Below are positions 1 through 64,000 of a stretch of 64,000 bases of DNA, in pieces. The notes beneath the pieces were generated by a model. It was not told the DNA's origin, made no database searches, and saw only the letters and a program-made list of their open reading frames with translations. Numbering within the stretch: position 1 is the first letter of the stretch; the number at the start of each line of letters is the position of its first letter. This DNA comes from Agrococcus sp. SGAir0287. Lineage in GTDB: Bacteria > Actinomycetota > Actinomycetes > Actinomycetales > Microbacteriaceae. Location: NCBI RefSeq assembly GCF_005484985.1, contig NZ_CP027942.1:1302001-1366000 (forward strand). The letters are read 5' to 3'. A program made the position numbers and the translations under genes.

Positions 1-2
1 AG

Positions 3-200
3 TCGGTCTTCGAGCGCCTCGAGCCGCTCGTCGCTCGCATCGAGCGCACCCTGCGGGCCCGTGAGGGCCGCGCGGCGCTGCACGTCGCCGCCGCGCTCGT
101 CACCGCCGCCGCGACCGCGGTCGTCGAGTGGTCGCAGGACGGTCGCGCGCGCGGCCCGGCGGCCGACGCCGTGCGCCGTGCGGGCGCTGCCCTGGGCTGA
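3..200 (+). CDS. TetR/AcrR-family regulator, C-terminal fragment
   Basis: Reading frame 3 is open from the left edge of the window to a TGA, giving 65 residues. They are Ala/Arg/Leu-rich and helical, ending in a W-x-x-D-G-R-x-x-G-P segment and a short Ala-rich helix. This resembles the last helices of the ligand-binding domain of TetR-type repressors, but the DNA-binding part lies outside the window. The call therefore rests on C-terminal style only and could be another all-helical protein. It converges on the pabC-like gene with a 33-nt gap. Confidence 0.4.
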   Translation, partial: SVFERLEPLVARIERTLRAREGRAALHVAAALVTAAATAVVEWSQDGRARGPAADAVRRAGAALG

Positions 201-233
201 GCCGGTCCGGGCCGAGACGCCACGACCCGCTCG

Positions 234-1079
234 TCAGGCGTGGACCTCGAGCACGCGGAACAGCGCCTCGTGCAGCGGCGACGCGGGGTAGGGCTCGCCG
301 TCGATCGCCGTGATCGCCGCGGCGAGCCTGCCCGAGGAGACGAGCCAGCCGCCGCGCGCTCGTGCGAGGTCGTCGCGGACGAGCGGGGCGTGGCGGACGG
401 TCAGCCCGGCCGCGGGGGCGTCGCGCTCGAGCTGCTCGAGCGTGATCGACGCGAGGATGCCGTCCTGCTCGGGCGTGAGCAGCTCGCCGTCGACGTCGAG
501 CACGAGCGTCGACGTCGGGCCCTCGAGGAGCCGACCCGACGGAGCGACGAAGAGCACGTCGTCGGCGCCGTGCTCGAGCGCGTGCCGCCTCGCCGCCATG
601 TTGATCGCGTACGACAGGCTCTTCGCGCCGGGCAGCAGCCACGGCATCGACGCCACGACCTCGCCGTCGAAGCCGCGGTCGAGCAGCTGCACGCGCACCC
701 CCGACGTGCGCTCCGCGATCACGGAGGCGGACAGCGCCTGCAGCAGGACGTAGGCCGTGGCGGGGCCGCCGCCCTCGGGGCCGCGCGTGAGCACGAGGCG
801 TGCGACGGCCTCGGGTGCCGCATCCCAGTCCCAGGCCGCCACGAGCGCGTCGATCGCCCGGCGGTAGCCGTCGCGGTCGGGCTGCGGCAGCGCGAGGAGC
901 CGCGCCGATCGTGCGAGCCGATCGAGGTGCGCGTCGGCGTCGCGCAGCGCTCCGCGACGCACGAGCGTCGCGTCGAAGACGCCGTCGCCGCGCACGACCC
1001 CCAGGTCGTCGGCTCGGACGATGGGCGTGGCCACGTCGACGATCGATCCGTCGAGCAGCGCGAGCAGGGGAGCGGTCAT
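234..1079 (-). CDS. pabC: Aminodeoxychorismate lyase / class IV aminotransferase
   Basis: A 281-residue fold-type IV PLP enzyme. The usual family features are present: a DGVFDATLV-type segment near residue 35, the PLP lysine in GAKSLSYAIN (Lys153), a GRLLEGPTST substrate/PLP segment near residue 205, and a conserved C-terminal half. The likely reaction is conversion of 4-amino-4-deoxychorismate to p-aminobenzoate plus pyruvate in folate synthesis, in the cytosol. A branched-chain or D-amino acid transaminase of the same fold is the main alternative, because substrate cannot be read from the motifs. The ATG at 1079 is supported by a -10-like TAGCCT 6 nt upstream, implying a leaderless mRNA. 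Confidence 0.75.
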   Translation of the reverse strand: MTAPLLALLDGSIVDVATPIVRADDLGVVRGDGVFDATLVRRGALRDADAHLDRLARSARLLALPQPDRDGYRRAIDALVAAWDWDAAPEAVARLVLTRGPEGGGPATAYVLLQALSASVIAERTSGVRVQLLDRGFDGEVVASMPWLLPGAKSLSYAINMAARRHALEHGADDVLFVAPSGRLLEGPTSTLVLDVDGELLTPEQDGILASITLEQLERDAPAAGLTVRHAPLVRDDLARARGGWLVSSGRLAAAITAIDGEPYPASPLHEALFRVLEVHA

Positions 1080-1085
1080 GCCTGC

Positions 1086-1091
1086 AGGCTA
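1086..1091 (-). promoter_or_regulatory. Leaderless-type -10 element of pabC
   Basis: On the minus strand TAGCCT is followed by 6 nt and then the ATG of pabC. This places the expected transcription start at or next to the start codon, and no Shine-Dalgarno site fits. Not verified by mapping. Confidence 0.5.
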
Positions 1092-1111
1092 CGAGGCATG
1101 CGGGTGCGCGG

Positions 1112-1564
1112 TCACTGCGCCGCGCAGTACGCCTGCAGCTCGTCGACGGCGGGCTGCACGTCGACGGCCGCCTGCGACAGCGCGTCGATCGCGCCCTGCG
1201 TGTCACCCTGCGCGATCGCGGACTGCGCGTCCTCCACCGCCGTCGTCGCGACCGACGTCACGGCGTCGACGCGCTCCGCGAGCTCGGGATCGGTCACCTG
1301 GTCGCCGAGCGTCGACACGCGGTCGACGATCCCGGGCACCGAGGCGAGGGCGCCGAGGGGGTCGCTGCCGAAGCGCGTCGCGAGCTCCGACACGTCGGCC
1401 ATGAGCTGCTGCGCGTCCGCGAGCACCTGGTCGCACTGCGCCGACGTGCTCGCCTCGACCGTCGGCGTCGGACTCGTCGAGGGGTCGGGCTGGCCGCCGC
1501 CGGAGCAGGCCGTGAGCATCGCGATCGCCGCGAGGGCGAGGGGGACCGTGGTGCGGATGCGCAT
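1112..1564 (-). CDS. Small secreted lipoprotein, function unknown
   Basis: A 150-residue protein beginning MRIRTTV, a basic n-region followed by a hydrophobic stretch and the lipobox LTAC with Cys20 as the predicted acylation site. The mature part is Ser/Thr/Pro-rich at first, then an acidic, Ala/Asp/Val-rich helical region rich in D and Q with two further cysteines near its ends, possibly a disulfide. I do not recognise a family. The start nine codons inside the longest frame was chosen because it gives a normal signal peptide and lies 7 nt downstream of a minus-strand TACGGT. It is divergent from the ileS T-box leader. Confidence 0.7.
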   Translation of the reverse strand: MRIRTTVPLALAAIAMLTACSGGGQPDPSTSPTPTVEASTSAQCDQVLADAQQLMADVSELATRFGSDPLGALASVPGIVDRVSTLGDQVTDPELAERVDAVTSVATTAVEDAQSAIAQGDTQGAIDALSQAAVDVQPAVDELQAYCAAQ

Positions 1565-1571
1565 GACCTCC

Positions 1572-1577
1572 ACCGTA
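1572..1577 (-). promoter_or_regulatory. -10 element of the lipoprotein gene
   Basis: TACGGT on the minus strand lies 7 nt from the ATG at 1564. GGAGGT sits between it and the ATG, so either a leaderless start or an SD with an upstream promoter is possible. Confidence 0.4.
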
Positions 1578-1635
1578 AGACGCGATCCCATGCGGCACCT
1601 GTGTCGACCGGTGGAGCGGCCCGCTCCGCGAGGCG

Positions 1636-1641
1636 TAGGAT
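1636..1641 (+). promoter_or_regulatory. -10 element for the ileS T-box transcript
   Basis: TAGGAT precedes the T-box leader, with the expected transcription start near 1648 just before stem I. The -35 region (about 1613-1618) is not a good match to TTGACA, so the assignment rests on the -10 and on the position of the leader. Confidence 0.45.
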
Positions 1642-1647
1642 GGGAGC

Positions 1648-1854
1648 ACAGACGTCGATCCGGCCATCACCGGGGAGTCCTCGGCAGAACGGCACGATCC
1701 CGCCAGGGTGAGCGCCCAGTAGATCCGAGCGGGTCCGGCCCGTCACAGCCGAAGAGCGAGCGGCAGCCCTCCTCGAGGGTCTGCAAGCCGGGTGGTACCG
1801 CGCGAGAGCGTCCCGGCTCTTCGTCGGCAGCAGCAGCTGGACAAGAGGAGTCGA
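1648..1854 (+). promoter_or_regulatory. T-box riboswitch (ileS, translational type)
   Basis: The leader has the minimal stem I of actinobacterial ileS T-boxes: CCGG at 1660-1663, hexaloop CCATCA, CCGG at 1670-1673. The isoleucine specifier ATC is at 1666-1668 in the loop. The T-box core CGGGTGGTACCGCG occupies 1789-1802, with the tRNA-acceptor-binding TGGT at 1793-1796. No transcription terminator with a T tract follows. Instead the ileS Shine-Dalgarno GAGGAG (1845-1850) is complementary to CTCCTC at 1769-1774, so control is most likely by sequestering the ribosome site. Uncharged tRNA-Ile binding should open it. The specifier and T-box are seen directly; the exact pairing partner is inferred. 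Confidence 0.9.
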
Positions 1855-4800
1855 GTGGACGAGCAGCGCTACCCCAGGCACGGCGGCACCGTCGCGCCCA
1901 CCCCGTCGTTCCCCGCGGTCGAGGAGGGCATCCTCGCGTTCTGGAAGGGCGACGGCACCTTCCAGGCGTCGATCGATCGCCGCGACGGCTGCGAGGAGTG
2001 GGTCTTCTACGACGGGCCGCCCTTCGCGAACGGCCTGCCGCACTACGGCCACCTCCTCACCGGCTACGCCAAGGACGTCTTCCCCCGCTACCAGACGATG
2101 CGCGGCAAGCAGGTGCAGCGCCGCTTCGGCTGGGACACGCACGGCCTGCCCGCCGAGCTCGAGGCCATGCAGCAGCTCGGCATCACCGAGAAGTCCGAGA
2201 TCGAGGCGATGGGCGTCGACGTCTTCAACGCCAAGGCGCGCGAGTCGGTGCTCGAGTACACGCGCGAGTGGCAGGAGTACGTCACGCGCCAGGCGCGCTG
2301 GGTCGACTTCGAGCACGACTACAAGACGCTCGACGTCGGCTACATGGAGTCGGTGATCTGGGCGTTCTCCGAGCTGTACCGGAAGGGGCTCGCGTACGAG
2401 GGCTACCGGGTGCTGCCGTACTGCTGGCGCGACGAGACGCCCCTGTCGGCGCACGAGCTGCGCATGGACGACGACGTCTACCAGGAGCGGCAGGACCCGT
2501 CGGTCACGGTCACGTTCCCGCTCGTCGGCGAGGCGGCCCGCGCGGCGGGCCTCGAGGGCGTGCGCATGCTCGCCTGGACGACGACGCCGTGGACGCTGCC
2601 GACGAACCTCGCGCTCGCGGTCGGTCCCGCCATCGACTACGTCGTCGTCGCGGCCGGTCCCGCGGGCGCCGCCGACGGCGGCGTCGCGGGGGAGACGCGC
2701 TACCTGCTCGCCGCCGACACGCTCGCGGCCCACGCCGCGATCCTCGGCTACGACGAGGGTGCGCCGCAGGTGCTCGCCACCGTCGCGGGCTCCGATCTCG
2801 GCGGCCTCGCCTACGAGCGGCTCTTCGACGACTTCGCCGACGCCGAGGAGTGGGGCACGCAGGCCGCATGGCAGGTGCTCGTCGACGACTACGTGGCGAC
2901 GGGCGAGGGCACGGGCGTCGTGCACCAGGCTCCCGCGTACGGCGAGGACGACCAGCGCGTGACCGCCGCGGCCGGCATCCCCACGATCCTCTCCGTCGAC
3001 GACGGCGGCCGGTTCCTGCAGCTGTTCGAGGCGGGGGAGCTCGCCGCGATCGCGGGCGTGCAGGTCTTCGAGGCGAACCGCACGATCATCCGCGCCCTGC
3101 AGGCCAAGGGTCGGCTGCTGCGCGAGGCGTCGTACCTGCACCCCTACCCGCACTGCTGGCGCTGCCGGAACCCGCTCATCTACAAGGCGGTCTCGTCGTG
3201 GTTCGTGCGGGTCACGGAGATCAAGGACGACCTGATCGCGGCGAACGAGCGCATCACCTGGGTGCCCGAGAACGTCAAGCACGGGCAGTTCGGCAAGTGG
3301 CTCGAGGGCGCCCGCGACTGGTCGATCAGCCGCAACCGGTACTGGGGCAGCCCCATCCCGGTGTGGAAGAGCGACGACCCGAACCACCCGCGCATCGACG
3401 TGTATGGGTCGCTCGACGAGCTCGAGCGCGACTTCGGCGTGCGCCCGACGGACCTGCACCGCCCGTACATCGACGAGCTCACCCGCCCGAATCCCGACGA
3501 CCCGACGGGTCGGTCGACGATGCGTCGCATCCCCGACGTGCTCGACGTGTGGTTCGACTCGGGCTCGATGCCGTTCGCACAGGTGCACTACCCGTTCGAG
3601 CAGCAGGAGTGGTTCGACACCCACAGCCCCGCCGACTACATCGTCGAGTACATCGGGCAGACGCGCGGCTGGTTCTACGTCCTGCACGTGCTGTCGGTCG
3701 CGCTCTTCGGCCGGGAGGCGTTCCGCACCGTCATCAGCCACGGCATCATCCTCGGCGACGACGGGTTCAAGGCCTCGAAGTCCAGGCGCAACTACCCCGA
3801 CGTGCGCGAGTCGTTCGATCGCTACGGGTCGGACGCGGTGCGCTGGAACCTGCTGCAGGGCTCGATCCTGCGCGGCGGCAACTTCATCGTCTCGGAGGAG
3901 GGCATCGCGGCGGCGCTGCGGCAGTTCCATCTGCCGCTGTGGTCGACGTGGTACTTCCTCACGACGTACGCCAACCGGGCGCGCGACGGCCGACCGTACG
4001 TCGCGACGCCGCGCGCCGACTCGACCGACGTCCTCGATCGCTACGTGCTCGCGAAGCTGCGCGAGACGGTCGAGACGGTCACGTCCTCGATGGATGCGCT
4101 CGACGCGACGGGCGCGACGCTCGCGCTGCGCGAGTTCGCCGACGTGCTCACGAACTGGTACGTGCGCCGCTCGCGCGATCGGTTCTGGGCGGGCGTCACC
4201 GACGACGCGCGCTCGACGGAGGCGTTCGACACGCTCGCGCTCGTGCTCGAGGTCGTCACGACGCTCGCGGCACCGCTCGCGCCGCTCGTCGCCGAGGAGG
4301 TCTGGCGCGGGCTCACGGGCGGGCGCTCCGTGCACCTGACCGACTGGCCGGATGCGGCGAGCCTGCCCGCCGATCCGGAGCTCGTGGCGCAGATGGACGA
4401 GGCGCGCGCCGTCGTGACGGCGCTGCACGCGATGCGCAAGCAGCGCAGGCTGCGCGTGCGCCTGCCGCTGCAGGAGGCGACGATCGCGAGCCGCGTCGAC
4501 CTGTCGTCGTTCGCCGACCTGATCCGCGACGAGGTGAACCTCAAGGCCGTGCGCGTCGAGCACGTCGCCGACGGAGCATCGCTGCCCGGCCTGTCGAAGA
4601 CGGCGCAGGTCGTCTCGAAGGTCGCCGCGCCGAGGCTCAAGGGCGACTTCCAGCGGGCCTTCCAGGGCATCCGCCGCGGCGACTGGACGCTCGAGGGCGA
4701 CCGGCTGCACGTCGACGGCCTCGTGCTCGAGCCGGGCGAGTTCGAGCTGCTCGACGAGCCGACCGAGTCGGCCTACCCCGGGGGCGAGACGGCGCTGCTG

Positions 4801-5121
4801 GGTGCGACGCACCTCGACCTCGACACGCGCACGACGCCCGAGCTCGAGGCGGAGGGTCTCGCGCGCGACGCCGTCCGGGCCATCCAGGACGCGCGCAAGC
4901 GCGCCGAGCTCGACGTCTCCGACCGCATCGCCCTCGTGCTCGGCAGCGACGCGCACGGCGTCGCCGCGCTCGAGGCGCACCGCGACCTCGTGGCCGGCGA
5001 GACCCTCGCGACGAGCCTCTCGATCGAGCGCGTCGACGACAGCGCGGGCGAGGCGGCCGACGCCGCCGACGTGCGCGTCGGCGACGGCTCCCCGCTCACC
5101 ATCCGACTGGAGCGCGCATGA
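1855..5121 (+). CDS. ileS: Isoleucyl-tRNA synthetase
   Basis: A 1,088-residue class I synthetase that charges tRNA-Ile in the cytosol. The HIGH-type motif is HYGH (residues 63-66) and the KMSKS-type motif is KASKS (639-643). The length and the [12 protein letters not shown] connective segment fit the large eukaryote-like IleRS2 type, which as a class is often less sensitive to mupirocin. The frame is open upstream to a GTG at 1792, but that codon lies inside the T-box core. I chose the GTG at 1855, which has GAGGAG 4 nt upstream, the site expected to be masked by the T-box. The stop overlaps the folC start (ATGA), indicating translational coupling. Confidence 0.95.
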
Positions 5122-6671
5122 GCGACGACCGCGATCCGCGACACCCCGAGCCGGTCCGGCGCAACGCCGACGGCGACGAGCTGAACGCCTGGGACGACGC
5201 GTACGAGGAGGAGCTCGATCCGGACGCGACCGACCTCGACGACGCCGACGACGAGGCGTCGGAGGCGCTGCCCGGCGCCGCGGAGGCGGACGAGGACGAC
5301 GTCGACGACCGCATCCTCGACTCCCTCGCCGATCGCGAGGCGGCCGACGCCGCGTACGCGCAGCTGCTCGAGCGCGCGGGCGAGACGGCGATCGAGCCGC
5401 GCATCGCCGCGACGGCGCGCGCCGTCGAGCTGCTGGGCGACCCGCAGCGCTCCTACGGCGTCATCCACGTCACGGGCACGAACGGCAAGGGCTCCACGGC
5501 GCGCATCGCGGAGTCCCTGCTGCGCGCGCACGGGCTGCGCACGGGGCTCCTCACGAGCCCGCACCTCGAGCGGGTGACCGAGCGCATCCTCATCGACGGC
5601 GAGCCGGTGTCGGACGCCGTCTTCGCGCGCGTGTGGGACGAGACGCGGCCGTTCCTCGAGCTCGTCGACGGCGAGCTCGCCGAGCGCGGCGAGCGCCGGC
5701 TCACGTTCTTCGAGGCCATCACGGTGCTCGCCTTCGCGATCTTCGCCGACGCGCCCGTGGAGGTCGCGGTCGTCGAGGTCGGCATGGGCGGCACGTGGGA
5801 CTCGACGAACGTGGCGGACGGCGACGTCGCGGTGCTCACGCCCATCGCGCTCGACCACACGAACCGGCTCGGGTCGACCGTCGAGGCGATCGCCACCGAG
5901 AAGGCGGGCATCGTCAAGCCCGACGCCATCGTCGTGACCGCGGCGCAGGAGCCCGAGGCCCTCGCGGTCATCGAGGCGCGCGCCGCCGAGGTCGGTGCCG
6001 CGCGCGTGCTCCTGGAGGGACGCGACTTCGAGCGCGAGAGCACGCTCGCAGTCGGTGGCCAGCTGCTCACGGTGCGCGGCCTCGCCGCCGCGTACGAGGA
6101 TCAGCCGCTGCCGCTGCTCGGCAGGCACCAGGGCCAGAATGCCGCGCTCGCGCTCGTCGCGGTGGAGGCGTTCCTGGGCGGCGGCGAGCGGCCGATCCTG
6201 CAGGAGGTGCTCACGGAAGGGCTGTCGCGCGTGACGTCGCCCGGCCGGCTCGAGGTCGTCGGCACCGACCCGACCGTCGTCGTCGACGCGGCGCACAACC
6301 CGCACGGCGCTCGCTCGCTCGCGACGGCGCTCGAGGAGGTCTTCGCGTTCGAGCACGTGCAGCTCGTCATCGGCATGGTGGAGGGCAAGGACGCCGAGGG
6401 CGTGCTGCGCATCCTCGAGCCGCACGTCGAGGAGGTCGTCGTGACGCAGTCGGACTCGGAGCGGGCCGTGCCCGCCGACGACCTCGCGCGCGTCGCGGTC
6501 GCGGTGCTCGGCGCCGAGCGCGTGTCGGTCGAGCCCGTGCTCGAGCGCGCGCTCGAGACCGCGCGCGAGCAGGCCGAGGATCGGGGCGGCGCCGTCGTCG
6601 TGACGGGATCGATCACGCTGCTGGGCGCCGTGCAGGCCAAGGCGCGCGCCGAGCGCTGGATGCGTCGATGA
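5118..6671 (+). CDS. folC: Folylpolyglutamate/dihydrofolate synthase
   Basis: A 517-residue Mur-ligase-fold ATP-dependent ligase that adds glutamate to dihydropteroate/folates. The P-loop is TGTNGKGS (119-126), followed by the [13 protein letters not shown] segment, [10 protein letters not shown], the ALDHTNRLG and EKAGIVKP segments, and the C-terminal [14 protein letters not shown] motif. All are standard for FolC. The N-terminus carries an unusual extension of about 65 residues, strongly acidic (runs of D and E), before the catalytic domain. The start was fixed by the 4-nt ATGA overlap with ileS; a later start that skips the acidic segment cannot be excluded. It also overlaps the DUF4233 gene downstream. 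Confidence 0.93.
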
Positions 6672-7009
6672 GCGCCGCACCCCGCCGCGAGCGCGGCCTG
6701 CTGGAGAAGCTCTTCACGATCGTCCACGGCCTCGAGGTCATCGCCCTCGCGTTCGGCGCCCTCGCGGTGTGGGGCGTCACGCGCGACTGGCCGGCGCCGA
6801 CGGCGTTCGGCGTCGTCGCCGTCGTGCTCATCCTCACGCTCCAGCTGCTGCGCTTCTCGTGGGGATGGCTCGCGAGCCTCGCCGCGCAGCTGCTCATGGC
6901 GTGCCTCGCGTTCGTCGAACCCGTGATGATCGGCGTCTCCCTGGCGTTCATCGCGATGTGGATATTCTGCTTCGTGCGCGCGCGCCAGATCCTGCGCGGG
7001 CAGCAGTGA
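6668..7009 (+). CDS. DUF4233 small membrane protein
   Basis: A 113-residue protein with a basic N-terminus and about four hydrophobic segments (near residues 15-35, 43-62, 66-80 and 83-103). It ends in a short basic tail. It matches the DUF4233 family that in actinobacteria usually lies between folC and ndk; no function is established. The ATG overlaps the folC stop as ATGA, so it is translated from the same message. Its place is conserved, but nothing in its sequence shows a direct role in folate or nucleotide metabolism. Confidence 0.8.
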   Translation: MSAAPRRERGLLEKLFTIVHGLEVIALAFGALAVWGVTRDWPAPTAFGVVAVVLILTLQLLRFSWGWLASLAAQLLMACLAFVEPVMIGVSLAFIAMWIFCFVRARQILRGQQ

Positions 7010-7053
7010 CCTCGCTGCCGGATCCGCGGCAGCACGCACAGGGAAGGGACCCG

Positions 7054-7464
7054 ATGCAGCAGACCCTCGTCCTCGTGAAGCCCGACGGCGTCGCCCGTGG
7101 ACTCACCGGCCAGATCCTCGCCCGGATCGAGGCGAAGGGGTACCGCATCGCCGACCTCAGGCTCGTGCAGCCCGAGCGCGCGCTCCTCGTCGAGCACTAC
7201 GCCGAGCACGAGGGCAAGCCGTTCTTCGAGCCGCTCGTCGAGTTCATGCTCTCGGGCCCGTCGGTGGCCGTGCGCCTCGAGGGGGACCGCGTCATCGAGG
7301 GCTTCCGCTCCCTCGCCGGCACGACCGACCCGACGACGGCGGCGCCCGGCACGATCCGCGGCGACCTCGGCCGCGACTGGGGCCTGAAGGTGCAGCAGAA
7401 CCTCGTGCACGGCTCGGACTCGGAGGAGTCGGCGGCGCGCGAGCTCGCGCTCTGGTTCGCCTGA
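7054..7464 (+). CDS. ndk: Nucleoside-diphosphate kinase
   Basis: A 136-residue cytosolic enzyme that moves the gamma phosphate between nucleoside triphosphates and diphosphates. It starts with the family signature TLVLVKPDGVARGL. The phospho-accepting histidine lies in NLVHGSDSEESA near the C-terminus. The length is normal for the bacterial enzyme. The ATG at 7054 has a GGAAGGGAC ribosome site 5 nt upstream and follows the DUF4233 gene after 44 nt, probably on the same transcript as ileS-folC. A strong hairpin ends the unit. Confidence 0.95.
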   Translation: MQQTLVLVKPDGVARGLTGQILARIEAKGYRIADLRLVQPERALLVEHYAEHEGKPFFEPLVEFMLSGPSVAVRLEGDRVIEGFRSLAGTTDPTTAAPGTIRGDLGRDWGLKVQQNLVHGSDSEESAARELALWFA

Positions 7465-7476
7465 TACGCCCTCCGC

Positions 7477-7519
7477 ACGCGAGGACGCCCCGACCGTCTC
7501 GGTCGGGGCGTCCTCGCGT
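7477..7519. terminator. Perfect 19-bp hairpin between ndk and VKOR gene
   Basis: A perfect inverted repeat, 7477-7495 with 7501-7519 and a 5-nt loop GTCTC, lies between convergent genes. It has no T tract on either strand, so it would be a GC-only bidirectional terminator or RNA 3-prime-end stabiliser. Confidence 0.75.
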
Positions 7520-7537
7520 CTGGAGCCGGCGAGCGGC

Positions 7538-8194
7538 TCAGTAGCCGAGCAGCAGGTAGCGGGGGATGTCCGGCAGCCGCACGACGATGACGAGCACGAC
7601 GACCATGGCGAGCACGAGGCTCAGCACCCACGACCACGATCCCCACCGCGCCGCGACGCGGCGCAGGGCGGCCGGTGCGACCATGGCGCCCGAGCCGACG
7701 GCCCACGTCACGAACGTCGGGGCCATCGCCGACATCGTCATGTAGACGAGGAAGCACCAGGGGCAGACGAGGCCGAGCTCGAAGACGCTCTGCTGCCACA
7801 GCCACAGCGCGAAGGCGAGGCCGCCGAGCACGCCGATCGTGAAGGTCGACCAGACCCAGCGCGGCATGCGCACGCGGGCGATGCCGAGCACGCCCATGAC
7901 GATGACGAGCGGGAACGCCATGAGTCCGATGAAGGGGTTCGGGAAGCCGAGCAGGCTGCCCTGCCACGACTCCATCGCACCCGAGCAGCTGACGAACGGG
8001 CTGATGTCGCAGCCGAGTCCCTCGGTGGGGTTCTCGAGGAGGTGCACGCGCTCGACCGCGAGCGTGAACGCCGCGAGCAGGCCCGCGGCACCCGTGACGA
8101 CGAGCAGGATCGCGAGCCAGCGCGGCGGCGCGAAGCCCGCGGGCGCCTGGGCGACGGCGTCGCTCGACGCCCGATCCTCGGTCTTCGTGGCCAT
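7538..8194 (-). CDS. Vitamin K epoxide reductase (VKOR) family membrane protein
   Basis: A 218-residue integral membrane protein with about five hydrophobic helices. Bacterial VKOR homologues use quinones to oxidise a DsbA-like partner and so drive disulfide formation in exported proteins. The redox cysteines are present: the loop pair Cys62 and Cys70 (GCDISPFVSCSG) and the CPWC motif at 144-147. The frame is open 45 nt further upstream, but I chose the ATG at 8194 because AGAGGTG lies just before it and the protein then begins MATKTED. A minus-strand TAGGCT at 8251-8256 could be its -10. No DsbA-like partner is in the window. Confidence 0.88.
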   Translation of the reverse strand: MATKTEDRASSDAVAQAPAGFAPPRWLAILLVVTGAAGLLAAFTLAVERVHLLENPTEGLGCDISPFVSCSGAMESWQGSLLGFPNPFIGLMAFPLVIVMGVLGIARVRMPRWVWSTFTIGVLGGLAFALWLWQQSVFELGLVCPWCFLVYMTMSAMAPTFVTWAVGSGAMVAPAALRRVAARWGSWSWVLSLVLAMVVVLVIVVRLPDIPRYLLLGY

Positions 8195-8527
8195 GTCCAC
8201 CTCTCGGCTGCTGCTGGCGCGATGCCCTGCCTCGAGCATCCCACCAGCAGAGCCTATGGAAGCGCCGACCCGGGCGTCGCACCGCGGCGGCGCCGCGCAC
8301 GGCTGCGCGGCGGCCGGTGGGGTATCGTGGGTGCCGGCGCCTCAGCGCGCCGCAGATTTGACCGGGCATACCGGGCCGGCCCCGCGAGGGGTCGTCGGAT
8401 CGCCAGCTCCGAGCAGACGAACAGGTGCCGTGCGACACCGCACGTGGCCACAGGGATTCGCGTCGGGCGCAGCCCGACGCGCGAGGATCGCATCGGCGAC
8501 GAGCCGGTGCCGAGGAGTACGCCAGCG
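8195..8527 (+). promoter_or_regulatory. Divergent promoter region and structured 5-prime leader of rne
   Basis: This 333-nt gap holds no gene. On the minus strand TAGGCT (8251-8256) can serve the VKOR gene. On the plus strand TATCGT (8323-8328) is a candidate -10 for rne, which would give a leader of about 190 nt. Three hairpins can form in it: 8377-8383 with 8388-8394 closing a GCGA tetraloop, 8429-8434 with 8439-8444, and a perfect 10-bp stem 8459-8468 with 8472-8481. GAGGAG at 8512-8517 is the rne ribosome site. Folding was done by eye. Autoregulation, as in the E. coli rne leader, is only an inference. Confidence 0.5.
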
Positions 8528-10882
8528 ATGGTGGATGCACACGACGCGTCGGCAGACGCGAACCACGAGACCAGCACCGAGGCCGAGGCGCCCGTCGTCG
8601 AGACCACGGTGATCGATCAGGGCCAGGCCGCGCAGGCCGAGCCCGAGCAGCCCGTCGCCTCCGACGGCGCACCGGAGCCCGGGCACGAGCCGGGGCTCGA
8701 GGGACCCGCCGAGGTGCGGCTGCCGGAGCCCGACGAGGACGCGCTGCCGTTCGCGGTGCAGTTCTTCGCGCCCGACATCGCGAGCCTGCCGCCGCTGCCG
8801 GCGCTGCCCACGCAGCGCCGGGACGACGAGGACGACGAGGACGACGACGAGCCGCGCGCCGGCAGGCGCCGCCGTCGGGGCCGCGGCCGCGGCGAGTCCG
8901 ACGCGCCGCGCGCCGAGCGTCCGCTCATCACGGAGCCGCAGAAGGTCCAGGGGTCCACGCGGCTCGAGGCCAAGAAGCAGCGACGCCGCGAGGGCCGCGA
9001 CGCGGGTCGTCGCCGCGCCGTCGTCACCGAGAGCGAGTTCCTCGCGCGGCGCGAGTCCGTCGAGCGGACGATGGTCGTGCGCTCGCGCCACGACCGCGTG
9101 CAGCTCGCGGTGCTCGAGGACGGCATCCTCGTCGAGCACTACGTCGCGAAGTCGTCGGAGACGAGCCTCATCGGCAACGTCTACCTCGGCAAGGTGCAGA
9201 ACGTGCTGCCGAGCATGGAGGCGGCGTTCGTCGACATCGGCCGCGGCCGCAACGCCGTGCTCTACTCCGGCGAGATCGACTGGGAGGCCGCGGGCCTCGA
9301 GAACCAGCCGCGCAAGATCGAGCTCGCGCTCAAGCCCGGCGACACGGTGCTCGTGCAGGTGACGAAGGATCCGATCGGCCACAAGGGCGCCCGGCTGACG
9401 AGCCAGATCTCGCTGCCCGGCCGCTACCTCGTCTCGGTGCCCGGCGGCTCGATGAGCGGCATCTCCAGGAAGCTGCCCGACACCGAGCGCGCGCGCCTGA
9501 AGAAGATCCTCAAGGAGGTGCTGCCGGAGGGCATGGGCGTCATCGTGCGCACCGCCGCCGAGGGCGCGACGCAGGAGCAGCTCACGCGCGACGTCGAGCG
9601 GCTCGGTCGCCAGTGGCAGTCGATCCAGGACCAGGCGGCGAGGGGCAGCGCGCCCGCGCGCCTGCACGCCGAGCCCGACCTGCTCGTGAAGATCGTCCGC
9701 GACGTCTTCAACGAGGACTTCCAGCGCATGGTCATCCAGGGCGACGAGGCCCTCGCGACCATCCGCGAGTACCTCGGGGCGATCGCGCCTGACCTCCTCG
9801 AGCGCATCGAGCCGTACGAGCTCGACGTCGACCCGTTCGAGCACTTCCGGGTCTCGGAGCAGATCGACAAGGCGCTCGACCGCAAGGTGTGGCTGCCCTC
9901 CGGCGGCTCGCTCGTCATCGACCGCACCGAGGCCATGACGGTCATCGACGTGAACACCGGCCGCTTCGTCGGCCAGGGCGGCAACCTCGAGGAGACCGTC
10001 ACGAAGAACAACCTCGAGGCCGCGGAGGAGGTCGTGCGGCAGCTGCGCCTGCGCGACATCGGCGGCATCGTCGTCATCGACTTCATCGACATGGTGCTCG
10101 AGTCGAACCGCGACCTCGTGCAGCGCCGGCTCATCGAGTGCCTCTCGCGCGACCGCACCAAGCACCAGGTCGCGGAGGTGACGAGCCTCGGACTCGTGCA
10201 GATGACGCGCAAGCGCCTGGGCCTCGGCCTCCTCGAGGCGTACTCGGAGACGTGCGAGGTCTGCGCGGGCCGCGGCCTCATCGTGCACCACGAGCCGGTC
10301 TCCAAGTCCTCGCGCGCCGGCAACGGCGCCGCCGAGGGCGGTCGTCGACGCGGGGGCAAGCGCCAGGAGTCGAACGGCGGCGGCGGGAGCGGCCAGCAGC
10401 AGCACTCGCAGCAGCAGGGCACCCACGCCATCACCGACGACGCGCGCAAGGGCCTGTCGCAGATGGCGGCGGCGACGAAGGGCCGCGACCACGCGCACGA
10501 CGACGAGCACGCCCACGAGGCGCCTGCGGACGACGTCCAGCAGCAGCAGACGCAGCAGGCGCCCGAGCAGCGGCAGCCCGCGCGCGAGCAGTCCTCCCGG
10601 CGCGGCCGTCGCGCCTCGAGCCGGGGCGTCGATCGCGACGCCCAGGCTCCCGCCTCGGCGCCCGCTCCCGAGCAGGCGGCCGTCACGATCCTCGACATCC
10701 CGGTCGCCGCGCGTCGCGACGAGCAGGTCGAGCCCGCGCAGCGACCGCGCGACGTCGAGGGGCTGCTCTCGGGCGCCCTCGATGCGCTCGCCGCGCCCGC
10801 TGCCGGCACCGGCAAGGCCGCGCGCCGCAGCCGTCGCGCCTCGAGCGGCGGCATCGTGACGGCGAAGCCCGACGAGGACTGA
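8528..10882 (+). CDS. rne: Ribonuclease E/G family endoribonuclease
   Basis: A 784-residue RNA-processing and decay enzyme. Residues 1-170 are an acidic then Arg/Lys-rich extension (DDEDDEDDDE followed by [10 protein letters not shown]). An S1-like RNA-binding domain follows (about 180-280), with YLGKVQNVLPSMEAAFVDIG. The catalytic DNase-I-like region has the metal ligands in VIDVNTGR (Asp474) and IDFIDM (Asp518, Asp521). The zinc link is CEVC (Cys576/Cys579). The tail from 590 is Gln/His/Ala-rich and basic, as in scaffold-type actinobacterial enzymes with flanking disordered arms. The start has GAGGAG 10 nt upstream; longer open frame exists but lacks a ribosome site. Confidence 0.93.
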   Translation: MVDAHDASADANHETSTEAEAPVVETTVIDQGQAAQAEPEQPVASDGAPEPGHEPGLEGPAEVRLPEPDEDALPFAVQFFAPDIASLPPLPALPTQRRDDEDDEDDDEPRAGRRRRRGRGRGESDAPRAERPLITEPQKVQGSTRLEAKKQRRREGRDAGRRRAVVTESEFLARRESVERTMVVRSRHDRVQLAVLEDGILVEHYVAKSSETSLIGNVYLGKVQNVLPSMEAAFVDIGRGRNAVLYSGEIDWEAAGLENQPRKIELALKPGDTVLVQVTKDPIGHKGARLTSQISLPGRYLVSVPGGSMSGISRKLPDTERARLKKILKEVLPEGMGVIVRTAAEGATQEQLTRDVERLGRQWQSIQDQAARGSAPARLHAEPDLLVKIVRDVFNEDFQRMVIQGDEALATIREYLGAIAPDLLERIEPYELDVDPFEHFRVSEQIDKALDRKVWLPSGGSLVIDRTEAMTVIDVNTGRFVGQGGNLEETVTKNNLEAAEEVVRQLRLRDIGGIVVIDFIDMVLESNRDLVQRRLIECLSRDRTKHQVAEVTSLGLVQMTRKRLGLGLLEAYSETCEVCAGRGLIVHHEPVSKSSRAGNGAAEGGRRRGGKRQESNGGGGSGQQQHSQQQGTHAITDDARKGLSQMAAATKGRDHAHDDEHAHEAPADDVQQQQTQQAPEQRQPAREQSSRRGRRASSRGVDRDAQAPASAPAPEQAAVTILDIPVAARRDEQVEPAQRPRDVEGLLSGALDALAAPAAGTGKAARRSRRASSGGIVTAKPDED

Positions 10883-10895
10883 CCCAGCGTCCGGG

Positions 10896-11159
10896 TCAGC
10901 GATCGCGGGGGCGCACGCGCAGGCCGCTCGCCAGCAGCCTGCGCACGAGCTCGCGGCCGGGCACGGCCTCGGCGCCGAGCGCGACGAGGTCGTCGATGCG
11001 CTCGGCGGGCACGTCGTAGTGGTCGCGGTCGAAGCCGCGCTCCGGCAGGCCCGCGCGGCGCGCGAAGGCGTGGAGCTCGTCGAGCGACGCGTCGCTCACG
11101 AGATGCGCCCACGTGGTGCCGTGCTTCGGCCAGCGGGGCTCGTCGACGAGGATCGCCAT
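10896..11159 (-). CDS. DUF4031 protein
   Basis: An 87-residue protein starting MAILVDEPRWPKHGTTWAHL, the characteristic opening of DUF4031. A HAFARRAGLP segment and an acidic-aromatic FDRDHYDVP stretch follow. These small proteins have unknown function; the conserved D, W, H and the HYD motif suggest a small enzyme or metal-binding fold, which is a guess. The ATG is 6 nt downstream of a minus-strand TAGCGT, a leaderless arrangement. It converges on rne, whose stop is 13 nt away; the gap holds a short inverted pair (GACCC..GGGTC). Confidence 0.82.
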   Translation of the reverse strand: MAILVDEPRWPKHGTTWAHLVSDASLDELHAFARRAGLPERGFDRDHYDVPAERIDDLVALGAEAVPGRELVRRLLASGLRVRPRDR

Positions 11160-11165
11160 GGGGCG

Positions 11166-11171
11166 ACGCTA
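11166..11171 (-). promoter_or_regulatory. Leaderless-type -10 of the DUF4031 gene
   Basis: TAGCGT on the minus strand, 6 nt before the ATG at 11159. Confidence 0.45.
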
Positions 11172-11191
11172 CCGCGTCGCGCGCGCCGTGC

Positions 11192-12295
11192 TCACGGCAG
11201 CGCGAGCCCCACGCCGAGGAAGGCCGCCATGCGGGCGAGCTCGCTCGCGACGGCGTCGCGCAGTCGCGCATCCGGCTCGAGGTCCCAGTGGATGGCTGCG
11301 ACGCGCAGCACGCCCGCGTCGCGGTCGCGCCGCGCGTCGACCTTCGCCACGAGCGCGTCGCCGTCGAGGACCGGCAGGGCGAACGCGCCCCACCGCCGCC
11401 GCGCGGCAGGCGTGTACTGCTCGAGCGCGTAGTCGAAGGCGAACAGCTCGCGCATCCGCTTCCGGTCGAAGATGAGCCGATCGAGCGGCGACAGCACCGC
11501 GACGCGACCGGTGAATCCCTCCGCGGTCGCGCCGCGCGCGAGCCGCCACTCGCCGCGCGTGCCCTCGACCCGCACGGGCTCGCCGACGTCGCCGACGACG
11601 CGGGGACGGGCGAGTCCGAGGGAGGCGAGCACGCGCTCGTGGCGGCGCGTCACGGCGACGTCCGGATCGAGCGGCTCGGCGGGCGGCAGCACGCGCTCCG
11701 CGAGGTCCCAGACGCGCTCGGAGCCGATGCGCTCGACGACCGCGACGACGCCGGAGCACTGCAGGAACTCCAGCAGCATCGCGACGTTGCGGTTCGCATT
11801 CCAGCCGCTCGAGTCCCACGGCCAGTCGGCGGTGTCCGGCACCGCGCGCTGGGGGAGGGGACCGTCGTCGTGCAGCAGGTCCAGCACGCGGTCGCGGAAG
11901 GCGGCGTTCTGCTCGACCCACGCGGCGACGTTCGGATGGTCGTCGCCCCACGAGCGCATCGCCGGGAGCAGCTCCGGCAGCAGCGACGTCGGCCGCAGCG
12001 ACATCGCGAGCGGCTCGATGGGCGTCGGCTGCCCGAGGTGCTCGAAGAGTCGCTGCTCGACCTCCACGGCACGCCGCACGTCGGCGTACGCGATCTCGTC
12101 GCCGAGCCGCGACCACGCGACGTGCTCGGCCGACGGCATCACGATGTCGGTGACGTTCGCCTGCAGGAAGCCGAGGTGCTCGACGACCGAGAGCAGATCG
12201 CCGAGCCCGCGGGCGTCGAGCAGCTGCGCGCGCACCGCGATGCGCCGCGCCTCGACGAGGGGGATCTCGCGGAGCGTCGCTGCACGGGTGGCCAT
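11192..12295 (-). CDS. Winged-helix DNA-binding (HTH_42/YcaQ-like) protein
   Basis: A 367-residue protein of the family typified by YcaQ/AlkX of E. coli, an interstrand-crosslink DNA glycosylase. An N-terminal winged-helix-like segment starts LVEARRIAVRAQLLDARG and continues LGFLQANVTDIVMPSAEHVAWSRLG. The C-terminal part has the conserved VLSPLDRLIFDRKRMRELFAFDYALEQYTPAARRR region, which I recognise from the family (quoted in part: PLDRLIFDRKR). Whether this member is a glycosylase cannot be shown here. The open frame runs far upstream through rplU, but the ATG at 12295 fits both the family start and a TAGGGT 7 nt upstream. Confidence 0.8.
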   Translation of the reverse strand: MATRAATLREIPLVEARRIAVRAQLLDARGLGDLLSVVEHLGFLQANVTDIVMPSAEHVAWSRLGDEIAYADVRRAVEVEQRLFEHLGQPTPIEPLAMSLRPTSLLPELLPAMRSWGDDHPNVAAWVEQNAAFRDRVLDLLHDDGPLPQRAVPDTADWPWDSSGWNANRNVAMLLEFLQCSGVVAVVERIGSERVWDLAERVLPPAEPLDPDVAVTRRHERVLASLGLARPRVVGDVGEPVRVEGTRGEWRLARGATAEGFTGRVAVLSPLDRLIFDRKRMRELFAFDYALEQYTPAARRRWGAFALPVLDGDALVAKVDARRDRDAGVLRVAAIHWDLEPDARLRDAVASELARMAAFLGVGLALP

Positions 12296-12302
12296 GTCCG
12301 AG

Positions 12303-12308
12303 ACCCTA
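12303..12308 (-). promoter_or_regulatory. Leaderless-type -10 of the winged-helix gene
   Basis: TAGGGT on the minus strand ends 7 nt before the ATG at 12295. Confidence 0.5.
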
Positions 12309-12350
12309 GACTGGGGGTCGGACGCGATGGCTCGCGGCGCGTGTCGCCGT

Positions 12351-12380
12351 TTGACCGGGTGCCTGCGCACCCTGTATCGT
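12351..12380 (+). promoter_or_regulatory. Promoter of rplU-rpmA
   Basis: TTGACC (12351-12356) and TATCGT (12375-12380) are spaced by 18 nt, a good housekeeping-sigma match. The leader to the rplU start is about 65 nt and can form a hairpin from TGGCGC (12388-12393) with GCGCCA (12413-12418). Whether that is an autoregulatory L21 leader is unknown. Confidence 0.7.
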
Positions 12381-12451
12381 CGTTCGTTGGCGCCAGCGCG
12401 ATCTGCTCGTGCGCGCCAGAGGCTTCCATTCCAACCGAGTGAGGGATTCAC

Positions 12452-12760
12452 GTGGTCTACGCAGTTGTGCGCGCCGGCGGGCGTCAGGAGAAGGTCGAGG
12501 TGGGCTCCGTGCTCGTCGTCGACCGCATCGCAGGCGACCAGGACGGCACGGTCGAGCTCGCTCCCGTGCTGCTCGTCGACGGCGACACCGTCACGTCGGA
12601 CGCGAAGGGCCTCGCGAAGGTCACCGTGAAGGCCGAGGTCGTGGGCGACCTGCGCGGCCCGAAGATCGTGATCCAGAAGTTCAAGAACAAGACCGGCTAC
12701 AAGAAGCGCCAGGGCCACCGTCAGGAGCTCACGCGCCTCAAGGTCACCTCGATCAAGTAG
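12452..12760 (+). CDS. rplU: 50S ribosomal protein bL21
   Basis: A 102-residue large-subunit ribosomal protein, normal length. It begins [17 protein letters not shown] and ends with the signature [16 protein letters not shown] followed by TRLKVTSI, which contacts 23S rRNA. The start is a GTG with GAGGGA 5 nt upstream. It is first in a two-gene ribosomal unit, with rpmA following after 10 nt. Confidence 0.97.
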
Positions 12761-12770
12761 GAGATGCACG

Positions 12771-13028
12771 ATGGCACACAAGAAGGGCGCATCGTCCACC
12801 CGCAACGGCCGTGACTCGAACGCGCAGCGCCTCGGCGTGAAGCGCTTCGGCGGCCAGGTCGTCAAGGCCGGCGAGATCCTCGTCCGCCAGCGCGGCACGC
12901 ACTTCCACCCCGGCGCGGGCGTCGGCCGCGGCGGCGACGACACGCTGTTCGCCCTCCAGGCGGGCGCGGTCGAGTTCGGCCAGAAGGGCGGCCGCAAGGT
13001 CGTCAACGTGGTCGAGGTCGCGGCGTAG
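12771..13028 (+). CDS. rpmA: 50S ribosomal protein bL27
   Basis: An 85-residue protein with the standard N-terminus [20 protein letters not shown] that reaches into the peptidyl-transferase centre, then LGVKRFGGQ and [10 protein letters not shown]. There is no cleavable extension before the conserved AHKKG as found in Firmicutes. It follows rplU after 10 nt with GGAG upstream of its ATG. Confidence 0.97.
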
Positions 13029-15486
<2,458 letters not shown>

Positions 15487-15490
<4 letters not shown>

Positions 15491-15906
15491 CCGCGCCCGA
15501 GGTCCGCGAGCTCGCGGCCGGCGAGACGGAGGCGATCGTCGCGCTGTGGGAGGCGGCGGGGCTGACCCGGCCGTGGAATCCGCCGCACGCCGACGTCGCG
15601 CTCGCGCTCGCCGGGCCCTCGTCGACGATCCTCGGCATCGACGTCGACGACGAGCTGGTCGCGACGGCGCTCGTCGGCCACGACGGACACCGCGGCTGGC
15701 TCTACTACGTCGCCGTCGCGCAGCCGCATCGCGGCACGGGCCTCGCGCGCGCCATCGTGACGGCGGGGGAGCGGTGGCTCGCCGCCCGCGGCATCCGCAA
15801 GGTGCAGCTCATGGTGCGCGACGGGAATCCGGCCGTGAGCCTCTATCAGCACCTCGGCTACGAGCTGCAGGCGACGAGCGTCCTCGGCCGCTGGCTCGAC
15901 GCCTAG
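15487..15906 (+). CDS. GNAT-family N-acetyltransferase
   Basis: A 139-residue single-domain acetyltransferase. The acetyl-CoA-binding motif is QPHRGTGLARAIV, preceded by the strand YYVAVA and followed by GIRKVQLMVRDGNPAVSLYQHLGY, all typical of the YpeA-like subgroup. The substrate is unknown; YpeA-type proteins act on small molecules or protein termini. The ATG overlaps the proB stop as ATGA. The TAG stop is also the first half of the proA -10 element. Confidence 0.85.
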
Positions 15907-15909
15907 GAT
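15904..15909 (+). promoter_or_regulatory. Leaderless-type -10 of proA, overlapping a stop codon
   Basis: TAGGAT begins with the TAG stop of the GNAT gene and ends 6 nt before the proA GTG. It suggests proA has its own leaderless transcript in addition to read-through from obgE-proB. Confidence 0.5.
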
Positions 15910-15915
15910 CGATCC

Positions 15916-17148
15916 GTGACCGACCTCGAGACGCTGCTGCACGCCTCCCGACGCGCCGCGAGGGTGCTCGCGGTCGCGGGCACCGAGCCGCGGAAGGCCG
16001 CGATCCGTGCCATCGCCGACGCCGTGGACGCGTCCGTCGACGCCATCGTCGCCGCCAACGCCGAGGACCTCGAGCGCGGGCGCGGCACCCTCGCGGAGGG
16101 GCTGCTCGACCGGCTCGCGCTCGACGCGGGCCGCGTCGCCGCGCTCGCCGCCGCCGCCCGCGAGCTCGCGGAGCTGCCCGACCCCGTCGGCGAGGTCACG
16201 CGCTCCCGCACGCTCGAGAACGGCCTCGAGCTCACCGAGGTGCGCGTGCCGTTCGGCGTCGTCGGCGCCATCTACGAGGCTCGCCCGAACGTCACCGTCG
16301 ACCTCGCGTGCATCGCGCTCGGCTCCGGCAACGCCATCGTGCTTCGCGGCGGCAGCGCCGCGCAGCGCACGAACGCCGTGCTCGTGGCGACGATGCAGGA
16401 GGCGATCGCGTCGGTGGGGCTGCCCGCCGAGGCCGTGCAGACGATCGACCCGCTCGGCCGTGCCGGCGCCGCGGACCTCATGCGCGCCCGCGGCCTCGTC
16501 GACCTGCTGGTGCCGCGCGGCAGCCAGTCGCTCATCGACGCCGTCGTGCGCGACTCGATCGTGCCCGTCATCGAGACCGGCGCCGGCGTCGTGCACGCCT
16601 TCGTCGACGCCGCCGCGGACCTCGACGCGGCGGTCCCGCTGCTGCTCAACGCGAAGACGCAGCGCACGAGCGTCTGCAACGCGCTCGAGACCGTGCTCGT
16701 CCACCGGTCCATCGCGGATCGCGCGGTGCCCGTCGTCGTCGAGGCGATGCGCGCCGCGGGCGTCACGGTGCACTCGGACGGCGACGTCGCGGACGCCGAG
16801 CCGCTCGGAGCAGGCGGCTGGTCGACGGAGCACGGCTCCATGGACGTCGCGGTGCGCGTCGTCGACGACCTCGACGCCGCCATCGACCACATCGAGCGGC
16901 ACGGCACCCACCACACCGACGTCATCCTCACCGAGGACGCGGTCGCCGCCGAGCGCTTCCTCGCCGAGGTGGACTCCGCGGTCGTCATGGTGAACGCGTC
17001 GACGCGGTTCACCGACGGCGGCCAGTTCGGCTTCGGCGCCGAGGTCGGCATCTCGACCCAGAAGGCGCACGCGCGCGGACCCATGGGGCTGCCGGAGCTC
17101 ACGAGCACGAAGTGGCTCGTGCGCGGCACGGGCCAGGTGCGCGCCTGA
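15916..17148 (+). CDS. proA: Glutamate-5-semialdehyde dehydrogenase (gamma-glutamyl phosphate reductase)
   Basis: A 410-residue NADPH-dependent reductase, the second step of proline synthesis after ProB. The family path is clear: EVRVPFGVVGAIYEARPNVT, the GNAIVLRGGS segment, and the catalytic-cysteine region KTQRTSVCNALETVLV. The C-terminal NASTRFTDGGQFGFGAEVGI and ISTQKAHARGPMGL segments are also present. Length is normal. The start is GTG with no ribosome site, and TAGGAT lies 6 nt upstream, so a leaderless transcript is likely. Confidence 0.95.
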   Translation: MTDLETLLHASRRAARVLAVAGTEPRKAAIRAIADAVDASVDAIVAANAEDLERGRGTLAEGLLDRLALDAGRVAALAAAARELAELPDPVGEVTRSRTLENGLELTEVRVPFGVVGAIYEARPNVTVDLACIALGSGNAIVLRGGSAAQRTNAVLVATMQEAIASVGLPAEAVQTIDPLGRAGAADLMRARGLVDLLVPRGSQSLIDAVVRDSIVPVIETGAGVVHAFVDAAADLDAAVPLLLNAKTQRTSVCNALETVLVHRSIADRAVPVVVEAMRAAGVTVHSDGDVADAEPLGAGGWSTEHGSMDVAVRVVDDLDAAIDHIERHGTHHTDVILTEDAVAAERFLAEVDSAVVMVNASTRFTDGGQFGFGAEVGISTQKAHARGPMGLPELTSTKWLVRGTGQVRA

Positions 17149-17164
17149 ACCTGCGCGCCGCGGG

Positions 17165-17170
17165 TAGGAT
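17165..17170 (+). promoter_or_regulatory. Leaderless-type -10 of the 61-residue membrane protein
   Basis: TAGGAT lies 6 nt before the ATG at 17177. There is no purine-rich ribosome site other than GAGG, which is too close. Confidence 0.5.
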
Positions 17171-17176
17171 CGAGGC

Positions 17177-17362
17177 ATGGACCTCCTCCTCGCGGCGACC
17201 GAGCACCACAGCGATCCCGGCATCATGCCGTACGTCGTCGGCGGCATCGCCGCGGCGGTCTTCGCGATCCTCGGCATCGTGACGCACTCGTACCGCGACG
17301 TCGCGAACCGGCACAGCCACAAGTTCGACCAGAGCACGCAGAACACGTCCGGCCACCACTAG
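17177..17362 (+). CDS. Small single-pass membrane protein
   Basis: A 61-residue protein with a short polar N-terminus (TEHHSDPG), one hydrophobic segment at about residues 19-36 ([17 protein letters not shown]), and a His-rich polar tail that ends TSGHH. I do not recognise a family; short proteins of this kind sit next to nadD in related genomes, by my recollection. Histidines at both ends could bind metal, which is speculative. Its own -10 just upstream and a start codon that fits the leaderless pattern support expression. Confidence 0.7.
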
Positions 17363-17385
17363 GCCGCGGGCTCGGGCAGCGCCGC

Positions 17386-17982
17386 ATGGCACCTCGCCGC
17401 CGTCGTCTCGGCGTGATGGGCGGCACCTTCGACCCCATCCATCACGGTCACCTCTCCGCAGCGAGCGAGGTCGCGCAGCACTTCGAGCTCGACGAGGTCG
17501 TGTTCGTGCCCACGGGCACGCCCTACATGAAGTCGGACGCGAGCCCGGCCGAGCACCGCTACCTCATGACGGTGATCGCGACGGCCTCGAACCCGCGCTT
17601 CACGGTCTCGCGCGTCGACATCGACCGCTCGGGTCCGACGTACACGATCGACACCCTGCGCGACATGCGTGCGCTGCACCCGGACGCGGACCTCTTCTTC
17701 ATCACGGGTGCCGACGCCTTCCAGTCGATCGTGGGCTGGAAGGACGTCGGCGAGCTGTGGGAGCTCGCGCACTTCGTCGCCGTCTCGCGACCCGGGCACC
17801 AGCTCTCCGTCCTGGGGTACCCCGACGACGCGGTATCCTCGTTGGAGGTTCCCGCGCTCGCCATCTCGTCCACCGACTGCCGAGCCCGTGTGGGAGCCGG
17901 CTACCCGGTGTGGTATCTCGTCCCCGATGGGGTGGTTCAATACATCACCAAGCACGCTCTGTACAGGATGATCGACGCATGA
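17386..17982 (+). CDS. nadD: Nicotinate-nucleotide adenylyltransferase
   Basis: A 198-residue nucleotidyltransferase that adenylates nicotinate mononucleotide in NAD synthesis. The N-terminal [20 protein letters not shown] contains the T/HxGH nucleotide-binding motif. [10 protein letters not shown] and the C-terminal [13 protein letters not shown] segment (ISST-type phosphate-binding motif) follow. Length is typical. It overlaps the next gene by ATGA, linking NAD synthesis with the acidic membrane protein and rsfS, a common actinobacterial order. Confidence 0.95.
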
Positions 17983-19139
17983 CCGACTACGACGGCCCGC
18001 CGCTGACGCGCCGCGAACGCAAGGAGCGCGAGCGCGCCCTTGCCGAGGCGACCGGCCAGACGCCGCCCGTCGCAGCACCGATCGCGGAGCCGTCGACGCC
18101 GACGGCCGAGCCGGAGCAGGCGCCCGAGCCGGCCGAGACCGAGGCCATCGACGTCTCGGAGCTCATCGCCGACCTCCGCCCGCAGTCGACCCCCGCCCCC
18201 GAGGGCCCCGTCGCCGGCGTGCCCGCATCGGGCGAGGCCCGCGTGCAGGAGGCCCGCGAGGCCGACGCGGCGGCGGCCGAGGCGGAGCAGGGCTCGTCGT
18301 CCGGCTTCGGCCGCTTCTTCGGCCGTCGTGGGCCCGCCCAGGACTCGACGGACGAGCCCGCGCAGCAGCACGAGTCGATCGCCGACGTCTTCGCCGACCT
18401 GCAGGGCGATCGTCCCGAGCCCACGCGTCCGGCCGGCACCCCCATGCCCCGCATCGAGGTCGACGACCTCGACCCCGTCGACGACGCCGAGGTCGATCGA
18501 CTCGAGATCGACGAGGTCGAGGTCGCCGACGCCCGCGTCTCGTCGCGGCGCATCGCCGACTCGACGCCTGCGCAGCTCGAGGATCGTCGCCAGCCCGCCG
18601 TCGACGACGAGGACGAGGAGGAGGTGCGCACCGGGCCCGCTCGCGCGACCGGTCGCATCCCCGTCATCGTCAACGTCGTCGAGGACACCTCGCGTCACCA
18701 CATCGCCGACCTGCGCGACGACGACACGAGCGCCATCAGCGCGTCGAGCGTCGGCACCGGCACCTCCACGATCACGGCGAACGCGCTCGTGCTGCCCGCC
18801 TCGGGCGCCCACGAGCCCATCACGGTCGAGACCGCCGACGGCGTCATCGTCACGGGCTCCATCGATCTGCCCGACGGCTTCGCGTCCTCGGGCCGCAGCC
18901 GCGGCACGATCGACACCGCGGAGGTCGACGCCGTCGACGACGCCGGAGAGGTGCGCAGCCCCGAGACGCAGCCCGTGCGCGCGAGCCGCGCCGTCTCGTC
19001 GTACGCCAACGCTCGCGTGCGCATCGCGCCGCAGCGCCGGTCGCGCAACGCGACCCCCATCGTCATCGGCGTCGCGGGCGGCATCGGCATCGTCGCCGTC
19101 GGCGCGACCGTCGTGGCCTTCATCGCCGGCTGGATCTGA
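17979..19139 (+). CDS. Acidic low-complexity protein with C-terminal membrane anchor
   Basis: A 386-residue protein. The N-terminus is charged ([14 protein letters not shown]) and is followed by a long Pro/Glu/Ala- and Asp/Val-rich region that is probably disordered. A more structured Ser/Thr/Val-rich stretch spans about 220-310. One hydrophobic helix closes the chain (about 362-386, [20 protein letters not shown]), so this is likely a tail-anchored or single-pass protein with a large cytoplasmic part. I do not recognise a domain. It is translationally coupled to nadD (ATGA), and rsfS follows after 5 nt, so it is co-expressed with both. Its role is unknown. Confidence 0.75.
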
Positions 19140-19144
19140 GGACC

Positions 19145-19513
19145 GTGACCGCAACCCAACGGACCATCGAGCTCGTGCAGGCCGCCGCGAAGGCGGCGGA
19201 CGGCGTCCTCGGCACCGACATCGTCGGCCTCGACGTGTCGGAGCGGCTCCCGCTCACCGACGCGTTCCTGCTCGCGACCGGCTCGTCCGAGCGGCAGGTC
19301 TCGGCGATCGCACGCGCGATCGAGGACGACCTGCTCGAGCTCGGCGCGAAGCCGCTGCGTCGCGAGGGCCGCGCCGACGGCCGCTGGGTGCTCATCGACC
19401 TCGGCGACCTCGTCGTGCACGTCTTCCACGAGGACGAGCGGCAGTACTACCAGCTCGAGCGGCTGTGGCGGGACTGCCCGACCATCGCGCTCGACCTGCC
19501 CGCCGCGGACTGA
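19145..19513 (+). CDS. rsfS: Ribosomal silencing factor RsfS
   Basis: A 122-residue protein that binds bL14 and blocks subunit joining when nutrients are short. The family core is clear: GTDIVGLDVSERLPLTDAF, LLATGSSERQVSAIARAIED, and the LGDLVVHVFHEDERQYYQLERLW end, which is the diagnostic motif. It starts at GTG, 5 nt after the preceding gene, with GAGGA as ribosome site overlapping that gene's end. The nadD-hypothetical-rsfS order is conserved in actinobacteria. Confidence 0.94.
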   Translation: MTATQRTIELVQAAAKAADGVLGTDIVGLDVSERLPLTDAFLLATGSSERQVSAIARAIEDDLLELGAKPLRREGRADGRWVLIDLGDLVVHVFHEDERQYYQLERLWRDCPTIALDLPAAD

Positions 19514-19534
19514 CGTCCGCGTCCCCCGCGCCGC

Positions 19535-19583
19535 TTGCGCAGCGGCGGGGCCGTGGGCTACCGTCGCGTTGTAAACGTTTCCA
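19535..19583 (+). promoter_or_regulatory. Promoter and LacI-type operator of the glycoside operon
   Basis: TTGCGC (19535-19540) and TACCGT (19559-19564) are 18 nt apart. Just downstream, on the expected transcription start, lies TGTAAACGTTTCCA (19570-19583) with the AAACGTTT core typical of LacI-family operators. This fits autorepression by the first gene. A GC hairpin that could end the rsfS transcript overlaps the -35. Confidence 0.75.
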
Positions 19584-19637
19584 GTCAGTGCCCCGAGCGG
19601 TGACGGGATGCGCATCCGAGGTGCGAGGGAGCACGCG

Positions 19638-20627
19638 ATGGCCGAGGGCTCGACGCTGGCAGCCGTCGCCGCGCGTGCCGGCGTCTCGATCGCCAGCGCC
19701 TCCCGTGCGCTGAACGGCGGCATCGCGTCCACCGCGACGATCGCCCGCGTGCAGCAGGCGGCCGACGACCTCGGCTACCGCCCGAACCTCATGGCGCGCG
19801 GCCTCCAGTCCGGCCGCACGGGGCAGGTCGCGATGCTCGTGCCAGACGCCGCGAACCCCGTGTACGCGCGCATGATGAGCGCGCTGCAGTCCGAGCTGGA
19901 CGCGCACGGCATCCGGCTGCTCATGCAGCAGGTGCCCGCGGAGCCCGTCGACGCGATCGACGCGTTGAGCGCGGGGCTCGTCGACGGCGCGGTCGTCGTG
20001 GCGCTGCGCGTCACGGACGCGCTCGTGCGCGCCGTGCGCCGGGCGGCCGTGCCGGTCGTCGTCCTCGGCCTCGTCGAGGCGGCGGGCATCGACAGCGTGC
20101 GGGCGGACTCGCGATCGGGCATGGCGCTGCTCGTCGAGCACCTCGCCTCGCGCGGCGCGCACCGCGTCGGGCTCGTCGTGGGCCCGACGGACACCACGCC
20201 GGGTCGCACGCGTCTCGACGGCTTCGTCGCCGCGTGCCGTGCGCAGGGCGTCGACGCGGGGCTCGTCGAGGTAGCCGAGGACTTCACGCACGCGGCTGCG
20301 CGCCCGGCGGCGCGCGCGCTGCTGGCGCGCGGCGTGCCGGACGCCATCGTCGCGGCGAACGACGCGATGGCCCTCGCCACGCTGCGCGAGTGCGCGACGC
20401 TGGGGCTGCGTGTGCCGCACGACCTGCTGCTCGCCGGGCTCGACGACACGGAGCCGGCCGAGCTCTCGGTGCCGAGCCTGACGAGCGTCGACCTCGGCGC
20501 CCACGAGCGCGCACGCATCGCCGCGCGCACGCTGCTCGCGCGCATCGACGGCGCCGGCCCGTCCGGCGCCACGGCCGTCGCGCCGCGGCTCGTCGTGCGC
20601 GAGTCGACCACGGAGGAGACCGCATGA
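19638..20627 (+). CDS. LacI-family transcriptional regulator
   Basis: A 329-residue repressor. The N-terminal helix-turn-helix is TLAAVAARAGVSIASASRAL followed by the hinge helix DDLGYRPNLMARGLQSGRT. A periplasmic-binding-protein-like effector domain fills the rest (VAMLVPDAANPVYARMMSAL, PDAIVAANDAMALATL, LLAGLDDTEPAELSVPSLTSV). The frame opens ten codons earlier, but the ATG at 19638 has GAGGGA at the right distance. The LacI-type operator 55 nt upstream suggests autoregulation and control of the downstream importer and catabolic genes. Its stop overlaps the first permease gene, so regulator and transporter are on one message. Effector unknown. Confidence 0.9.
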   Translation: MAEGSTLAAVAARAGVSIASASRALNGGIASTATIARVQQAADDLGYRPNLMARGLQSGRTGQVAMLVPDAANPVYARMMSALQSELDAHGIRLLMQQVPAEPVDAIDALSAGLVDGAVVVALRVTDALVRAVRRAAVPVVVLGLVEAAGIDSVRADSRSGMALLVEHLASRGAHRVGLVVGPTDTTPGRTRLDGFVAACRAQGVDAGLVEVAEDFTHAAARPAARALLARGVPDAIVAANDAMALATLRECATLGLRVPHDLLLAGLDDTEPAELSVPSLTSVDLGAHERARIAARTLLARIDGAGPSGATAVAPRLVVRESTTEETA

Positions 20628-21550
20628 CCGCCGTCGCCACGCGGCCGGAGGCGCCGACGCCTCCCGCGCCGTCGCGCCGCCGTCGCGGGCGGCAGGAGTG
20701 GAGCGCCTACCTGCTCTTCGTGCCCGCGATGATCCCCATCCTCGCCTTCAGCGTCTACCCGCTCGCCCAGGGCATCGCCCTCGGCTTCACCGACGCGCAA
20801 TCGGGGCTGAACGCGGTGACGACGTTCACGGGCATCGACAACTACGTGCGACTGGCCGACTACTCATTGTTCTGGCAGTCGTTCGGGATCGGACTCGTGT
20901 GGGCGTTCTCGGTGACGCTCATCCAGTTCGTGGCCTCGCTGTGCCTCGCGATGCTGCTGAACGCGAACCTCTGGGGCCAGGGCATCGCGCGCACGATCGC
21001 GCTCATCCCGTGGGCGATGCCGCCCGTCATCATCGCGATCATGTGGCGGTTCATGCTCCACCCCACCTACGGCGCCATCAACGGCGGGCTCGGCGCGCTC
21101 GGGCTGCCCGACGACACGAACTGGCTCGGCACGGCGCAGTGGGCGCTGCCCGCCGTGATCCTCGTCGGCGTGTGGGCGGGCATGCCGCAGACGACCATCA
21201 CGCTGCTCGCGGGGCTGCAGGGCATCGACGACCAGCTGCACGAGGCCGCGCAGCTCGACGGCGCCGGTCGCTGGCAGCGGTTCTGGAACATCACGATCCC
21301 CGGCCTGCGTCCCGTCATCGTCGCGATCACGACGCTCGACTTCATCAACAACTTCAACTCGTTCGCCCTGGTGTACGTGCTCACGGCGGGCGCCTACGGC
21401 ACGATGCTGCCGATGCTCTTCGCCTACAACGAGGCGTTCCGATACGGCAACTTCGGCCTGGCGAGCGCGATGGGCAACGTCATCGTCGTCGTGATCGCGG
21501 TCTTCCTGTTCGTCTACCTGCGGGCCCAGGCGAAGGCGAGGACCGCATGA
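20624..21550 (+). CDS. Sugar ABC transporter permease (MalF/UgpA-like)
   Basis: A 308-residue inner-membrane subunit with six predicted helices. The cytoplasmic EAA loop that docks the ATPase is LHEAAQLDGAGRWQRFWNIT, with IPGLRP following. An N-terminal Arg-rich cytoplasmic stretch (PSRRRRGRQEW) precedes helix 1. This is the CUT1 type that imports oligosaccharides, glycosides or glycerophosphodiesters. The start overlaps the LacI stop. No ATPase gene is in the operon, so it probably shares a general MsiK-like ATPase encoded elsewhere, as is common in actinobacteria. Confidence 0.93.
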   Translation: MTAVATRPEAPTPPAPSRRRRGRQEWSAYLLFVPAMIPILAFSVYPLAQGIALGFTDAQSGLNAVTTFTGIDNYVRLADYSLFWQSFGIGLVWAFSVTLIQFVASLCLAMLLNANLWGQGIARTIALIPWAMPPVIIAIMWRFMLHPTYGAINGGLGALGLPDDTNWLGTAQWALPAVILVGVWAGMPQTTITLLAGLQGIDDQLHEAAQLDGAGRWQRFWNITIPGLRPVIVAITTLDFINNFNSFALVYVLTAGAYGTMLPMLFAYNEAFRYGNFGLASAMGNVIVVVIAVFLFVYLRAQAKARTA

Positions 21551-22392
21551 GCACCCGCCGCACGACCGACCGCACGCTGCGCGCACTGCAATACGTCGCG
21601 CTCGCGCTCTTCGTCGTCTTCCTCGGCTTCCCGCTGCTCTTCCTCGTCACCGCGGCGTTCAAGACGCAGCAGGAGCTGCAGTCGCCCGACCCGCAGCTGC
21701 TGCCCTCGCAGTGGAACCTCGACAACTTCGTGGGCGCGATCGAGCGCGCCGGCCTCGGGCAGGCGGCGCTCAACAGCCTCGTCGTCGCGCTCGCCACGAC
21801 GGTGATCGTGGTCGCCGTGGCGCTGCCGGCCGCCTACGCGCTCGCCCGCTTCCAGACGCGCCTGCGCGGGCTCGCGACCGGCTGGATCCTGCTCAGCCAG
21901 GTCTTCCCGTTCATCCTCATCATCATCCCGCTCTTCCTCATGCTGCGGCCGATCGGGCTGAACGACACCCTCGCGGGCCTCGTCGTCGTGTACGTCGTCT
22001 GGTCGCTGCCCTTCGCGCTGTGGATGCTGCGCGGCTACGTCGCCGCGATCCCCGGCGAGCTCGAGGAGGCGGGTGCCGTGGACGGCGCCTCCCGCCTCCG
22101 CGTCCTCCGGTCGATCATCATGCCGCTGCTCGGTCCCGGACTCGTCGCGACGAGCCTGTTCGCGTTCATCGGATCGTGGAACGAGTTCTTCTTCGCGCTC
22201 GTGCTCATCAAGGACGAGGCGCTGCAGACGCTGCCCCAGCGGCTCGCGCTCTTCGTCGGCTCCGAGGGCCAGGTCGCACTCGGGCAGCTGGCCGCGGGCA
22301 GCCTCCTCGCCTGCATCCCGTCGCTCGTCTTCTTCGCCATCATCCAACGTCGTCTCACCTCCGGCCTGCTCTCGGGCGCGGTCAAGGGATGA
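21547..22392 (+). CDS. Sugar ABC transporter permease (MalG/UgpE-like)
   Basis: A 281-residue partner permease with six helices. Its EAA loop is LEEAGAVDGASRLRVLRSII followed by MPLLGPG, the CUT1 hallmark. The periplasmic-facing stretch after helix 1 (QSPDPQLLPSQWNLDNF) is typical of MalG-type subunits. It overlaps the first permease gene by ATGA and probably forms a heterodimer with it. Confidence 0.93.
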   Translation: MSTRRTTDRTLRALQYVALALFVVFLGFPLLFLVTAAFKTQQELQSPDPQLLPSQWNLDNFVGAIERAGLGQAALNSLVVALATTVIVVAVALPAAYALARFQTRLRGLATGWILLSQVFPFILIIIPLFLMLRPIGLNDTLAGLVVVYVVWSLPFALWMLRGYVAAIPGELEEAGAVDGASRLRVLRSIIMPLLGPGLVATSLFAFIGSWNEFFFALVLIKDEALQTLPQRLALFVGSEGQVALGQLAAGSLLACIPSLVFFAIIQRRLTSGLLSGAVKG

Positions 22393-22415
22393 CGGCTCAC
22401 CAGGGAGGGAACCCC

Positions 22416-23711
22416 ATGCACCGATCCATGAAGGCGGTGGCAGGCATCGGCGCCTGCGCCGCGCTGCTCACCGGCTGCGCCTTTGGCGGCGGCGGCGGCA
22501 CCCAGTCGTCCACCGACCCCGACGAGGAGGTGACGCTCACCTTCCAGTCGCTCGCGTTCCAGGATGCGACGATCCAGGCGACGCAGGACATCGTCGACGC
22601 CTGGAACGCCGACCACCCCGAGACGCAGGTCGAGGTGACGCAGGGCTCGTGGGACAACGTGCACGACCAGCTCGTGACGCAGTTCCAGGGCGGCGAGGCG
22701 CCGGACATCATCCACAACGAGGCCTCGGACATGACGGGCTTCGCGCAGGACGGCTTCCTGGCCGACCTCTCGCCGTACCTCTCGGACGACGTCGTCGACT
22801 CGGTGGGCGCGGGCATCTGGGACGCCGTGAGCATCGGCGACGAGGTCTTCGCCGCGCCCACGGTCATGCAGTCGTACGTCGTGTTCGCGAACACGGCCGC
22901 CTTCGAGGAGGCCGGCGTCGAGGTGCCCTCGGGCGACGCCCTGTCGTGGGACGATCTGCGCTCGACCGCCCAGCAGCTCACGGCGGACGGGCGCTTCGGC
23001 GTGGGCTGGGGCCTGCGCCAGCCGACGGCGCCGTTCATGAACCTCGCGCTCGGCTTCGACGGCACGTTCTTCGACGTCGCCGACGACGGCAGCGCGACGA
23101 TCGACGTCGGCGAAGGCGAGCTCGCGGTGCCCGAGGCCGTGCACGCGATGGCCTACGAGGACGCCTCGCTGGACCCCGTGACGCTCACGCAGTCCGGCGG
23201 CGACGTGCTGCCCGGCTTCCTCGGGGGCCAGTACGCCATGTACGTCGGCGGCTCCTACCTGGCGCAGCAGATCGCCGACTCGGCGCCCGACGGCTTCGCC
23301 TGGACGGTGCTGCCCCCGCTCGCAGGCTCCGACGGCAGCGCGCAGGGCACGAGCCCGCAGACGCTCTCCGTTCCCGCCGAGTCCGAGCACGTCGACCGCG
23401 CGGCCGCGTTCATCGACTACTTCATGCAGGCCGACAACCTCGCCGCGATCGGGCAGGGCGACTGCCTCATCCCCGCGAGCGAGGCGGCGCGTGCCGAGCT
23501 CGAGGCGGCGACCGATGGGCAGACCGGCTGGTCCGAGATGCTCGCGTCCGGCGCGACGCTCGAGGCCGCACCGTTCCAGCTCGCCGCGGACTACCCGCAG
23601 TGGAAGGACCAGTACGCGACGCCCGCCTTCCAGGAGTACCTCGCGGGCACGATCTCGCTCGACGAGCTGCAGCAGCGGCTGACCGACGGCTGGGATCAGG
23701 TCGGGTCCTGA
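22416..23711 (+). CDS. Sugar ABC transporter substrate-binding lipoprotein
   Basis: A 431-residue solute-binding protein (SBP family 1, UgpB/MalE fold). The signal peptide ends in the lipobox LTGC with Cys21, then a Gly/Ser/Asp linker. The mature domain has VTLTFQSLAFQD, the ATQDIVDAWNADHPETQVEV segment and repeated tryptophan and tyrosine positions usable for stacking on sugar rings. The ATG at 22416 has GGGAGGGA 5 nt upstream; an ATG overlapping the permease stop (22389) is in frame but lacks a ribosome site and would spoil the signal peptide. Ligand unknown. Confidence 0.92.
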   Translation: MHRSMKAVAGIGACAALLTGCAFGGGGGTQSSTDPDEEVTLTFQSLAFQDATIQATQDIVDAWNADHPETQVEVTQGSWDNVHDQLVTQFQGGEAPDIIHNEASDMTGFAQDGFLADLSPYLSDDVVDSVGAGIWDAVSIGDEVFAAPTVMQSYVVFANTAAFEEAGVEVPSGDALSWDDLRSTAQQLTADGRFGVGWGLRQPTAPFMNLALGFDGTFFDVADDGSATIDVGEGELAVPEAVHAMAYEDASLDPVTLTQSGGDVLPGFLGGQYAMYVGGSYLAQQIADSAPDGFAWTVLPPLAGSDGSAQGTSPQTLSVPAESEHVDRAAAFIDYFMQADNLAAIGQGDCLIPASEAARAELEAATDGQTGWSEMLASGATLEAAPFQLAADYPQWKDQYATPAFQEYLAGTISLDELQQRLTDGWDQVGS

Positions 23712-23758
23712 CGGACGCCGGACCGCGCACGACACGACAGGACAGGAGCGAGGACGCA

Positions 23759-24907
23759 GTGGCACGATCGATTGAGGACGCCGCGACCGGCGCGCTCGCC
23801 GGCTCGGCGGTGGGCGACGCGCTCGGCGGCGCCGCCGAGGGCAACCCGCCCGCCGTGATCCAGGAGCGCTACGGCGGGACGATCGAGGGGATCGTGCCCC
23901 CGTTCCACGCGGACTGGCGCACGGCACGGCCCATCGCGCCGTACCACAAGGGCGACGGGCACGTCACCGACGACACCCTCATGACGGGACTGCTCGTCGA
24001 CGTCTACGCCGAGGTGCGCAGGCATCTCACGGCGCACGACGTCGCCGAGCATCTCGTGCCGCGCATGATCCGCGAGGTCCGGTGGATCCCGGAGCTCGAG
24101 GCCGAGGCGCTGCCCCTGCAGCGCGTGTTCCTCGCGGAGAAGTGGCTCGTCGCGCGCCTGCACTACGGGCACGTCGACCCGCGCGAGGCCGGCGTCGGCA
24201 ACGTCGTGAACTGCGGCGCGACGATGTACGTCGCACCGATCGGTCTCGTGAACGCGGGAGACCCCGCGGGCGCCTACGCCGAGGCGATCGACGTCGCCGG
24301 CGCGCATCAGTCGAGCTACGGCCGCGAGGCCGCGGGGGTCTTCGCCGCGGCGGTCGCGGCCGCGGCTGCGCCGGACGCGACGGTCGCGAGCGTCGTCGAC
24401 GCGTCCCTCGCGCTCGCGAAGGACGGCACGCGCGCCGCCATCGAGGCCGTCGTCGAGGCGGCGTCGTCGCTGGACGGCTGGCGCGGCGACGGGCTCGCGG
24501 CGCTGCGCGACGCCGTGCGACCGTTCGACACGGTGGGGGACCACTACCGGCAGCCCGCGATGGATGCGCGGCTGCCGAGCCGCACCAAGGCCATCGAGGA
24601 GCTGCCGATCGCCTTCGGCATGCTCGTCGCGTGCGGCGGGGACTACCGCGAGGCGGTGCTGGGCGCCGTGAACTACGGGCGCGACTCCGACTCGATCGCC
24701 GTCATGGCGGGGGCCGTCGCCGGCGCGCTCGGCGGGGAGGCGGCGGTGCCTGCCGAGTGGATCGACGAGGTCGGCGCCGCGTCGCGACTCGACCTGCGCG
24801 CGCCGGGTGGCGTCGTCGCCGCCGTCGCACGCGAGGTGCTCGCGAGCGACGAGGCGCGGCTCGCCGCGCGCCGGTCGGTGGCCGAGCGACTCGGGATCGC
24901 CGCCTGA
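23759..24907 (+). CDS. ADP-ribosylglycohydrolase-family hydrolase 1 (canonical TDDT)
   Basis: A 382-residue DraG/ARH-fold enzyme. It opens with GALAGSAVGDALGGAAEG, and the metal-binding TDDT motif is at 70-73 (GHVTDDTLMTG). The second metal site is RDSDSIAVMAGAVAGA (Asp309, Asp311). So both halves of the dimagnesium site are present. Family members cut N- or O-glycosidic bonds of ADP-ribose or related ribosides. Here the setting is a sugar-import operon, so a small imported riboside or glycoside is a likelier substrate than ADP-ribosylated protein. Start is GTG with AGGAG about 10 nt upstream. It overlaps the next gene by one base (TGATG). Confidence 0.88.
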   Translation: MARSIEDAATGALAGSAVGDALGGAAEGNPPAVIQERYGGTIEGIVPPFHADWRTARPIAPYHKGDGHVTDDTLMTGLLVDVYAEVRRHLTAHDVAEHLVPRMIREVRWIPELEAEALPLQRVFLAEKWLVARLHYGHVDPREAGVGNVVNCGATMYVAPIGLVNAGDPAGAYAEAIDVAGAHQSSYGREAAGVFAAAVAAAAAPDATVASVVDASLALAKDGTRAAIEAVVEAASSLDGWRGDGLAALRDAVRPFDTVGDHYRQPAMDARLPSRTKAIEELPIAFGMLVACGGDYREAVLGAVNYGRDSDSIAVMAGAVAGALGGEAAVPAEWIDEVGAASRLDLRAPGGVVAAVAREVLASDEARLAARRSVAERLGIAA

Positions 24908-26253
24908 TGCTGCGGCTGACCTGGACGCAGCCGGAGGACCTCGCCGCCCACGCGCTCGCCGCCGCGCGCCTCGACGGCGTCGACGTCGCCGATCTCGAGG
25001 CCGAGCTCGTCGCAGCGGGCGGATCGCTCGACGCGCCCGCATCCGGCGCGACGCCGACGCGAGCCTCGGATGCGCTGCGCGCGGTCGCGACGCGGGTCAC
25101 GGCGGCGGCGTGCGCGCGACCGAGGCCGCGCGCGCTGCTCGAGGCCGAGCCCGACGAGTGGTCGGCCATGGCCGTCGCACCGCCATCCGTGCCCGTCGCG
25201 CCGGGGCTCGACGATCGCCTGCGCGGCGCGTGGCTCGGTCGCGCGATCGGCTGCCTCGTCGGCAAGCCCGTCGAGAAGATCCCGCGCGCAGGCATCCGCG
25301 CCATCGCGGAGGCCACGGGGCGATGGCCCGTGCGCGGCTACTTCACCGAGCGGGGGCTGCCCGACGCGGTCGCGGCCGCATGGCCCTGGAACCGCCGCTC
25401 ACGGCCGACGAGCCTCGACGGCGTCATCGACGGCATGCCCGAGGACGACGATCTCAACTTCGCCGTCCTCGCCCTCGTCGCGCAGGAGCGGCACGGCGAC
25501 GCGCTCACGACGGACGACGTCGCGCGGCTCTGGCTCGAGCACCTGCCGGCGGGCCGAATCTTCACGGCCGAGCGCATCGCGCTGCGCAACCTCCTCGCCG
25601 GCGACGAGCCCGACGTGGCGGCGGAGGCGGGCAATCCCTTCGTCGACTGGATCGGGGCACTCATCCGCGCCGACGCCTACGGCTGGGCGCATCCGGGCGA
25701 CGCCGCACGCGCCGCACGGCTCGCCGTCGCCGACGCGCGCCTCACGCATCGCCGCGCGGGCGTGCACGGCGCCGCCTGCATGGCCGGTGCCGCGGCGGCC
25801 GCCGTCGCAGGCGCCGCACCCCCGGAGGCGATCGAGGCGGGGCTCGCCTGCGTGCCGAGCGGCTCGCGCCTGGCGGAGGCCGTGCGGCTCGGCCGCGACC
25901 TCGCCGCCTCCGACCTCGACGACGAGGCCGCGCTCGACGTGCTGCACGAGCGCTACGGCGCCCTGCACTGGGTGCACGTGCTGCACAACGCGGCCGTGAT
26001 CGCCCTCGCGGCCATCCGGGGGGCTGACGACCTCGGCCATGCCGTCGGCCTCGCCGTCTCGGCGGGCTGGGACACCGACTCCGCAGGCGCGACCGTCGGC
26101 GGGCTCGTGGCCGCCCAGGGCACCGCGGCGATCCCGGCGCACCTCGCGGCTCCCATCCGCGGGATCTACCGCACGACCCTCGCAGGCTTCGACGGCGTGG
26201 CCTTCGACGCGCTCGCAGCACGGACGCTCGCCCTCGCACCGGTGCGCGCATGA
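24907..26253 (+). CDS. ADP-ribosylglycohydrolase-family hydrolase 2 (divergent EDDD)
   Basis: A 448-residue second member of the same fold, clearly not a recent duplicate. About 95 extra residues precede the core, which starts RLRGAWLGRAIGCLVGKPVEKI. The first metal motif reads PEDDDLNFAVLALV (E179-D182) instead of TDDT, and the second is GWDTDSAGATVGGLVAA (Asp389, Asp391). EDDD-type relatives form a recognisable bacterial subgroup, usually near sugar transporters, with no established substrate as far as I know. It is translated directly from the end of hydrolase 1 and overlaps the fusion protein gene. The two hydrolases may take successive steps or handle anomers. Confidence 0.85.
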   Translation: MLRLTWTQPEDLAAHALAAARLDGVDVADLEAELVAAGGSLDAPASGATPTRASDALRAVATRVTAAACARPRPRALLEAEPDEWSAMAVAPPSVPVAPGLDDRLRGAWLGRAIGCLVGKPVEKIPRAGIRAIAEATGRWPVRGYFTERGLPDAVAAAWPWNRRSRPTSLDGVIDGMPEDDDLNFAVLALVAQERHGDALTTDDVARLWLEHLPAGRIFTAERIALRNLLAGDEPDVAAEAGNPFVDWIGALIRADAYGWAHPGDAARAARLAVADARLTHRRAGVHGAACMAGAAAAAVAGAAPPEAIEAGLACVPSGSRLAEAVRLGRDLAASDLDDEAALDVLHERYGALHWVHVLHNAAVIALAAIRGADDLGHAVGLAVSAGWDTDSAGATVGGLVAAQGTAAIPAHLAAPIRGIYRTTLAGFDGVAFDALAARTLALAPVRA

Positions 26254-28223
26254 GCGCCCACGACCCGGACGAGGCGGCGACGAACACGCTCGACCCGCTC
26301 GTGCCCCGGCTCATCGACCGCCCGACCCTCGTCCCGCCGGACAGCGGGCTCGACGCCGCCGCGTTCGACGTCGCGAAGATCCTCGCCGCGCCCGACGATC
26401 CGGACGCCTGGCCGGCCTGGCGGGCCGCGATCGCGCACCTCGCCGAGGATGCGCGCGCACGGCTCGCCCACGACGACGCCGCCTACGACGCGGTGCCGTG
26501 GGCGTCGCGCTGCCGCGTCGCCGCGCAGATCTGGCTGTGGGACGAGCGCCTCTACGACTGGCGCGAGCGCCGCTTCACCCCCGACCGCCTGCTCGCCGCC
26601 TACGCCGACGTCGGCGGGCTCGACGGGCTCGTCCTGTGGCACGCGTACCCGTGCATCGGCATCGACGATCGCAACCAGTTCGACTGGTACCGCGACGCGC
26701 CCGGGCTCGCCGAGCTCGTCGCCGAGCTCCGCGGGCGCGGCGTGCGCGTGTTCGTCGACTACAACCCGTGGGACACGGGCACGCGTCGGGAGAAGGACGC
26801 CGACGGCCGCACCCGCTCGGACGGGGAGGCGCTGCGCCGCCTCGCCGACGCGCTCGGCGTCGACGGCGTCTTCCTCGACACCCTCAAGCACGCCGACGAG
26901 GACTTCCTGCGCTGGATGGGCGGCGATCGCCCGCTCGCGCTCGAGGGCGAGTCTCGCGCGCCGACCGAGCGCCTGCGCGACCACGTCCTGTCCTGGGCGC
27001 AGTGGTTCGCAGACTCGACCGCGCCCGGCGTCATGCGCGCCCGCCTCGTCGAGCGCCGCCACATGCTGCACTCGGTGCGCCGCTGGAACCGCGACCACCA
27101 CGAGGAGCTGCAGTCGAGCTGGATGAACGGCGTCGGCGTGCTCGTGTGGGACGCGGTCTTCGGCGTGTGGGTGGGCTGGAACGCCCGCGATCGCTCCACG
27201 CTGCGCCGCATGGCGCGCGTGCAGCGGGCGGCGCACGACCTGCTCGAGGCCGGCGCGTGGACGCCGCTCGGAGGTGCGACGGCGGCCGCCGCGGCCGACG
27301 GGGTCTACGGCTCGACGTTCCGGCTCGACGGCACGACGCTCGTGACGCTCGTGAACCGCGTCGACGTCGACCGCGAGGGCCCGTACCTGCCGGCGTCGTC
27401 GGGCAGCGCGTGGGACGTCACCGCAGGCGCCGCCGTGGTCGACGGCGTCGTGCGGATCCCCGCGCACGGCATCGCGGGCGTCGTCGTCGTGGAGGGGGAG
27501 GAGCCCGCCTGGCTCGCAGCGCTCGTCGCCGAGGCCGACGCCGACCGCCATGACCCGGACGCGTCGTTCCCCGCGCGGGAGGCCCGACTCGTGCCGCACG
27601 CTGCGAGCACGGGTGCGCCGCCGGCCGACGCCATCCGCATCGCACCCGGCACGCGGACGCACATGATCGAGTGGCGCCGACGCGAGACGGGGCTCGAAGG
27701 CGAGGCACCCTACGTCGAGGAGTGGAAGCCCCTGCCGCCGCGCCTGCACGACGTGCAGCGGCTCGAGCGAACCGTGACGCTGGGATCCGTGGCCGTCGCC
27801 GCGCGCCCCGTGACGGTCGGGGAGCTCGCCGCCTGGCGCGGCGAGCCCGCATCCGCCGACGCGGACGCCGCGGCGACGCGCGTCGACCTCGACGAGGCGC
27901 GCGCGTTCGCCCGCGATCGCGGCGCACGGCTGCCCACAGATGCCGAATGGCGCGAGGCCGCCGCCGATCCGGCATTCGAGCGGCCCGCGCCCACGCCGTG
28001 GGAGTGGACCGAGACGGAGCGCAGCGACGGGATCACGCGCCGCGTGCTGCTCGTCGGCGGCAGCGCGCGCGCCGTGGAGGGCTCCGACTGGTACGCCGAC
28101 GGTGGCCCGCAGCCGCCCGAGCGCGTCCTGGCCTGGCTGCGCACCGGGCTCGACCGCAGCGACGCGATCGGCCTGCGCCTCGCCTGGGACCTGCACGCCG
28201 CCGATCGCGAGGAGCGAGCATGA
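26250..28223 (+). CDS. TIM-barrel glycosidase-like protein fused to FGE/SUMF1-like domain
   Basis: A 657-residue protein with two parts. Residues about 40-350 resemble a glycoside hydrolase barrel: LDGLVLWHAYP, VFVDYNPWD (Asp170), DGVFLDTLK (Asp210) and LALEGES (Glu232/Glu234) supply acids at barrel-strand ends. A beta-rich segment follows (about 350-430). Residues about 505-650 look like the formylglycine-generating-enzyme/SUMF1 fold (RPVTVGELAAW, DEARAFARDRGARLPTDAEW, PWEWTET, then IGLRLAW). The catalytic cysteines of true FGE are missing; the only two cysteines lie in the first domain. The FGE part is therefore probably a binding or structural module. Exact GH family not recognised. Overlaps both neighbours. 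Confidence 0.7.
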   Translation: MSAHDPDEAATNTLDPLVPRLIDRPTLVPPDSGLDAAAFDVAKILAAPDDPDAWPAWRAAIAHLAEDARARLAHDDAAYDAVPWASRCRVAAQIWLWDERLYDWRERRFTPDRLLAAYADVGGLDGLVLWHAYPCIGIDDRNQFDWYRDAPGLAELVAELRGRGVRVFVDYNPWDTGTRREKDADGRTRSDGEALRRLADALGVDGVFLDTLKHADEDFLRWMGGDRPLALEGESRAPTERLRDHVLSWAQWFADSTAPGVMRARLVERRHMLHSVRRWNRDHHEELQSSWMNGVGVLVWDAVFGVWVGWNARDRSTLRRMARVQRAAHDLLEAGAWTPLGGATAAAAADGVYGSTFRLDGTTLVTLVNRVDVDREGPYLPASSGSAWDVTAGAAVVDGVVRIPAHGIAGVVVVEGEEPAWLAALVAEADADRHDPDASFPAREARLVPHAASTGAPPADAIRIAPGTRTHMIEWRRRETGLEGEAPYVEEWKPLPPRLHDVQRLERTVTLGSVAVAARPVTVGELAAWRGEPASADADAAATRVDLDEARAFARDRGARLPTDAEWREAAADPAFERPAPTPWEWTETERSDGITRRVLLVGGSARAVEGSDWYADGGPQPPERVLAWLRTGLDRSDAIGLRLAWDLHAADREERA

Positions 28224-29407
28224 CCGGTCCGCTCGAGGGGGTGCGCGTCATCGACGCCTCGACGCTGTTCGCCGGGCCGCTCGCGGCGACGTTCCTCGGC
28301 GACTTCGGCGCCGACGTCACGAAGATCGAGCACCCCTCGCGACCCGACGCCGCGCGCGGCCACGGGCAGGCGAAGGACGGCGTCAACCTGTGGTGGAAGA
28401 CGCTCGGACGCAACAAGCGCGCCGCGACGCTCGACCTGTCGACGCCCGACGGCGGCGACCTGCTCGTCGATCTCGCGCGTCACGCCGACGTGCTCGTCGA
28501 GAACTTCCGTCCCGGCACGCTCGAGCGCTGGGGCATCGGGCCCGATCGCCTGCTCGCGGCGAACCCGCGCCTCGTCCTCGCGCGCGTCACCGCGTTCGGG
28601 CAGACGGGACCGCTGGCGAGGCAGCCGGGCTTCGGCTCGATCGCCGAGGCGATGAGCGGCTTCGCCGCGCTCACGGGCGAGCCCGACGGCCCGCCCATCC
28701 TGCCGCCGTTCGGCCTCGCCGACGGCATCACCGCGCTCGCCACCGCCTACGCCTGCAGCATCGCGCTGCGGCACGCGGAGCGCACGGGCGAGGGGCAGGT
28801 GGTCGACATGGCCATCATCGAGCCGATCCTCATGCTGCTCGGCGGCGGCATCACCGCCTACGACCAGCTCGGCTACCTGCAGCCGCGCACCGGCAACCGC
28901 TCGGTGAACAACGCGCCGCGCAACGTGTACCGGACGCGCGATGGCCGCTGGGTCGCCGTATCGACGTCGTCGCAGTCGATCGCCGAGCGCGTCATGCGGC
29001 TCGTCGGGCGCCCCGACGTCGTCGACGAGCCGTGGTTCGCGACCGGCAGGGGTCGTGCGGCGCACGTCGACGAGCTCGACGACGCCGTCGCCGGCTGGAT
29101 CGGCGCGCGCGACCTCGCGGAGGTCGTCGACGCGTTCGAGCGGGTCGAGGCGGCGATCGGCGTCGTCGACGACGTCGCGGGGGTCATGGCGAACCCGCAG
29201 TACGACGCGCTCGGCACGATCCTCGAGATCGACGACGACGAGCTCGGGCGCATGCGCATGCAGAACGTGCTCTTCCGCCTGTCGCGCACCCCGGGCGCCG
29301 TCCAGCACACCGGCAGGCGGCACGGGGCCGACACCGCCGCCGTGCTCGCCGAGGTGGGCGTGACGCCCGAGCAGCTCGCGGCGCTGCGGGAGCGGGGGAT
29401 CGCATGA
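28220..29407 (+). CDS. Class III (CaiB/BaiF) CoA-transferase
   Basis: A 395-residue family III CoA-transferase, which moves CoA between carboxylic acids through aspartyl-anhydride intermediates. It opens LEGVRVIDASTLFAGPLAATFLGD (family start, quoted in part as LEGVRVIDAS) and has DVTKIEHP, ENFRPGTLERWGI, and FGLADGITALATAY. The last contains the aspartate that aligns with the catalytic residue of formyl-CoA transferase. Members act on formate/oxalate, succinate, itaconate, mesaconate, citramalate and carnitine; the substrate cannot be read here. It overlaps the GH-FGE fusion gene (ATGA) and the CitE-like gene downstream, so it belongs to the sugar-import operon. Confidence 0.87.
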   Translation: MTGPLEGVRVIDASTLFAGPLAATFLGDFGADVTKIEHPSRPDAARGHGQAKDGVNLWWKTLGRNKRAATLDLSTPDGGDLLVDLARHADVLVENFRPGTLERWGIGPDRLLAANPRLVLARVTAFGQTGPLARQPGFGSIAEAMSGFAALTGEPDGPPILPPFGLADGITALATAYACSIALRHAERTGEGQVVDMAIIEPILMLLGGGITAYDQLGYLQPRTGNRSVNNAPRNVYRTRDGRWVAVSTSSQSIAERVMRLVGRPDVVDEPWFATGRGRAAHVDELDDAVAGWIGARDLAEVVDAFERVEAAIGVVDDVAGVMANPQYDALGTILEIDDDELGRMRMQNVLFRLSRTPGAVQHTGRRHGADTAAVLAEVGVTPEQLAALRERGIA

Positions 29408-30174
29408 CCGTCGCGCTCTACGTGCCGGGTGATCGACCCGATCGCTTCGCGAAGGCCGTCGCATCCGGCGCCGACGTCGTGATCCTCGACCTCGAGGATG
29501 CCGTGGCCGCCGATGCGAAGGCGACGGCAAGGGAGGCCGTGGACGCGTGGCTGGCCGAGCACGGCCCGGCGGGCCTCCAGGTGCGCGTCGCCGCCGGATC
29601 GAGCGACGACCTCGCGATGCTCGCCGTCCACGCCGTCGACGTGCGGCTGCCGAAGGTGCGCGGCGCCGCCGACGTCGACGCCGTCGTCGACCGGCTCGAC
29701 CGACCGATCCACGCGCTCGTCGAGGACGCCGCCGGGCTGACGTCCCTCGACGAGATCGGCAGGCACCCGGCCGTCGCCTCGCTCGCGATCGGGGAGGCCG
29801 ACCTGCGTGCCGATCTCGGCGCGTCGAGCGACGCGGTGCTGCAGCACGCCCGCATCCTGCTCGTCGTCGCGGCGCGCGCCGCCGGCCTCCCCGCGCCGCT
29901 CATGGCCGCCTACCCCGCGGTGCGCGATCTCGACGGCCTCGAGGCCGACTGCCGCGCGGGCGCCGCGCTCGGGTTCGGCGGCCGCGCCGCGATCCACCCG
30001 GCCCAGGTCGAACGCATCCGCAGCGCGTTCGCGCCCTCCGAGGACGAGGTCGCCTGGGCGCGGGCGACCCTCGACGCGCTCGGCGATGCGGGGGTCGCGA
30101 CGCTGGGCGACGGCCAGATGGTCGACGAGGCGATGGCGCGTCGTGCACGAGCGATCCTCGCGCGGCTGCGCTGA
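29404..30174 (+). CDS. CitE-like / HpcH-HpaI family C-C lyase
   Basis: A 256-residue TIM-barrel lyase related to the citrate lyase beta chain. The opening LYVPGDRPDRFAKAVASGAD and VILDLEDAVAADAK carry the conserved Arg and acidic residues for CoA ester and Mg binding; IGEADLRADLG and GFGGRAAIHPAQVERI follow. Relatives split malyl-CoA, citramalyl-CoA or 3-hydroxy-3-methylglutaryl-CoA. It overlaps the CoA-transferase, so the pair may activate and then cleave a beta-hydroxy dicarboxylate. It differs from the second CitE-like protein at 43680 (only short motifs shared), so the two are separate subfamilies. It is last in the operon and converges on a VOC gene. Confidence 0.85.
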   Translation: MTVALYVPGDRPDRFAKAVASGADVVILDLEDAVAADAKATAREAVDAWLAEHGPAGLQVRVAAGSSDDLAMLAVHAVDVRLPKVRGAADVDAVVDRLDRPIHALVEDAAGLTSLDEIGRHPAVASLAIGEADLRADLGASSDAVLQHARILLVVAARAAGLPAPLMAAYPAVRDLDGLEADCRAGAALGFGGRAAIHPAQVERIRSAFAPSEDEVAWARATLDALGDAGVATLGDGQMVDEAMARRARAILARLR

Positions 30175-30202
30175 CGACGCCGCGACCGCGGCCGCCGGCG
30201 GC

Positions 30203-31054
30203 TCAGGCGCTCAGGCGGATGCGGTTCCCCCACGGGTCGTCGAACGCCAGCGCGCGGCCGTCGTCGGCGACGGCGACGCCGCGCGCCTGCAGGCGCTCGC
30301 GCGCGGCGCCGAGATCGTCGGCGCCCGGCACAACGACGTCGACGAGCCCGAGGCCCAGCGTGTCGTCGCGACGGCCGGCGCCCGCCGAGTTCCAGGTGTT
30401 CATCGCCATGTGGTGGTGGTAGCCGCCGGCGCTCACGAAGAGCGCCTGCGCGCCGTAGGACGCCGTCTCGGCGAACCCGAGCGCGTCCACGTAGAAGTCG
30501 CGCGCGGTGGAGACGTCGCCCACCTGCAGGTGCACGTGGCCGACGGTGGCTCCCGCGGGGATGCCTGCGACGTCCCTCGTGCCGAGGTGCTCGGCGACGA
30601 ACGCGCGCGGGTCGAATCCCTCCGTGGTCATGTGGACGCGATCGCCCTGCCACCGCCACGTCTCGCGCGGTCGATCGACGTACAGCTCCACGCCGTTGCC
30701 GTCCGGGTCGACGAAGTAGAACGCCTGCGACACGTGGTGGTCGCCGACGCCGGCGAAGACCATGCCCGGCACCTGCGTCATGCGCACGACCGCCGCGGCG
30801 AGCGACGCGTGGTCGGGGTACAGCACGGCCGTGTGGAAGAGACCCGCGTCGTGCGGGTTCGGACCGCGCAGGTCCGGCGCCTCCTCGAGGCGCACGAGCG
30901 TCGCGCCGTCGACGCCGAGCTCGACGGCGCCGGGCGCGTGGCCGACGGGCTCGAGGCCCGGCCCGTCCTGGTACCAGCGCTCGAGGCGCGCGAGGTGGGC
31001 GGTGCGGAGGGTGACGGGACCCATGCGGGTCGCGTCAGGCAGCAGATCGTTCAC
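30203..31054 (-). CDS. VOC-family ring-cleavage-like dioxygenase
   Basis: A 283-residue protein with two vicinal-oxygen-chelate repeats. The metal ligands expected for an extradiol type are visible as His in AGLFHTAVLY and GHVHLQVGD and Glu in GNGVELYVDR. The architecture resembles Bacillus CatE (catechol 2,3-dioxygenase). Substrate unknown; glyoxalase- or isomerase-type activity is possible. The longest frame starts at a GTG (31054) without a clear ribosome site. An ATG ten codons later (31024) is an equal candidate. It lies alone between the convergent glycoside operon and the methylcitrate operon. Confidence 0.75.
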   Translation of the reverse strand: MNDLLPDATRMGPVTLRTAHLARLERWYQDGPGLEPVGHAPGAVELGVDGATLVRLEEAPDLRGPNPHDAGLFHTAVLYPDHASLAAAVVRMTQVPGMVFAGVGDHHVSQAFYFVDPDGNGVELYVDRPRETWRWQGDRVHMTTEGFDPRAFVAEHLGTRDVAGIPAGATVGHVHLQVGDVSTARDFYVDALGFAETASYGAQALFVSAGGYHHHMAMNTWNSAGAGRRDDTLGLGLVDVVVPGADDLGAARERLQARGVAVADDGRALAFDDPWGNRIRLSA

Positions 31055-31103
31055 ATTCGAAGGAACGGCGCCGACGCCCTCCGCATTCCGCCGACCGCGA
31101 GCG

Positions 31104-32228
31104 TCATTCGGTCGCGCCCGGCACGTGCCGCTCGTCGGGGCCGTCGTAGGCCGACAGCGGACGGATGAGGGCGTTCGACGCGGCCTGCTCCATGACGTGC
31201 GCCGTCCATCCCGTGATCCGCGATGCGACGAAGAGCGGCGTGAACGTCGGGGTGTCGAAGCCCATGAGGTGGTAGGCCGGACCCGAGGGGTAGTCGAGGT
31301 TCGGATGGATGCCCTTCCGCTCCACGAACTCGCGCTCGAGCTCCTCGTACAGCGCCAGCATGTCCTGCGCGCCGTAGTGCTCGACGAGCCGGTCGAGGGC
31401 GGCGCGCATCGTCGGCACGCGGCTGTCGCCGTGCTTGTAGACCCGGTGGCCGAAGCCCATGATCTTGCGCTTCTCGGCGAGCGCCCGATCCAGCCACGTC
31501 GACACGTTCGACGCCTCGCCGATCTCGTCGAAGAGATGCATGACGGCCTCGTTCGCGCCGCCGTGCAGCGCGCCCTTCAGCGCGCCGATCGCGCCGACGA
31601 CGGCCGAGTAGAGGTCGGAGGTCGTCGAGGTGATGACGCGCGCCGTGAACGTCGACGCGTTGAACGAGTGCTCGGCGTAGAGCACCATCGAGCGCCGGAA
31701 GGCGTCGACGACGACCTCCTCGGGCTCCTCGCCGAACGTCATCCAGAGGAAGTTCGCCGAGAAGTCGAGGTCGTCGCGGGGCTCGACGACGTCCTGGCCG
31801 CGGCGGCGGCGCTGGTCGTAGGCGACCATCGCCGGGATGCGCGCGAGCAGCCGCACCGACTTGTCGAGGTCCGACGTCGACGACGGGTCGTTCGCGTCGG
31901 GGTCGTTCGCGCCCGTCGCGGACACGGCCGTGCGCAGCACGTCCATGGGGTGCGCCGTCGTCGGCGCGCGGTCGATGAGCTCGCGCGTGAGCGGGTCGAG
32001 CGCGCGGTCGCCGCGCTCCTGCTCCTGCAGCGCCGCGAGCTCGGACCCGGTCGGCAGCTCGCCGTGCCACAGCAGGTGCGCGACGGCCTCGAACGACTGC
32101 GTGTCCGCGAGCTCCTGCACGGGGTAGCCGCGGTAGAGCAGGCTGTTCGTGTCGGGGTTGACCTTCGAGATCGCCGTCGTGTCGACGACGACGCCCGCGA
32201 GGCCCTTCTTGACGTCCTGGTCGGTCAT
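31104..32228 (-). CDS. prpC: 2-methylcitrate synthase / citrate synthase
   Basis: A 374-residue short-type citrate synthase. Active-site residues are in GALHGGANEAVM (His), GFGHRVYKHGDSR (His and Arg) and the downstream SGPAYHLMGFD region (Asp). The length and its place directly after prpB and prpD indicate condensation of propionyl-CoA with oxaloacetate. Actinobacterial enzymes of this type often also use acetyl-CoA. The ATG has AAGGGAG upstream and follows prpB by 15 nt. Last gene of the methylcitrate operon. Confidence 0.93.
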   Translation of the reverse strand: MTDQDVKKGLAGVVVDTTAISKVNPDTNSLLYRGYPVQELADTQSFEAVAHLLWHGELPTGSELAALQEQERGDRALDPLTRELIDRAPTTAHPMDVLRTAVSATGANDPDANDPSSTSDLDKSVRLLARIPAMVAYDQRRRRGQDVVEPRDDLDFSANFLWMTFGEEPEEVVVDAFRRSMVLYAEHSFNASTFTARVITSTTSDLYSAVVGAIGALKGALHGGANEAVMHLFDEIGEASNVSTWLDRALAEKRKIMGFGHRVYKHGDSRVPTMRAALDRLVEHYGAQDMLALYEELEREFVERKGIHPNLDYPSGPAYHLMGFDTPTFTPLFVASRITGWTAHVMEQAASNALIRPLSAYDGPDERHVPGATE

Positions 32229-32243
32229 GCTGCTCCCTTGCTC

Positions 32244-33158
32244 TCAGTCCTGCCTCGGTGCGCCGGGCACCTCGAAGTCGAACACGCCCGCGTCGAAGGC
32301 CGCGTACGCCTGGTAGTCGTTGAGCTCGTAGAGCCTCGCTCGAGTCTGCATCGTCGGCACCTGCGACGCCAGGGATCCCTCGGCGTCGAGCGCGTCGAGC
32401 GCCCGCTCGATCGCGCCGAACGCGACGCGCAGCAGCGAGACGGGGTGGATGACCATGTTCACGCCGACGTCCTCGAGCTGCTGCGCGGTCCACAGCGGGC
32501 TCTTGCCGAACTCGGTCATGTTGGCGAGGATCGGCACCTCGACGGCGGCGCGGACGGCGGCGAGCTCGTCGAGCGACGCCATCGCCTCGGGGAAGATCGC
32601 ATCGGCGCCGGCGTCCTGCAGCGCCTTCGCGCGGTCGATCGCCGCGTCCAGGCCGTCGACGCCGCGCACGTCGGTGCGGGCCATGATGACGAGCCCGGGG
32701 TCGCGCCGGGCGGCGACCGCTGCGGCGATGCGCTGGGTGGCGGTCGCCGTCGACACGACCTCCTTGCCGTCGAGGTGCCCGCACCGCTTGGGGTTCACCT
32801 GGTCCTCGACGTGCAGGCCGGCGACGCCCGCATCCTCGAGCTCGTGGACCGTGCGCGCGACGTTCATCGGCTCGCCGAAGCCGGTGTCGGCGTCGACGAG
32901 CACCGGCAGCGACGTCTGGCGTGCGACCTGGTGGGCGCGCTGCGCGACCTCGGTGAGGGTCGTGAGGCCGATGTCGGGCAGGCCGAGCTCTGCGGCCATG
33001 ACCGCGCCCGAGAGGTAGACGCCCTCGAAGCCCTTGGCCTCGATGAGCGCGGTGGACAGCGGCGTGAAGGCGCCGGGGAAGCGCTGGATGCGTCCCGACG
33101 CGAGGCCGTGGCGGAACGCCTGGCGCTTCGCGCGCGCGTCGACGGGGGAGGAGAGCAT
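32244..33158 (-). CDS. prpB: Methylisocitrate lyase
   Basis: A 304-residue member of the isocitrate lyase/PEP mutase superfamily. It cleaves 2-methylisocitrate to pyruvate and succinate. It shows GVYLSGAVMAAELGLPD, DADTGFGEP (Mg-binding Asp), the catalytic-cysteine motif PKRCGHLDGKEVV, and ARTDVRGVDGLDAAI. The start overlaps the prpD stop by one base (TGATG), so translation is coupled. Confidence 0.95.
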   Translation of the reverse strand: MLSSPVDARAKRQAFRHGLASGRIQRFPGAFTPLSTALIEAKGFEGVYLSGAVMAAELGLPDIGLTTLTEVAQRAHQVARQTSLPVLVDADTGFGEPMNVARTVHELEDAGVAGLHVEDQVNPKRCGHLDGKEVVSTATATQRIAAAVAARRDPGLVIMARTDVRGVDGLDAAIDRAKALQDAGADAIFPEAMASLDELAAVRAAVEVPILANMTEFGKSPLWTAQQLEDVGVNMVIHPVSLLRVAFGAIERALDALDAEGSLASQVPTMQTRARLYELNDYQAYAAFDAGVFDFEVPGAPRQD

Positions 33159-34666
33159 CAGAAGAGCCCGCTCGTCGTCGCCGGCGCGATGAGCCCGGCG
33201 GGAGCGACGACGTGCAGCTCGCGCACCTCGTCGACCGTGAGCTCCGGCAGGCGCTCGGCGAGCGCGACGAAGCGTGCGAGCTCGCTCGCCTCGACGACGC
33301 CGTCGGCGAGCGTGTGCAGCTTCTCGAGGTACTGCGCCCTGCCGAACGGCCGCGCGCCTGCGGGGTGCGCGTCGGCGACGGCGATCTCGTCGACGATGCG
33401 CTCGCCGCTCGTCAGCGTGATCTCGATGCGGCCGCCGAACGCCTTCCGGTCGGGATCGGGATCGTGGTACCGCGCGGTCCAGGCGGGGTCCTCGACCGTC
33501 GTGACCTTCTGCCACAGCGCGACGGTGTCGGGTCGGCCGGCGCGCTCGGGCGCGTACGAGTCGACGTGGTGCCAGCCGCCGTCCTGCAGCGCCACCGTGA
33601 CGATGTACGGGATCGAGTGGTCGAGCGTCTCGCGGGACGCCGTCGGGTCGTACTTCTGCGGGTCGTTCGCGCCCGAGCCGATGACGTGGTGGGTGTGGTG
33701 GCTCGTGTGCAGCACGATCGAGGCGACGTTCGCGGCATCGCGCAGCTCGGGGCGCTCGCGTCCGAGGCGGCGCGCGAGGTCGATCCACGCCTGCGCCTGG
33801 TACTCGGCCGAGTGCTCCTTCGTGTACGTGTCGAGGATCGCGCGCTTCGGCTCGCCTGCGACGGGCAGCGGCACCTCGTAGCGCGCGTCCCAGCCGCCGA
33901 GCAGCCAGGCGATGAACCCGTCCTCGCCCTCGTAGATGGGCGTCGGGCTCGTCTGGCCGCGCATCGCGCGATCGACGGCCTCGACGGCCATCTTCCCCGC
34001 GAAGGCGGGAGCGTGCGCCTTCCACGTCGAGATCTCGCCCTTGCGGGACTGCCGCGTCGCGGTCGTCGTGTGGAGCGCCTGGCCGACGGCCTGGAAGATC
34101 GTCTCGGGCGCGAGGCCGAGCAGCGTGCCGATGCCGGCGGCGGCCGAGGGGCCGAGGTGCGCGACGTGGTCGATCTTGTGCTCGTGGAGGCAGATGGCGC
34201 GCACGAGGTCGACCTGGATCTCGTAGCCCGTCGCGATGCCGCGCACGAGCGCCGCGCCGTCGGCACCGACGTGCTGCGCGACGGCGAGGATCGGCGGGAT
34301 GTTGTCGCCGGGGTGCGAGTAGTCGGCGGCGAGGAACGTGTCGTGGAAGTCGAGCTCGCGCACCGCGACGCCGTTCGCCCACGCCGCCCACTCGGGGCTC
34401 ACGCGGTCGTCGACGCCGAAGACCGACGCGCCGGGAGCGTACGGATGGCGCTGCGCCTGCTCGCGTGCGGCCGTCACGGGGGCGCGCGTGAGGCTCGCGA
34501 TCGCGACCGACGCGTTGTCGATCACGCGGTTCACGATCATCTCGGCGACGTCGTCCTCGACCGGGACGGGGTCGGCAGCGACCTCGGCGATGCGCCAGGC
34601 GAGCTGCCGCTCGCGGGGGAGGTGCTCGGCGCTGCGATGGGCGCGGAGGTGGTGGAGCTCGGTCAT
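33158..34666 (-). CDS. prpD: 2-methylcitrate dehydratase
   Basis: A 502-residue MmgE/PrpD-family dehydratase that converts 2-methylcitrate to 2-methyl-cis-aconitate, without an iron-sulfur cluster. It shows [34 protein letters not shown] (conserved Asp/His segment), [14 protein letters not shown] and [12 protein letters not shown]. The length is normal. It overlaps the GntR gene by 4 nt upstream and prpB by 1 nt downstream. No AcnD or methylaconitate isomerase is in the window; hydration by a general aconitase is expected. Confidence 0.95.
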
Positions 34667-35328
34667 CGGATCCTCTCGGTGGCGCGGTGGTCGTCGACGG
34701 TCGCGGCGAGCTCGTGCTCGACGCTCGCGAGGGCGTGGTGGAGGTGGACGTGGGTCGCATGCGCGGCGAGGTCGCCGTCGCCGTCGGCGATCGCGCGAGC
34801 GATGAGCGCGTGCTCGCGCGCCGAAGCCGCGAGGCGAGCCGGGCGGTCGCGGGCGAGCCTGCGGACGCGGCCGAGGTGCGCGCGCACCGGCTGCAGCGCC
34901 CTGGCGAGGAAGTCGTTGGCGACGGCCTCCTCGATCGCGGCGTCGAGGTGGGCGACGCGGTCGTAGTACGCGCCGACGTCCTCGGTGGCATCGGCGCGCG
35001 CGAACGCCTCGGCGAGGGGCGCGAAGGCGGTTCGCGCCTGCTCGGGCCGCGCGGCGGCGAGGCGCGCGGCCGACTCCTCGAGCGCGCGTCGCACGGCGAA
35101 GAGGTCGCGGATGCGATCGAGGTCGAGGTCGGCGACGACGGTGACGCGCGGGCTGCGCTGCACGACGAGGCCCTCGGCCTCGAGCCGGTCGATGGCCTCC
35201 CGCAGCGGCGTCCTGCTGACGCCGAGCCGCGCGGACTGCTCGACCTCGCCGACGACGGCGCCTGGCGCGAGCGCGCCCGTCTCGATGTCGTCGCGCAGCG
35301 CCGCGTAGACCCGCTCGCTCGCGCGCAT
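34663..35328 (-). CDS. GntR-family (FCD type) regulator of the methylcitrate operon
   Basis: A 221-residue regulator with the GntR winged helix ([19 protein letters not shown], then [18 protein letters not shown]) and a helical FCD effector domain with the metal/ligand residues D, H and H spread over about 95-200. The frame opens 13 codons earlier, but that ATG lies inside an operator palindrome. I chose the ATG at 35328, which has GGGGGA upstream. It is the first gene of the unit and its stop overlaps prpD. Three TGCATGCA palindromes surround its promoter, pointing to autoregulation. Effector unknown; a methylcitrate-cycle intermediate is the obvious candidate. Confidence 0.88.
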
Positions 35329-35358
35329 CGCATCCCCCGTCGGCCGGCCCGCCGTCAG

Positions 35359-35431
35359 TGCATGCATTCACGGGCGCTCGAGGGCAGGCTAGCGCGAATC
35401 GGCTGCACTGTGCATGCAGACGATGCATGCA
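35359..35431 (-). promoter_or_regulatory. Promoter and three TGCATGCA operators of GntR-prpDBC
   Basis: On the minus strand TGCACA (35409-35414) and TAGCCT (35386-35391) are 17 nt apart and form a plausible promoter. TGCATGCA occurs three times: 35424-35431 upstream of the -35, 35411-35418 on the -35, and 35359-35366 about 15 nt after the expected start of transcription. The repeats are 8-bp perfect palindromes, extended at two sites to ATGCATGCA. The layout fits a dimeric repressor binding cooperatively. Confidence 0.75.
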
Positions 35432-35458
35432 TCCAGGCGATGCCGTGCGTGCCGACGA

Positions 35459-35929
35459 TCAGGCGCCGAGGTCGCGCTCGAGCACGGGCGCGAGCCGGAA
35501 GGGGATGAGCTCGCCCATCGACAGCCACGTCTCGGTGCGCTCGACGCCGTCGCACTGCAGGACGAGCCTGCTCACGCGGTAGAGGTCCTCGGCGTCCTTG
35601 CACACGCAGCGCACGAGCACGTCGGCCTGGCCGGCGATGCCGTGCGCCTGGACGACCTCGGGGATCTCGCGCAGCTGCGCGACGACGTGGTCGATCTTCG
35701 GCTGGTCGACGTGCGTCGCCATGAAGACCGTGAGGGGGTAGCCGAGGGCCTCGGCGTGCAGGCGCCGATCGAAGCCCTGCAGCGCCTCCGACGCCTCGAG
35801 CGCCTGCACGCGCGCCTGGACCGTGTTGCGGGCGAGGCCGAGCCGCTCGGCGATCGCGACGATCGTCGACCGGGGATGCTCGGTCATCGCGAGCAGGATC
35901 TTCCGATCGGTGTCGTCGACGATGCGCAT
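35459..35929 (-). CDS. Lrp/AsnC-family regulator
   Basis: A 156-residue feast/famine regulator. The N-terminal HTH is DRKILLAMTEHPRSTIVAIA plus ERLGLARNTVQARVQALE. A C-terminal RAM domain follows (PLTVFMATHVDQPKIDHVV, VVQAHGIAGQADVLVRCV). It is divergent from bkdA, as BkdR-type Lrp proteins are, and so probably controls branched-chain keto acid breakdown in response to Leu, Ile or Val. The longest frame begins three codons earlier, but the ATG at 35929 is 7 nt from TAGGAT and fits the leaderless pattern. Confidence 0.9.
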   Translation of the reverse strand: MRIVDDTDRKILLAMTEHPRSTIVAIAERLGLARNTVQARVQALEASEALQGFDRRLHAEALGYPLTVFMATHVDQPKIDHVVAQLREIPEVVQAHGIAGQADVLVRCVCKDAEDLYRVSRLVLQCDGVERTETWLSMGELIPFRLAPVLERDLGA

Positions 35930-35936
35930 GGCGTGC

Positions 35937-35942
35937 ATCCTA
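35937..35942 (-). promoter_or_regulatory. Leaderless-type -10 of the lrp gene
   Basis: TAGGAT on the minus strand, 7 nt before the ATG at 35929. It overlaps the first in-frame ATG (35938), which argues against that start. Confidence 0.5.
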
Positions 35943-35974
35943 TGCCTCGGATGCCAGGTCGAACAGCATTCTGC

Positions 35975-36022
35975 GCAATCCGGCGCGTCGGGATTGCTCG
36001 ATCTGCGCCGCCTCGCTACCGT
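35975..36022 (+). promoter_or_regulatory. bkd promoter with Lrp-like inverted repeat
   Basis: TTGCTC (35994-35999) and TACCGT (36017-36022) are 17 nt apart. An inverted repeat, GCAATCC (35975-35981) and GGATTGC (35991-35997), has a 9-nt spacer. Its right half overlaps the -35. It is the likely binding site for the divergent Lrp-type regulator. Confidence 0.6.
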
Positions 36023-36089
36023 GGCTGGACGCGGACCCGCACCCAGGACCGCGAGCGCTCACGAGGCGCGCCGGACGAGGAGGTCCACC

Positions 36090-37232
36090 ATGTCGTTGAT
36101 CGAAGACAGGTCGCTCACCGCACCCGCGCCGAACCCGGCGCTCGCGGCAGGACTCGACGAGCCGCTGACGGTGCTGCACCCCGACGGCTCGCGCCATGCG
36201 AGCGAGCTGCTCGATGCGCACCTGGGGGACGTCGACGAGCACGCGCTCACCGACCTCTACGTCGACCTGTCGATCCTGCGCCGCATCGACGCCGAGGCGT
36301 TCGCGCTCACCCGGCAGGGCGAGCTGCTGCTGTGGCCGCCGTCGCAGGGGCAGGAGGCCGCGCAGATCGGCTCCGGCCGGGCGCTGCGCGACACCGACTT
36401 CGTCTTCGGCTCCTACCGCGAGCACGGCCTCGCGTACCTGCGCGGCGTCGACCAGGGCGAGGCGATGCGCGTCTGGAAGGGCGTGCAGCAGTCGGGCTGG
36501 GATCCGATGGAGCACCACCTCGCCACCCCGCAGATCATCATCGGCGCGCAGTCGCTGCATGCGACGGGCTACGCGATGGCGTCGCGGCTCGACGGCTCCG
36601 ACGACGTCGCGGTCGCCTACTTCGGCGACGGCGCGACGAGCGAGGGCGACGTGAACGAGGCCATGGTCTTCGCGAGCGCGTTCCAGGCACCCGTGATCTT
36701 CGTCTGCCAGAACAACCAGTACGCCATCTCCGAGCCCGTGGCCGTGCAGTCGGGCTTCCCGCTCGCCCTGCGACCCACGGGGTTCGGCATCCCGTCGCTG
36801 CGCGTCGATGGCAACGACGTGCTCGCGGTGCTCGCGGCGACCCGCATCGCCGTCGAGCGCGCCCGCTCCGGCGGCGGCCCGACGTTCATCGAGGCGATGA
36901 CGTACCGCATGGGCCCGCACACCTCGACCGACGACCCGAAGCGCTACCGCTCTGAGGACGAGGTCGCCGCGTGGCGCGAGAAGGACCCGATCGTGCGCCT
37001 CGAGCGCCACCTCGAGGCGCTCGGCGCGCCGATCGACCGCATCCGCGAGGAGGCGCGGATCCGCTGCGACGCCGTCGCGAAGGATCTCCGCGCGGCCGTG
37101 ACGGCGGTGTCCGTGCCCGACCACCGCGCCCTGTTCGACCACGTCTACACGACGCCGACCGCGCGGCTCGAGCGCCAGCGCGCCGAGCACGACGCGTTCG
37201 TCGCGAGCGTCGTCCCCGAGGAGCACGCATGA
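36090..37232 (+). CDS. bkdA: Branched-chain 2-oxo acid dehydrogenase E1 alpha
   Basis: A 380-residue thiamine-diphosphate decarboxylase subunit acting on the keto acids of Leu, Ile and Val. The ThDP motif starts at GDG (179-181) in YFGDGATSEGDVNEAM and ends in NNQYAIS. EHHLATPQIIIGAQSLHATGY and MTYRMGPHTSTDDPKRYR (phosphorylation-loop region) are typical of the branched-chain enzyme; pyruvate dehydrogenase alpha is the alternative. The ATG has GAGGAGG 6 nt upstream. First gene of an eight-gene overlapping operon. Confidence 0.93.
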   Translation: MSLIEDRSLTAPAPNPALAAGLDEPLTVLHPDGSRHASELLDAHLGDVDEHALTDLYVDLSILRRIDAEAFALTRQGELLLWPPSQGQEAAQIGSGRALRDTDFVFGSYREHGLAYLRGVDQGEAMRVWKGVQQSGWDPMEHHLATPQIIIGAQSLHATGYAMASRLDGSDDVAVAYFGDGATSEGDVNEAMVFASAFQAPVIFVCQNNQYAISEPVAVQSGFPLALRPTGFGIPSLRVDGNDVLAVLAATRIAVERARSGGGPTFIEAMTYRMGPHTSTDDPKRYRSEDEVAAWREKDPIVRLERHLEALGAPIDRIREEARIRCDAVAKDLRAAVTAVSVPDHRALFDHVYTTPTARLERQRAEHDAFVASVVPEEHA

Positions 37233-38272
37233 CCGCCGTCGACGCCCAGGTCCGCACCGAGACGCTGCAGCTCGGCAAGGCCATCGGCGCCGCGCTGCAC
37301 GACGCGCTCGAGGCCGACGACAAGGTCTTCCTCATGGGCGAGGACATCGGCCAGCTCGGCGGCGTGTTCCGCGTGACCGACGGCCTGCAGGCGACCTTCG
37401 GCCCGCAGCGCGTCATCGACTCGCCGCTCGCCGAGTCGGCCATCATCGGCACCGCCGTCGGCATGGCCTACCGCGGCTACCGGCCCGTCGTCGAGATCCA
37501 GTTCGACGGCTTCATCTACCCGGGCTTCGACCAGATCGTCGCGCAGGTCGCCAAGCTGCACTACCGCACCAAGGGTCGCGTGCGGATGCCCATGGTCATC
37601 CGCGTGCCGTACGGCGGGGATATCGGCTCGGTCGAGCACCACTCCGAGAGCCCCGAGTCGTACTTCGCCCATACCGCCGGGCTGCGCGTCGTGACCGCCG
37701 CGACGCCCCAGGAGGCGTACTCGACGCTCCGCGCAGCCATCGCGAGCGACGACCCGGTGCTCTTCTTCGAGCCCAAGTCGCGCTACTGGTCGAAGGGCGA
37801 GGTCGACCGCTCGATCGTGCGCGACCTCGACGCGGCGAGCATCCTCGTGCCCGGACGCGACGTGACGCTCGCCACCTACGGACCCGTCGTCCAGACGGCG
37901 CTCGAGGCCGCCGAGGCGGCAGCCGACGAGGGCATCGAGATCGAGGTCATCGACCTCCGCTCGATCTCGCCGCTCGACGTCGACACCGTCGTCGCGAGCG
38001 TCGAGCGCACCGGCAGGCTCGTCGTCGCGCACGAGGCGCCGAAGGAGGCGTCCGTCTCGTCGGAGCTCGTCGCGAGCGTCGCGGAGCGCGCCTTCGCGTC
38101 GATGCAGGCGGCGCCCGAGCGCGTCACCGCCTACGACACGCCGTACCCGCCGAGCGCGTTCGAGGAGTCCTACCTGCCGAGCGTCGACCGCATCCTCGAC
38201 GCCGTCGATCGCACGCTCGGCCGCAGGCACTCCCGCTCGACCGAGCCCGCCGCCCAGGGAGGCGCACGATGA
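37229..38272 (+). CDS. bkdB: Branched-chain 2-oxo acid dehydrogenase E1 beta
   Basis: A 347-residue transketolase-like beta subunit, partner of the alpha chain. It shows FLMGEDIGQLGGVFRVTDGL, DSPLAESAIIGTAVGMA, EIQFDGFIYPGFDQI, RVPYGGDIGSVEHHSESPE and EVIDLRSISPLDVDTV, all standard. Overlaps bkdA by ATGA. Confidence 0.94.
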   Translation: MTAVDAQVRTETLQLGKAIGAALHDALEADDKVFLMGEDIGQLGGVFRVTDGLQATFGPQRVIDSPLAESAIIGTAVGMAYRGYRPVVEIQFDGFIYPGFDQIVAQVAKLHYRTKGRVRMPMVIRVPYGGDIGSVEHHSESPESYFAHTAGLRVVTAATPQEAYSTLRAAIASDDPVLFFEPKSRYWSKGEVDRSIVRDLDAASILVPGRDVTLATYGPVVQTALEAAEAAADEGIEIEVIDLRSISPLDVDTVVASVERTGRLVVAHEAPKEASVSSELVASVAERAFASMQAAPERVTAYDTPYPPSAFEESYLPSVDRILDAVDRTLGRRHSRSTEPAAQGGAR

Positions 38273-39585
38273 CCACGTTCAAGCTGCCGGACCTCGGCGA
38301 GGGACTCACGGAGTCCGAGATCGTGCGCTGGCTCGTCGCCGAGGGCGACACCGTCGAGCTGAACCAGATCCTCGCCGAGGTCGAGACGGCGAAGGCGGTC
38401 GTCGACCTGCCGAGCCCCTACGCGGGCACGGTGCGCAGGCTGCACGCCGCCGAGGGCGAGACGATCGCCGTCGGCGCGCCGCTCATCGAGTACGACGTCG
38501 AGGGCGCCGAGCCCGCAGCAGCGCCTGAGGCGCCGGCGCCCGAGGCACCGGAGCCCGAGCAGCAGCCCGCTCCGGCGCTGCCGGTCGAGGACCGCGCCGG
38601 CGAGCAGGCGGCGAAGCCCGCGCAGGAGCGAGTGAGCGTGCTCGTGGGATCCGTCAAGCTCGGCTCGGGCGCGCGGGCGACGCGTCGTCGTCGCACGTTC
38701 GAGCCCACGCCCTTCGTCCGCGACGAGCGCCGCCCGGTGCGCGCGTTCCCGCCGGTGCGTGCGCTCGCCAGGCAGCGCGGCATCGACCTGTCGAGCGTCG
38801 AGCCGACGGGGGAGGGCGGCGTCGTCACGCGTGCCGACCTCGACCGCGTCGGCAGCGCGACGCCTGCGGCCGCCACGGCGCCGGCGCGCGCCTCGCGTCG
38901 CGAGCGCGTCTCCGGCCTGCGCAAGCACACGGCCAAGGCGATGAGCGACTCCGCCTTCACGGCGCCGCACGCCGCCGTCTTCCTGCAGGTCGACGTCACC
39001 GAGACGCGCGAGCTCGTCGACGACCTGCGCGCACGCGCTCGCGGCGGCGACGCACCGACCTTCCTGTCGATGGCGTGCCGCGCCATCCTGCTCGCCGCGG
39101 CGCGCACGCCGGAGGTCAACAGCACCTTCCACGCCGACGCCGGCGAGATCGAGGTGCACGGCGCGGTCAACCTCGGCATCGCCGTCGCGACCGACCGCGG
39201 CCTCGTCGTGGCGAGCGTCGACGACGCCGACCTGCTCGACGCCACCGAGCTCGCCGTGCGCATCCGCGAGCAGGCCGAGAAGGCCCGCGAGGGGCGGCTC
39301 AGCCCCGCCGAGCTCACGTCGTCGACCATGACGGTGTCGAACGTCGGCGTCTTCGGCGTCGACGGCGGCGTGCCGATCCTCAACCCCGGCGAGTCCGTCA
39401 TCCTCGCGCTCGGCACCGTGCGGCGCACGCCGTGGGAGCACCGCGGCGAGATCGCGCTGCGCGACGTCATGCAGATCACGGTGTCGTTCGACCACCGCGT
39501 GCTCGACGGCAAGGAGGCGAGCGCCTTCATCGCCGACGTCGGCGCCCTGCTCGAGCACCCCGGGCTCGCGCTCGCGAGGCGCTGA
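38269..39585 (+). CDS. bkdC: Branched-chain 2-oxo acid dehydrogenase E2 (lipoyl acyltransferase)
   Basis: A 438-residue E2 core protein. There is one lipoyl domain (1-80) with the lipoyl lysine in [10 protein letters not shown] (Lys42), a Pro/Ala/Glu-rich linker (about 85-120), and a peripheral subunit-binding domain (about 155-190, [19 protein letters not shown]). The acyltransferase domain has the catalytic [13 protein letters not shown] (His409, Asp413). It transfers the branched acyl group to CoA. The E3 dihydrolipoamide dehydrogenase is not in the operon and is probably shared. Overlaps bkdB by ATGA. Confidence 0.94.
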
Positions 39586-41191
39586 TGGAGCGGCTGACGA
39601 CGTCGGTCGACGCGGGCTCGCCCGAGGGCGCGGCGCGCGCCGAGGCCATGCGCGCGCTCGTCGACGACCTGCGCGCGCGGCTCGAGACGGTCGCACTCGG
39701 CGGGCCCGAGCGGTCTCGCGAGCGGCACGTCGCCCGCGGCAAGCTCCTGCCGCGCGAGCGCGTCGAGCGGCTCCTCGACGTCGGCAGCCCCTTCCTCGAG
39801 GTCGCGCCCCTCGCCGCGACCGGCATGTACGACGACGAGGCGCCGGCGGCGGGGGTCATCGCCGGCATCGGCCTCGTCGCCGGTCGCCACGTCATGGTCG
39901 TCGCGAACGACGCGACCGTGAAGGGCGGCACGTACTTCCCCATGACGGTGAAGAAGCACCTGCGCGCCCAGGAGATCGCGAGCGAGAACCGGCTGCCGTG
40001 CGTCTACCTCGTCGACTCGGGTGGCGCCTTCCTGCCGATGCAGGACGAGGTCTTCCCCGACAAGGAGCACTTCGGTCGCATCTTCTACAACCAGGCGCGG
40101 ATGAGCGCGGACGGCATCCCGCAGATCGCCTGCGTCATGGGCTCGTCCACGGCGGGCGGCGCGTACGTGCCCGCGATGAGCGAGGAGACGATCATCGTGC
40201 GCGAGCAGGGCACGATCTTCCTCGGCGGTCCGCCGCTCGTGCAGGCCGCGACGGGCGAGGTCGTGTCGGCCGAGGACCTCGGCGGCGGCGAGCTGCACAC
40301 GACGGTGTCGGGCGTCGCCGACCACCTGGCCGACGACGACGAGCACGCCCTGCGCATCGTGCGCGACATCGTCGCGACCCTGCAGCCGAGCCCCGCGCCG
40401 CCCTGGGAGGTGCTCGCTGCCTCCGAGCCCGCCGTCGACCCCGCGACGCTCGCCGCGGCGGTGCCCGTCGACCTCCAGACGCCGTACGACGTGCGGGAGA
40501 TCATCGCGCGCCTCGTCGATGGCTCCGAGCTGCACGAGTTCAAGGCCGGCTTCGGCACGACGCTCGTGACCGGGTTCGCGCGCATCTGGGGCCATCCGGT
40601 CGGCATCGTCGCGAACGACGGCGTGCTCTTCTCCGAGTCGGCGCAGAAGGGCGCGCACTTCATCGAGCTGTGCGACCAGCGCGGCATCCCGCTCGTGTTC
40701 CTGCAGAACATCGCCGGCTTCATGGTGGGCAGCGAGTACGAGCGCGGCGGCATCGCGAAGCACGGCGCGAAGATGGTGACCGCCGTCGCGTGCGCGCGCG
40801 TGCCCAAGCTCACCGTCGTCGTCGGCGGCTCGTTCGGCGCCGGCACCTACTCGATGTGCGGCCGCGCGTACTCGCCGCGCTTCCTGTGGCTGTGGCCGAA
40901 CGCGCGCGTGTCGGTCATGGGCGGCCAGCAGGCCGCATCGGTGCTCTCGACCGTGCAGCGCGCGAACGTCGAGGCGCGCGGCGGCTCGTGGAGCCCCCAG
41001 GAGCAGGAGGCGTTCGAGGCGCCGATCCGCGAGCAGTACGAGCGGCAGGGATCGCCGTACCACTCGACCGCGAGGCTGTGGGACGACGGCGTCATCGACC
41101 CCGCCGACACGCGCCGCGTGCTCGGCCTCGCCCTCGACGTCGTCGGCCGCGCGCCGATGCCCGACGTGCGCTACGGCGTGTTCAGGATGTG

Positions 41192-41192
<1 letters not shown>
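39585..41192 (+). CDS. accD1: Acyl-CoA carboxylase carboxyltransferase (methylcrotonyl-CoA type)
   Basis: A 535-residue carboxyltransferase with N and C crotonase-like halves. Family segments are [59 protein letters not shown] and, in the C half, [20 protein letters not shown] with [13 protein letters not shown]. The VDSGGAFLP and FMVGSEYE segments favour 3-methylcrotonyl-CoA over propionyl-CoA as substrate, and the operon agrees. Its start overlaps the bkdC stop by one base (TGATG). Confidence 0.93.
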
Positions 41193-43182
<1,990 letters not shown>

Positions 43183-43186
<4 letters not shown>

Positions 43187-43683
43187 GCGAGCGACGCATC
43201 CGGCAGCGCGGGCTGTGGTTCGACGAGTTCGAGGTCGACGCGATCTACGAGCACCGCCCCGGTCGCACGATGACCGAGGCCGACAACGTGCTCTTCACGA
43301 CGCTGACGATGAACACGCAGTCGCTGCATCTCGACGCGGCGTGGGCCGAGGGCACCGAGTTCGGCGAGCGCCTCGTCAACTCCATGCACACGCTCGCGAC
43401 CCTCGTCGGGCTGTCGGTCGCGCAGCTCACGCAGGGCACGATCGTCGCGAACCTCGGCTTCGCCGACGTGCGGTTCCCCGCGCCCGTCCGGCACGGCGAC
43501 ACCCTGTACGCCGAGACGCGGGTCGTCGACGCGCGACCCTCGTCGTCGCGGCCCGGGCAGGGCGTCGTGACGCTCGAGCACACCGGACGCAACCAGCGTG
43601 GCGAGGTCGTCGCCATCGCGACGCGAACGGTGCTCATGCAGGGGCGGCCCGCTGCCGACGTCGAGCAGGGGAGCGCGTCGTGA
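43183..43683 (+). CDS. MaoC-family hydratase (3-methylglutaconyl-/itaconyl-CoA hydratase candidate)
   Basis: A 166-residue single hot-dog-domain protein. It starts [22 protein letters not shown] and has [22 protein letters not shown], which contains the Asp and His of the MaoC hydratase site. [21 protein letters not shown] follows. The position between the carboxylase and CitE matches M. tuberculosis Rv2499c. A hydratase acting on 3-methylglutaconyl-CoA (leucine) and possibly itaconyl-CoA is the best guess. Overlaps accA1 by ATGA. Confidence 0.88.
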
Positions 43684-44549
43684 TCTTCGAGATGGGCCCG
43701 GCGCTCCTGTTCTGCCCCGGCGACCGGCCGGATCGCTTCACGAAGGCTGCCGAGCGCGCCGACGCCGTGATCCTCGACCTCGAGGACGCCGTCGCGGCGT
43801 CCGCGAAGGACGCCGCGCGCGCCGCGATCGCGGGCGCCGACCTCGATCCCGCCCGCACGATCGTGCGCGTCAACGCCATCGACGAGGGGGTGCTCGCCGC
43901 CGACCTGGACGCCGCGCGCAGCGCGGGCATCACGACGATCATGCTGGCCAAGACGGAGTCCGCGAGGCAGCTCGACGCGCTCGAGGGCTTCGCGGTCGTG
44001 GCGCTGTGCGAGACCGCCGCGGGCGTCGTGCACGCGCTCGACGTCGCGGCGCACCCGAGCGTCGTCGCCCTCATGTGGGGCGCCGAGGACCTCGTCGCGT
44101 CGATCGGCGGCTCCTCGAGCCGCGACGAGACGGGCGCCTACCGCGCCGTCGCCACCCACGCGCGCAGCCACGTGCTGCTCGCGGCCGCCGCGTGCGGCAA
44201 GCGCGCGATCGACGCCATCCGCACCGACATCGCCGATCTCGACGGCTGCCGCGCCGAGGCGCTCGACGCCGCCGGCTCCGGCTTCTTCGCGAAGGCGGCC
44301 ATCCATCCGTCCCACGTCGCGCCGATCCGCGAGGCGTTCGCACCCTCCGCCGACGAGGCAGCCTGGGCGCAGCGCGTGCTCGCCGCCGCCGACGCGCAGC
44401 CCGGCGTCTTCTCGTTCGAGGGGCGCATGGTCGACGAGCCCATCCTGCGCCACGCGCGCACCGTGCGCGCCCGCGCCGCATCCAGCCCCCTGCGCACCCA
44501 GCAGGACACCACCACCGACGTGCCACGAGCACCCGAGGAGGCATCATGA
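43680..44549 (+). CDS. CitE-like beta-hydroxyacyl-CoA lyase (Rv2498c type)
   Basis: A 289-residue CitE-like lyase. It shows GPALLFCPGDRPDRFTKAAE, AVILDLEDAVAASAKD, FAVVALCETAAGVVHAL, WGAEDLVASIGGSSSRDETG and FFAKAAIHPSHVAPI, covering the Mg and CoA ester contacts. In M. tuberculosis the neighbour of bkd, Rv2498c, has been reported to cleave both citramalyl-CoA and 3-hydroxy-3-methylglutaryl-CoA; the same role here would finish leucine breakdown, giving acetyl-CoA and acetoacetate. No classical HMG-CoA lyase is in the window. The start is GTG overlapping the MaoC stop; an ATG four codons later is possible. Confidence 0.88.
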   Translation: MIFEMGPALLFCPGDRPDRFTKAAERADAVILDLEDAVAASAKDAARAAIAGADLDPARTIVRVNAIDEGVLAADLDAARSAGITTIMLAKTESARQLDALEGFAVVALCETAAGVVHALDVAAHPSVVALMWGAEDLVASIGGSSSRDETGAYRAVATHARSHVLLAAAACGKRAIDAIRTDIADLDGCRAEALDAAGSGFFAKAAIHPSHVAPIREAFAPSADEAAWAQRVLAAADAQPGVFSFEGRMVDEPILRHARTVRARAASSPLRTQQDTTTDVPRAPEEAS

Positions 44550-45769
44550 CCGCCATCGACCACCAGGTCACGACCAGCGAGCTGCCGGTCGACGGCACCG
44601 AGCTGCTCGAGCCCGAGCTGCAGCGCCTCGCCGCCGAGGTGCGCGCGTTCGCCGACGACGTCGTCGCGCCCGCGAGCTACGAGTACGACACGCAGCGTCG
44701 CCTGCCGATCGAGATCATCCGCCAGATGGGCGCCATGGGGCTCTTCGGCCTGCCGCTGCCCACCGAGTACGGCGGCCAGGGCAAGTCGTATCTGCACCTG
44801 TGCGTCGCCGTCGAGCAGCTCGCGCGCGTCGACCAGTCGATCGCCGTGACGCTCGAGGCCGGCCTCGGCCTCGGCGCGATGCCGATCTACCGCTTCGGCA
44901 CCGAGGAGCAGCGACGGACCTACCTGCCGAGCCTCGCGCGCGGCGAGGGCCTCGCCGCCTTCGGCCTCACGGAGGCGGGTGCCGGGTCCGACGCGGGTGC
45001 GACGCAGACGCGCGCCGTGCTCGAGGACGGGTGGTGGACCATCGACGGCACGAAGCAGTTCATCACGAACTCCGGCACGCCCATCACGAACGTCGTCACG
45101 GTCACGGCCGTGACCGGCGAGAAGGAGGGGAAGGACGGCAGGCGCAAGCCCGAGCTGTCGACGATCATCGTGCCCGTGCCCATCGAGGGCTTCACGGCGC
45201 TGCCCGCCTACGACAAGGTCGGCTGGCACACGTCCGACACGCATCCGCTCGTCTTCGACGGCGTGAAGGTGCCGGAGGCGAACCTCCTGGGCGAGCGGGG
45301 TCGCGGCTTCGCGAACTTCCTCTCGGTGCTCGACGAGGGACGCGTGGCGTTCGCGGCGCTCTGCGTCGGTGCCGCGCAGGGATGCCTCGAGCAGGCCATC
45401 GCGCGCGCGAAGGAGCGCGTCGTGTTCGACCGCCCGATCGGCGACAACCAGCACATCGCCTTCACGATCGCCCGCATGCAGTCGCGCGTCGCCGCGGCTC
45501 GTGCCGTCATGCACGACGCGGCGCGACGCATCGACGCGGGCATGCCGTTCACGAAGCAGGCCTCGCTCGCGAAGCTCATCGGCTCGGAGGCCGCGATGGC
45601 GAACGCCGCCGACGCGACGCAGATCTGGGGCGGCTACGGCTTCATGAACGAGAACGTCGTCGCCCGTCACTACCGCGACGCGCGCATCCTCACGCTCGGC
45701 GAGGGCTCGACGGAGGTGCAGCTCGCGATCATCGCGAAGCAGCTCGGCTTCGAGAAGGCCTTCGGCTGA
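44546..45769 (+). CDS. Acyl-CoA dehydrogenase (isovaleryl-CoA dehydrogenase candidate)
   Basis: A 407-residue FAD enzyme that introduces an alpha-beta double bond. Motifs are FGLTEAGAGSDAGATQT, FITNSGTPITNVVTV, LLGERGRGFANFLSVLDEGR, FDRPIGDNQHIAF, and the C-terminal IWGGYGFMNENVVARHYRDAR with ILTLGEGSTEVQLAII; the glutamate in GEGSTEVQ is the usual catalytic base region. By position it matches FadE19 and probably oxidises isovaleryl-CoA, feeding the carboxylase. Other branched acyl-CoAs are possible. Last gene of the bkd operon. Confidence 0.93.
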   Translation: MTAIDHQVTTSELPVDGTELLEPELQRLAAEVRAFADDVVAPASYEYDTQRRLPIEIIRQMGAMGLFGLPLPTEYGGQGKSYLHLCVAVEQLARVDQSIAVTLEAGLGLGAMPIYRFGTEEQRRTYLPSLARGEGLAAFGLTEAGAGSDAGATQTRAVLEDGWWTIDGTKQFITNSGTPITNVVTVTAVTGEKEGKDGRRKPELSTIIVPVPIEGFTALPAYDKVGWHTSDTHPLVFDGVKVPEANLLGERGRGFANFLSVLDEGRVAFAALCVGAAQGCLEQAIARAKERVVFDRPIGDNQHIAFTIARMQSRVAAARAVMHDAARRIDAGMPFTKQASLAKLIGSEAAMANAADATQIWGGYGFMNENVVARHYRDARILTLGEGSTEVQLAIIAKQLGFEKAFG

Positions 45770-45822
45770 GCCGGGCTCGCGCGCGCCGCTCGTGCCTCGC
45801 CCGCGCGGCGGCGATGCTTCGG

Positions 45823-45828
45823 TATCGT
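45823..45828 (+). promoter_or_regulatory. -10 element of the YibE/F gene
   Basis: TATCGT lies 8 nt before the ATG at 45837, consistent with a leaderless start. Confidence 0.45.
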
Positions 45829-45836
45829 CGCCGCGG

Positions 45837-47264
45837 ATGGGCGGGAGGCGCATGGGACGGCATGGCGGGCTGCAGCACGGGCCGCGGCACGAGGACGACG
45901 GCCACGACGACGACCCGGCGCTCGACGCGGAGGTGCGTCGGCGCGAGCGGCTGCGCGACCGGCTGACTCGCCGCGACGACCGTGCCGCGCACGACGCGCC
46001 GCACGGACACGCCCACGGGCCCGTCGCGCCCACGACGCCGCGCACGAGGGTCGTGCTCGCGGCGCTGCTCGGGCCGCTGCTCCTCGTCGCCCTCGTCGGC
46101 ATGGCGCTGCTGTGGCCGCACGAGGACGAGATGCCCGCGTCCCTGCCGTTCGCGGCCGCCGGCGCCGAGGTGCTGCAGGTCGAGGCGACCGGCTCGCCCG
46201 ATCCGGCGTCGCAGATCGTCGACGCGACGCTCGACGGCGAGGCGATCACCGTCACGGTGCCCCCCGAGGTCATCGACTCGATCGGCCCTGGCGACCAGCT
46301 GCGCGTGCTCTACATCCCCGAGGCAGCGCTGTACGGCAGCCCGTACGTCTTCGTCGACTTCGCCCGCGAGATCCCGTTGTGGATCCTCGCGATCGCCTAC
46401 CTGCTCGTCGTGGCGCTCGTCGCGCGTTGGCGGGGGCTCGCGGCGATCGCCGGCCTCGTCGGCGCGGGCGCGATGATCCTGCTCTTCACCCTGCCGGCGC
46501 TGCTCACGGGCCAGCCGGGGCTGCCGGTGGCGCTCGTGACGAGCGCCGTCGTCATGTTCATCGTGCTCTACGTCGCGCACGGCTTCACGGCGAGGACGTC
46601 GACCGCCCTGCTCGGCACGCTCATCGGGCTCGCGTTCACCGCGGCGATCGGCTGGATCGCGACGCAGGGCACGAGCATCACGGGCACGGCGACCGAGGAC
46701 TCGCGACTGCTGCTCATCCGTGCCGACCTCGACCTGCAGCAGGTCTTCCTGTGCGGGCTCGTGCTCGCCGGCATGGGCGTGCTCAACGACGTGACGATCA
46801 CCCAGGCGTCCGCGGTGTGGGAGCTGCGCGCGGCCTCGCCGCTCGCGTCGCGCGCCGAGCTGTTCGCGCGCGCCATGCGCATCGGCCGCGACCACATCGC
46901 CTCGACGGTGTACACGATCGCGTTCGCCTACGTCGGCGCGGCGCTGCCCGTGCTCATGATCATGGTGCTGACCGACTCGCCGGGCAACGTCGGGTGGACG
47001 ACGGGCCAGGTCGCGGAGGAGATCGTGCGCACGCTCGTCGGATCCATCGGCCTCGTCCTCGCCATCCCGATCACGACCGCGATCGCGGCGGTCGTCGTGC
47101 CGTCGCCGCAGGAGCTCGAGGAGGTCGAGGAGGAGGCGGCGATCGACGCGACGACGGGCGACGTCGAGGTCGTCGACGTGCTCGCCGTCGAGTCCGGCGG
47201 GGGCCTGCGCGCCGACGAGCGCCCCGACCCTGCCGCCGAGGACGAGGTCCGCAGGCAGCGCTGA
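45837..47264 (+). CDS. YibE/F-family integral membrane protein
   Basis: A 475-residue membrane protein. About 60 charged, His-rich cytoplasmic residues are followed by one helix, an extracytoplasmic domain (about 85-180, EVLQVEATGSPDPASQIVDA), then about seven further helices. IPLWILAIAYLLVVALVARW, the CGLVLAGMGVLNDVTITQAS segment and MRIGRDHIASTVYTIAFAYVG are the YibE/F hallmarks. Function is unknown; a channel or transport role is assumed for the family. The tail is acidic (ELEEVEEEAAID). The start at 45837 fits a leaderless mRNA; ATG 45852 with a close GGGAGG is an alternative. Confidence 0.82.
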   Translation: MGGRRMGRHGGLQHGPRHEDDGHDDDPALDAEVRRRERLRDRLTRRDDRAAHDAPHGHAHGPVAPTTPRTRVVLAALLGPLLLVALVGMALLWPHEDEMPASLPFAAAGAEVLQVEATGSPDPASQIVDATLDGEAITVTVPPEVIDSIGPGDQLRVLYIPEAALYGSPYVFVDFAREIPLWILAIAYLLVVALVARWRGLAAIAGLVGAGAMILLFTLPALLTGQPGLPVALVTSAVVMFIVLYVAHGFTARTSTALLGTLIGLAFTAAIGWIATQGTSITGTATEDSRLLLIRADLDLQQVFLCGLVLAGMGVLNDVTITQASAVWELRAASPLASRAELFARAMRIGRDHIASTVYTIAFAYVGAALPVLMIMVLTDSPGNVGWTTGQVAEEIVRTLVGSIGLVLAIPITTAIAAVVVPSPQELEEVEEEAAIDATTGDVEVVDVLAVESGGGLRADERPDPAAEDEVRRQR

Positions 47265-47300
47265 GGGCGCGCCCGCCCGGCCGTCGCAGGCGCGCCGGTC

Positions 47301-47306
47301 TACGAT
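47301..47306 (+). promoter_or_regulatory. -10 element of the ROK-kinase gene
   Basis: TACGAT, giving a leader of about 38 nt. AAGGAG (47338-47343) precedes the GTG start by 7 nt. Confidence 0.4.
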
Positions 47307-47350
47307 CGTGACGCTGGTCGCCGCGGGAGCGACGGAGAAGGAGTCGTGCG

Positions 47351-48223
47351 GTGACGCAGCAGCAGGTCGTGCCGGTGCTCGAGGTCGGGGGCACGCACGT
47401 GACCGCGGCCCTCGTCGACCTCGCGTCGCACGGCGTCCTCGCCGAGCATCGCGGGCACCCCGACGCGCACGGCACGGCCGAGTCGCTCCTCGGGGCGTGG
47501 ATCGACGCCGCGAGGCTGCTGGGGCCCGTCGAGGGCGACTGGGTCGTCGCGATGCCCGGCCCGTTCGACTACGCCTCTGGCGTCGGCCGATTCCGCGACG
47601 TGGGCAAGTTCGACAGCCTCGACGGCGTCGACGTGGGCACGGCGCTGCGTGCGGCCCTCGACGCCGACGTGCGCTTCGTGAACGACGCCGACGCGTACGG
47701 GCTCGGGGAGTGGTTCGCCGGGGCGGCCCAGGGCTCCAGCCGCGCCGTGCTCCTCACGCTCGGCACGGGCCTCGGGAGCGCGTTCGTCGCCGACGGCGTG
47801 CCCGTCGACGACGGCGACTCGGTGCCGCTCGACGGCGAGATCCACTTCGCGACGCTGCGCGGCCTGCCCATCGAGGAGGTCGTCTCGCGGCGCGCGCTCA
47901 TGGCGGCGGGCATCGCTGCGACGGGCGTGGAGCGCGACGTGCATGAGCTCGCGATCGCCGCGCGCGGCGGCGAGGCCGCGGCCTCATCCGTGCTCGCGAG
48001 CGGGTTCGCGGCCGTGGGCGAGGTCATCCGTCCGTGGCTCGAGCGGTTCGACGCCGAGGTGCTCGTGATCGGCGGGTCGATGTCGCGCTCGTGGGATCTC
48101 GTCGAGCCCGCGGTGCTCGCGGGCCTCGACGGCTGGAGCGGCCGGCTCGAGCGCGCCGCGCTCGGCGACACGGCTCCGCTGCTCGGTGCCGCGTGGTTCG
48201 GTCGGGGCGTGGACGTGGTGTAG
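47351..48223 (+). CDS. ROK-family sugar kinase-like protein
   Basis: A 290-residue actin-fold protein of the ROK group (glucokinases, N-acetylhexosamine kinases, regulators). The phosphate-1 region VLEVGGTHVTAAL has Glu where Asp is usual. The catalytic ND is in RFVNDADAYGLGEW, and the second phosphate region is TLGTGLGSAFV, with LVIGGSMSRS for adenosine. The zinc-binding CxCGxxGC motif of classical ROK proteins is missing; GEIHFATLRG stands in its place. Substrate unknown; glucose is possible. Start GTG with AAGGAG 7 nt upstream. Its TAG stop overlaps a -10-like element for the tRNA. Confidence 0.8.
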   Translation: MTQQQVVPVLEVGGTHVTAALVDLASHGVLAEHRGHPDAHGTAESLLGAWIDAARLLGPVEGDWVVAMPGPFDYASGVGRFRDVGKFDSLDGVDVGTALRAALDADVRFVNDADAYGLGEWFAGAAQGSSRAVLLTLGTGLGSAFVADGVPVDDGDSVPLDGEIHFATLRGLPIEEVVSRRALMAAGIAATGVERDVHELAIAARGGEAAASSVLASGFAAVGEVIRPWLERFDAEVLVIGGSMSRSWDLVEPAVLAGLDGWSGRLERAALGDTAPLLGAAWFGRGVDVV

Positions 48224-48226
48224 TCT
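48221..48226 (+). promoter_or_regulatory. Candidate -10 for tRNA-Ala
   Basis: TAGTCT starts on the ROK stop codon, with a weak TTCGGT 18 nt upstream. TAGGGT at 48229-48234 is an alternative. Read-through from the kinase gene is also possible. Confidence 0.3.
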
Positions 48227-48248
48227 CGTAGGGTTGCTTCGGCAGCAC

Positions 48249-48324
48249 GGGTCTGTGGCGCAGCTGGTAGCGCACCTGCATGGCATGCAGGGGGTCAGGG
48301 GTTCGAGTCCCCTCAGATCCACCA
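48249..48324 (+). tRNA. tRNA-Ala (anticodon GGC)
   Basis: A full 76-nt cloverleaf. The acceptor stem is GGGTCTG with CAGATCC (one G-U), the D arm is GCGC-AGCTGGTA-GCGC, and the anticodon stem is CCTGC/GCAGG with loop ATGGCAT giving anticodon GGC. The T arm is AGGGG-TTCGAGT-CCCCT, the discriminator is A, and the CCA end is encoded (48322-48324). It reads GCC and GCU alanine codons. A strong hairpin follows 4 nt later. Confidence 0.97.
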
Positions 48325-48327
48325 ACC

Positions 48328-48359
48328 ACGAGAGCCCCGCCGGTCGGCGGGGCTCTCGT
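48328..48359 (+). terminator. 14-bp hairpin after tRNA-Ala
   Basis: A perfect stem, 48328-48341 with 48346-48359 and loop GGTC. It is GC-rich with no T tract and also faces the convergent gene on the minus strand. Confidence 0.7.
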
Positions 48360-48383
48360 CGTTCCCGCAAGGATCGCCGCTGG

Positions 48384-49076
48384 CTAGGACGCCGCGAGCA
48401 CCTCGACGACGCGCCTCGCCGTCGTGTTCGCGGAAGCCGGGTTCTGCCCCGTCACGAGCCGGCCGTCGGTGACGACGTACGGCACCATCGGCAGGACGGC
48501 CTTGGCGTAGCGAGCGCCGCGCTCGCGCAGCGCGGCCTCGACGTCGAAGGGCACGACGTCGGCCAGTCGGGCCAGGCGCTCCTCCGTCGAGGAGAAGCCC
48601 GTCAAGCGCCGGCCGCCGACGAGCAGCGATCCGTCGGGCAGCGACACGTCGAGCAGGCCGCAGACGCCGTGGCAGACGGAGGCGACGACGCCGCCGTGCT
48701 CCCAGATGCTCGCCGCGAGCCGCTGCAGGCCCGGGTCGGCGGGCAGGTCGACCATGGCGCCGTGGCCGCCGGCGTAGAGGATGGCGTCGAAGTCGCCCGC
48801 GTCGATCTGCGCGGGCGCTGCGGGCCGCTGGAGCAGCGCCATGCGCGCCGTGTCCGCCTGCCATGCCTTCGCCGTCGCGTCGAGCGCGGGGAACGCGAGC
48901 GAGCGCGGGTCGAGCGGCACGGCGCTGCCGCCAGAGGAGACGAGCAGCTGCTCGAAGCCCGCCTCCTCGAAGACCTGCCACGCGTGCGTCAGCTCCGTTA
49001 GCCACAGCCCCGTCGGGTGCCTGGCGTCGCCGATCCGATCGACGGTGGTCACGACGTGGAGGACGCGCTTGGCCAT
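48384..49076 (-). CDS. DJ-1/PfpI-family class I glutamine amidotransferase-like protein
   Basis: A 230-residue protein. The nucleophile elbow is VASVCHGVCGLL (Cys135, His136). GGHGAMVDLPADPGLQRL and the N-terminal TGLWLTELTHAWQVFEEAGFE segment are typical of the Hsp31/YajL-related subgroup that acts on glyoxal-type damage or as chaperone. The C-terminal LVTGQNPASANTTARRVVEVL also fits. There is no glutaminase partner. The start ATG at 49076 follows GGGGGC; the longer open frame is shadow of the SDR upstream. Confidence 0.85.
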   Translation of the reverse strand: MAKRVLHVVTTVDRIGDARHPTGLWLTELTHAWQVFEEAGFEQLLVSSGGSAVPLDPRSLAFPALDATAKAWQADTARMALLQRPAAPAQIDAGDFDAILYAGGHGAMVDLPADPGLQRLAASIWEHGGVVASVCHGVCGLLDVSLPDGSLLVGGRRLTGFSSTEERLARLADVVPFDVEAALRERGARYAKAVLPMVPYVVTDGRLVTGQNPASANTTARRVVEVLAAS

Positions 49077-49107
49077 GCCCCCATCTTGCCGCGCGCCAGG
49101 CGCTGGG

Positions 49108-49791
49108 TCACCAGGGCAGCGGGCGCCCGTCTCGTGCGAGCGTGCCGGGCTCGACCCGCCCGTCGAGCGGTGCGAGGACGCTGCGCGCGCCGTCCTCCAC
49201 GGGCCGCGCGCCCATCTCGACCATGCCCGGGGCGGTGGCGGTGAGTCCGGGATCGGTCGCGAAGACGCGGATGCCGTCGGGCGCGAGCTCCGCCGACAGT
49301 CGGTGCAGCAGCGCGTGCAGCGCGGCCCTCGAGACGGCGTAGCTCGCGGCACCGGGGTTGACCGCGAGCCCGAACTGCGGGTCGCCGTGTGAGCCCGAGC
49401 CGCTGCCGACGCCGACGATGGTGCCGCGCGCAGCCCGCAGCGCCGGCAGGGCCGCCTGCACGACCGCCCACGAGCCGAGCACGTTCGTCGCGAGCACGCC
49501 GCGCGCGACGTCGAGATCGGCGTCGGCGGCGCGCTCGTCCCACGGCGAGAAGCGAGCGGCATTCAGCACGAGGAGGTCGAGCGGCCGCTCGGCGATCGCC
49601 GGGATCGTCTGCGCGCCGACGTCATCGGCGTCGAGGTCGACGAGCGCGGTCTCGACGACCTCGGAGCGGAGACCCTCGAGGACGTCGAGGCGTCGAGCGG
49701 TCGCGATCACGCGATGCTCGCGATCGACGAGCTGCTGCACGATCGCGCGGCCGATCCCGCGACCGGCGCCGGTGACGAGTGCGAGCGTCAT
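49108..49791 (-). CDS. Short-chain dehydrogenase/reductase with Arg in place of catalytic Lys
   Basis: A 227-residue SDR. The cofactor motif is LVTGAGRGIGRAIV and the NNAG position reads LNAA. The active-site motif YxxxK reads YAVSR (Tyr151, Arg155), where Arg is encoded by AGG, one base from Lys AAG. The catalytic Ser region is VGSGSGS. A Lys-to-Arg change normally weakens the enzyme, so this could be a specialised or degenerate SDR. Substrate unknown. AGGAGG lies just upstream of the ATG. It is probably transcribed with the DJ-1-like gene, 31 nt downstream. Confidence 0.82.
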   Translation of the reverse strand: MTLALVTGAGRGIGRAIVQQLVDREHRVIATARRLDVLEGLRSEVVETALVDLDADDVGAQTIPAIAERPLDLLVLNAARFSPWDERAADADLDVARGVLATNVLGSWAVVQAALPALRAARGTIVGVGSGSGSHGDPQFGLAVNPGAASYAVSRAALHALLHRLSAELAPDGIRVFATDPGLTATAPGMVEMGARPVEDGARSVLAPLDGRVEPGTLARDGRPLPW

Positions 49792-49883
49792 GGGTGCCTC
49801 CTGCGCGGCGACGACCCGGACTCGCAGCCGTCGACGTCATCGAGCGTGCTCCTGCGCCCTGCCACTCGCAAGCGCCGCGGGCG

Positions 49884-49889
49884 TAGGCT
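49884..49889 (+). promoter_or_regulatory. -10 element of the YCII gene
   Basis: TAGGCT, predicting a start near 49896 and a leader of about 18 nt that contains AGAGGAG. Confidence 0.4.
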
Positions 49890-49913
49890 CCGCCATGACG
49901 AGAGGAGTCGCCC

Positions 49914-50264
49914 ATGCCGTGCTTCCTGATCTCCTTCCCGAGCGGCGAGATGCAGGTCGCCGACGGCGAGTGGGACCGCGTGGTCGAGGAGTCGCACCAG
50001 GTGATCCGCGACGCGAAGGCCGCGGGCGTCTACGTCTTCGCGGGCGGCATCGACGAATCGGTGCCGCCGGTGCGCGTGGCGGCGGATGGCGCCGTCACGC
50101 CCGGCACGTATCCGCAGACGGCGCGTCTCGAGGGCGGCTACGCGATCCTCGACCTGCCGGATCGTGCCGCGGCCGAGGCATGGGCGGCCAGGCTCGCGAC
50201 CGCCTGCCGCTGCCCGCAGGAGCTGCGGCAGTTCGGGGACGATCCCGAGTCGACGAGGGAGTGA
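49914..50264 (+). CDS. YCII-related (DGPF-type) protein
   Basis: A 116-residue alpha-beta protein with MPCFLISFPSGEM, GVYVFAGGIDES, the D-G-A-V-T-P-G-T-Y turn (DGPF-like) and GGYAILDLPDRAAAEAWAARL. This is the YCII/DGPF layout often found beside extracytoplasmic-function sigma factors, but none is nearby. Function unknown. The ATG at 49914 has AGAGGAG (49901-49907) at good spacing. Confidence 0.8.
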   Translation: MPCFLISFPSGEMQVADGEWDRVVEESHQVIRDAKAAGVYVFAGGIDESVPPVRVAADGAVTPGTYPQTARLEGGYAILDLPDRAAAEAWAARLATACRCPQELRQFGDDPESTRE

Positions 50265-50276
50265 GGACCCGCGCCG

Positions 50277-51680
50277 TCACGTCCTGAGCGGCACGCGCGA
50301 GCGAGGTCGGCGCGGCAGCGTCGATCGCACGCGCCACCGTCGACCCGTCTGGCGGGTGCCGGGCGTCGGTGGGCCGGCTGCCGCGGGCGGCTCGCCCGGC
50401 TCGACGCGCAGCGCACCGCGATGCACCTCGGTGTGGTGGTGCTGGCAGAGCAGGATGCCGTCCTCGACGTCGGTGCGGCCGCCATCGGCCCAGCGCGTGA
50501 CGTGGTGCGTCTCGCACCAGCCCGGCGGCGCGGTGCAGCCGGGTGCGCGGCAGTGCCGATCGCGAGCGACGATCGCCCGACGCTGCGCGAGGGTGAAGAG
50601 GCGCTGACGACGCCCCTGCCGCAGCGGCTCGCCGCGGTCGTCGAGCACGAGCGCCTGCACGAAGCCGTCGCAGAGGATGCGGGCGGCAGCGGCCGTCGGC
50701 ATCGCCTCGCCACTGCGCACCGCGATGGGCCCGTCGTCGGGCGTGCGGGGCCGGCCGTGCAGTGCGTCCTCGTGCACGGCGATCGTGAGCGTCGGCGCCT
50801 CGCCCGCGACGCGCGGCGACGCGAGCTCCGCATGCCGGGAGACCATCGCCACGAGCGCATCCATGCGCCGCTGGTCGAGGGTGCGCGCGTCGCTCGCCTC
50901 CTCGGACGCCTCGGCCGCGTCGGTCGCCGGGTCGTCGAAGGAGACGCGCCGTGGCCGCACGTGCGCGTCGAGGGCGGTGATGATGCGCTCGCCTTGCTCG
51001 GCCGTGCATCGGAAGCGCCCGTCGATCGAGCCGTCGGCGAGCGTGCGCAGCCGCAGCAAGCGCTGCTCGAGCTGGTCGGCGAGCCGCGGCTCGTCGCCGT
51101 CGGGGTCGAGGTGCGCGAGCCAGCGCCTCGCGAGCACCCCCAGGTGCTCCGGCACCATCGCCGCCTCGTCGTCGTCGTGGCCGCCGGTCGCGCGGTCGAC
51201 GAGGTCGCGCTCCGCCAGGTGCAGCGACTCGACGTCGACGCGCGCGCTCGACGCACGCAGCCGCTCGACGATCGCATGCGCCTGCGGCACCGCGATCCAT
51301 CCGGCGGCGACGGCGGCCGCGACCGCGGGGAACGGCACGGGCACGTCGCCGCCCGACAGCGCCACGCCCGCCCGCGTCGCGTCGGCGACCTCGCAGAGGA
51401 TGCGCGCCTCGCGAGCGCGCACGCCGATGCGGTGCTGCAGCAGCTCGGGCGTCGACCGGTGGCCGGCGCGTCGCACGAGCGACTCCTCGGCCGGTCTGCC
51501 CTCCGATCGCGCTGCGGCCTCGCCGGCGAGCGCGACGATGGCGGCGTCGATGCGTCGGCGACGCGCCGCGAGCTCGTCGATCGCGACGAGCACCTCGGCG
51601 TCGACGAGGCTCGAGGCAGTGAGATCGCCGGTCACGAGCGCGTCGACGACCGCCGTCTCGACCTCCCCCTGCGCTCGCAT
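50277..51680 (-). CDS. DUF222 / HNH endonuclease protein (13E12-like), LexA-box controlled
   Basis: A 467-residue protein of the actinobacterial DUF222-HNH family, which includes the M. tuberculosis 13E12 repeat proteins. The helical DUF222 region covers about 1-330 (VRRAGHRSTPELLQHRIGVR, AEQGERIITALDAH). The HNH nuclease module near 375-425 has CRAPGC, CETHHVTRWADGG and LCQHHHTEVH, that is two zinc CxxC-type pairs plus the catalytic His-His. Biological role unclear; a DNA-damage function is suggested by the LexA box 37 nt upstream. The tail is Arg/Pro-rich. Start ATG at 51680 with GAGAGG upstream. Confidence 0.88.
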   Translation of the reverse strand: MRAQGEVETAVVDALVTGDLTASSLVDAEVLVAIDELAARRRRIDAAIVALAGEAAARSEGRPAEESLVRRAGHRSTPELLQHRIGVRAREARILCEVADATRAGVALSGGDVPVPFPAVAAAVAAGWIAVPQAHAIVERLRASSARVDVESLHLAERDLVDRATGGHDDDEAAMVPEHLGVLARRWLAHLDPDGDEPRLADQLEQRLLRLRTLADGSIDGRFRCTAEQGERIITALDAHVRPRRVSFDDPATDAAEASEEASDARTLDQRRMDALVAMVSRHAELASPRVAGEAPTLTIAVHEDALHGRPRTPDDGPIAVRSGEAMPTAAAARILCDGFVQALVLDDRGEPLRQGRRQRLFTLAQRRAIVARDRHCRAPGCTAPPGWCETHHVTRWADGGRTDVEDGILLCQHHHTEVHRGALRVEPGEPPAAAGPPTPGTRQTGRRWRVRSTLPRRPRSRVPLRT

Positions 51681-51702
51681 CCCGCACCGCCTCTCGGACT
51701 TC

Positions 51703-51732
51703 AGGATACCCCGGATTCGAACGTATGTTCGA
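51703..51732 (-). promoter_or_regulatory. LexA (SOS) box and -10 element
   Basis: TCGAAC-GTAT-GTTCGA at 51717-51732 is a perfect match to the actinobacterial LexA consensus TCGAAC(N4)GTTCGA. On the minus strand a -10-like TATCCT (51703-51708) lies just downstream, so LexA would cover the -35 region of the DUF222-HNH gene. The downstream neighbour on the plus side is not facing it. Confidence 0.85.
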
Positions 51733-51786
51733 ACTTCGGAGCGACCTCACAGCATGGAGACCGGTCGCCCGAGGATCGACCGGGCC

Positions 51787-52152
51787 TCAGGACGCCGCGG
51801 GCACCTGACGCAGCACCTTCTCCATCGGCCGGCCCTTCGCGAGCTCGTCGACGAGCTTGTCCAGCCATCGGATCTGCTGCGTGAGCGGATCGTCGATGTC
51901 CTCGACGCGCACGCCGCAGATCACGCCGGTGATCGCGGCGGCGGCCGGATGCATGACGGGCGCCAGTCCGAAGAAGTCGCGGAACGATCGCTCGTCGGCG
52001 AGAGCCGTGGCGATCCCGGCCTCGTCGTAGCCGGTGAGCCACGCGATGACCTCGTGCAGCTCGGCGACGGTGCGACCCTTGCGCTCCACCTTCGCGACGT
52101 AGTGCGGGTACACGCTCGCGAACGGCATGCGGAAGATCCGGTGCTCGGCCAT
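51787..52152 (-). CDS. DUF2200 protein
   Basis: A 121-residue protein starting MAEHRIFRMPFASVYPHYVAKVERKGRT, the signature of DUF2200, followed by EVIAWLTGYD and DDPLTQQIRWLDKLVDELAKG. Function unknown; small helical fold. The ATG at 52152 is the family start, and the frame upstream is shadow. It is on the minus strand before the LexA-box gene, 55 nt from the box, and diverges from padR. Confidence 0.85.
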   Translation of the reverse strand: MAEHRIFRMPFASVYPHYVAKVERKGRTVAELHEVIAWLTGYDEAGIATALADERSFRDFFGLAPVMHPAAAAITGVICGVRVEDIDDPLTQQIRWLDKLVDELAKGRPMEKVLRQVPAAS

Positions 52153-52254
52153 GCGCCCATGATCCTGGTGACCGTCCGACGGCGCCAGCGCCTCGTCCGC
52201 ATCCTGCCGATCGCATTCCTCCGCCCAGGGCGAACCCCCTGTCGCCGAGCGCCC

Positions 52255-52272
52255 TCGACGACATATCGTCGA
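52255..52272 (+). promoter_or_regulatory. padR promoter with palindromic operator
   Basis: An 18-bp near-palindrome, TCGACGACATATCGTCGA (16 of 18 symmetric), contains the -10-like TATCGT (52264-52269). PadR regulators commonly bind such AT-centred dyads in their own promoters, so autorepression is likely. Confidence 0.55.
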
Positions 52273-52327
52273 TGCATCGCCGACTGTCGCGGCTCGCGAC
52301 GCACGAGGTCGGCGGGAGGGGACGATC

Positions 52328-52900
52328 ATGCACGGCTACCAAGATCAGGGTCGGTACGGCTTCGGCGGAGGCCGCGACTTCCGCATGGGCCGCCACGGCG
52401 GCATGTGGGAGGCGATGGAGCATCTCCGCAGCCAGTTCGAGCGCAAGGCGCCAGGCTCGCGCATGGGACGCGGCGACGTGCGCCAGGCGGTGCTCGCGCT
52501 GCTGCGCGAGCGCCCGATGCACGGCTACCAGCTCATCACCGAGATCGAGCAGCGCTCCGGCGGCGCGTGGCGCCCGAGCCCCGGCTCGGTCTACCCGACG
52601 CTGCAGCTGCTCGCCGACGAGGGTCTCATCGCGGCCGAGGAGGCCGGCGGTCGCAAGACCTACGCCCTCACCGACGAGGGTCGTGTCGTGGCCGACGCCG
52701 CGACCGAGCAGCCCGCGCCGTTCGAGGCCACGGATGAGCGCGAGGGTCCCGGCTTCTCGGCACTGCCCAAGGCGGGCTTCGAGCTCGCGCAGGCTGCGGC
52801 GCAGGTGGGACGCACCGGCACGCCGCAGCAGGTGCAGGAGGCCGTCGACATCCTCGAGGACGCGCGCCGTAGGCTCTACGCGATCCTCGCTCGCGACTGA
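52328..52900 (+). CDS. PadR-family transcriptional regulator
   Basis: A 190-residue regulator. A Gly/Arg/Met-rich N-terminal arm (about 45 residues, YGFGGGRDFRMGRHGGMWE) precedes the winged helix: QAVLALLRERPMHGYQLITEI, SPGSVYPTLQLLADEGLI and GRKTYALTDEG. A C-terminal helical dimer segment follows (VQEAVDILEDARRRLYAILA). The short type matches PadR subfamily 2. The ATG has GGGAGGGGA upstream; the leader is about 50 nt. Its target besides itself may be the next gene, an ABC1 kinase, 50 nt downstream. Confidence 0.9.
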   Translation: MHGYQDQGRYGFGGGRDFRMGRHGGMWEAMEHLRSQFERKAPGSRMGRGDVRQAVLALLRERPMHGYQLITEIEQRSGGAWRPSPGSVYPTLQLLADEGLIAAEEAGGRKTYALTDEGRVVADAATEQPAPFEATDEREGPGFSALPKAGFELAQAAAQVGRTGTPQQVQEAVDILEDARRRLYAILARD

Positions 52901-52950
52901 GCGCGGACCTGAGCACGACGCCCGGCGCGACCGGGGCGCGGGGAGGTGCG

Positions 52951-54642
52951 ATGGATGCGTCCACGCCCTCCCGCGCCCGGTACCGCCGCATCCTGCGCTT
53001 CGCCGCCCGGCACCTCGCGGTGACGTGGTGGTTCGAGATCGCCATGCCCCGCATCGGCCTCGCGCGGCTCGCCGCGCGCAGCCGATCGCGGCGCATGACG
53101 CGCTTCGCCCGCAGCTTCCACGACTTCGCCATCGAGCTCGGTGGACTCATGATCAAGGTCGGGCAGTTCATGTCCTCGCGCCTCGACGTGCTGCCGCCGG
53201 AGATCACGAAGGAGCTCGAGGGGCTGCAGGACGAGGTGCCGGCGGTGCCCGGCCCCGACATCCGCGCCGAGGCGGAGGGCGAGCTCGGGATGCCGCTCGC
53301 CCGCGCGTTCGCCGACGTCGAGGACGCGCCGATCGCCGCCGCGTCGCTCGGGCAGGCGCATCGCGCGACGCTCACCGATGCCGACGCCGCGATCGCGGGC
53401 TTCCGCGAGGCGGTCGTGAAGGTGCAGCGGCCCGGCATCGCCAACGTCGTCGCGACCGACCTCGCCGCGCTGCGGCGCGTGGGCGGCTGGCTCAGCCGCT
53501 TCCGCCTCGTCTCGGACCGGGCCGACATGCCCGCGCTCGTCGAGGAGTTCGCGCGCACGAGCGACGAGGAGATCGACTACCTCCACGAGGCGCAGTCGGC
53601 GGAGCGCTTCGCCGAGCTCTTCGCCGCCGACGACGGCGTCGGTGCGCCGGAGGTGGTGTGGGAGCGCACGGCGCGGCGCGTGCTGACGCTGCAGGACGTG
53701 ACGGCGATCAAGATCACCGACCACGCGGCGCTGCAGGCTGTCGGCATCGCGCCGGCCGACGTCGCGCACCGCTTCGCCACCACCATGTTCGCGCAGCTGT
53801 TCACGCACGGCTGGTTCCACGCCGATCCGCACCCGGGCAACGTCTTCGTCACGCCGCTCGGCGGCACGGACGCCGAGGGCCGGCCGCGCTGGCGGCTGAC
53901 GTTCATCGACTTCGGGATGATGGGCGCGGTCCCGCCGACGACGAGGCGCGGCCTGCGGCGCATGCTCATCGCGGCGGCGTCGCGCGACGGCAAGGGCCTC
54001 GTGGACGGCATCCGCGACATCGGCGTCCTGCTGCCGTCGGCCGACACGGCCGAGCTCGAGCGTGCCATGACGCAGGCGTTCGCGCGCTTCGGCGGCATGG
54101 GCTTCGCCGAGCTCCGCGAGGTCGACCCGCGTGAGTTCCGCGCCTTCGCGATCGAGTTCCAGGAGCTGCTGCGCACGCTGCCGTTCCAGCTGCCCGAGGA
54201 CATGCTGCTCGTCATCCGTGCCATGTCGCTGACGTCGGGCGTGTGCTCGTCGCTCGATCCCGCCTTCAACATCTGGGACGCCGTCGAGCCCTTCGCGTCG
54301 CGACTGCTGCAGGAGGAGCGCGGCAACGTCGTGCAGGACGTCGCGCGGCAGACGATCGACGCCGCACGCGTCGCCGCGGGGCTGCCGCAGCGCATCGACG
54401 CCGCGGTGACGCGCATCGAGGAGGGGCGGCTGCAGGTCGCGACGCCGCGGCTCGAGCGCAGGCTCGAGCGCGTCGACCGCGGCCAGGGTCGCATCGTGTC
54501 GGCGGTGCTGTTCGCGGGCCTGCTCGTCGGTGGGGCCGTGCTGCAGGGCGACGGCGTCGGCTTCGGCACCGTGCTCATGGTCGTGGCGATCGCGCCGTTC
54601 GCGCACGCCGTGCTCGGCAGCCTCCTCGACCGCTGGCGCTGA
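52951..54642 (+). CDS. ABC1/UbiB-family atypical kinase
   Basis: A 563-residue membrane-associated protein-kinase-like ATPase. The family motif is in FAIELGGLMIKVGQFMSSR (KxGQ), with IAAASLGQAHRA (Ala-rich loop), VVKVQRPG (Lys), WFHADPHPGNVFV (catalytic Asp/Asn) and LTFIDFGMMG (metal Asp). Two hydrophobic helices lie at the end (about 515-555). UbiB homologues support quinone biosynthesis; in menaquinone-using actinobacteria the client is unknown. ATG with GGGGAGG 6 nt upstream. Follows padR closely. Confidence 0.88.
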   Translation: MDASTPSRARYRRILRFAARHLAVTWWFEIAMPRIGLARLAARSRSRRMTRFARSFHDFAIELGGLMIKVGQFMSSRLDVLPPEITKELEGLQDEVPAVPGPDIRAEAEGELGMPLARAFADVEDAPIAAASLGQAHRATLTDADAAIAGFREAVVKVQRPGIANVVATDLAALRRVGGWLSRFRLVSDRADMPALVEEFARTSDEEIDYLHEAQSAERFAELFAADDGVGAPEVVWERTARRVLTLQDVTAIKITDHAALQAVGIAPADVAHRFATTMFAQLFTHGWFHADPHPGNVFVTPLGGTDAEGRPRWRLTFIDFGMMGAVPPTTRRGLRRMLIAAASRDGKGLVDGIRDIGVLLPSADTAELERAMTQAFARFGGMGFAELREVDPREFRAFAIEFQELLRTLPFQLPEDMLLVIRAMSLTSGVCSSLDPAFNIWDAVEPFASRLLQEERGNVVQDVARQTIDAARVAAGLPQRIDAAVTRIEEGRLQVATPRLERRLERVDRGQGRIVSAVLFAGLLVGGAVLQGDGVGFGTVLMVVAIAPFAHAVLGSLLDRWR

Positions 54643-54725
54643 TCGCTCGGGCCCGCGCGCCCTGGTGCGGCGTCGGGGTCGCGAGTAGGAAGGGGACCGC
54701 ATCCCATCCGACCCGAGGAGGCATC

Positions 54726-55382
54726 GTGTCCGACGAGGACCGCACGACCCTGACCGGCCAGCAGGTGCTCGAGGAGGGGCTCGGCGACTGGCGGCTCGTG
54801 CTCGGCAGGCTCGTGGCGCGCTTCGCCACCGGCGACCTCTCCACCGGCGCCCGCCTCGTCGGCGAGATCGCCCGCGTCGCCGACGAGGCCGACCACCACC
54901 CCGACGTCGACCTGCGCTACCCCCACGTGACCGTGACGCTCGTGAGCCACGACGTGCGCGGCGTCACGCAGCGCGACGTGCGGCTCGCCCGCCGCATCTC
55001 CGAGCTCGCCGCCGCGGCCGGTGCCGCTGCGGAGCCGACGGCGCCGCAGCTCCTCGAGCTCGCGCTCGACACGCCGGCGACGTCGGCCGTGCTGCCCTTC
55101 TGGCAGGCCGTGCTCGGCTACGACGCGAGCGACGACGACGTCACCGACCCCGCCGGCCGCGGGCCGTCGCTCTGGTTCCAGCACTCCGACGCCACGGCAC
55201 CGGATCGACAGCGCTTCCACCTCGACGTGTCGGTGCCGCATGACGTGGCCCAGGAGCGCATCGCGGCGGCGCTCGCGGCGGGCGGCACCCTCGTCGACGA
55301 CGGCGCCGCGCCGTCGTTCTGGGTGCTCGCGGACGCCGAGGGCAACAAGGCGTGCATCTGCACGTGGCAGGGCAGGGATTGA
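54726..55382 (+). CDS. Pterin-4a-carbinolamine dehydratase fused to VOC domain
   Basis: A 218-residue two-domain protein. Residues 1-105 are a PCD/DCoH domain with the diagnostic ADEADHHPDVDLRYPHVTV segment, then LVSHDVRGVTQRDVRLARRI. Residues about 110-218 form a VOC/glyoxalase-like domain with LPFWQAVLGYDAS, LWFQHSD, RFHLDVSVPHD and DAEGNKACICTW. PCD dehydrates 4a-hydroxytetrahydropterin. A linked VOC domain might act on a pterin or simply bind a small molecule. No aromatic amino acid hydroxylase is in the window. Start GTG with GAGGAG 5 nt upstream. Confidence 0.87.
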   Translation: MSDEDRTTLTGQQVLEEGLGDWRLVLGRLVARFATGDLSTGARLVGEIARVADEADHHPDVDLRYPHVTVTLVSHDVRGVTQRDVRLARRISELAAAAGAAAEPTAPQLLELALDTPATSAVLPFWQAVLGYDASDDDVTDPAGRGPSLWFQHSDATAPDRQRFHLDVSVPHDVAQERIAAALAAGGTLVDDGAAPSFWVLADAEGNKACICTWQGRD

Positions 55383-55447
55383 GCCCTCCCGCGTCGCACA
55401 TCCGGGGCACCGCTGTCGACGGGGTCGTCCGTCGGCGCGGCCGTCCC

Positions 55448-55453
55448 TAGCCT
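55448..55453 (+). promoter_or_regulatory. Leaderless-type -10 of the alcohol dehydrogenase gene
   Basis: TAGCCT, 7 nt before the ATG at 55461; no ribosome site is present. Confidence 0.5.
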
Positions 55454-55460
55454 CGCCGCC

Positions 55461-56648
55461 ATGCGAGCACTCACCTGGCACGGCATCGAGGACGTCCGGA
55501 TCGCGGAGGTCGATGACCCCCGCATCGAGCAGCCGACCGACGCGATCGTCCGCGTCACGTCGACCGCGATCTGCGGGTCCGACCTCCACCTCTACCGCGT
55601 CCTCGCGCCGTACCTGCGCCCCGGCGACGTCCTCGGGCACGAGACGATGGGCGTCGTCGAGGAGGTCGGCGACGGCGTGACGAGGCTGCAGGTGGGCGAC
55701 CGCGTCGTCGTGCCGTTCGTCATCGCCTGCGGCAGCTGCTGGATGTGCGAGCGGCAGCGCTTCTCGCAGTGCGAGACGACGCAGAACCGCGAGCAGGGCA
55801 CAGGGGCGTCGCTGTTCGGCTACACGTCGATGTACGGCGCCGTGCCGGGCGGGCAGGCGGAGCGACTGCGCGTGCCGTTCGCCGACGTCGGGCCGATCGT
55901 CGTCGGCACCGAGCATCCCGACGAGCGATACCTGTACCTCTCGGACATCCTGCCGACCGCCTACCAGGCGCTGCAGTACGCGGACGTCGCCGACGGTGGC
56001 ACGCTCGGCGTCGTGGGCCTCGGGCCCGTCGGACAGCTCGTCGTGCGCCTTGCACGGCGACGCGGCATCCGCGTGATCGGCGTCGATCCGCAGCCCGAGC
56101 GGCGCGCGCTCGCCGAGGAGTGGGGCGCGACGGCCGTCGACGTCGAGGACGCCGCGCAGGCGATGCGCGACGCGACCGACGGACGCGGTCCGGATGCGGT
56201 CGTCGAGGCCGTCGGCATGGAGGCGCACGGCAACCCCGTCGCCTCGGCCGCCATCAGCGTCGCGAGCCGGCTGCCGAAGCCGATCGCGCAGGCGGCGATC
56301 GAGCAGGGCGGCATCGACCGGCTCGCAGCGCTCATGCTCGCGATCGACGCGGTGCGCCGCGGCGGGACGGTCTCGATCTCCGGCGTCTACGGCGGCGCCG
56401 CGGACCCGATGCCGATGCGCGTCATGTTCGACAAGGGCCTGCAGCTGCGCATGGGGCAGTGCGACGTGCAGCGATGGGTCGACGATCTGCTGCCGATCGT
56501 CGAGGAGGACGGCGACGTGCTGGGCCTCGAGTCGCTCGCGACGCATCGCCTGCCGCTCGACGAGGCGCCGGGCGCCTACCGGACGTTCCAGCGCAAGGAG
56601 GACGGCTGCATCAAGGTCGTGCTGAAGCCCGAGCTGCATCGCACCTAG
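55461..56648 (+). CDS. Zinc-dependent alcohol dehydrogenase (formaldehyde dehydrogenase-like)
   Basis: A 395-residue medium-chain dehydrogenase. The catalytic zinc site is STAICGSDLHLYR and GHETMG; the structural zinc cysteines are in CGSCWMCERQRFSQC. The Rossmann motif is VGLGPVGQLVVRLA with the acidic NAD selector IGVDPQPER. The length and an insertion near 240-270 (HGNPVASAAISVAS) resemble glutathione-independent formaldehyde dehydrogenases and threonine-dehydrogenase-like relatives. Substrate unproven. Monocistronic and probably leaderless. Confidence 0.88.
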   Translation: MRALTWHGIEDVRIAEVDDPRIEQPTDAIVRVTSTAICGSDLHLYRVLAPYLRPGDVLGHETMGVVEEVGDGVTRLQVGDRVVVPFVIACGSCWMCERQRFSQCETTQNREQGTGASLFGYTSMYGAVPGGQAERLRVPFADVGPIVVGTEHPDERYLYLSDILPTAYQALQYADVADGGTLGVVGLGPVGQLVVRLARRRGIRVIGVDPQPERRALAEEWGATAVDVEDAAQAMRDATDGRGPDAVVEAVGMEAHGNPVASAAISVASRLPKPIAQAAIEQGGIDRLAALMLAIDAVRRGGTVSISGVYGGAADPMPMRVMFDKGLQLRMGQCDVQRWVDDLLPIVEEDGDVLGLESLATHRLPLDEAPGAYRTFQRKEDGCIKVVLKPELHRT

Positions 56649-56666
56649 GCGCGCTCGACGCCGTGC

Positions 56667-57629
56667 TCAGCGCTCGCGCGTGCCGTGCCGTCGCGCAGCC
56701 CGCGCGCCGAGCACGGTGAGCGCAGCCGTGCGGCGTGCGGCAGAGACGCGGCGACCGGGCGTCGGCGCGTCGGGCCGCGACCCCGCGCCCGGCAGCAGAC
56801 GACCGACGAGTCCGGCGACGCGCACCGTCGTCGCGGGCGCGACGCCGTGCACCCGCATCGCGACATGCGTCCACCACGGCAGCCGTACGTGCGTACGGCC
56901 GGCCAGGACCCCGTCGACCATCCGGCGCGCCGCGCGCGGCGCTGACGTGGAGAGGAGCGGCAGGGAGGCGGCGGCGGTGAACCAGGCGGCCTCGCGCGAC
57001 GCGCGTCCGCGGAAGCGCGCGGCCTCGTGCCCGCCGGTGCGCATCAGCCCGGGCACGATCGTCGTCGCCGTGACGCCGGTGCCGGCGAGCTCCGTCGCGA
57101 GCCCCTCGGCGAAGCCGATCGCTCCGGCCTTCGCCGCCGCGTAGGGGAGCAGGTGAGGCACCGAGACGGCGCCGCCGATGCTCGACACGATGCCGATGCG
57201 GCCGCGCCGGCGACGCCGCATGCCCGGCAGGACCGCCCAGGCGACATGGATGGGCCCGCGCAGCATGACGTCGATCGCGAGGTCGAAGTCCTCGACGCGC
57301 ATCGTCTCGGCCGGACCCGCGTCGATGACGCCGGCGACCGCGAACGCGGCGTCGATCGGCCCGAGATCGTGCTCGACCGACTCGATCCAGGAGCGCGTGG
57401 CCGATGCGGACGCGACGTCGCACACGCTGCCGTGCATCCGTGCCCGGCCACGCGCAGCGCGCTCGAGCCGACGGAGGGCGTGCTCGACGTCGACCTCGCC
57501 GCGCGCGCAGACCGCGACGCTCCAGCCGCGGCGCACGAGCTCGAGCGCGATGAGCAGGCCGAGCCCACGGGATCCGCCGGCGACGACGGCGACGCGGGGC
57601 GAGCGGGAGGGGGAGCGCAGGGACACCAT
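56667..57629 (-). CDS. Short-chain dehydrogenase/reductase with C-terminal extension
   Basis: A 320-residue SDR. The motif VAGGSRGLGLLIALELVRRG binds the cofactor, and the catalytic residues are SS at 149-150, Tyr163 and Lys167 in YAAAK. After the core, about 75 residues follow (LPWWTHVAMRVHGVAPATTV, then a basic Arg/Ala-rich tail) that could be a membrane-associated helix. Substrate unknown; lipid- or ketone-type is common for this shape. The upstream frame is long but shadow of the amidohydrolase. ATG at 57629 is 6 nt from minus-strand TACGGT. Confidence 0.83.
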   Translation of the reverse strand: MVSLRSPSRSPRVAVVAGGSRGLGLLIALELVRRGWSVAVCARGEVDVEHALRRLERAARGRARMHGSVCDVASASATRSWIESVEHDLGPIDAAFAVAGVIDAGPAETMRVEDFDLAIDVMLRGPIHVAWAVLPGMRRRRRGRIGIVSSIGGAVSVPHLLPYAAAKAGAIGFAEGLATELAGTGVTATTIVPGLMRTGGHEAARFRGRASREAAWFTAAASLPLLSTSAPRAARRMVDGVLAGRTHVRLPWWTHVAMRVHGVAPATTVRVAGLVGRLLPGAGSRPDAPTPGRRVSAARRTAALTVLGARAARRHGTRER

Positions 57630-57635
57630 CGGGCG

Positions 57636-57641
57636 ACCGTA
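57636..57641 (-). promoter_or_regulatory. Leaderless-type -10 of the SDR gene
   Basis: TACGGT on the minus strand, 6 nt before the ATG at 57629. Confidence 0.45.
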
Positions 57642-57767
57642 CGCGCGGCCCGGCCGCTCGGCGCAGACCCTTGACGACGGCGGGCAGCGTCGCGACGGCT
57701 GGCTCCTACGCTGGATGTCGCACCCGCGACGGAGTCGGGCGGGATGACGCCGGGAGGGAGCGCGCGC

Positions 57768-58961
57768 ATGCAGCAGCACGAGACGATGCCGATCACGAGG
57801 CTCGCGAACGTGCGCCCGTGGGGCGGCGACGCCGTCGACCTCGACGTCGAGGGCACGACGATCGCTGCCCTCCACCCGCATGGCACGGCACCGCGCCACG
57901 AGGGCGTCGTCATCGACGGCGAGGGGCTGTGCGCGCTGCCGGGCATCGTGAACGCGCACGCGCACGTCGACAAGTCGTGGTGGGGGCTGCCGTGGCAGTC
58001 CTACGGCGGCGAGGGCGGCACCGACGGCCGCATCCGGCACGAGCGGGAGCGGCGCGGCGAGCTCGGCATCCCGTCCGCCGAGATCACGGCGCGCGTGCTG
58101 CGCGAGCTCGTGCGGCACGGCACGACGGCGATCCGCAGCCACGTCGACGTCGACCTCGGCATCGGCCTGGCGGGCATCGAGGCCGTCCAGGAGGCGGCTG
58201 CCGCCTACGGCGGCGCCCTCGACGTGCAGATCGTGGCCTTCCCGCAGGACGGCGTCCTGCGGCGCCCCGGCGTCGATCGGCTGCTGCGCGACGCCGTCGA
58301 GGCGGGCGCCGTGCACGTCGGAGGCCTCGACCCCGCCTCGATCGACCGCGATCCCGTCGGCCAGGTCGATCTCGTGCTCGGCCTCGCGGCCGACCTCGGC
58401 GTCGGCGTCGACATCCACCTCCACGACCCGGCCGAGCTCGGCGCCTTCCAGATCGAGCTCGTGCTCGAGCGCGTCGAGCGCCTGGGCCTGCAGGGCCGCG
58501 TCGTCATCGCCCACGGCTTCGCCGTCGCGCAGCTGCAACCCGAGCGGCGAGCCGAGCTGCTCCGCCGCATGGGGGAGCAGGGTGTCGCGATGACGAGCGT
58601 CGCGCCGCTGCGCCTGCCGCAGCTGCCCATGCACGAGCTCGCCGATGCGGGCGTGCGGCTCGGGCTCGGCACCGACGGCATCCGCGACCTCTGGAGCCCC
58701 TACGGCGACGGCGACACCCTGAGCATCGCCAGGCAGTACGCGCGCGCCTCGAGCCTCGTGCGCGACGAGGACCTGCTCGCCGCCGTGCGGCTCGCGACGA
58801 GCGACGGCGCATGGGCGGTCGGTCGCGACGTGCACGACCTCGTCGTGGGGGCGCGCGCCGACGTCGTGCTCGTCGACGCCGAGCACGCGATGGATGCGCT
58901 CGTGCGGCTGCCGGAGCGGCGCACGGTCGTCGCGGGCGGCCGCGTCGTCGCGACCGCCTGA
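57768..58961 (+). CDS. Cytosine deaminase-like amidohydrolase
   Basis: A 397-residue TIM-barrel metal hydrolase. Metal ligands are in VNAHAHVDKSWW (HxH), HLHDPAELGAF, IAHGFAVAQL and GTDGIRDLWSPYGDGDTL (Asp). The last motif is shared with CodA-type cytosine deaminases. The N-terminal small beta domain (ANVRPWGGDAVDLDVEG) and C-terminal ADVVLVDAEHAMDALVRLPERRTVV complete the fold. It likely deaminates or hydrolyses a cyclic amidine; substrate unproven. ATG 57768 has GGGAGGGAG 7 nt upstream and a -10-like TACGCT (57707-57712); an ATG at 57744 is in frame but lacks a ribosome site. Confidence 0.83.
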   Translation: MQQHETMPITRLANVRPWGGDAVDLDVEGTTIAALHPHGTAPRHEGVVIDGEGLCALPGIVNAHAHVDKSWWGLPWQSYGGEGGTDGRIRHERERRGELGIPSAEITARVLRELVRHGTTAIRSHVDVDLGIGLAGIEAVQEAAAAYGGALDVQIVAFPQDGVLRRPGVDRLLRDAVEAGAVHVGGLDPASIDRDPVGQVDLVLGLAADLGVGVDIHLHDPAELGAFQIELVLERVERLGLQGRVVIAHGFAVAQLQPERRAELLRRMGEQGVAMTSVAPLRLPQLPMHELADAGVRLGLGTDGIRDLWSPYGDGDTLSIARQYARASSLVRDEDLLAAVRLATSDGAWAVGRDVHDLVVGARADVVLVDAEHAMDALVRLPERRTVVAGGRVVATA

Positions 58962-58987
58962 CGCGTCGCGCGCCGCCGCGACGACGA

Positions 58988-59016
58988 AGGGCGCCCGCCG
59001 TCGCGGCGGGCGCCCT
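58988..59016. terminator. 12-bp hairpin between convergent genes
   Basis: A perfect stem, 58988-58999 with 59005-59016 and loop GTCGC, GC-rich without a T tract, between the amidohydrolase and DUF3043 genes. Confidence 0.7.
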
Positions 59017-59033
59017 CACGCGTCAGCGTCCGA

Positions 59034-59603
59034 TCACTCGGGGAACTGGAACAGCCGCACCTGCGGCTTCGGCATGCGCATGAAGGGCAGCTGCGCGGCG
59101 CGCATCGACGCGTACCAGGCGACGCCCTTCGTGTGCCCCGGGCCGAACTTCGCCGTGATGCGGCGCTTCAGCAGGAAGCCCAGCAGGAGGCAGTCGAGCA
59201 CGGCCACGGCGATGAACGCCCACAGCACGACGTTGGCGATGAGCCGCACGTCGACCGACTCGAAGAACGTGAGGATGATGACGACGATCATCGCGGGGAT
59301 CATGAGCATCGCGACGTTGAGGCGCGCGTCGACGTAGTCGCGCGCGTAGCGACGGACCTCGCCCTTGTCGCGTGCGGGCAGGTAGCGCTCGTCGCCGCGC
59401 TCGAAGCCGCGACGCTGCTCCTCGCGGAGCCGGGCCATCTGCTCGCGGGACTCGCGCTTGGCCTCCTTGCGGTCCGTCGGCACCAGCGGGCGCTGGTTGC
59501 GCGCGACCTGCTGGCTGCGCTTGGGGGTGGCGGTGCCCTTGCCCGTGGTCTTCACGGGCTCCTGGGGCACGACCACGTCCTTGGGCTTCGAGAAGAGCGG
59601 CAC
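59034..59603 (-). CDS. DUF3043 membrane protein
   Basis: A 189-residue protein. A basic, charged N-terminal half (about 1-95, ATPKRSQQVARNQRPLVPTD and KRESREQMARLREEQRR) precedes two membrane helices (about 97-115 and 122-142), then a basic C-terminal part ending QVRLFQFPE. This is the DUF3043 pattern found in actinobacteria; function unknown. The start is GTG (59603). Minus-strand TACGAT about 34 nt upstream may be its -10, so the gene shares a divergent promoter region with the dipeptidase. Confidence 0.85.
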   Translation of the reverse strand: MPLFSKPKDVVVPQEPVKTTGKGTATPKRSQQVARNQRPLVPTDRKEAKRESREQMARLREEQRRGFERGDERYLPARDKGEVRRYARDYVDARLNVAMLMIPAMIVVIILTFFESVDVRLIANVVLWAFIAVAVLDCLLLGFLLKRRITAKFGPGHTKGVAWYASMRAAQLPFMRMPKPQVRLFQFPE

Positions 59604-59658
59604 GTGCGGATCCTGACGTCGTTGCGGAAGCCCCCATCGTACCGCCGAGGCCCGCTCC

Positions 59659-59664
59659 TAGGAT
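59659..59664 (+). promoter_or_regulatory. Leaderless-type -10 of the dipeptidase gene
   Basis: TAGGAT, 7 nt before the ATG at 59672. There is no ribosome site. Confidence 0.55.
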
Positions 59665-59671
59665 CGGATGC

Positions 59672-61057
59672 ATGGCTCCCGCACATCTCGACCAGCTCCG
59701 CTCCGCCGTCGACGCAGGCTTCGACCGCGCGGTCGGCGACCTCAAGGACCTCGTGCGCATCCCGAGCGTCTCGTGGGCCGCGTACGACCGCGCGCACGTC
59801 GCGGCGAGCGCCGCCGCCGTGCGCGAGCTCGTCGCCGGCACGGGGCTGTTCGACGAGGTGCGCATCGAGCAGGTCGACGACGAGCAGGGCCGCGAGGGCC
59901 AGCCGGCGGTCCTCGCGCGCCGTGCGCCCCGGAACGGAGCCCCCACGGTGCTGCTCTACGCGCACCACGACGTGCAGCCGTGGGGCGACGAGGCGCTGTG
60001 GCGCACGCCGCCGTTCGAGCCGACCGAGGCGGGGGAGCGGCTCTACGGTCGCGGCGCCTCCGACGACAAGGCCGGCGTCATGACGCACGTCGCGGCGCTG
60101 CGCGCGTTCGCCGAGACGCACCCGGACCCCGACCTCGGCATCGTCGTCTTCGTCGAGGGCGAGGAGGAGTTCGGCTCGCGCTCGTTCGGTCGCTTCCTGC
60201 GGACGCACGCCGAGACGCTCGCCGCCGACGTCATCGTCGTCGCCGACTCCGACAACTGGTCGACCGAGGTCCCCTCGCTCACCGTCGCGCTGCGCGGCAA
60301 CGTCACCTTCCGCCTCGCGGTGCGCACGCTCGAGCACGCGAGCCACTCGGGCATGTACGGCGGCGCGGTGCCCGACGCGATGCTCGCCGCGATCCGCCTC
60401 CTCGACACGCTGTGGGACGCCGAGGGCTCCGTCGCGGTCGAGGGGCTGACGAGCCACGACGGCCCGACGCCCGAGCGCTCCGAGGAGCAGCTGCGCGAGG
60501 AGGCGGCGCTGCTCGACGGCGTGCAGTCGATCGGCACGGGCAGCGTGCTGTCGCGCCAGTGGTTCCAGCCCTCGATCACGATCACCGGCATGGATGCGCC
60601 GAGCGTCGCCGACGCCTCGAACACGCTGCTGCCCGAGGTCGCCGTGCGCGTCTCGGCCCGCATCGCGCCCGGCCAGTCCGCGCAGTCGGCCTTCGATGCC
60701 ATCCGCGCGCACCTCGAGCGCCACGCGCCGTTCGGCGCACGTCTCGACGTGTCCGACGTCGACCTCGGCGAGCCCGTGCTCGTCGACGTCGACGGCTGGG
60801 CTGCGAGCGACGCGCAGGCGGCGATGGCCGAGGCGTGGGGTGCGGAGCCCGTGCTGCAGGGGATCGGCGGGTCCATCCCGTTCATCGCGCAGCTCGTCGA
60901 GCAGTTCCCGGCCGCGCAGATCCTCGTCACGGGCGTCGAGGACCCCGAGACGATGGCGCACAGCCCCAACGAGTCGCAGCACCTCGGCGTGCTGCGCAAG
61001 GCGATCCTCGCCGAGGCGGCGCTGCTCGCTCGCGTGAGCGCCCGCACGGTGGAATGA
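59672..61057 (+). CDS. M20-family dipeptidase
   Basis: A 461-residue di-zinc peptidase. Metal and catalytic residues are in YAHHDVQPWG (His, catalytic Asp), GRGASDDKAGVM (bridging Asp), FVEGEEEFGS (general base Glu and metal Glu), VVADSDNW (Asp) and the C-terminal MAHSPNESQ (His). The lid/dimer domain covers about 200-320. The type is the CNDP/DapE-like dipeptidase common in actinobacteria, probably cytosolic. It seems leaderless. The HesB-like gene follows after 41 nt, maybe on the same transcript. Confidence 0.93.
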   Translation: MAPAHLDQLRSAVDAGFDRAVGDLKDLVRIPSVSWAAYDRAHVAASAAAVRELVAGTGLFDEVRIEQVDDEQGREGQPAVLARRAPRNGAPTVLLYAHHDVQPWGDEALWRTPPFEPTEAGERLYGRGASDDKAGVMTHVAALRAFAETHPDPDLGIVVFVEGEEEFGSRSFGRFLRTHAETLAADVIVVADSDNWSTEVPSLTVALRGNVTFRLAVRTLEHASHSGMYGGAVPDAMLAAIRLLDTLWDAEGSVAVEGLTSHDGPTPERSEEQLREEAALLDGVQSIGTGSVLSRQWFQPSITITGMDAPSVADASNTLLPEVAVRVSARIAPGQSAQSAFDAIRAHLERHAPFGARLDVSDVDLGEPVLVDVDGWAASDAQAAMAEAWGAEPVLQGIGGSIPFIAQLVEQFPAAQILVTGVEDPETMAHSPNESQHLGVLRKAILAEAALLARVSARTVE

Positions 61058-61098
61058 TCGAGGCGCACGGTGCGTTCGCACTCGTGGAGGGGAGCAGC

Positions 61099-61464
61099 AT
61101 GACCGACACCACGACCACGCAGGATGCCGTCGAGCAGGAGCACGGCGTCGCGCTCACCGACGCCGCCGCCGACAAGGTGCGTCGACTGCTCGAGCAGGAG
61201 GGCCGCGACGACCTGCGGCTGCGCGTCGCAGTGCAGCCCGGCGGATGCTCGGGCCTCATCTACCAGCTCTACTTCGACGAGCGGTACCTCGACGGCGACG
61301 CGGTGCGCGTCTTCGACGGCGTCGAGGTCATCGTCGACCGTATGAGCGTGCCCTACCTCGACGGCGCGACGATCGACTTCGAGGACTCGATCCAGAAGCA
61401 GGGCTTCACGCTCGACAACCCGAACGCGCAAGGCTCGTGCGCGTGCGGCGACAGCTTCCACTGA
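61099..61464 (+). CDS. erpA: A-type iron-sulfur cluster insertion protein
   Basis: A 121-residue HesB/IscA-family protein that carries or inserts Fe-S clusters. The three cysteines are in GGCSGLIY and GSCACGDSFH, with FEDSIQKQGFTLDNPNA between them; this C-terminal form is typical of ErpA in actinobacteria. The frame opens 15 codons upstream, but the ATG at 61099 follows GGAGGGGA and gives the normal family length. It precedes the cytochrome oxidase genes, a frequent actinobacterial order. Confidence 0.92.
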   Translation: MTDTTTTQDAVEQEHGVALTDAAADKVRRLLEQEGRDDLRLRVAVQPGGCSGLIYQLYFDERYLDGDAVRVFDGVEVIVDRMSVPYLDGATIDFEDSIQKQGFTLDNPNAQGSCACGDSFH

Positions 61465-61471
61465 CGCATCC

Positions 61472-61505
61472 ACGAGGGCCCCGGCGCACGCGCCGGGGCC
61501 CTCGT
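61472..61505 (+). terminator. 15-bp hairpin after erpA
   Basis: A perfect stem, 61472-61486 with 61491-61505 and loop CACG. GC-rich, no T tract. Confidence 0.7.
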
Positions 61506-61606
61506 CGTGCACGGCGGGGGACGACACGCCGAGCGGCGCTGCCCGTGTCGTCCAGCGGGCCGGGCGACACCCATCAGCCGGTCCTCGGCGCTTCCTGGGC
61601 GCGTAC

Positions 61607-61612
61607 TAGGAT
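61607..61612 (+). promoter_or_regulatory. -10 element of ctaC-ctaD
   Basis: TAGGAT, giving a leader of about 30 nt that contains AAGGAAG before the TTG start of ctaC. Confidence 0.5.
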
Positions 61613-61647
61613 CGAGGTGCACAGCAGGCATACGTAAGGAAGCTGAC

Positions 61648-62589
61648 TTGCGCACTCGTCGCCCCTCTCGATGGCTCGCGATCCCCGTGGTCGGCGTGCT
61701 CTCGCTCGCGCTCGCGGGCTGCACGCAGGAGCAGCTGCAGGGCTGGCTGCCCTCGACCCCCGGCGTCACGAACCACGTCGACCGCATCGTCGGCCTGTGG
61801 GTGACGTCCTGGATCGTCCTCCTCGCGGTCGGCGTCATCACGTGGGGCCTCATGCTCTGGGCGGGCATCGCCTACCGTCGCCGCAAGGGTCAGACGGGCT
61901 TCCCCGTGCAGCTGCGCTACAACATGCCGATCGAGGTCTTCTTCACGGTCGTGCCCGTGATCCTCGTCGTCGGCTTCTTCGCCTTCACCGCGCGCGACCA
62001 GGCCGCGATCGAGGAGCCGATCGACGACCCCGACGTGTCGATCACGGTCTTCGCCAAGCGCTGGGCCTGGGACTTCATGTACGAGACCCAGCAGGGCGCG
62101 GACGGCACGCCTGAGCAGGCGGTGTACTTCCAGGGCATCCAGGGCCAGGAGCTCGAGGGCGGCGGCGTCGACACCGAGCAGCTCCCCACGCTCTACCTCC
62201 CGGTGAACTCGTCGGTCGAGATCACGCTCGAGTCGCGCGACGTCGCGCACTCCTTCTGGATCGTCGACTTCCTCTACAAGAAGGACACGCTGCCGGGCGT
62301 GACGAACCACTTCTACTTCGAGACGGGCGACGTCGAGGGCGTCTTCCAGGGCAAGTGCGCCGAGCTCTGCGGCGAGTACCACTCGCTCATGCTCTTCCAG
62401 GTCGAGGTCGTCTCGCAGGCCGAGTACGACGCGTACCTCGAGAGCCTCGACGCCGAGGGCAACGTGCTCGCGGACGAAGCCGCGATCGAGCAGTTCGGCC
62501 AGGGTCTCAACCCGGTCACGAACCCGGCGAACCAGGTGGGCGGCGAGGATTCCACGCCCGAGGCCCCCGCTGATCAGGAAGGCGAGTGA
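61648..62589 (+). CDS. ctaC: Cytochrome c oxidase subunit II
   Basis: A 313-residue membrane-anchored subunit of the aa3 oxidase. It has a lipoprotein-type signal (LALAGC, Cys25) and two helices (about 47-70 and 92-112, [19 protein letters not shown]). The extracellular cupredoxin domain has the CuA ligands His201 (RDVAHSFW), Cys237, Cys241, His245 and Met248 in [13 protein letters not shown]. An aromatic entry patch is visible in [12 protein letters not shown]. The start is TTG, supported by AAGGAAG 5 nt upstream. The stop overlaps the ctaD ATG by one base (TGATG). Confidence 0.94.
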
Positions 62590-64000
62590 TGGCCACCGCA
62601 ACCGTGCAAGAGGAGCGCATGGGCTCCGAGGGGTTCGAGCGCAAGGGCAACGTGCTCGTCAAGTGGATCACCTCCACCGACGCCAAGACCATCGGGTACA
62701 TGTACCTGATCACGTCGTTCATCTACTTCTGCATCGGCGGCGTGATGGCGCTGCTCATCCGTGCGCAGCTCTTCGAGCCCGGCCTCGAGATCGTGCCCAC
62801 GAAGGAGCAGTACAACCAGCTCTTCACGATGCACGGCACGATCATGCTGCTCATGTTCGCGACGCCGCTGTTCGCCGGCTTCGCCAACGTGCTCATGCCG
62901 ATCCAGATCGGCTCGCCCGACGTCGCCTTCCCGCGCCTCAACGCGTTCGCCTACTGGCTGTACTCGTTCGGCTCGCTCATGGCCGTCGCCGGCTTCCTCA
63001 CGCCCCAGGGTGCCGCCTCGTTCGGCTGGACGGCGTACGCGCCACTGAGCGACGAGACCTTCTCGCCAGGCGCGGGAGCGAACCTCTGGTTCCTCGGATT
63101 GGCGTTGTCGGGCTTCGGCACGATCCTCGGCGGCGTGAACTTCATCACGACGATCATGACGATGCGCGCGCCGGGCATGACGATGTTCCGCATGCCGATC
63201 TTCACCTGGAACGTGCTCATCACGTCGATCCTCGTGATCATCGCCTTCCCGGTGCTCGCGGCCGCGATGTTCGGCATGGCCGCCGACCGCCTCTTCGGCG
63301 CGCACATCTACGACCCGTCGAACGGCGGCGTGCTGCTGTGGCAGCACCTGTTCTGGTTCTTCGGCCACCCCGAGGTGTACATCATCGCGCTGCCCTTCTT
63401 CGGCATCATCTCCGAGGTCCTGCCGGTCTTCTCGCGGAAGCCGATCTTCGGCTACAAGACGCTCGTCTACGCGACGATCGCGATCGCAGCCCTCTCCGTC
63501 GCGGTCTGGGCGCACCACATGTACGTGACGGGATCCGTGCTCCTGCCGTGGTTCGCGCTCATGACGATGCTCATCGCGGTGCCGACGGGCGTGAAGATCT
63601 TCAACTGGATCGGCACGATGTGGCGCGGCTCCATCACGTGGGACGCACCGATGGTGTGGTCGATCGGCTTCCTCGTGACCTTCGTCTTCGGTGGCCTCAC
63701 GGGCGTCATCCTCGCGTCGCCGCCGCTCGACTTCCACCTGTCCGACGGCTACTTCGTCGTCGCGCACTTCCACTACGTCGTCTTCGGCACGGTCGTGTTC
63801 GCCATGTTCGCCGGCTTCTACTTCTGGTGGCCGAAGTGGACCGGCAAGATGCTCAACGACCGCCTCGGCCACGTGCACTTCTGGTTCCTGTTCATCGGCT
63901 TCCACATGACCTTCCTCATCCAGCACTGGCTGGGCGTCGTCGGCATGCCGCGCCGCTACTACAGCTACCTGCCGGAGGACGGCTTCACCTGGATGAACCA
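62589..64000 (+). CDS. ctaD: Cytochrome c oxidase subunit I, truncated by window end
   Basis: The first 470 residues of the haem-copper oxidase catalytic subunit, open to the right edge. It shows [15 protein letters not shown] (haem a ligand His), [15 protein letters not shown] (CuB His with the linked Tyr), [11 protein letters not shown] (CuB HH pair), [13 protein letters not shown] and [11 protein letters not shown] (haem a3/a ligands). The D- and K-channel regions appear intact. Several membrane helices precede and follow. Starts on the ctaC stop, and the C-terminal part lies outside the window. Confidence 0.97.

Follow-up and report, generated by a model that had tools for sequence, protein, structure and literature searches.

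Organization and regulation of the operon

A cluster of nine genes in Agrococcus sp. SGAir0287 joins a sugar importer to two proteins of the ADP-ribosylglycohydrolase (ARH) fold, a CoA-transferase and a CoA-ester lyase, and raises the question of what compound such a combination of enzymes would degrade. We analysed the cluster within a window of 64,000 nt (assembly GCF_005484985.1, contig NZ_CP027942.1, 1,302,001-1,366,000; genome 3.08 Mb), on which all positions given here are based. ORF calls placed all nine genes on the + strand at 19535..30174, confirming the one-directional set that had been predicted, and Pfam matched the predicted families for all nine products (LacI, two BPD_transp_1, SBP_bac_1, two ADP_ribosyl_GH, FGE-sulfatase, CoA_transf_3 and HpcH_HpaI).

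The called starts and stops also bore out the tight spacing originally described, with seven of the eight junctions overlapping or under 25 nt and one of 47 nt. The gene for the LacI-family regulator (19608..20627, or starting at 19638) overlaps that for permease 1 (20624..21550) by 4 nt, as permease 1 does permease 2 (21547..22392), and the latter either overlaps the gene for the binding lipoprotein (22416..23711) by 4 nt, if this starts at 22389, or is separated from it by 23 nt, if it starts at 22416. The 47-nt gap precedes ARH1 (23759..24907), which overlaps ARH2 (24907..26253) by 1 nt, and overlaps of 4 nt each join ARH2 to the gene for a glycoside hydrolase (GH)-FGE fusion (26250..28223), this to the CoA-transferase (28220..29407), and the CoA-transferase to the CitE-like lyase (29404..30174).

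A motif search of the window and the genome located a LacI-type operator, TTGTAAACGTTTCCA, on the + strand at 19569..19583. It is the only site in the window and, with up to two mismatches allowed, the sole match in the entire genome, and none of 100 shuffles of the window held it at that tolerance. Of 79 loci, 53 (a raw count) carry an AACGTT core no more than 400 nt upstream of the LacI match; those of Kribbella mostly do not. The operator had been predicted to sit on the promoter, and of this the operator stands; the promoter position is not supported, no sigma-70-type match having been found by motif search in 19300-30500. The nearest NCBIfam models of the regulator are UriR and RbsR, with scores far under the cut-offs. 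In the Lumbricidophila locus the LacI gene is displaced.

The importer is of the CUT1 type, both of its permeases being MalF/MalG-type and its binding lipoprotein a member of SBP_bac_1 (Pfam, NCBIfam). Pfam found no cognate ABC ATPase among the nine products; ABC sugar importers often share one ATPase, and one encoded within the operon is not required. UgpC is annotated in all seven annotated rhizobial loci. Pfam likewise found no hydratase (the RipB type included), dehydrogenase, isomerase or esterase among the nine products, and since neither a hydratase nor a dehydrogenase is present, the acid handled by the last two enzymes should arrive already beta-hydroxylated.

Conservation among actinobacteria

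A search for the same gene set in other actinobacterial genomes, as the original prediction had suggested, found it in nearly constant order in dozens of actinobacteria. Record titles of the homologues name 25 actinobacterial genera. Arthrobacter is the exception among them: in each of the other 24, at least one locus has the GH gene followed by those for the CoA-transferase and CitE (some contigs are partial). Both ARHs are present in 80 of the 81 actinobacterial loci with enough upstream DNA, and the CoA-transferase and CitE genes share its strand in 77 of the 79 with enough downstream DNA, so the arrangement is no accident. Across 99 related genomes, a CoA-transferase orthologue (at least 62% identity) occurs in all 10 that hold the GH and is absent from the remaining 89. 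The pair thus belongs to one co-inherited catabolic unit, as had been proposed, and within GH-bearing loci it was not found regularly elsewhere. Those catalytic residues that we examined across the operon proteins are kept in nearly all copies.

ORF clustering on 41 loci, very noisy from shadow frames and with some neighbours present by chance, gave a PfkB gene as the clearest extra conserved gene. This ribokinase-like gene is present in 63 of 81 loci and has no counterpart in the Agrococcus operon, the genome holding six PfkB genes outside it; TIGR02152 was the best family in five of five kinases tested, at 259.8-279.4 bits against a cut-off of 299.65. The kinase favours the riboside that had been offered as an alternative substrate. 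An esterase is linked in 23 of 77 loci, which fits an acyl part on the substrate. A PhoD-like gene in Kribbella lies on the opposite strand, and we take it to be lineage-specific. Among homologues, ARH-GH and PfkB-GH gene fusions occur.

Given this gene content, our preferred reading, to which we give an even chance, is that the operon is induced by its substrate and catabolises a conjugate in which a pentofuranosyl unit, most likely a ribofuranosyl one, is combined with a beta-hydroxy acid.

The GH-FGE fusion

The fusion protein comprises a GH13-like barrel and beta domain (residues 55-419) and an FGE/EgtB-like domain (residues 453-650), assigned from Pfam, alignment and Foldseek. The Pfam FGE-sulfatase match covers residues 535-591 only, and the N-terminal part has no Pfam match, GH13 included. 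Foldseek returned mainly GH13-type rows for the GH domain alone, with GH30 xylanases also among the matches of the full-length model, and the modelled barrel with its C-terminal beta domain conforms to the clan GH-H fold. From GH13/clan GH-H hydrolases the protein differs in its identity of about 14%, its lack of a Pfam GH13 match and its FGE-like tail. Asp210, Glu232 and Glu234 are invariant in both a 13-row and a wider 34-row alignment, and Asp301 is invariant in the former yet below 90% conservation in the latter; we only tentatively liken these four to the Asp/Glu/Asp of GH13 regions I-IV, the Arg of region II being Phe here.

FGE activity of the tail was rejected because the active-site cysteines are absent: the translation has no Cys in residues 453-650, and none is among the invariant columns of the 13-row alignment. 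Several records now name the fusion homologues 'SUMF1/EgtB/PvdO family nonheme iron enzyme'. When the phylum was scanned with the GH-FGE alignment, other genomes among the matches listed aligned to the FGE part only, so the scan says little on the GH part. Spirosoma has a homologue of the fusion, in a stretch with no CoA-transferase or lyase annotated.

The CoA-transferase and the lyase

The CoA-transferase matches CoA_transf_3 over its full length (E 3e-112, 366 positions), and Asp168, which we take to be the catalytic Asp of the class III family, is conserved across the operon copies. Its top NCBIfam model is succinate-glutarate CoA-transferase (SUGCT), at 224.2 against a cut-off of 750, and its PDB matches are led by formyl-CoA transferase (10uh), followed by succinate-hydroxymethylglutarate CoA-transferase (9br7). 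In a tree, the actinobacterial operon copies form one clade (support 100/99), which the rhizobial operon copies adjoin with weak support (93/71) and, according to a warning from the tool, possibly as a long-branch artefact.

We compared the CitE-like lyase with the beta-hydroxyacyl-CoA lyase Rv2498c, by alignment to one liganded structure as described in a paper. It shares the Mg/CoA residues Arg64, Glu112 and Asp138 of Rv2498c (here Arg61, Glu107 and Asp133) and differs at several acid-pocket positions: of 84 operon copies, 80 have Ala/Gly for Met133, all 84 have Glu for Ala136 (as do nine of nine Streptomyces-like copies), and 82 have Met/Leu for Asp179. Val181, a methyl contact in Rv2498c, is retained in 55 of 84, and Glu131 of the operon protein is present in all 93 actinobacterial copies checked. 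A second CitE gene in the window (43680-44549) is the Rv2498c-like gene of the genome and carries the Rv2498c pocket. Together with this second gene, the changed pocket hints that the acid is probably something other than plain citramalate or HMG.

The operon resembles itaconate degradation by RipABC or Ict-Ich-Ccl in that a CitE-type C-C lyase comes after a CoA-transferase; it differs in having no hydratase, in its link to glycoside hydrolases and in the score of its lyase against the RipC equivalog (159.9, cut-off 375). A RipB-like gene at 43183-43683 belongs to another cluster of the window.

The original prediction had named HMG, citramalyl and malyl glycosides. In such a glycoside the acyl group would be 3-hydroxy-3-methylglutarate, citramalate or malate, which would be freed, charged and cut to acetyl-CoA together with acetoacetate, pyruvate or glyoxylate. 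This would agree with the SUGCT and PDB matches of the CoA-transferase, with the linked esterases, and with the retention of Val181; moreover, 8khl, which we take to be a RipC-type lyase, likewise differs from Rv2498c at 133, 134, 136 and 137, showing variation in such lyases, and Rv2498c itself, a relative of the operon CitE, is reported to cleave (R)-HMG-CoA and (S)-citramalyl-CoA (PMC6689899). Against it stand the three changed pocket positions, the separate CitE with the Rv2498c pocket, and scores far under the RipC and SUGCT cut-offs, and we consider it unlikely. The HMG/citramalyl glycoside was accordingly downgraded from first choice after the pocket comparison, and Val181 and 8khl then restored a little of its weight; these acids have become less likely, while the acyl part itself still fits the esterases. 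Bacillithiol-type malate glycosides were dropped by reasoning only, since free malate needs no CoA-transferase.

The ARH-fold proteins and Streptomyces-like loci

Both ARH proteins have the PF03747 fold and its acidic metal motifs. The ARH1 motifs T70-D-D-T73 and D309/D311 are retained in 98% or more of the 84 loci; ARH2 has E179-D-D-D182 where TDDT is expected, D389/D391, and an N-terminal extension of about 100 residues. ARH1 scores 47.8 against the Tri1 equivalog (cut-off 490) and 38 against that of DraG (cut-off 337.05), ARH2 matched no NCBIfam family, and the specificity of neither can be read from sequence.

All nine Streptomyces-like loci fetched carry, in order, VIT1, four ARHs, a ribokinase (in six), the CoA-transferase, CitE and lgt (Pfam was run on one locus, L183, and lgt named by eye). 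They share the ARHs, CoA-transferase and CitE with the Agrococcus operon and differ from it in that no importer, LacI or GH was found in them. The pair therefore goes with the ARHs, and the importer looks like an add-on; of the unit as proposed, a catabolic unit including the pair survives, and the importer and GH as essential parts do not.

Taking gltB and lgt of S. coelicolor to be SCO2026 and SCO2034, we infer that the ARH cluster of these loci is SCO2028-SCO2031. Where accessible, the literature lists SCO2028-2030 (PMC5087735) and SCO2028-2031 (PMC9411070) as DraG/ARH homologues and describes them as putative or uncharacterised ADP-ribosyl hydrolases, and SCO2028 and SCO2030 had no detectable activity on U-alpha-ADPr, one substrate only, in the accessible part of a further source (PMC13036486).

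It could be argued from this listing, and from the ARH fold and metal motifs, that the ARHs reverse ADP-ribosylation of proteins, nucleic acids or NAD-derived small molecules, with the kinase and CoA genes recycling the products in an ADP-ribose-like salvage. We regard this as quite improbable: the sugar importer and the secreted or anchored esterase of relatives point to an external food, such a salvage has no obvious use for the CoA-transferase and lyase, and both the result with U-alpha-ADPr and the low Tri1 and DraG scores of ARH1 weigh against it.

Rhizobial and Sphingopyxis loci

The operon set recurs on Ensifer/Sinorhizobium plasmids. Eleven Hyphomicrobiales loci were fetched, five with the CoA-transferase, and CitE was found in four of these; the pair was not found in the other six (L146-L148, L150, L154, L156), nor in Nonomuraea (L149) and G040 (L157), which have the importer and ARHs. 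Pseudochrobactrum has ARH1 alone. Membership of the pair in the operon thus holds for the actinobacterial GH loci and fails for these ARH operons.

Sphingopyxis plasmid pSFD01 carries a ribokinase, GH-FGE, GH127, CoA-transferase, CoA ester lyase and carboxylesterase; no ARH was found in the stretches read, GH127 taking its place, and the sugar may therefore be another furanose. The yegTUV operon of E. coli resembles the present one in its transporter, ARH-like YegU and PfkB-like YegV; we know of no CoA-transferase or lyase in it.

The place of GH127 in Sphingopyxis would also suit a pair whose substrate is neither an acyl part nor an aglycone and derives from the sugar itself, as a branched or oxidised acid (a branched-chain furanose acid, for example), and the acid pocket, with its invariant Glu and its small residues, could accommodate a larger polar substituent. 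Given that no dehydrogenase or isomerase is among the nine genes, and that a ribokinase-like gene in relatives implies that the free sugar is phosphorylated, we think this very doubtful. Least probable of all is that an ancestral operon merged two independent induced pathways and the pair only rides along, as its absence from the eight ARH operons named above might suggest, for it stays with ARHs lacking importer, regulator and GH in all nine Streptomyces-like loci.

Proposed pathway and implications

Returning to the pentofuranosyl conjugate, the sequences show which genes are present, their order, their co-inheritance and the retention of catalytic residues; every substrate and the direction of flow we infer as follows. 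LacI would repress the operon through its single operator until an inducer is present, and import of the conjugate would fall to the binding protein and the CUT1 permeases, powered by an ATPase encoded outside the operon. In the cytoplasm, the glycosidic bonds would be opened by ARH1, ARH2 and the GH13-like enzyme; ribose would be phosphorylated by a ribokinase, encoded in the operon of many relatives and elsewhere in Agrococcus, and the linked esterase, in some lineages, would release the beta-hydroxy acid. The class III CoA-transferase would charge the freed acid, and the CitE-like lyase would cut the CoA ester to an acyl-CoA and an oxo acid.

Points against this riboside conjugate are that the Agrococcus operon has neither kinase nor esterase and that the kinases of relatives fall under the ribokinase cut-off; further ones are the ARH operons of Nonomuraea and G040 without the pair, the lone ARH1 of Pseudochrobactrum, and the GH127 of Sphingopyxis.

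Within the open literature we found no published account of the gene set, in line with the original statement that no pathway of such composition is described; among the matches listed, a search combining HMG and ribofuranosid gave unrelated papers.

More tentatively, ARH-fold ribosidases may feed a CoA-transferase and lyase acting on a new beta-hydroxy acid, in a widespread undescribed pathway for an environmental riboside conjugate, with SCO2028-2031 being carbon-catabolic and not protein de-ADP-ribosylases. Uncharacterised ARH homologues are thereby linked, through gene order in two phyla, to a concrete pathway, and the role of these homologues in Streptomyces and its kin becomes a testable question. 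The family of GH13-like and FGE-like fusions would gain a probable sugar-cleaving role. The operon suggests a job in carbon catabolism for some of the unexplained 'ADP-ribose hydrolases' of Streptomyces, and it points to a conjugate that these bacteria would eat.

Operon organization and regulation

By called ORFs, the operon runs along the plus strand of the window, part of a single-contig genome of 3,084,767 bases, from window position 19608 or 19638, alternative LacI starts, to 30174. As the original prediction had read, all nine genes share one direction, and Pfam named the same families: LacI, two BPD_transp_1, SBP_bac_1, two ADP_ribosyl_GH (ARH1 and ARH2), FGE-sulfatase, CoA_transf_3 and HpcH_HpaI. 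The FGE-sulfatase match is confined to the C-terminal piece of the GH-FGE protein, in which a GH13-like barrel is fused to an FGE/EgtB-like domain. Junction lengths agreed as well, seven of eight being 1- or 4-nt overlaps (one of them a 23-nt gap if the binding protein takes its later start) and the eighth a 47-nt gap.

An operator had also been placed on the promoter. A motif search located a LacI-type operator, TTGTAAACGTTTCCA, at 19569-19583, but consensus searches found no sigma-70-type promoter at the operon, nor a simple terminator. With up to two mismatches allowed, the genome has no other such site, so LacI appears to act as a local regulator. Of 79 loci, 53 have an AACGTT core no more than 400 nt upstream of their LacI match, an uncontrolled count.

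Methylcitrate-cycle genes (2-methylcitrate/citrate synthase, PrpB, PrpD-like) converge on the operon from the minus strand at 31104-34666. The third PF03747 gene of the genome lies outside the window, at G000:C1:2793027-2793839 (L001).

Conservation among actinobacteria

Scanning genomes with a GH-FGE alignment gave 186 confirmed relatives, and the best 80 were taken forward; ten loci from a further genome search brought the mapped total to 90, or 88 once two duplicates were removed. The genes usually follow the order LacI-permease-permease-SBP-ARH1-ARH2-[kinase]-GH-[esterase]-CoA-transferase-CitE-[esterase]. The titles of the best 80 of 186 relatives name 25 genera, and in 24 of these at least one locus has the GH followed by CoA-transferase and CitE, the exception being Arthrobacter sp. 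M4 (L076).

Gene counts were made by tblastn with one query per gene, which diverged copies can escape, over loci in which related species of Kribbella, Micromonospora and Glycomyces are numerous. On this basis, where 4.5 kb or more of downstream sequence was available, the CoA-transferase and CitE lie on the same strand in 77 of 79 loci (all but L024 and L076); where 7 kb or more was available upstream, 80 of 81 loci have both ARHs (all but L024). A PfkB gene resembling ribokinase lies on the same strand in 63/81 loci, as does an esterase gene in 23/77 with 6 kb or more downstream. Among 99 related genomes, ten carry the GH gene, the same ten carry CoA-transferase orthologues at 62% identity or more (next best match 42%), and ARH1 orthologues occur in these ten and G040. 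The strand counts and this co-occurrence bear out the proposal that the pair belongs to the unit.

Several loci show local variation. At L024, a GH-FGE paralogue (9069-11102) stands beside divergent LacI, PfkB-like, permease and GH4-like genes (by eye), and ARH and CoA-gene matches are absent from the locus. In Kribbella loci, e.g. L059 (5319-7813), a PhoD-like phosphatase gene, accompanied there by a second secreted protein (by eye), stands between the two ARH genes, on the opposite strand; PhoD-like matches were found in ten loci. In Herbiconiux ginsengi (L053), the CitE match is divided at 13608-13931 by ~320 bp of inserted sequence containing repeated motifs, the frame remaining open throughout the stretch read.

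A CoA-transferase tree of 53 sequences, including 27 actinobacterial operon copies, five rhizobial ones and 20 paralogues, with Streptomyces copies left out, placed the 27 in a single clade (100/99). The rhizobial copies adjoin it (93/71, under the strong threshold), and the sampled paralogues fall outside both. The Sphingopyxis copy and paralogues L163, L173 and L179 have long branches, and the actinobacterial-rhizobial join may be a long-branch effect.

Relatives outside the usual arrangement

Among 396 sampled Actinomycetota genomes, nine other than the window's own had ARH1 orthologues (E ≤1e-60), and all nine belong to a single genus. Two of these loci (L180, L183) are surrounded by gltB and trpA/trpB (by eye), which we take to be a Streptomyces-type neighbourhood. 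All nine Streptomyces-like loci carry, in order, VIT1, four ARH genes, PfkB (6/9), CoA-transferase, CitE and lgt, Pfam confirming all but lgt at L183; the CoA-transferases are 66-70% and the CitEs 43-46% identical to the window copies. The 16 to 19.5 kb fetched per locus contained no match to LacI, permease, SBP or GH. By position, the cluster presumably corresponds to S. coelicolor SCO2028-SCO2031 together with SCO2032-2033.

Earlier work classes SCO2028-2031 among uncharacterised DraG/ARH homologues (PMC9411070) and lists SCO2028-2030 as putative ADP-ribosyl protein hydrolases (PMC5087735). Neither SCO2028 nor SCO2030 acted on the single synthetic substrate U-alpha-ADPr (PMC13036486), and the S. 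coelicolor ARH assayed in the excerpt of PMC11833690 is SCO5809, outside the cluster.

In Nonomuraea (L149) and G040 (L157), the importer is accompanied by matches to four ARHs, but the loci lack the pair. Hyphomicrobiales plasmids carry ARH1 relatives in similar gene order, with a UgpC ATPase annotated in all seven annotated loci. The CoA-transferase is present in five of the 11 fetched loci, with CitE detected in four of the five, and the pair was not found in the other six; among these, L146 has an adjoining ribokinase instead, L150 and L154 a PfkB match on the opposite strand, and L148 (which ends at the record's end) and L156 also lack ARH2. One rhizobial ARH2 (L145, 10172-12271) is 699 aa long, its PF03747 match limited to residues 15-297 and ~400 residues falling in no Pfam family.

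The Sphingopyxis plasmid pSFD01 carries a TonB receptor, ribokinase, GH-FGE, GH127 and CoA-transferase on one strand and, on the other, beyond the record's start, a CoA ester lyase, symporter, LysR and carboxylesterase; the stretches read gave no ARH match. On a Spirosoma plasmid (L142, 13776-15950), a Bacteroidota GH-FGE homologue adjoins a GH28 gene near Gfo/Idh/MocA oxidoreductases.

The acid pocket of the CitE lyase

The reference for residue numbering was Rv2498c, in which, according to excerpts of PMC6689899, Glu112 and Asp138 hold Mg2+, Arg64 lies beside the substrate hydroxyl, the backbone of residues 136-138 meets the substrate carboxylate, and the 3-methyl group is contacted by Met133, Gly135 and Val181; malyl-CoA is a far poorer substrate of the enzyme than (R)-HMG-CoA and (S)-citramalyl-CoA. 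By alignment rather than structure, all 84 operon CitEs keep Arg64, Glu112, Gly135 and Asp138. Unlike Rv2498c, however, they have Ala/Gly for Met133 (80/84), Glu for Ala136 (84/84) and Met/Leu for Asp179 (82/84), and the operon CitE may have changed its acid. All nine Streptomyces-like CitEs have Glu at 136 and Gln at 179, one having His at the Arg64 position; the rhizobial and Sphingopyxis copies lack the pocket Glu.

A second CitE (43680-44549) offers an internal contrast, having the Rv2498c residues at 133, 134, 136, 137 and 179, with Ile at 181, so Agrococcus probably has a separate lyase for the usual substrates. It adjoins RipB-like hydratase (43183-43683) and acyl-CoA dehydrogenase (44546-45769) genes in a second acyl-CoA cluster (39585-45769), which also holds carboxylase-like and biotin-carboxylase-like genes (by eye) and looks like a leucine/itaconate-type route.

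These departures bear on the acyl part originally predicted, a glycoside acylated with HMG, citramalate or malate whose freed acid would be charged and then cut. In its favour, Val181 is kept in 55/84 operon CitEs (Ala in 29, and Ala too in the window's own), and 8khl, taken here as a citramalyl-CoA lyase of the RipC type, likewise departs from Rv2498c at 133, 134, 136 and 137, keeping Asp179 and Val181. We consider such a conjugate unlikely. The original outline is partly supported: it stands for a coupled, conserved unit that includes the pair, and the named acids are made less likely by a pocket that departs from that of Rv2498c.

Proposed pathway

The operon may well serve the uptake and dismantling of a pentofuranosyl conjugate, most likely ribofuranosyl, a reading on which we judge the balance to be even. 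The ARHs and GH would open the glycosidic bonds of the imported conjugate, a ribokinase would take the released sugar, an esterase would, in some lineages, open the ester bond, and the CoA-transferase and CitE lyase would consume a beta-hydroxy acid. Because the operon has no hydratase or dehydrogenase, its composition suggests that the acid is freed already beta-hydroxylated. The sugar's identity is less strongly indicated where GH127 replaces ARH.

As had been noted, no described pathway of this composition, and no description of the nine-gene set, was found in the literature searched, which was mostly open-access, most subscription journals lying outside it. The operon is real, conserved and coupled. 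Its architecture, an induced importer with hydrolases, is ordinary; its unusual feature is the joining of ARHs to a CoA-transferase/lyase pair.
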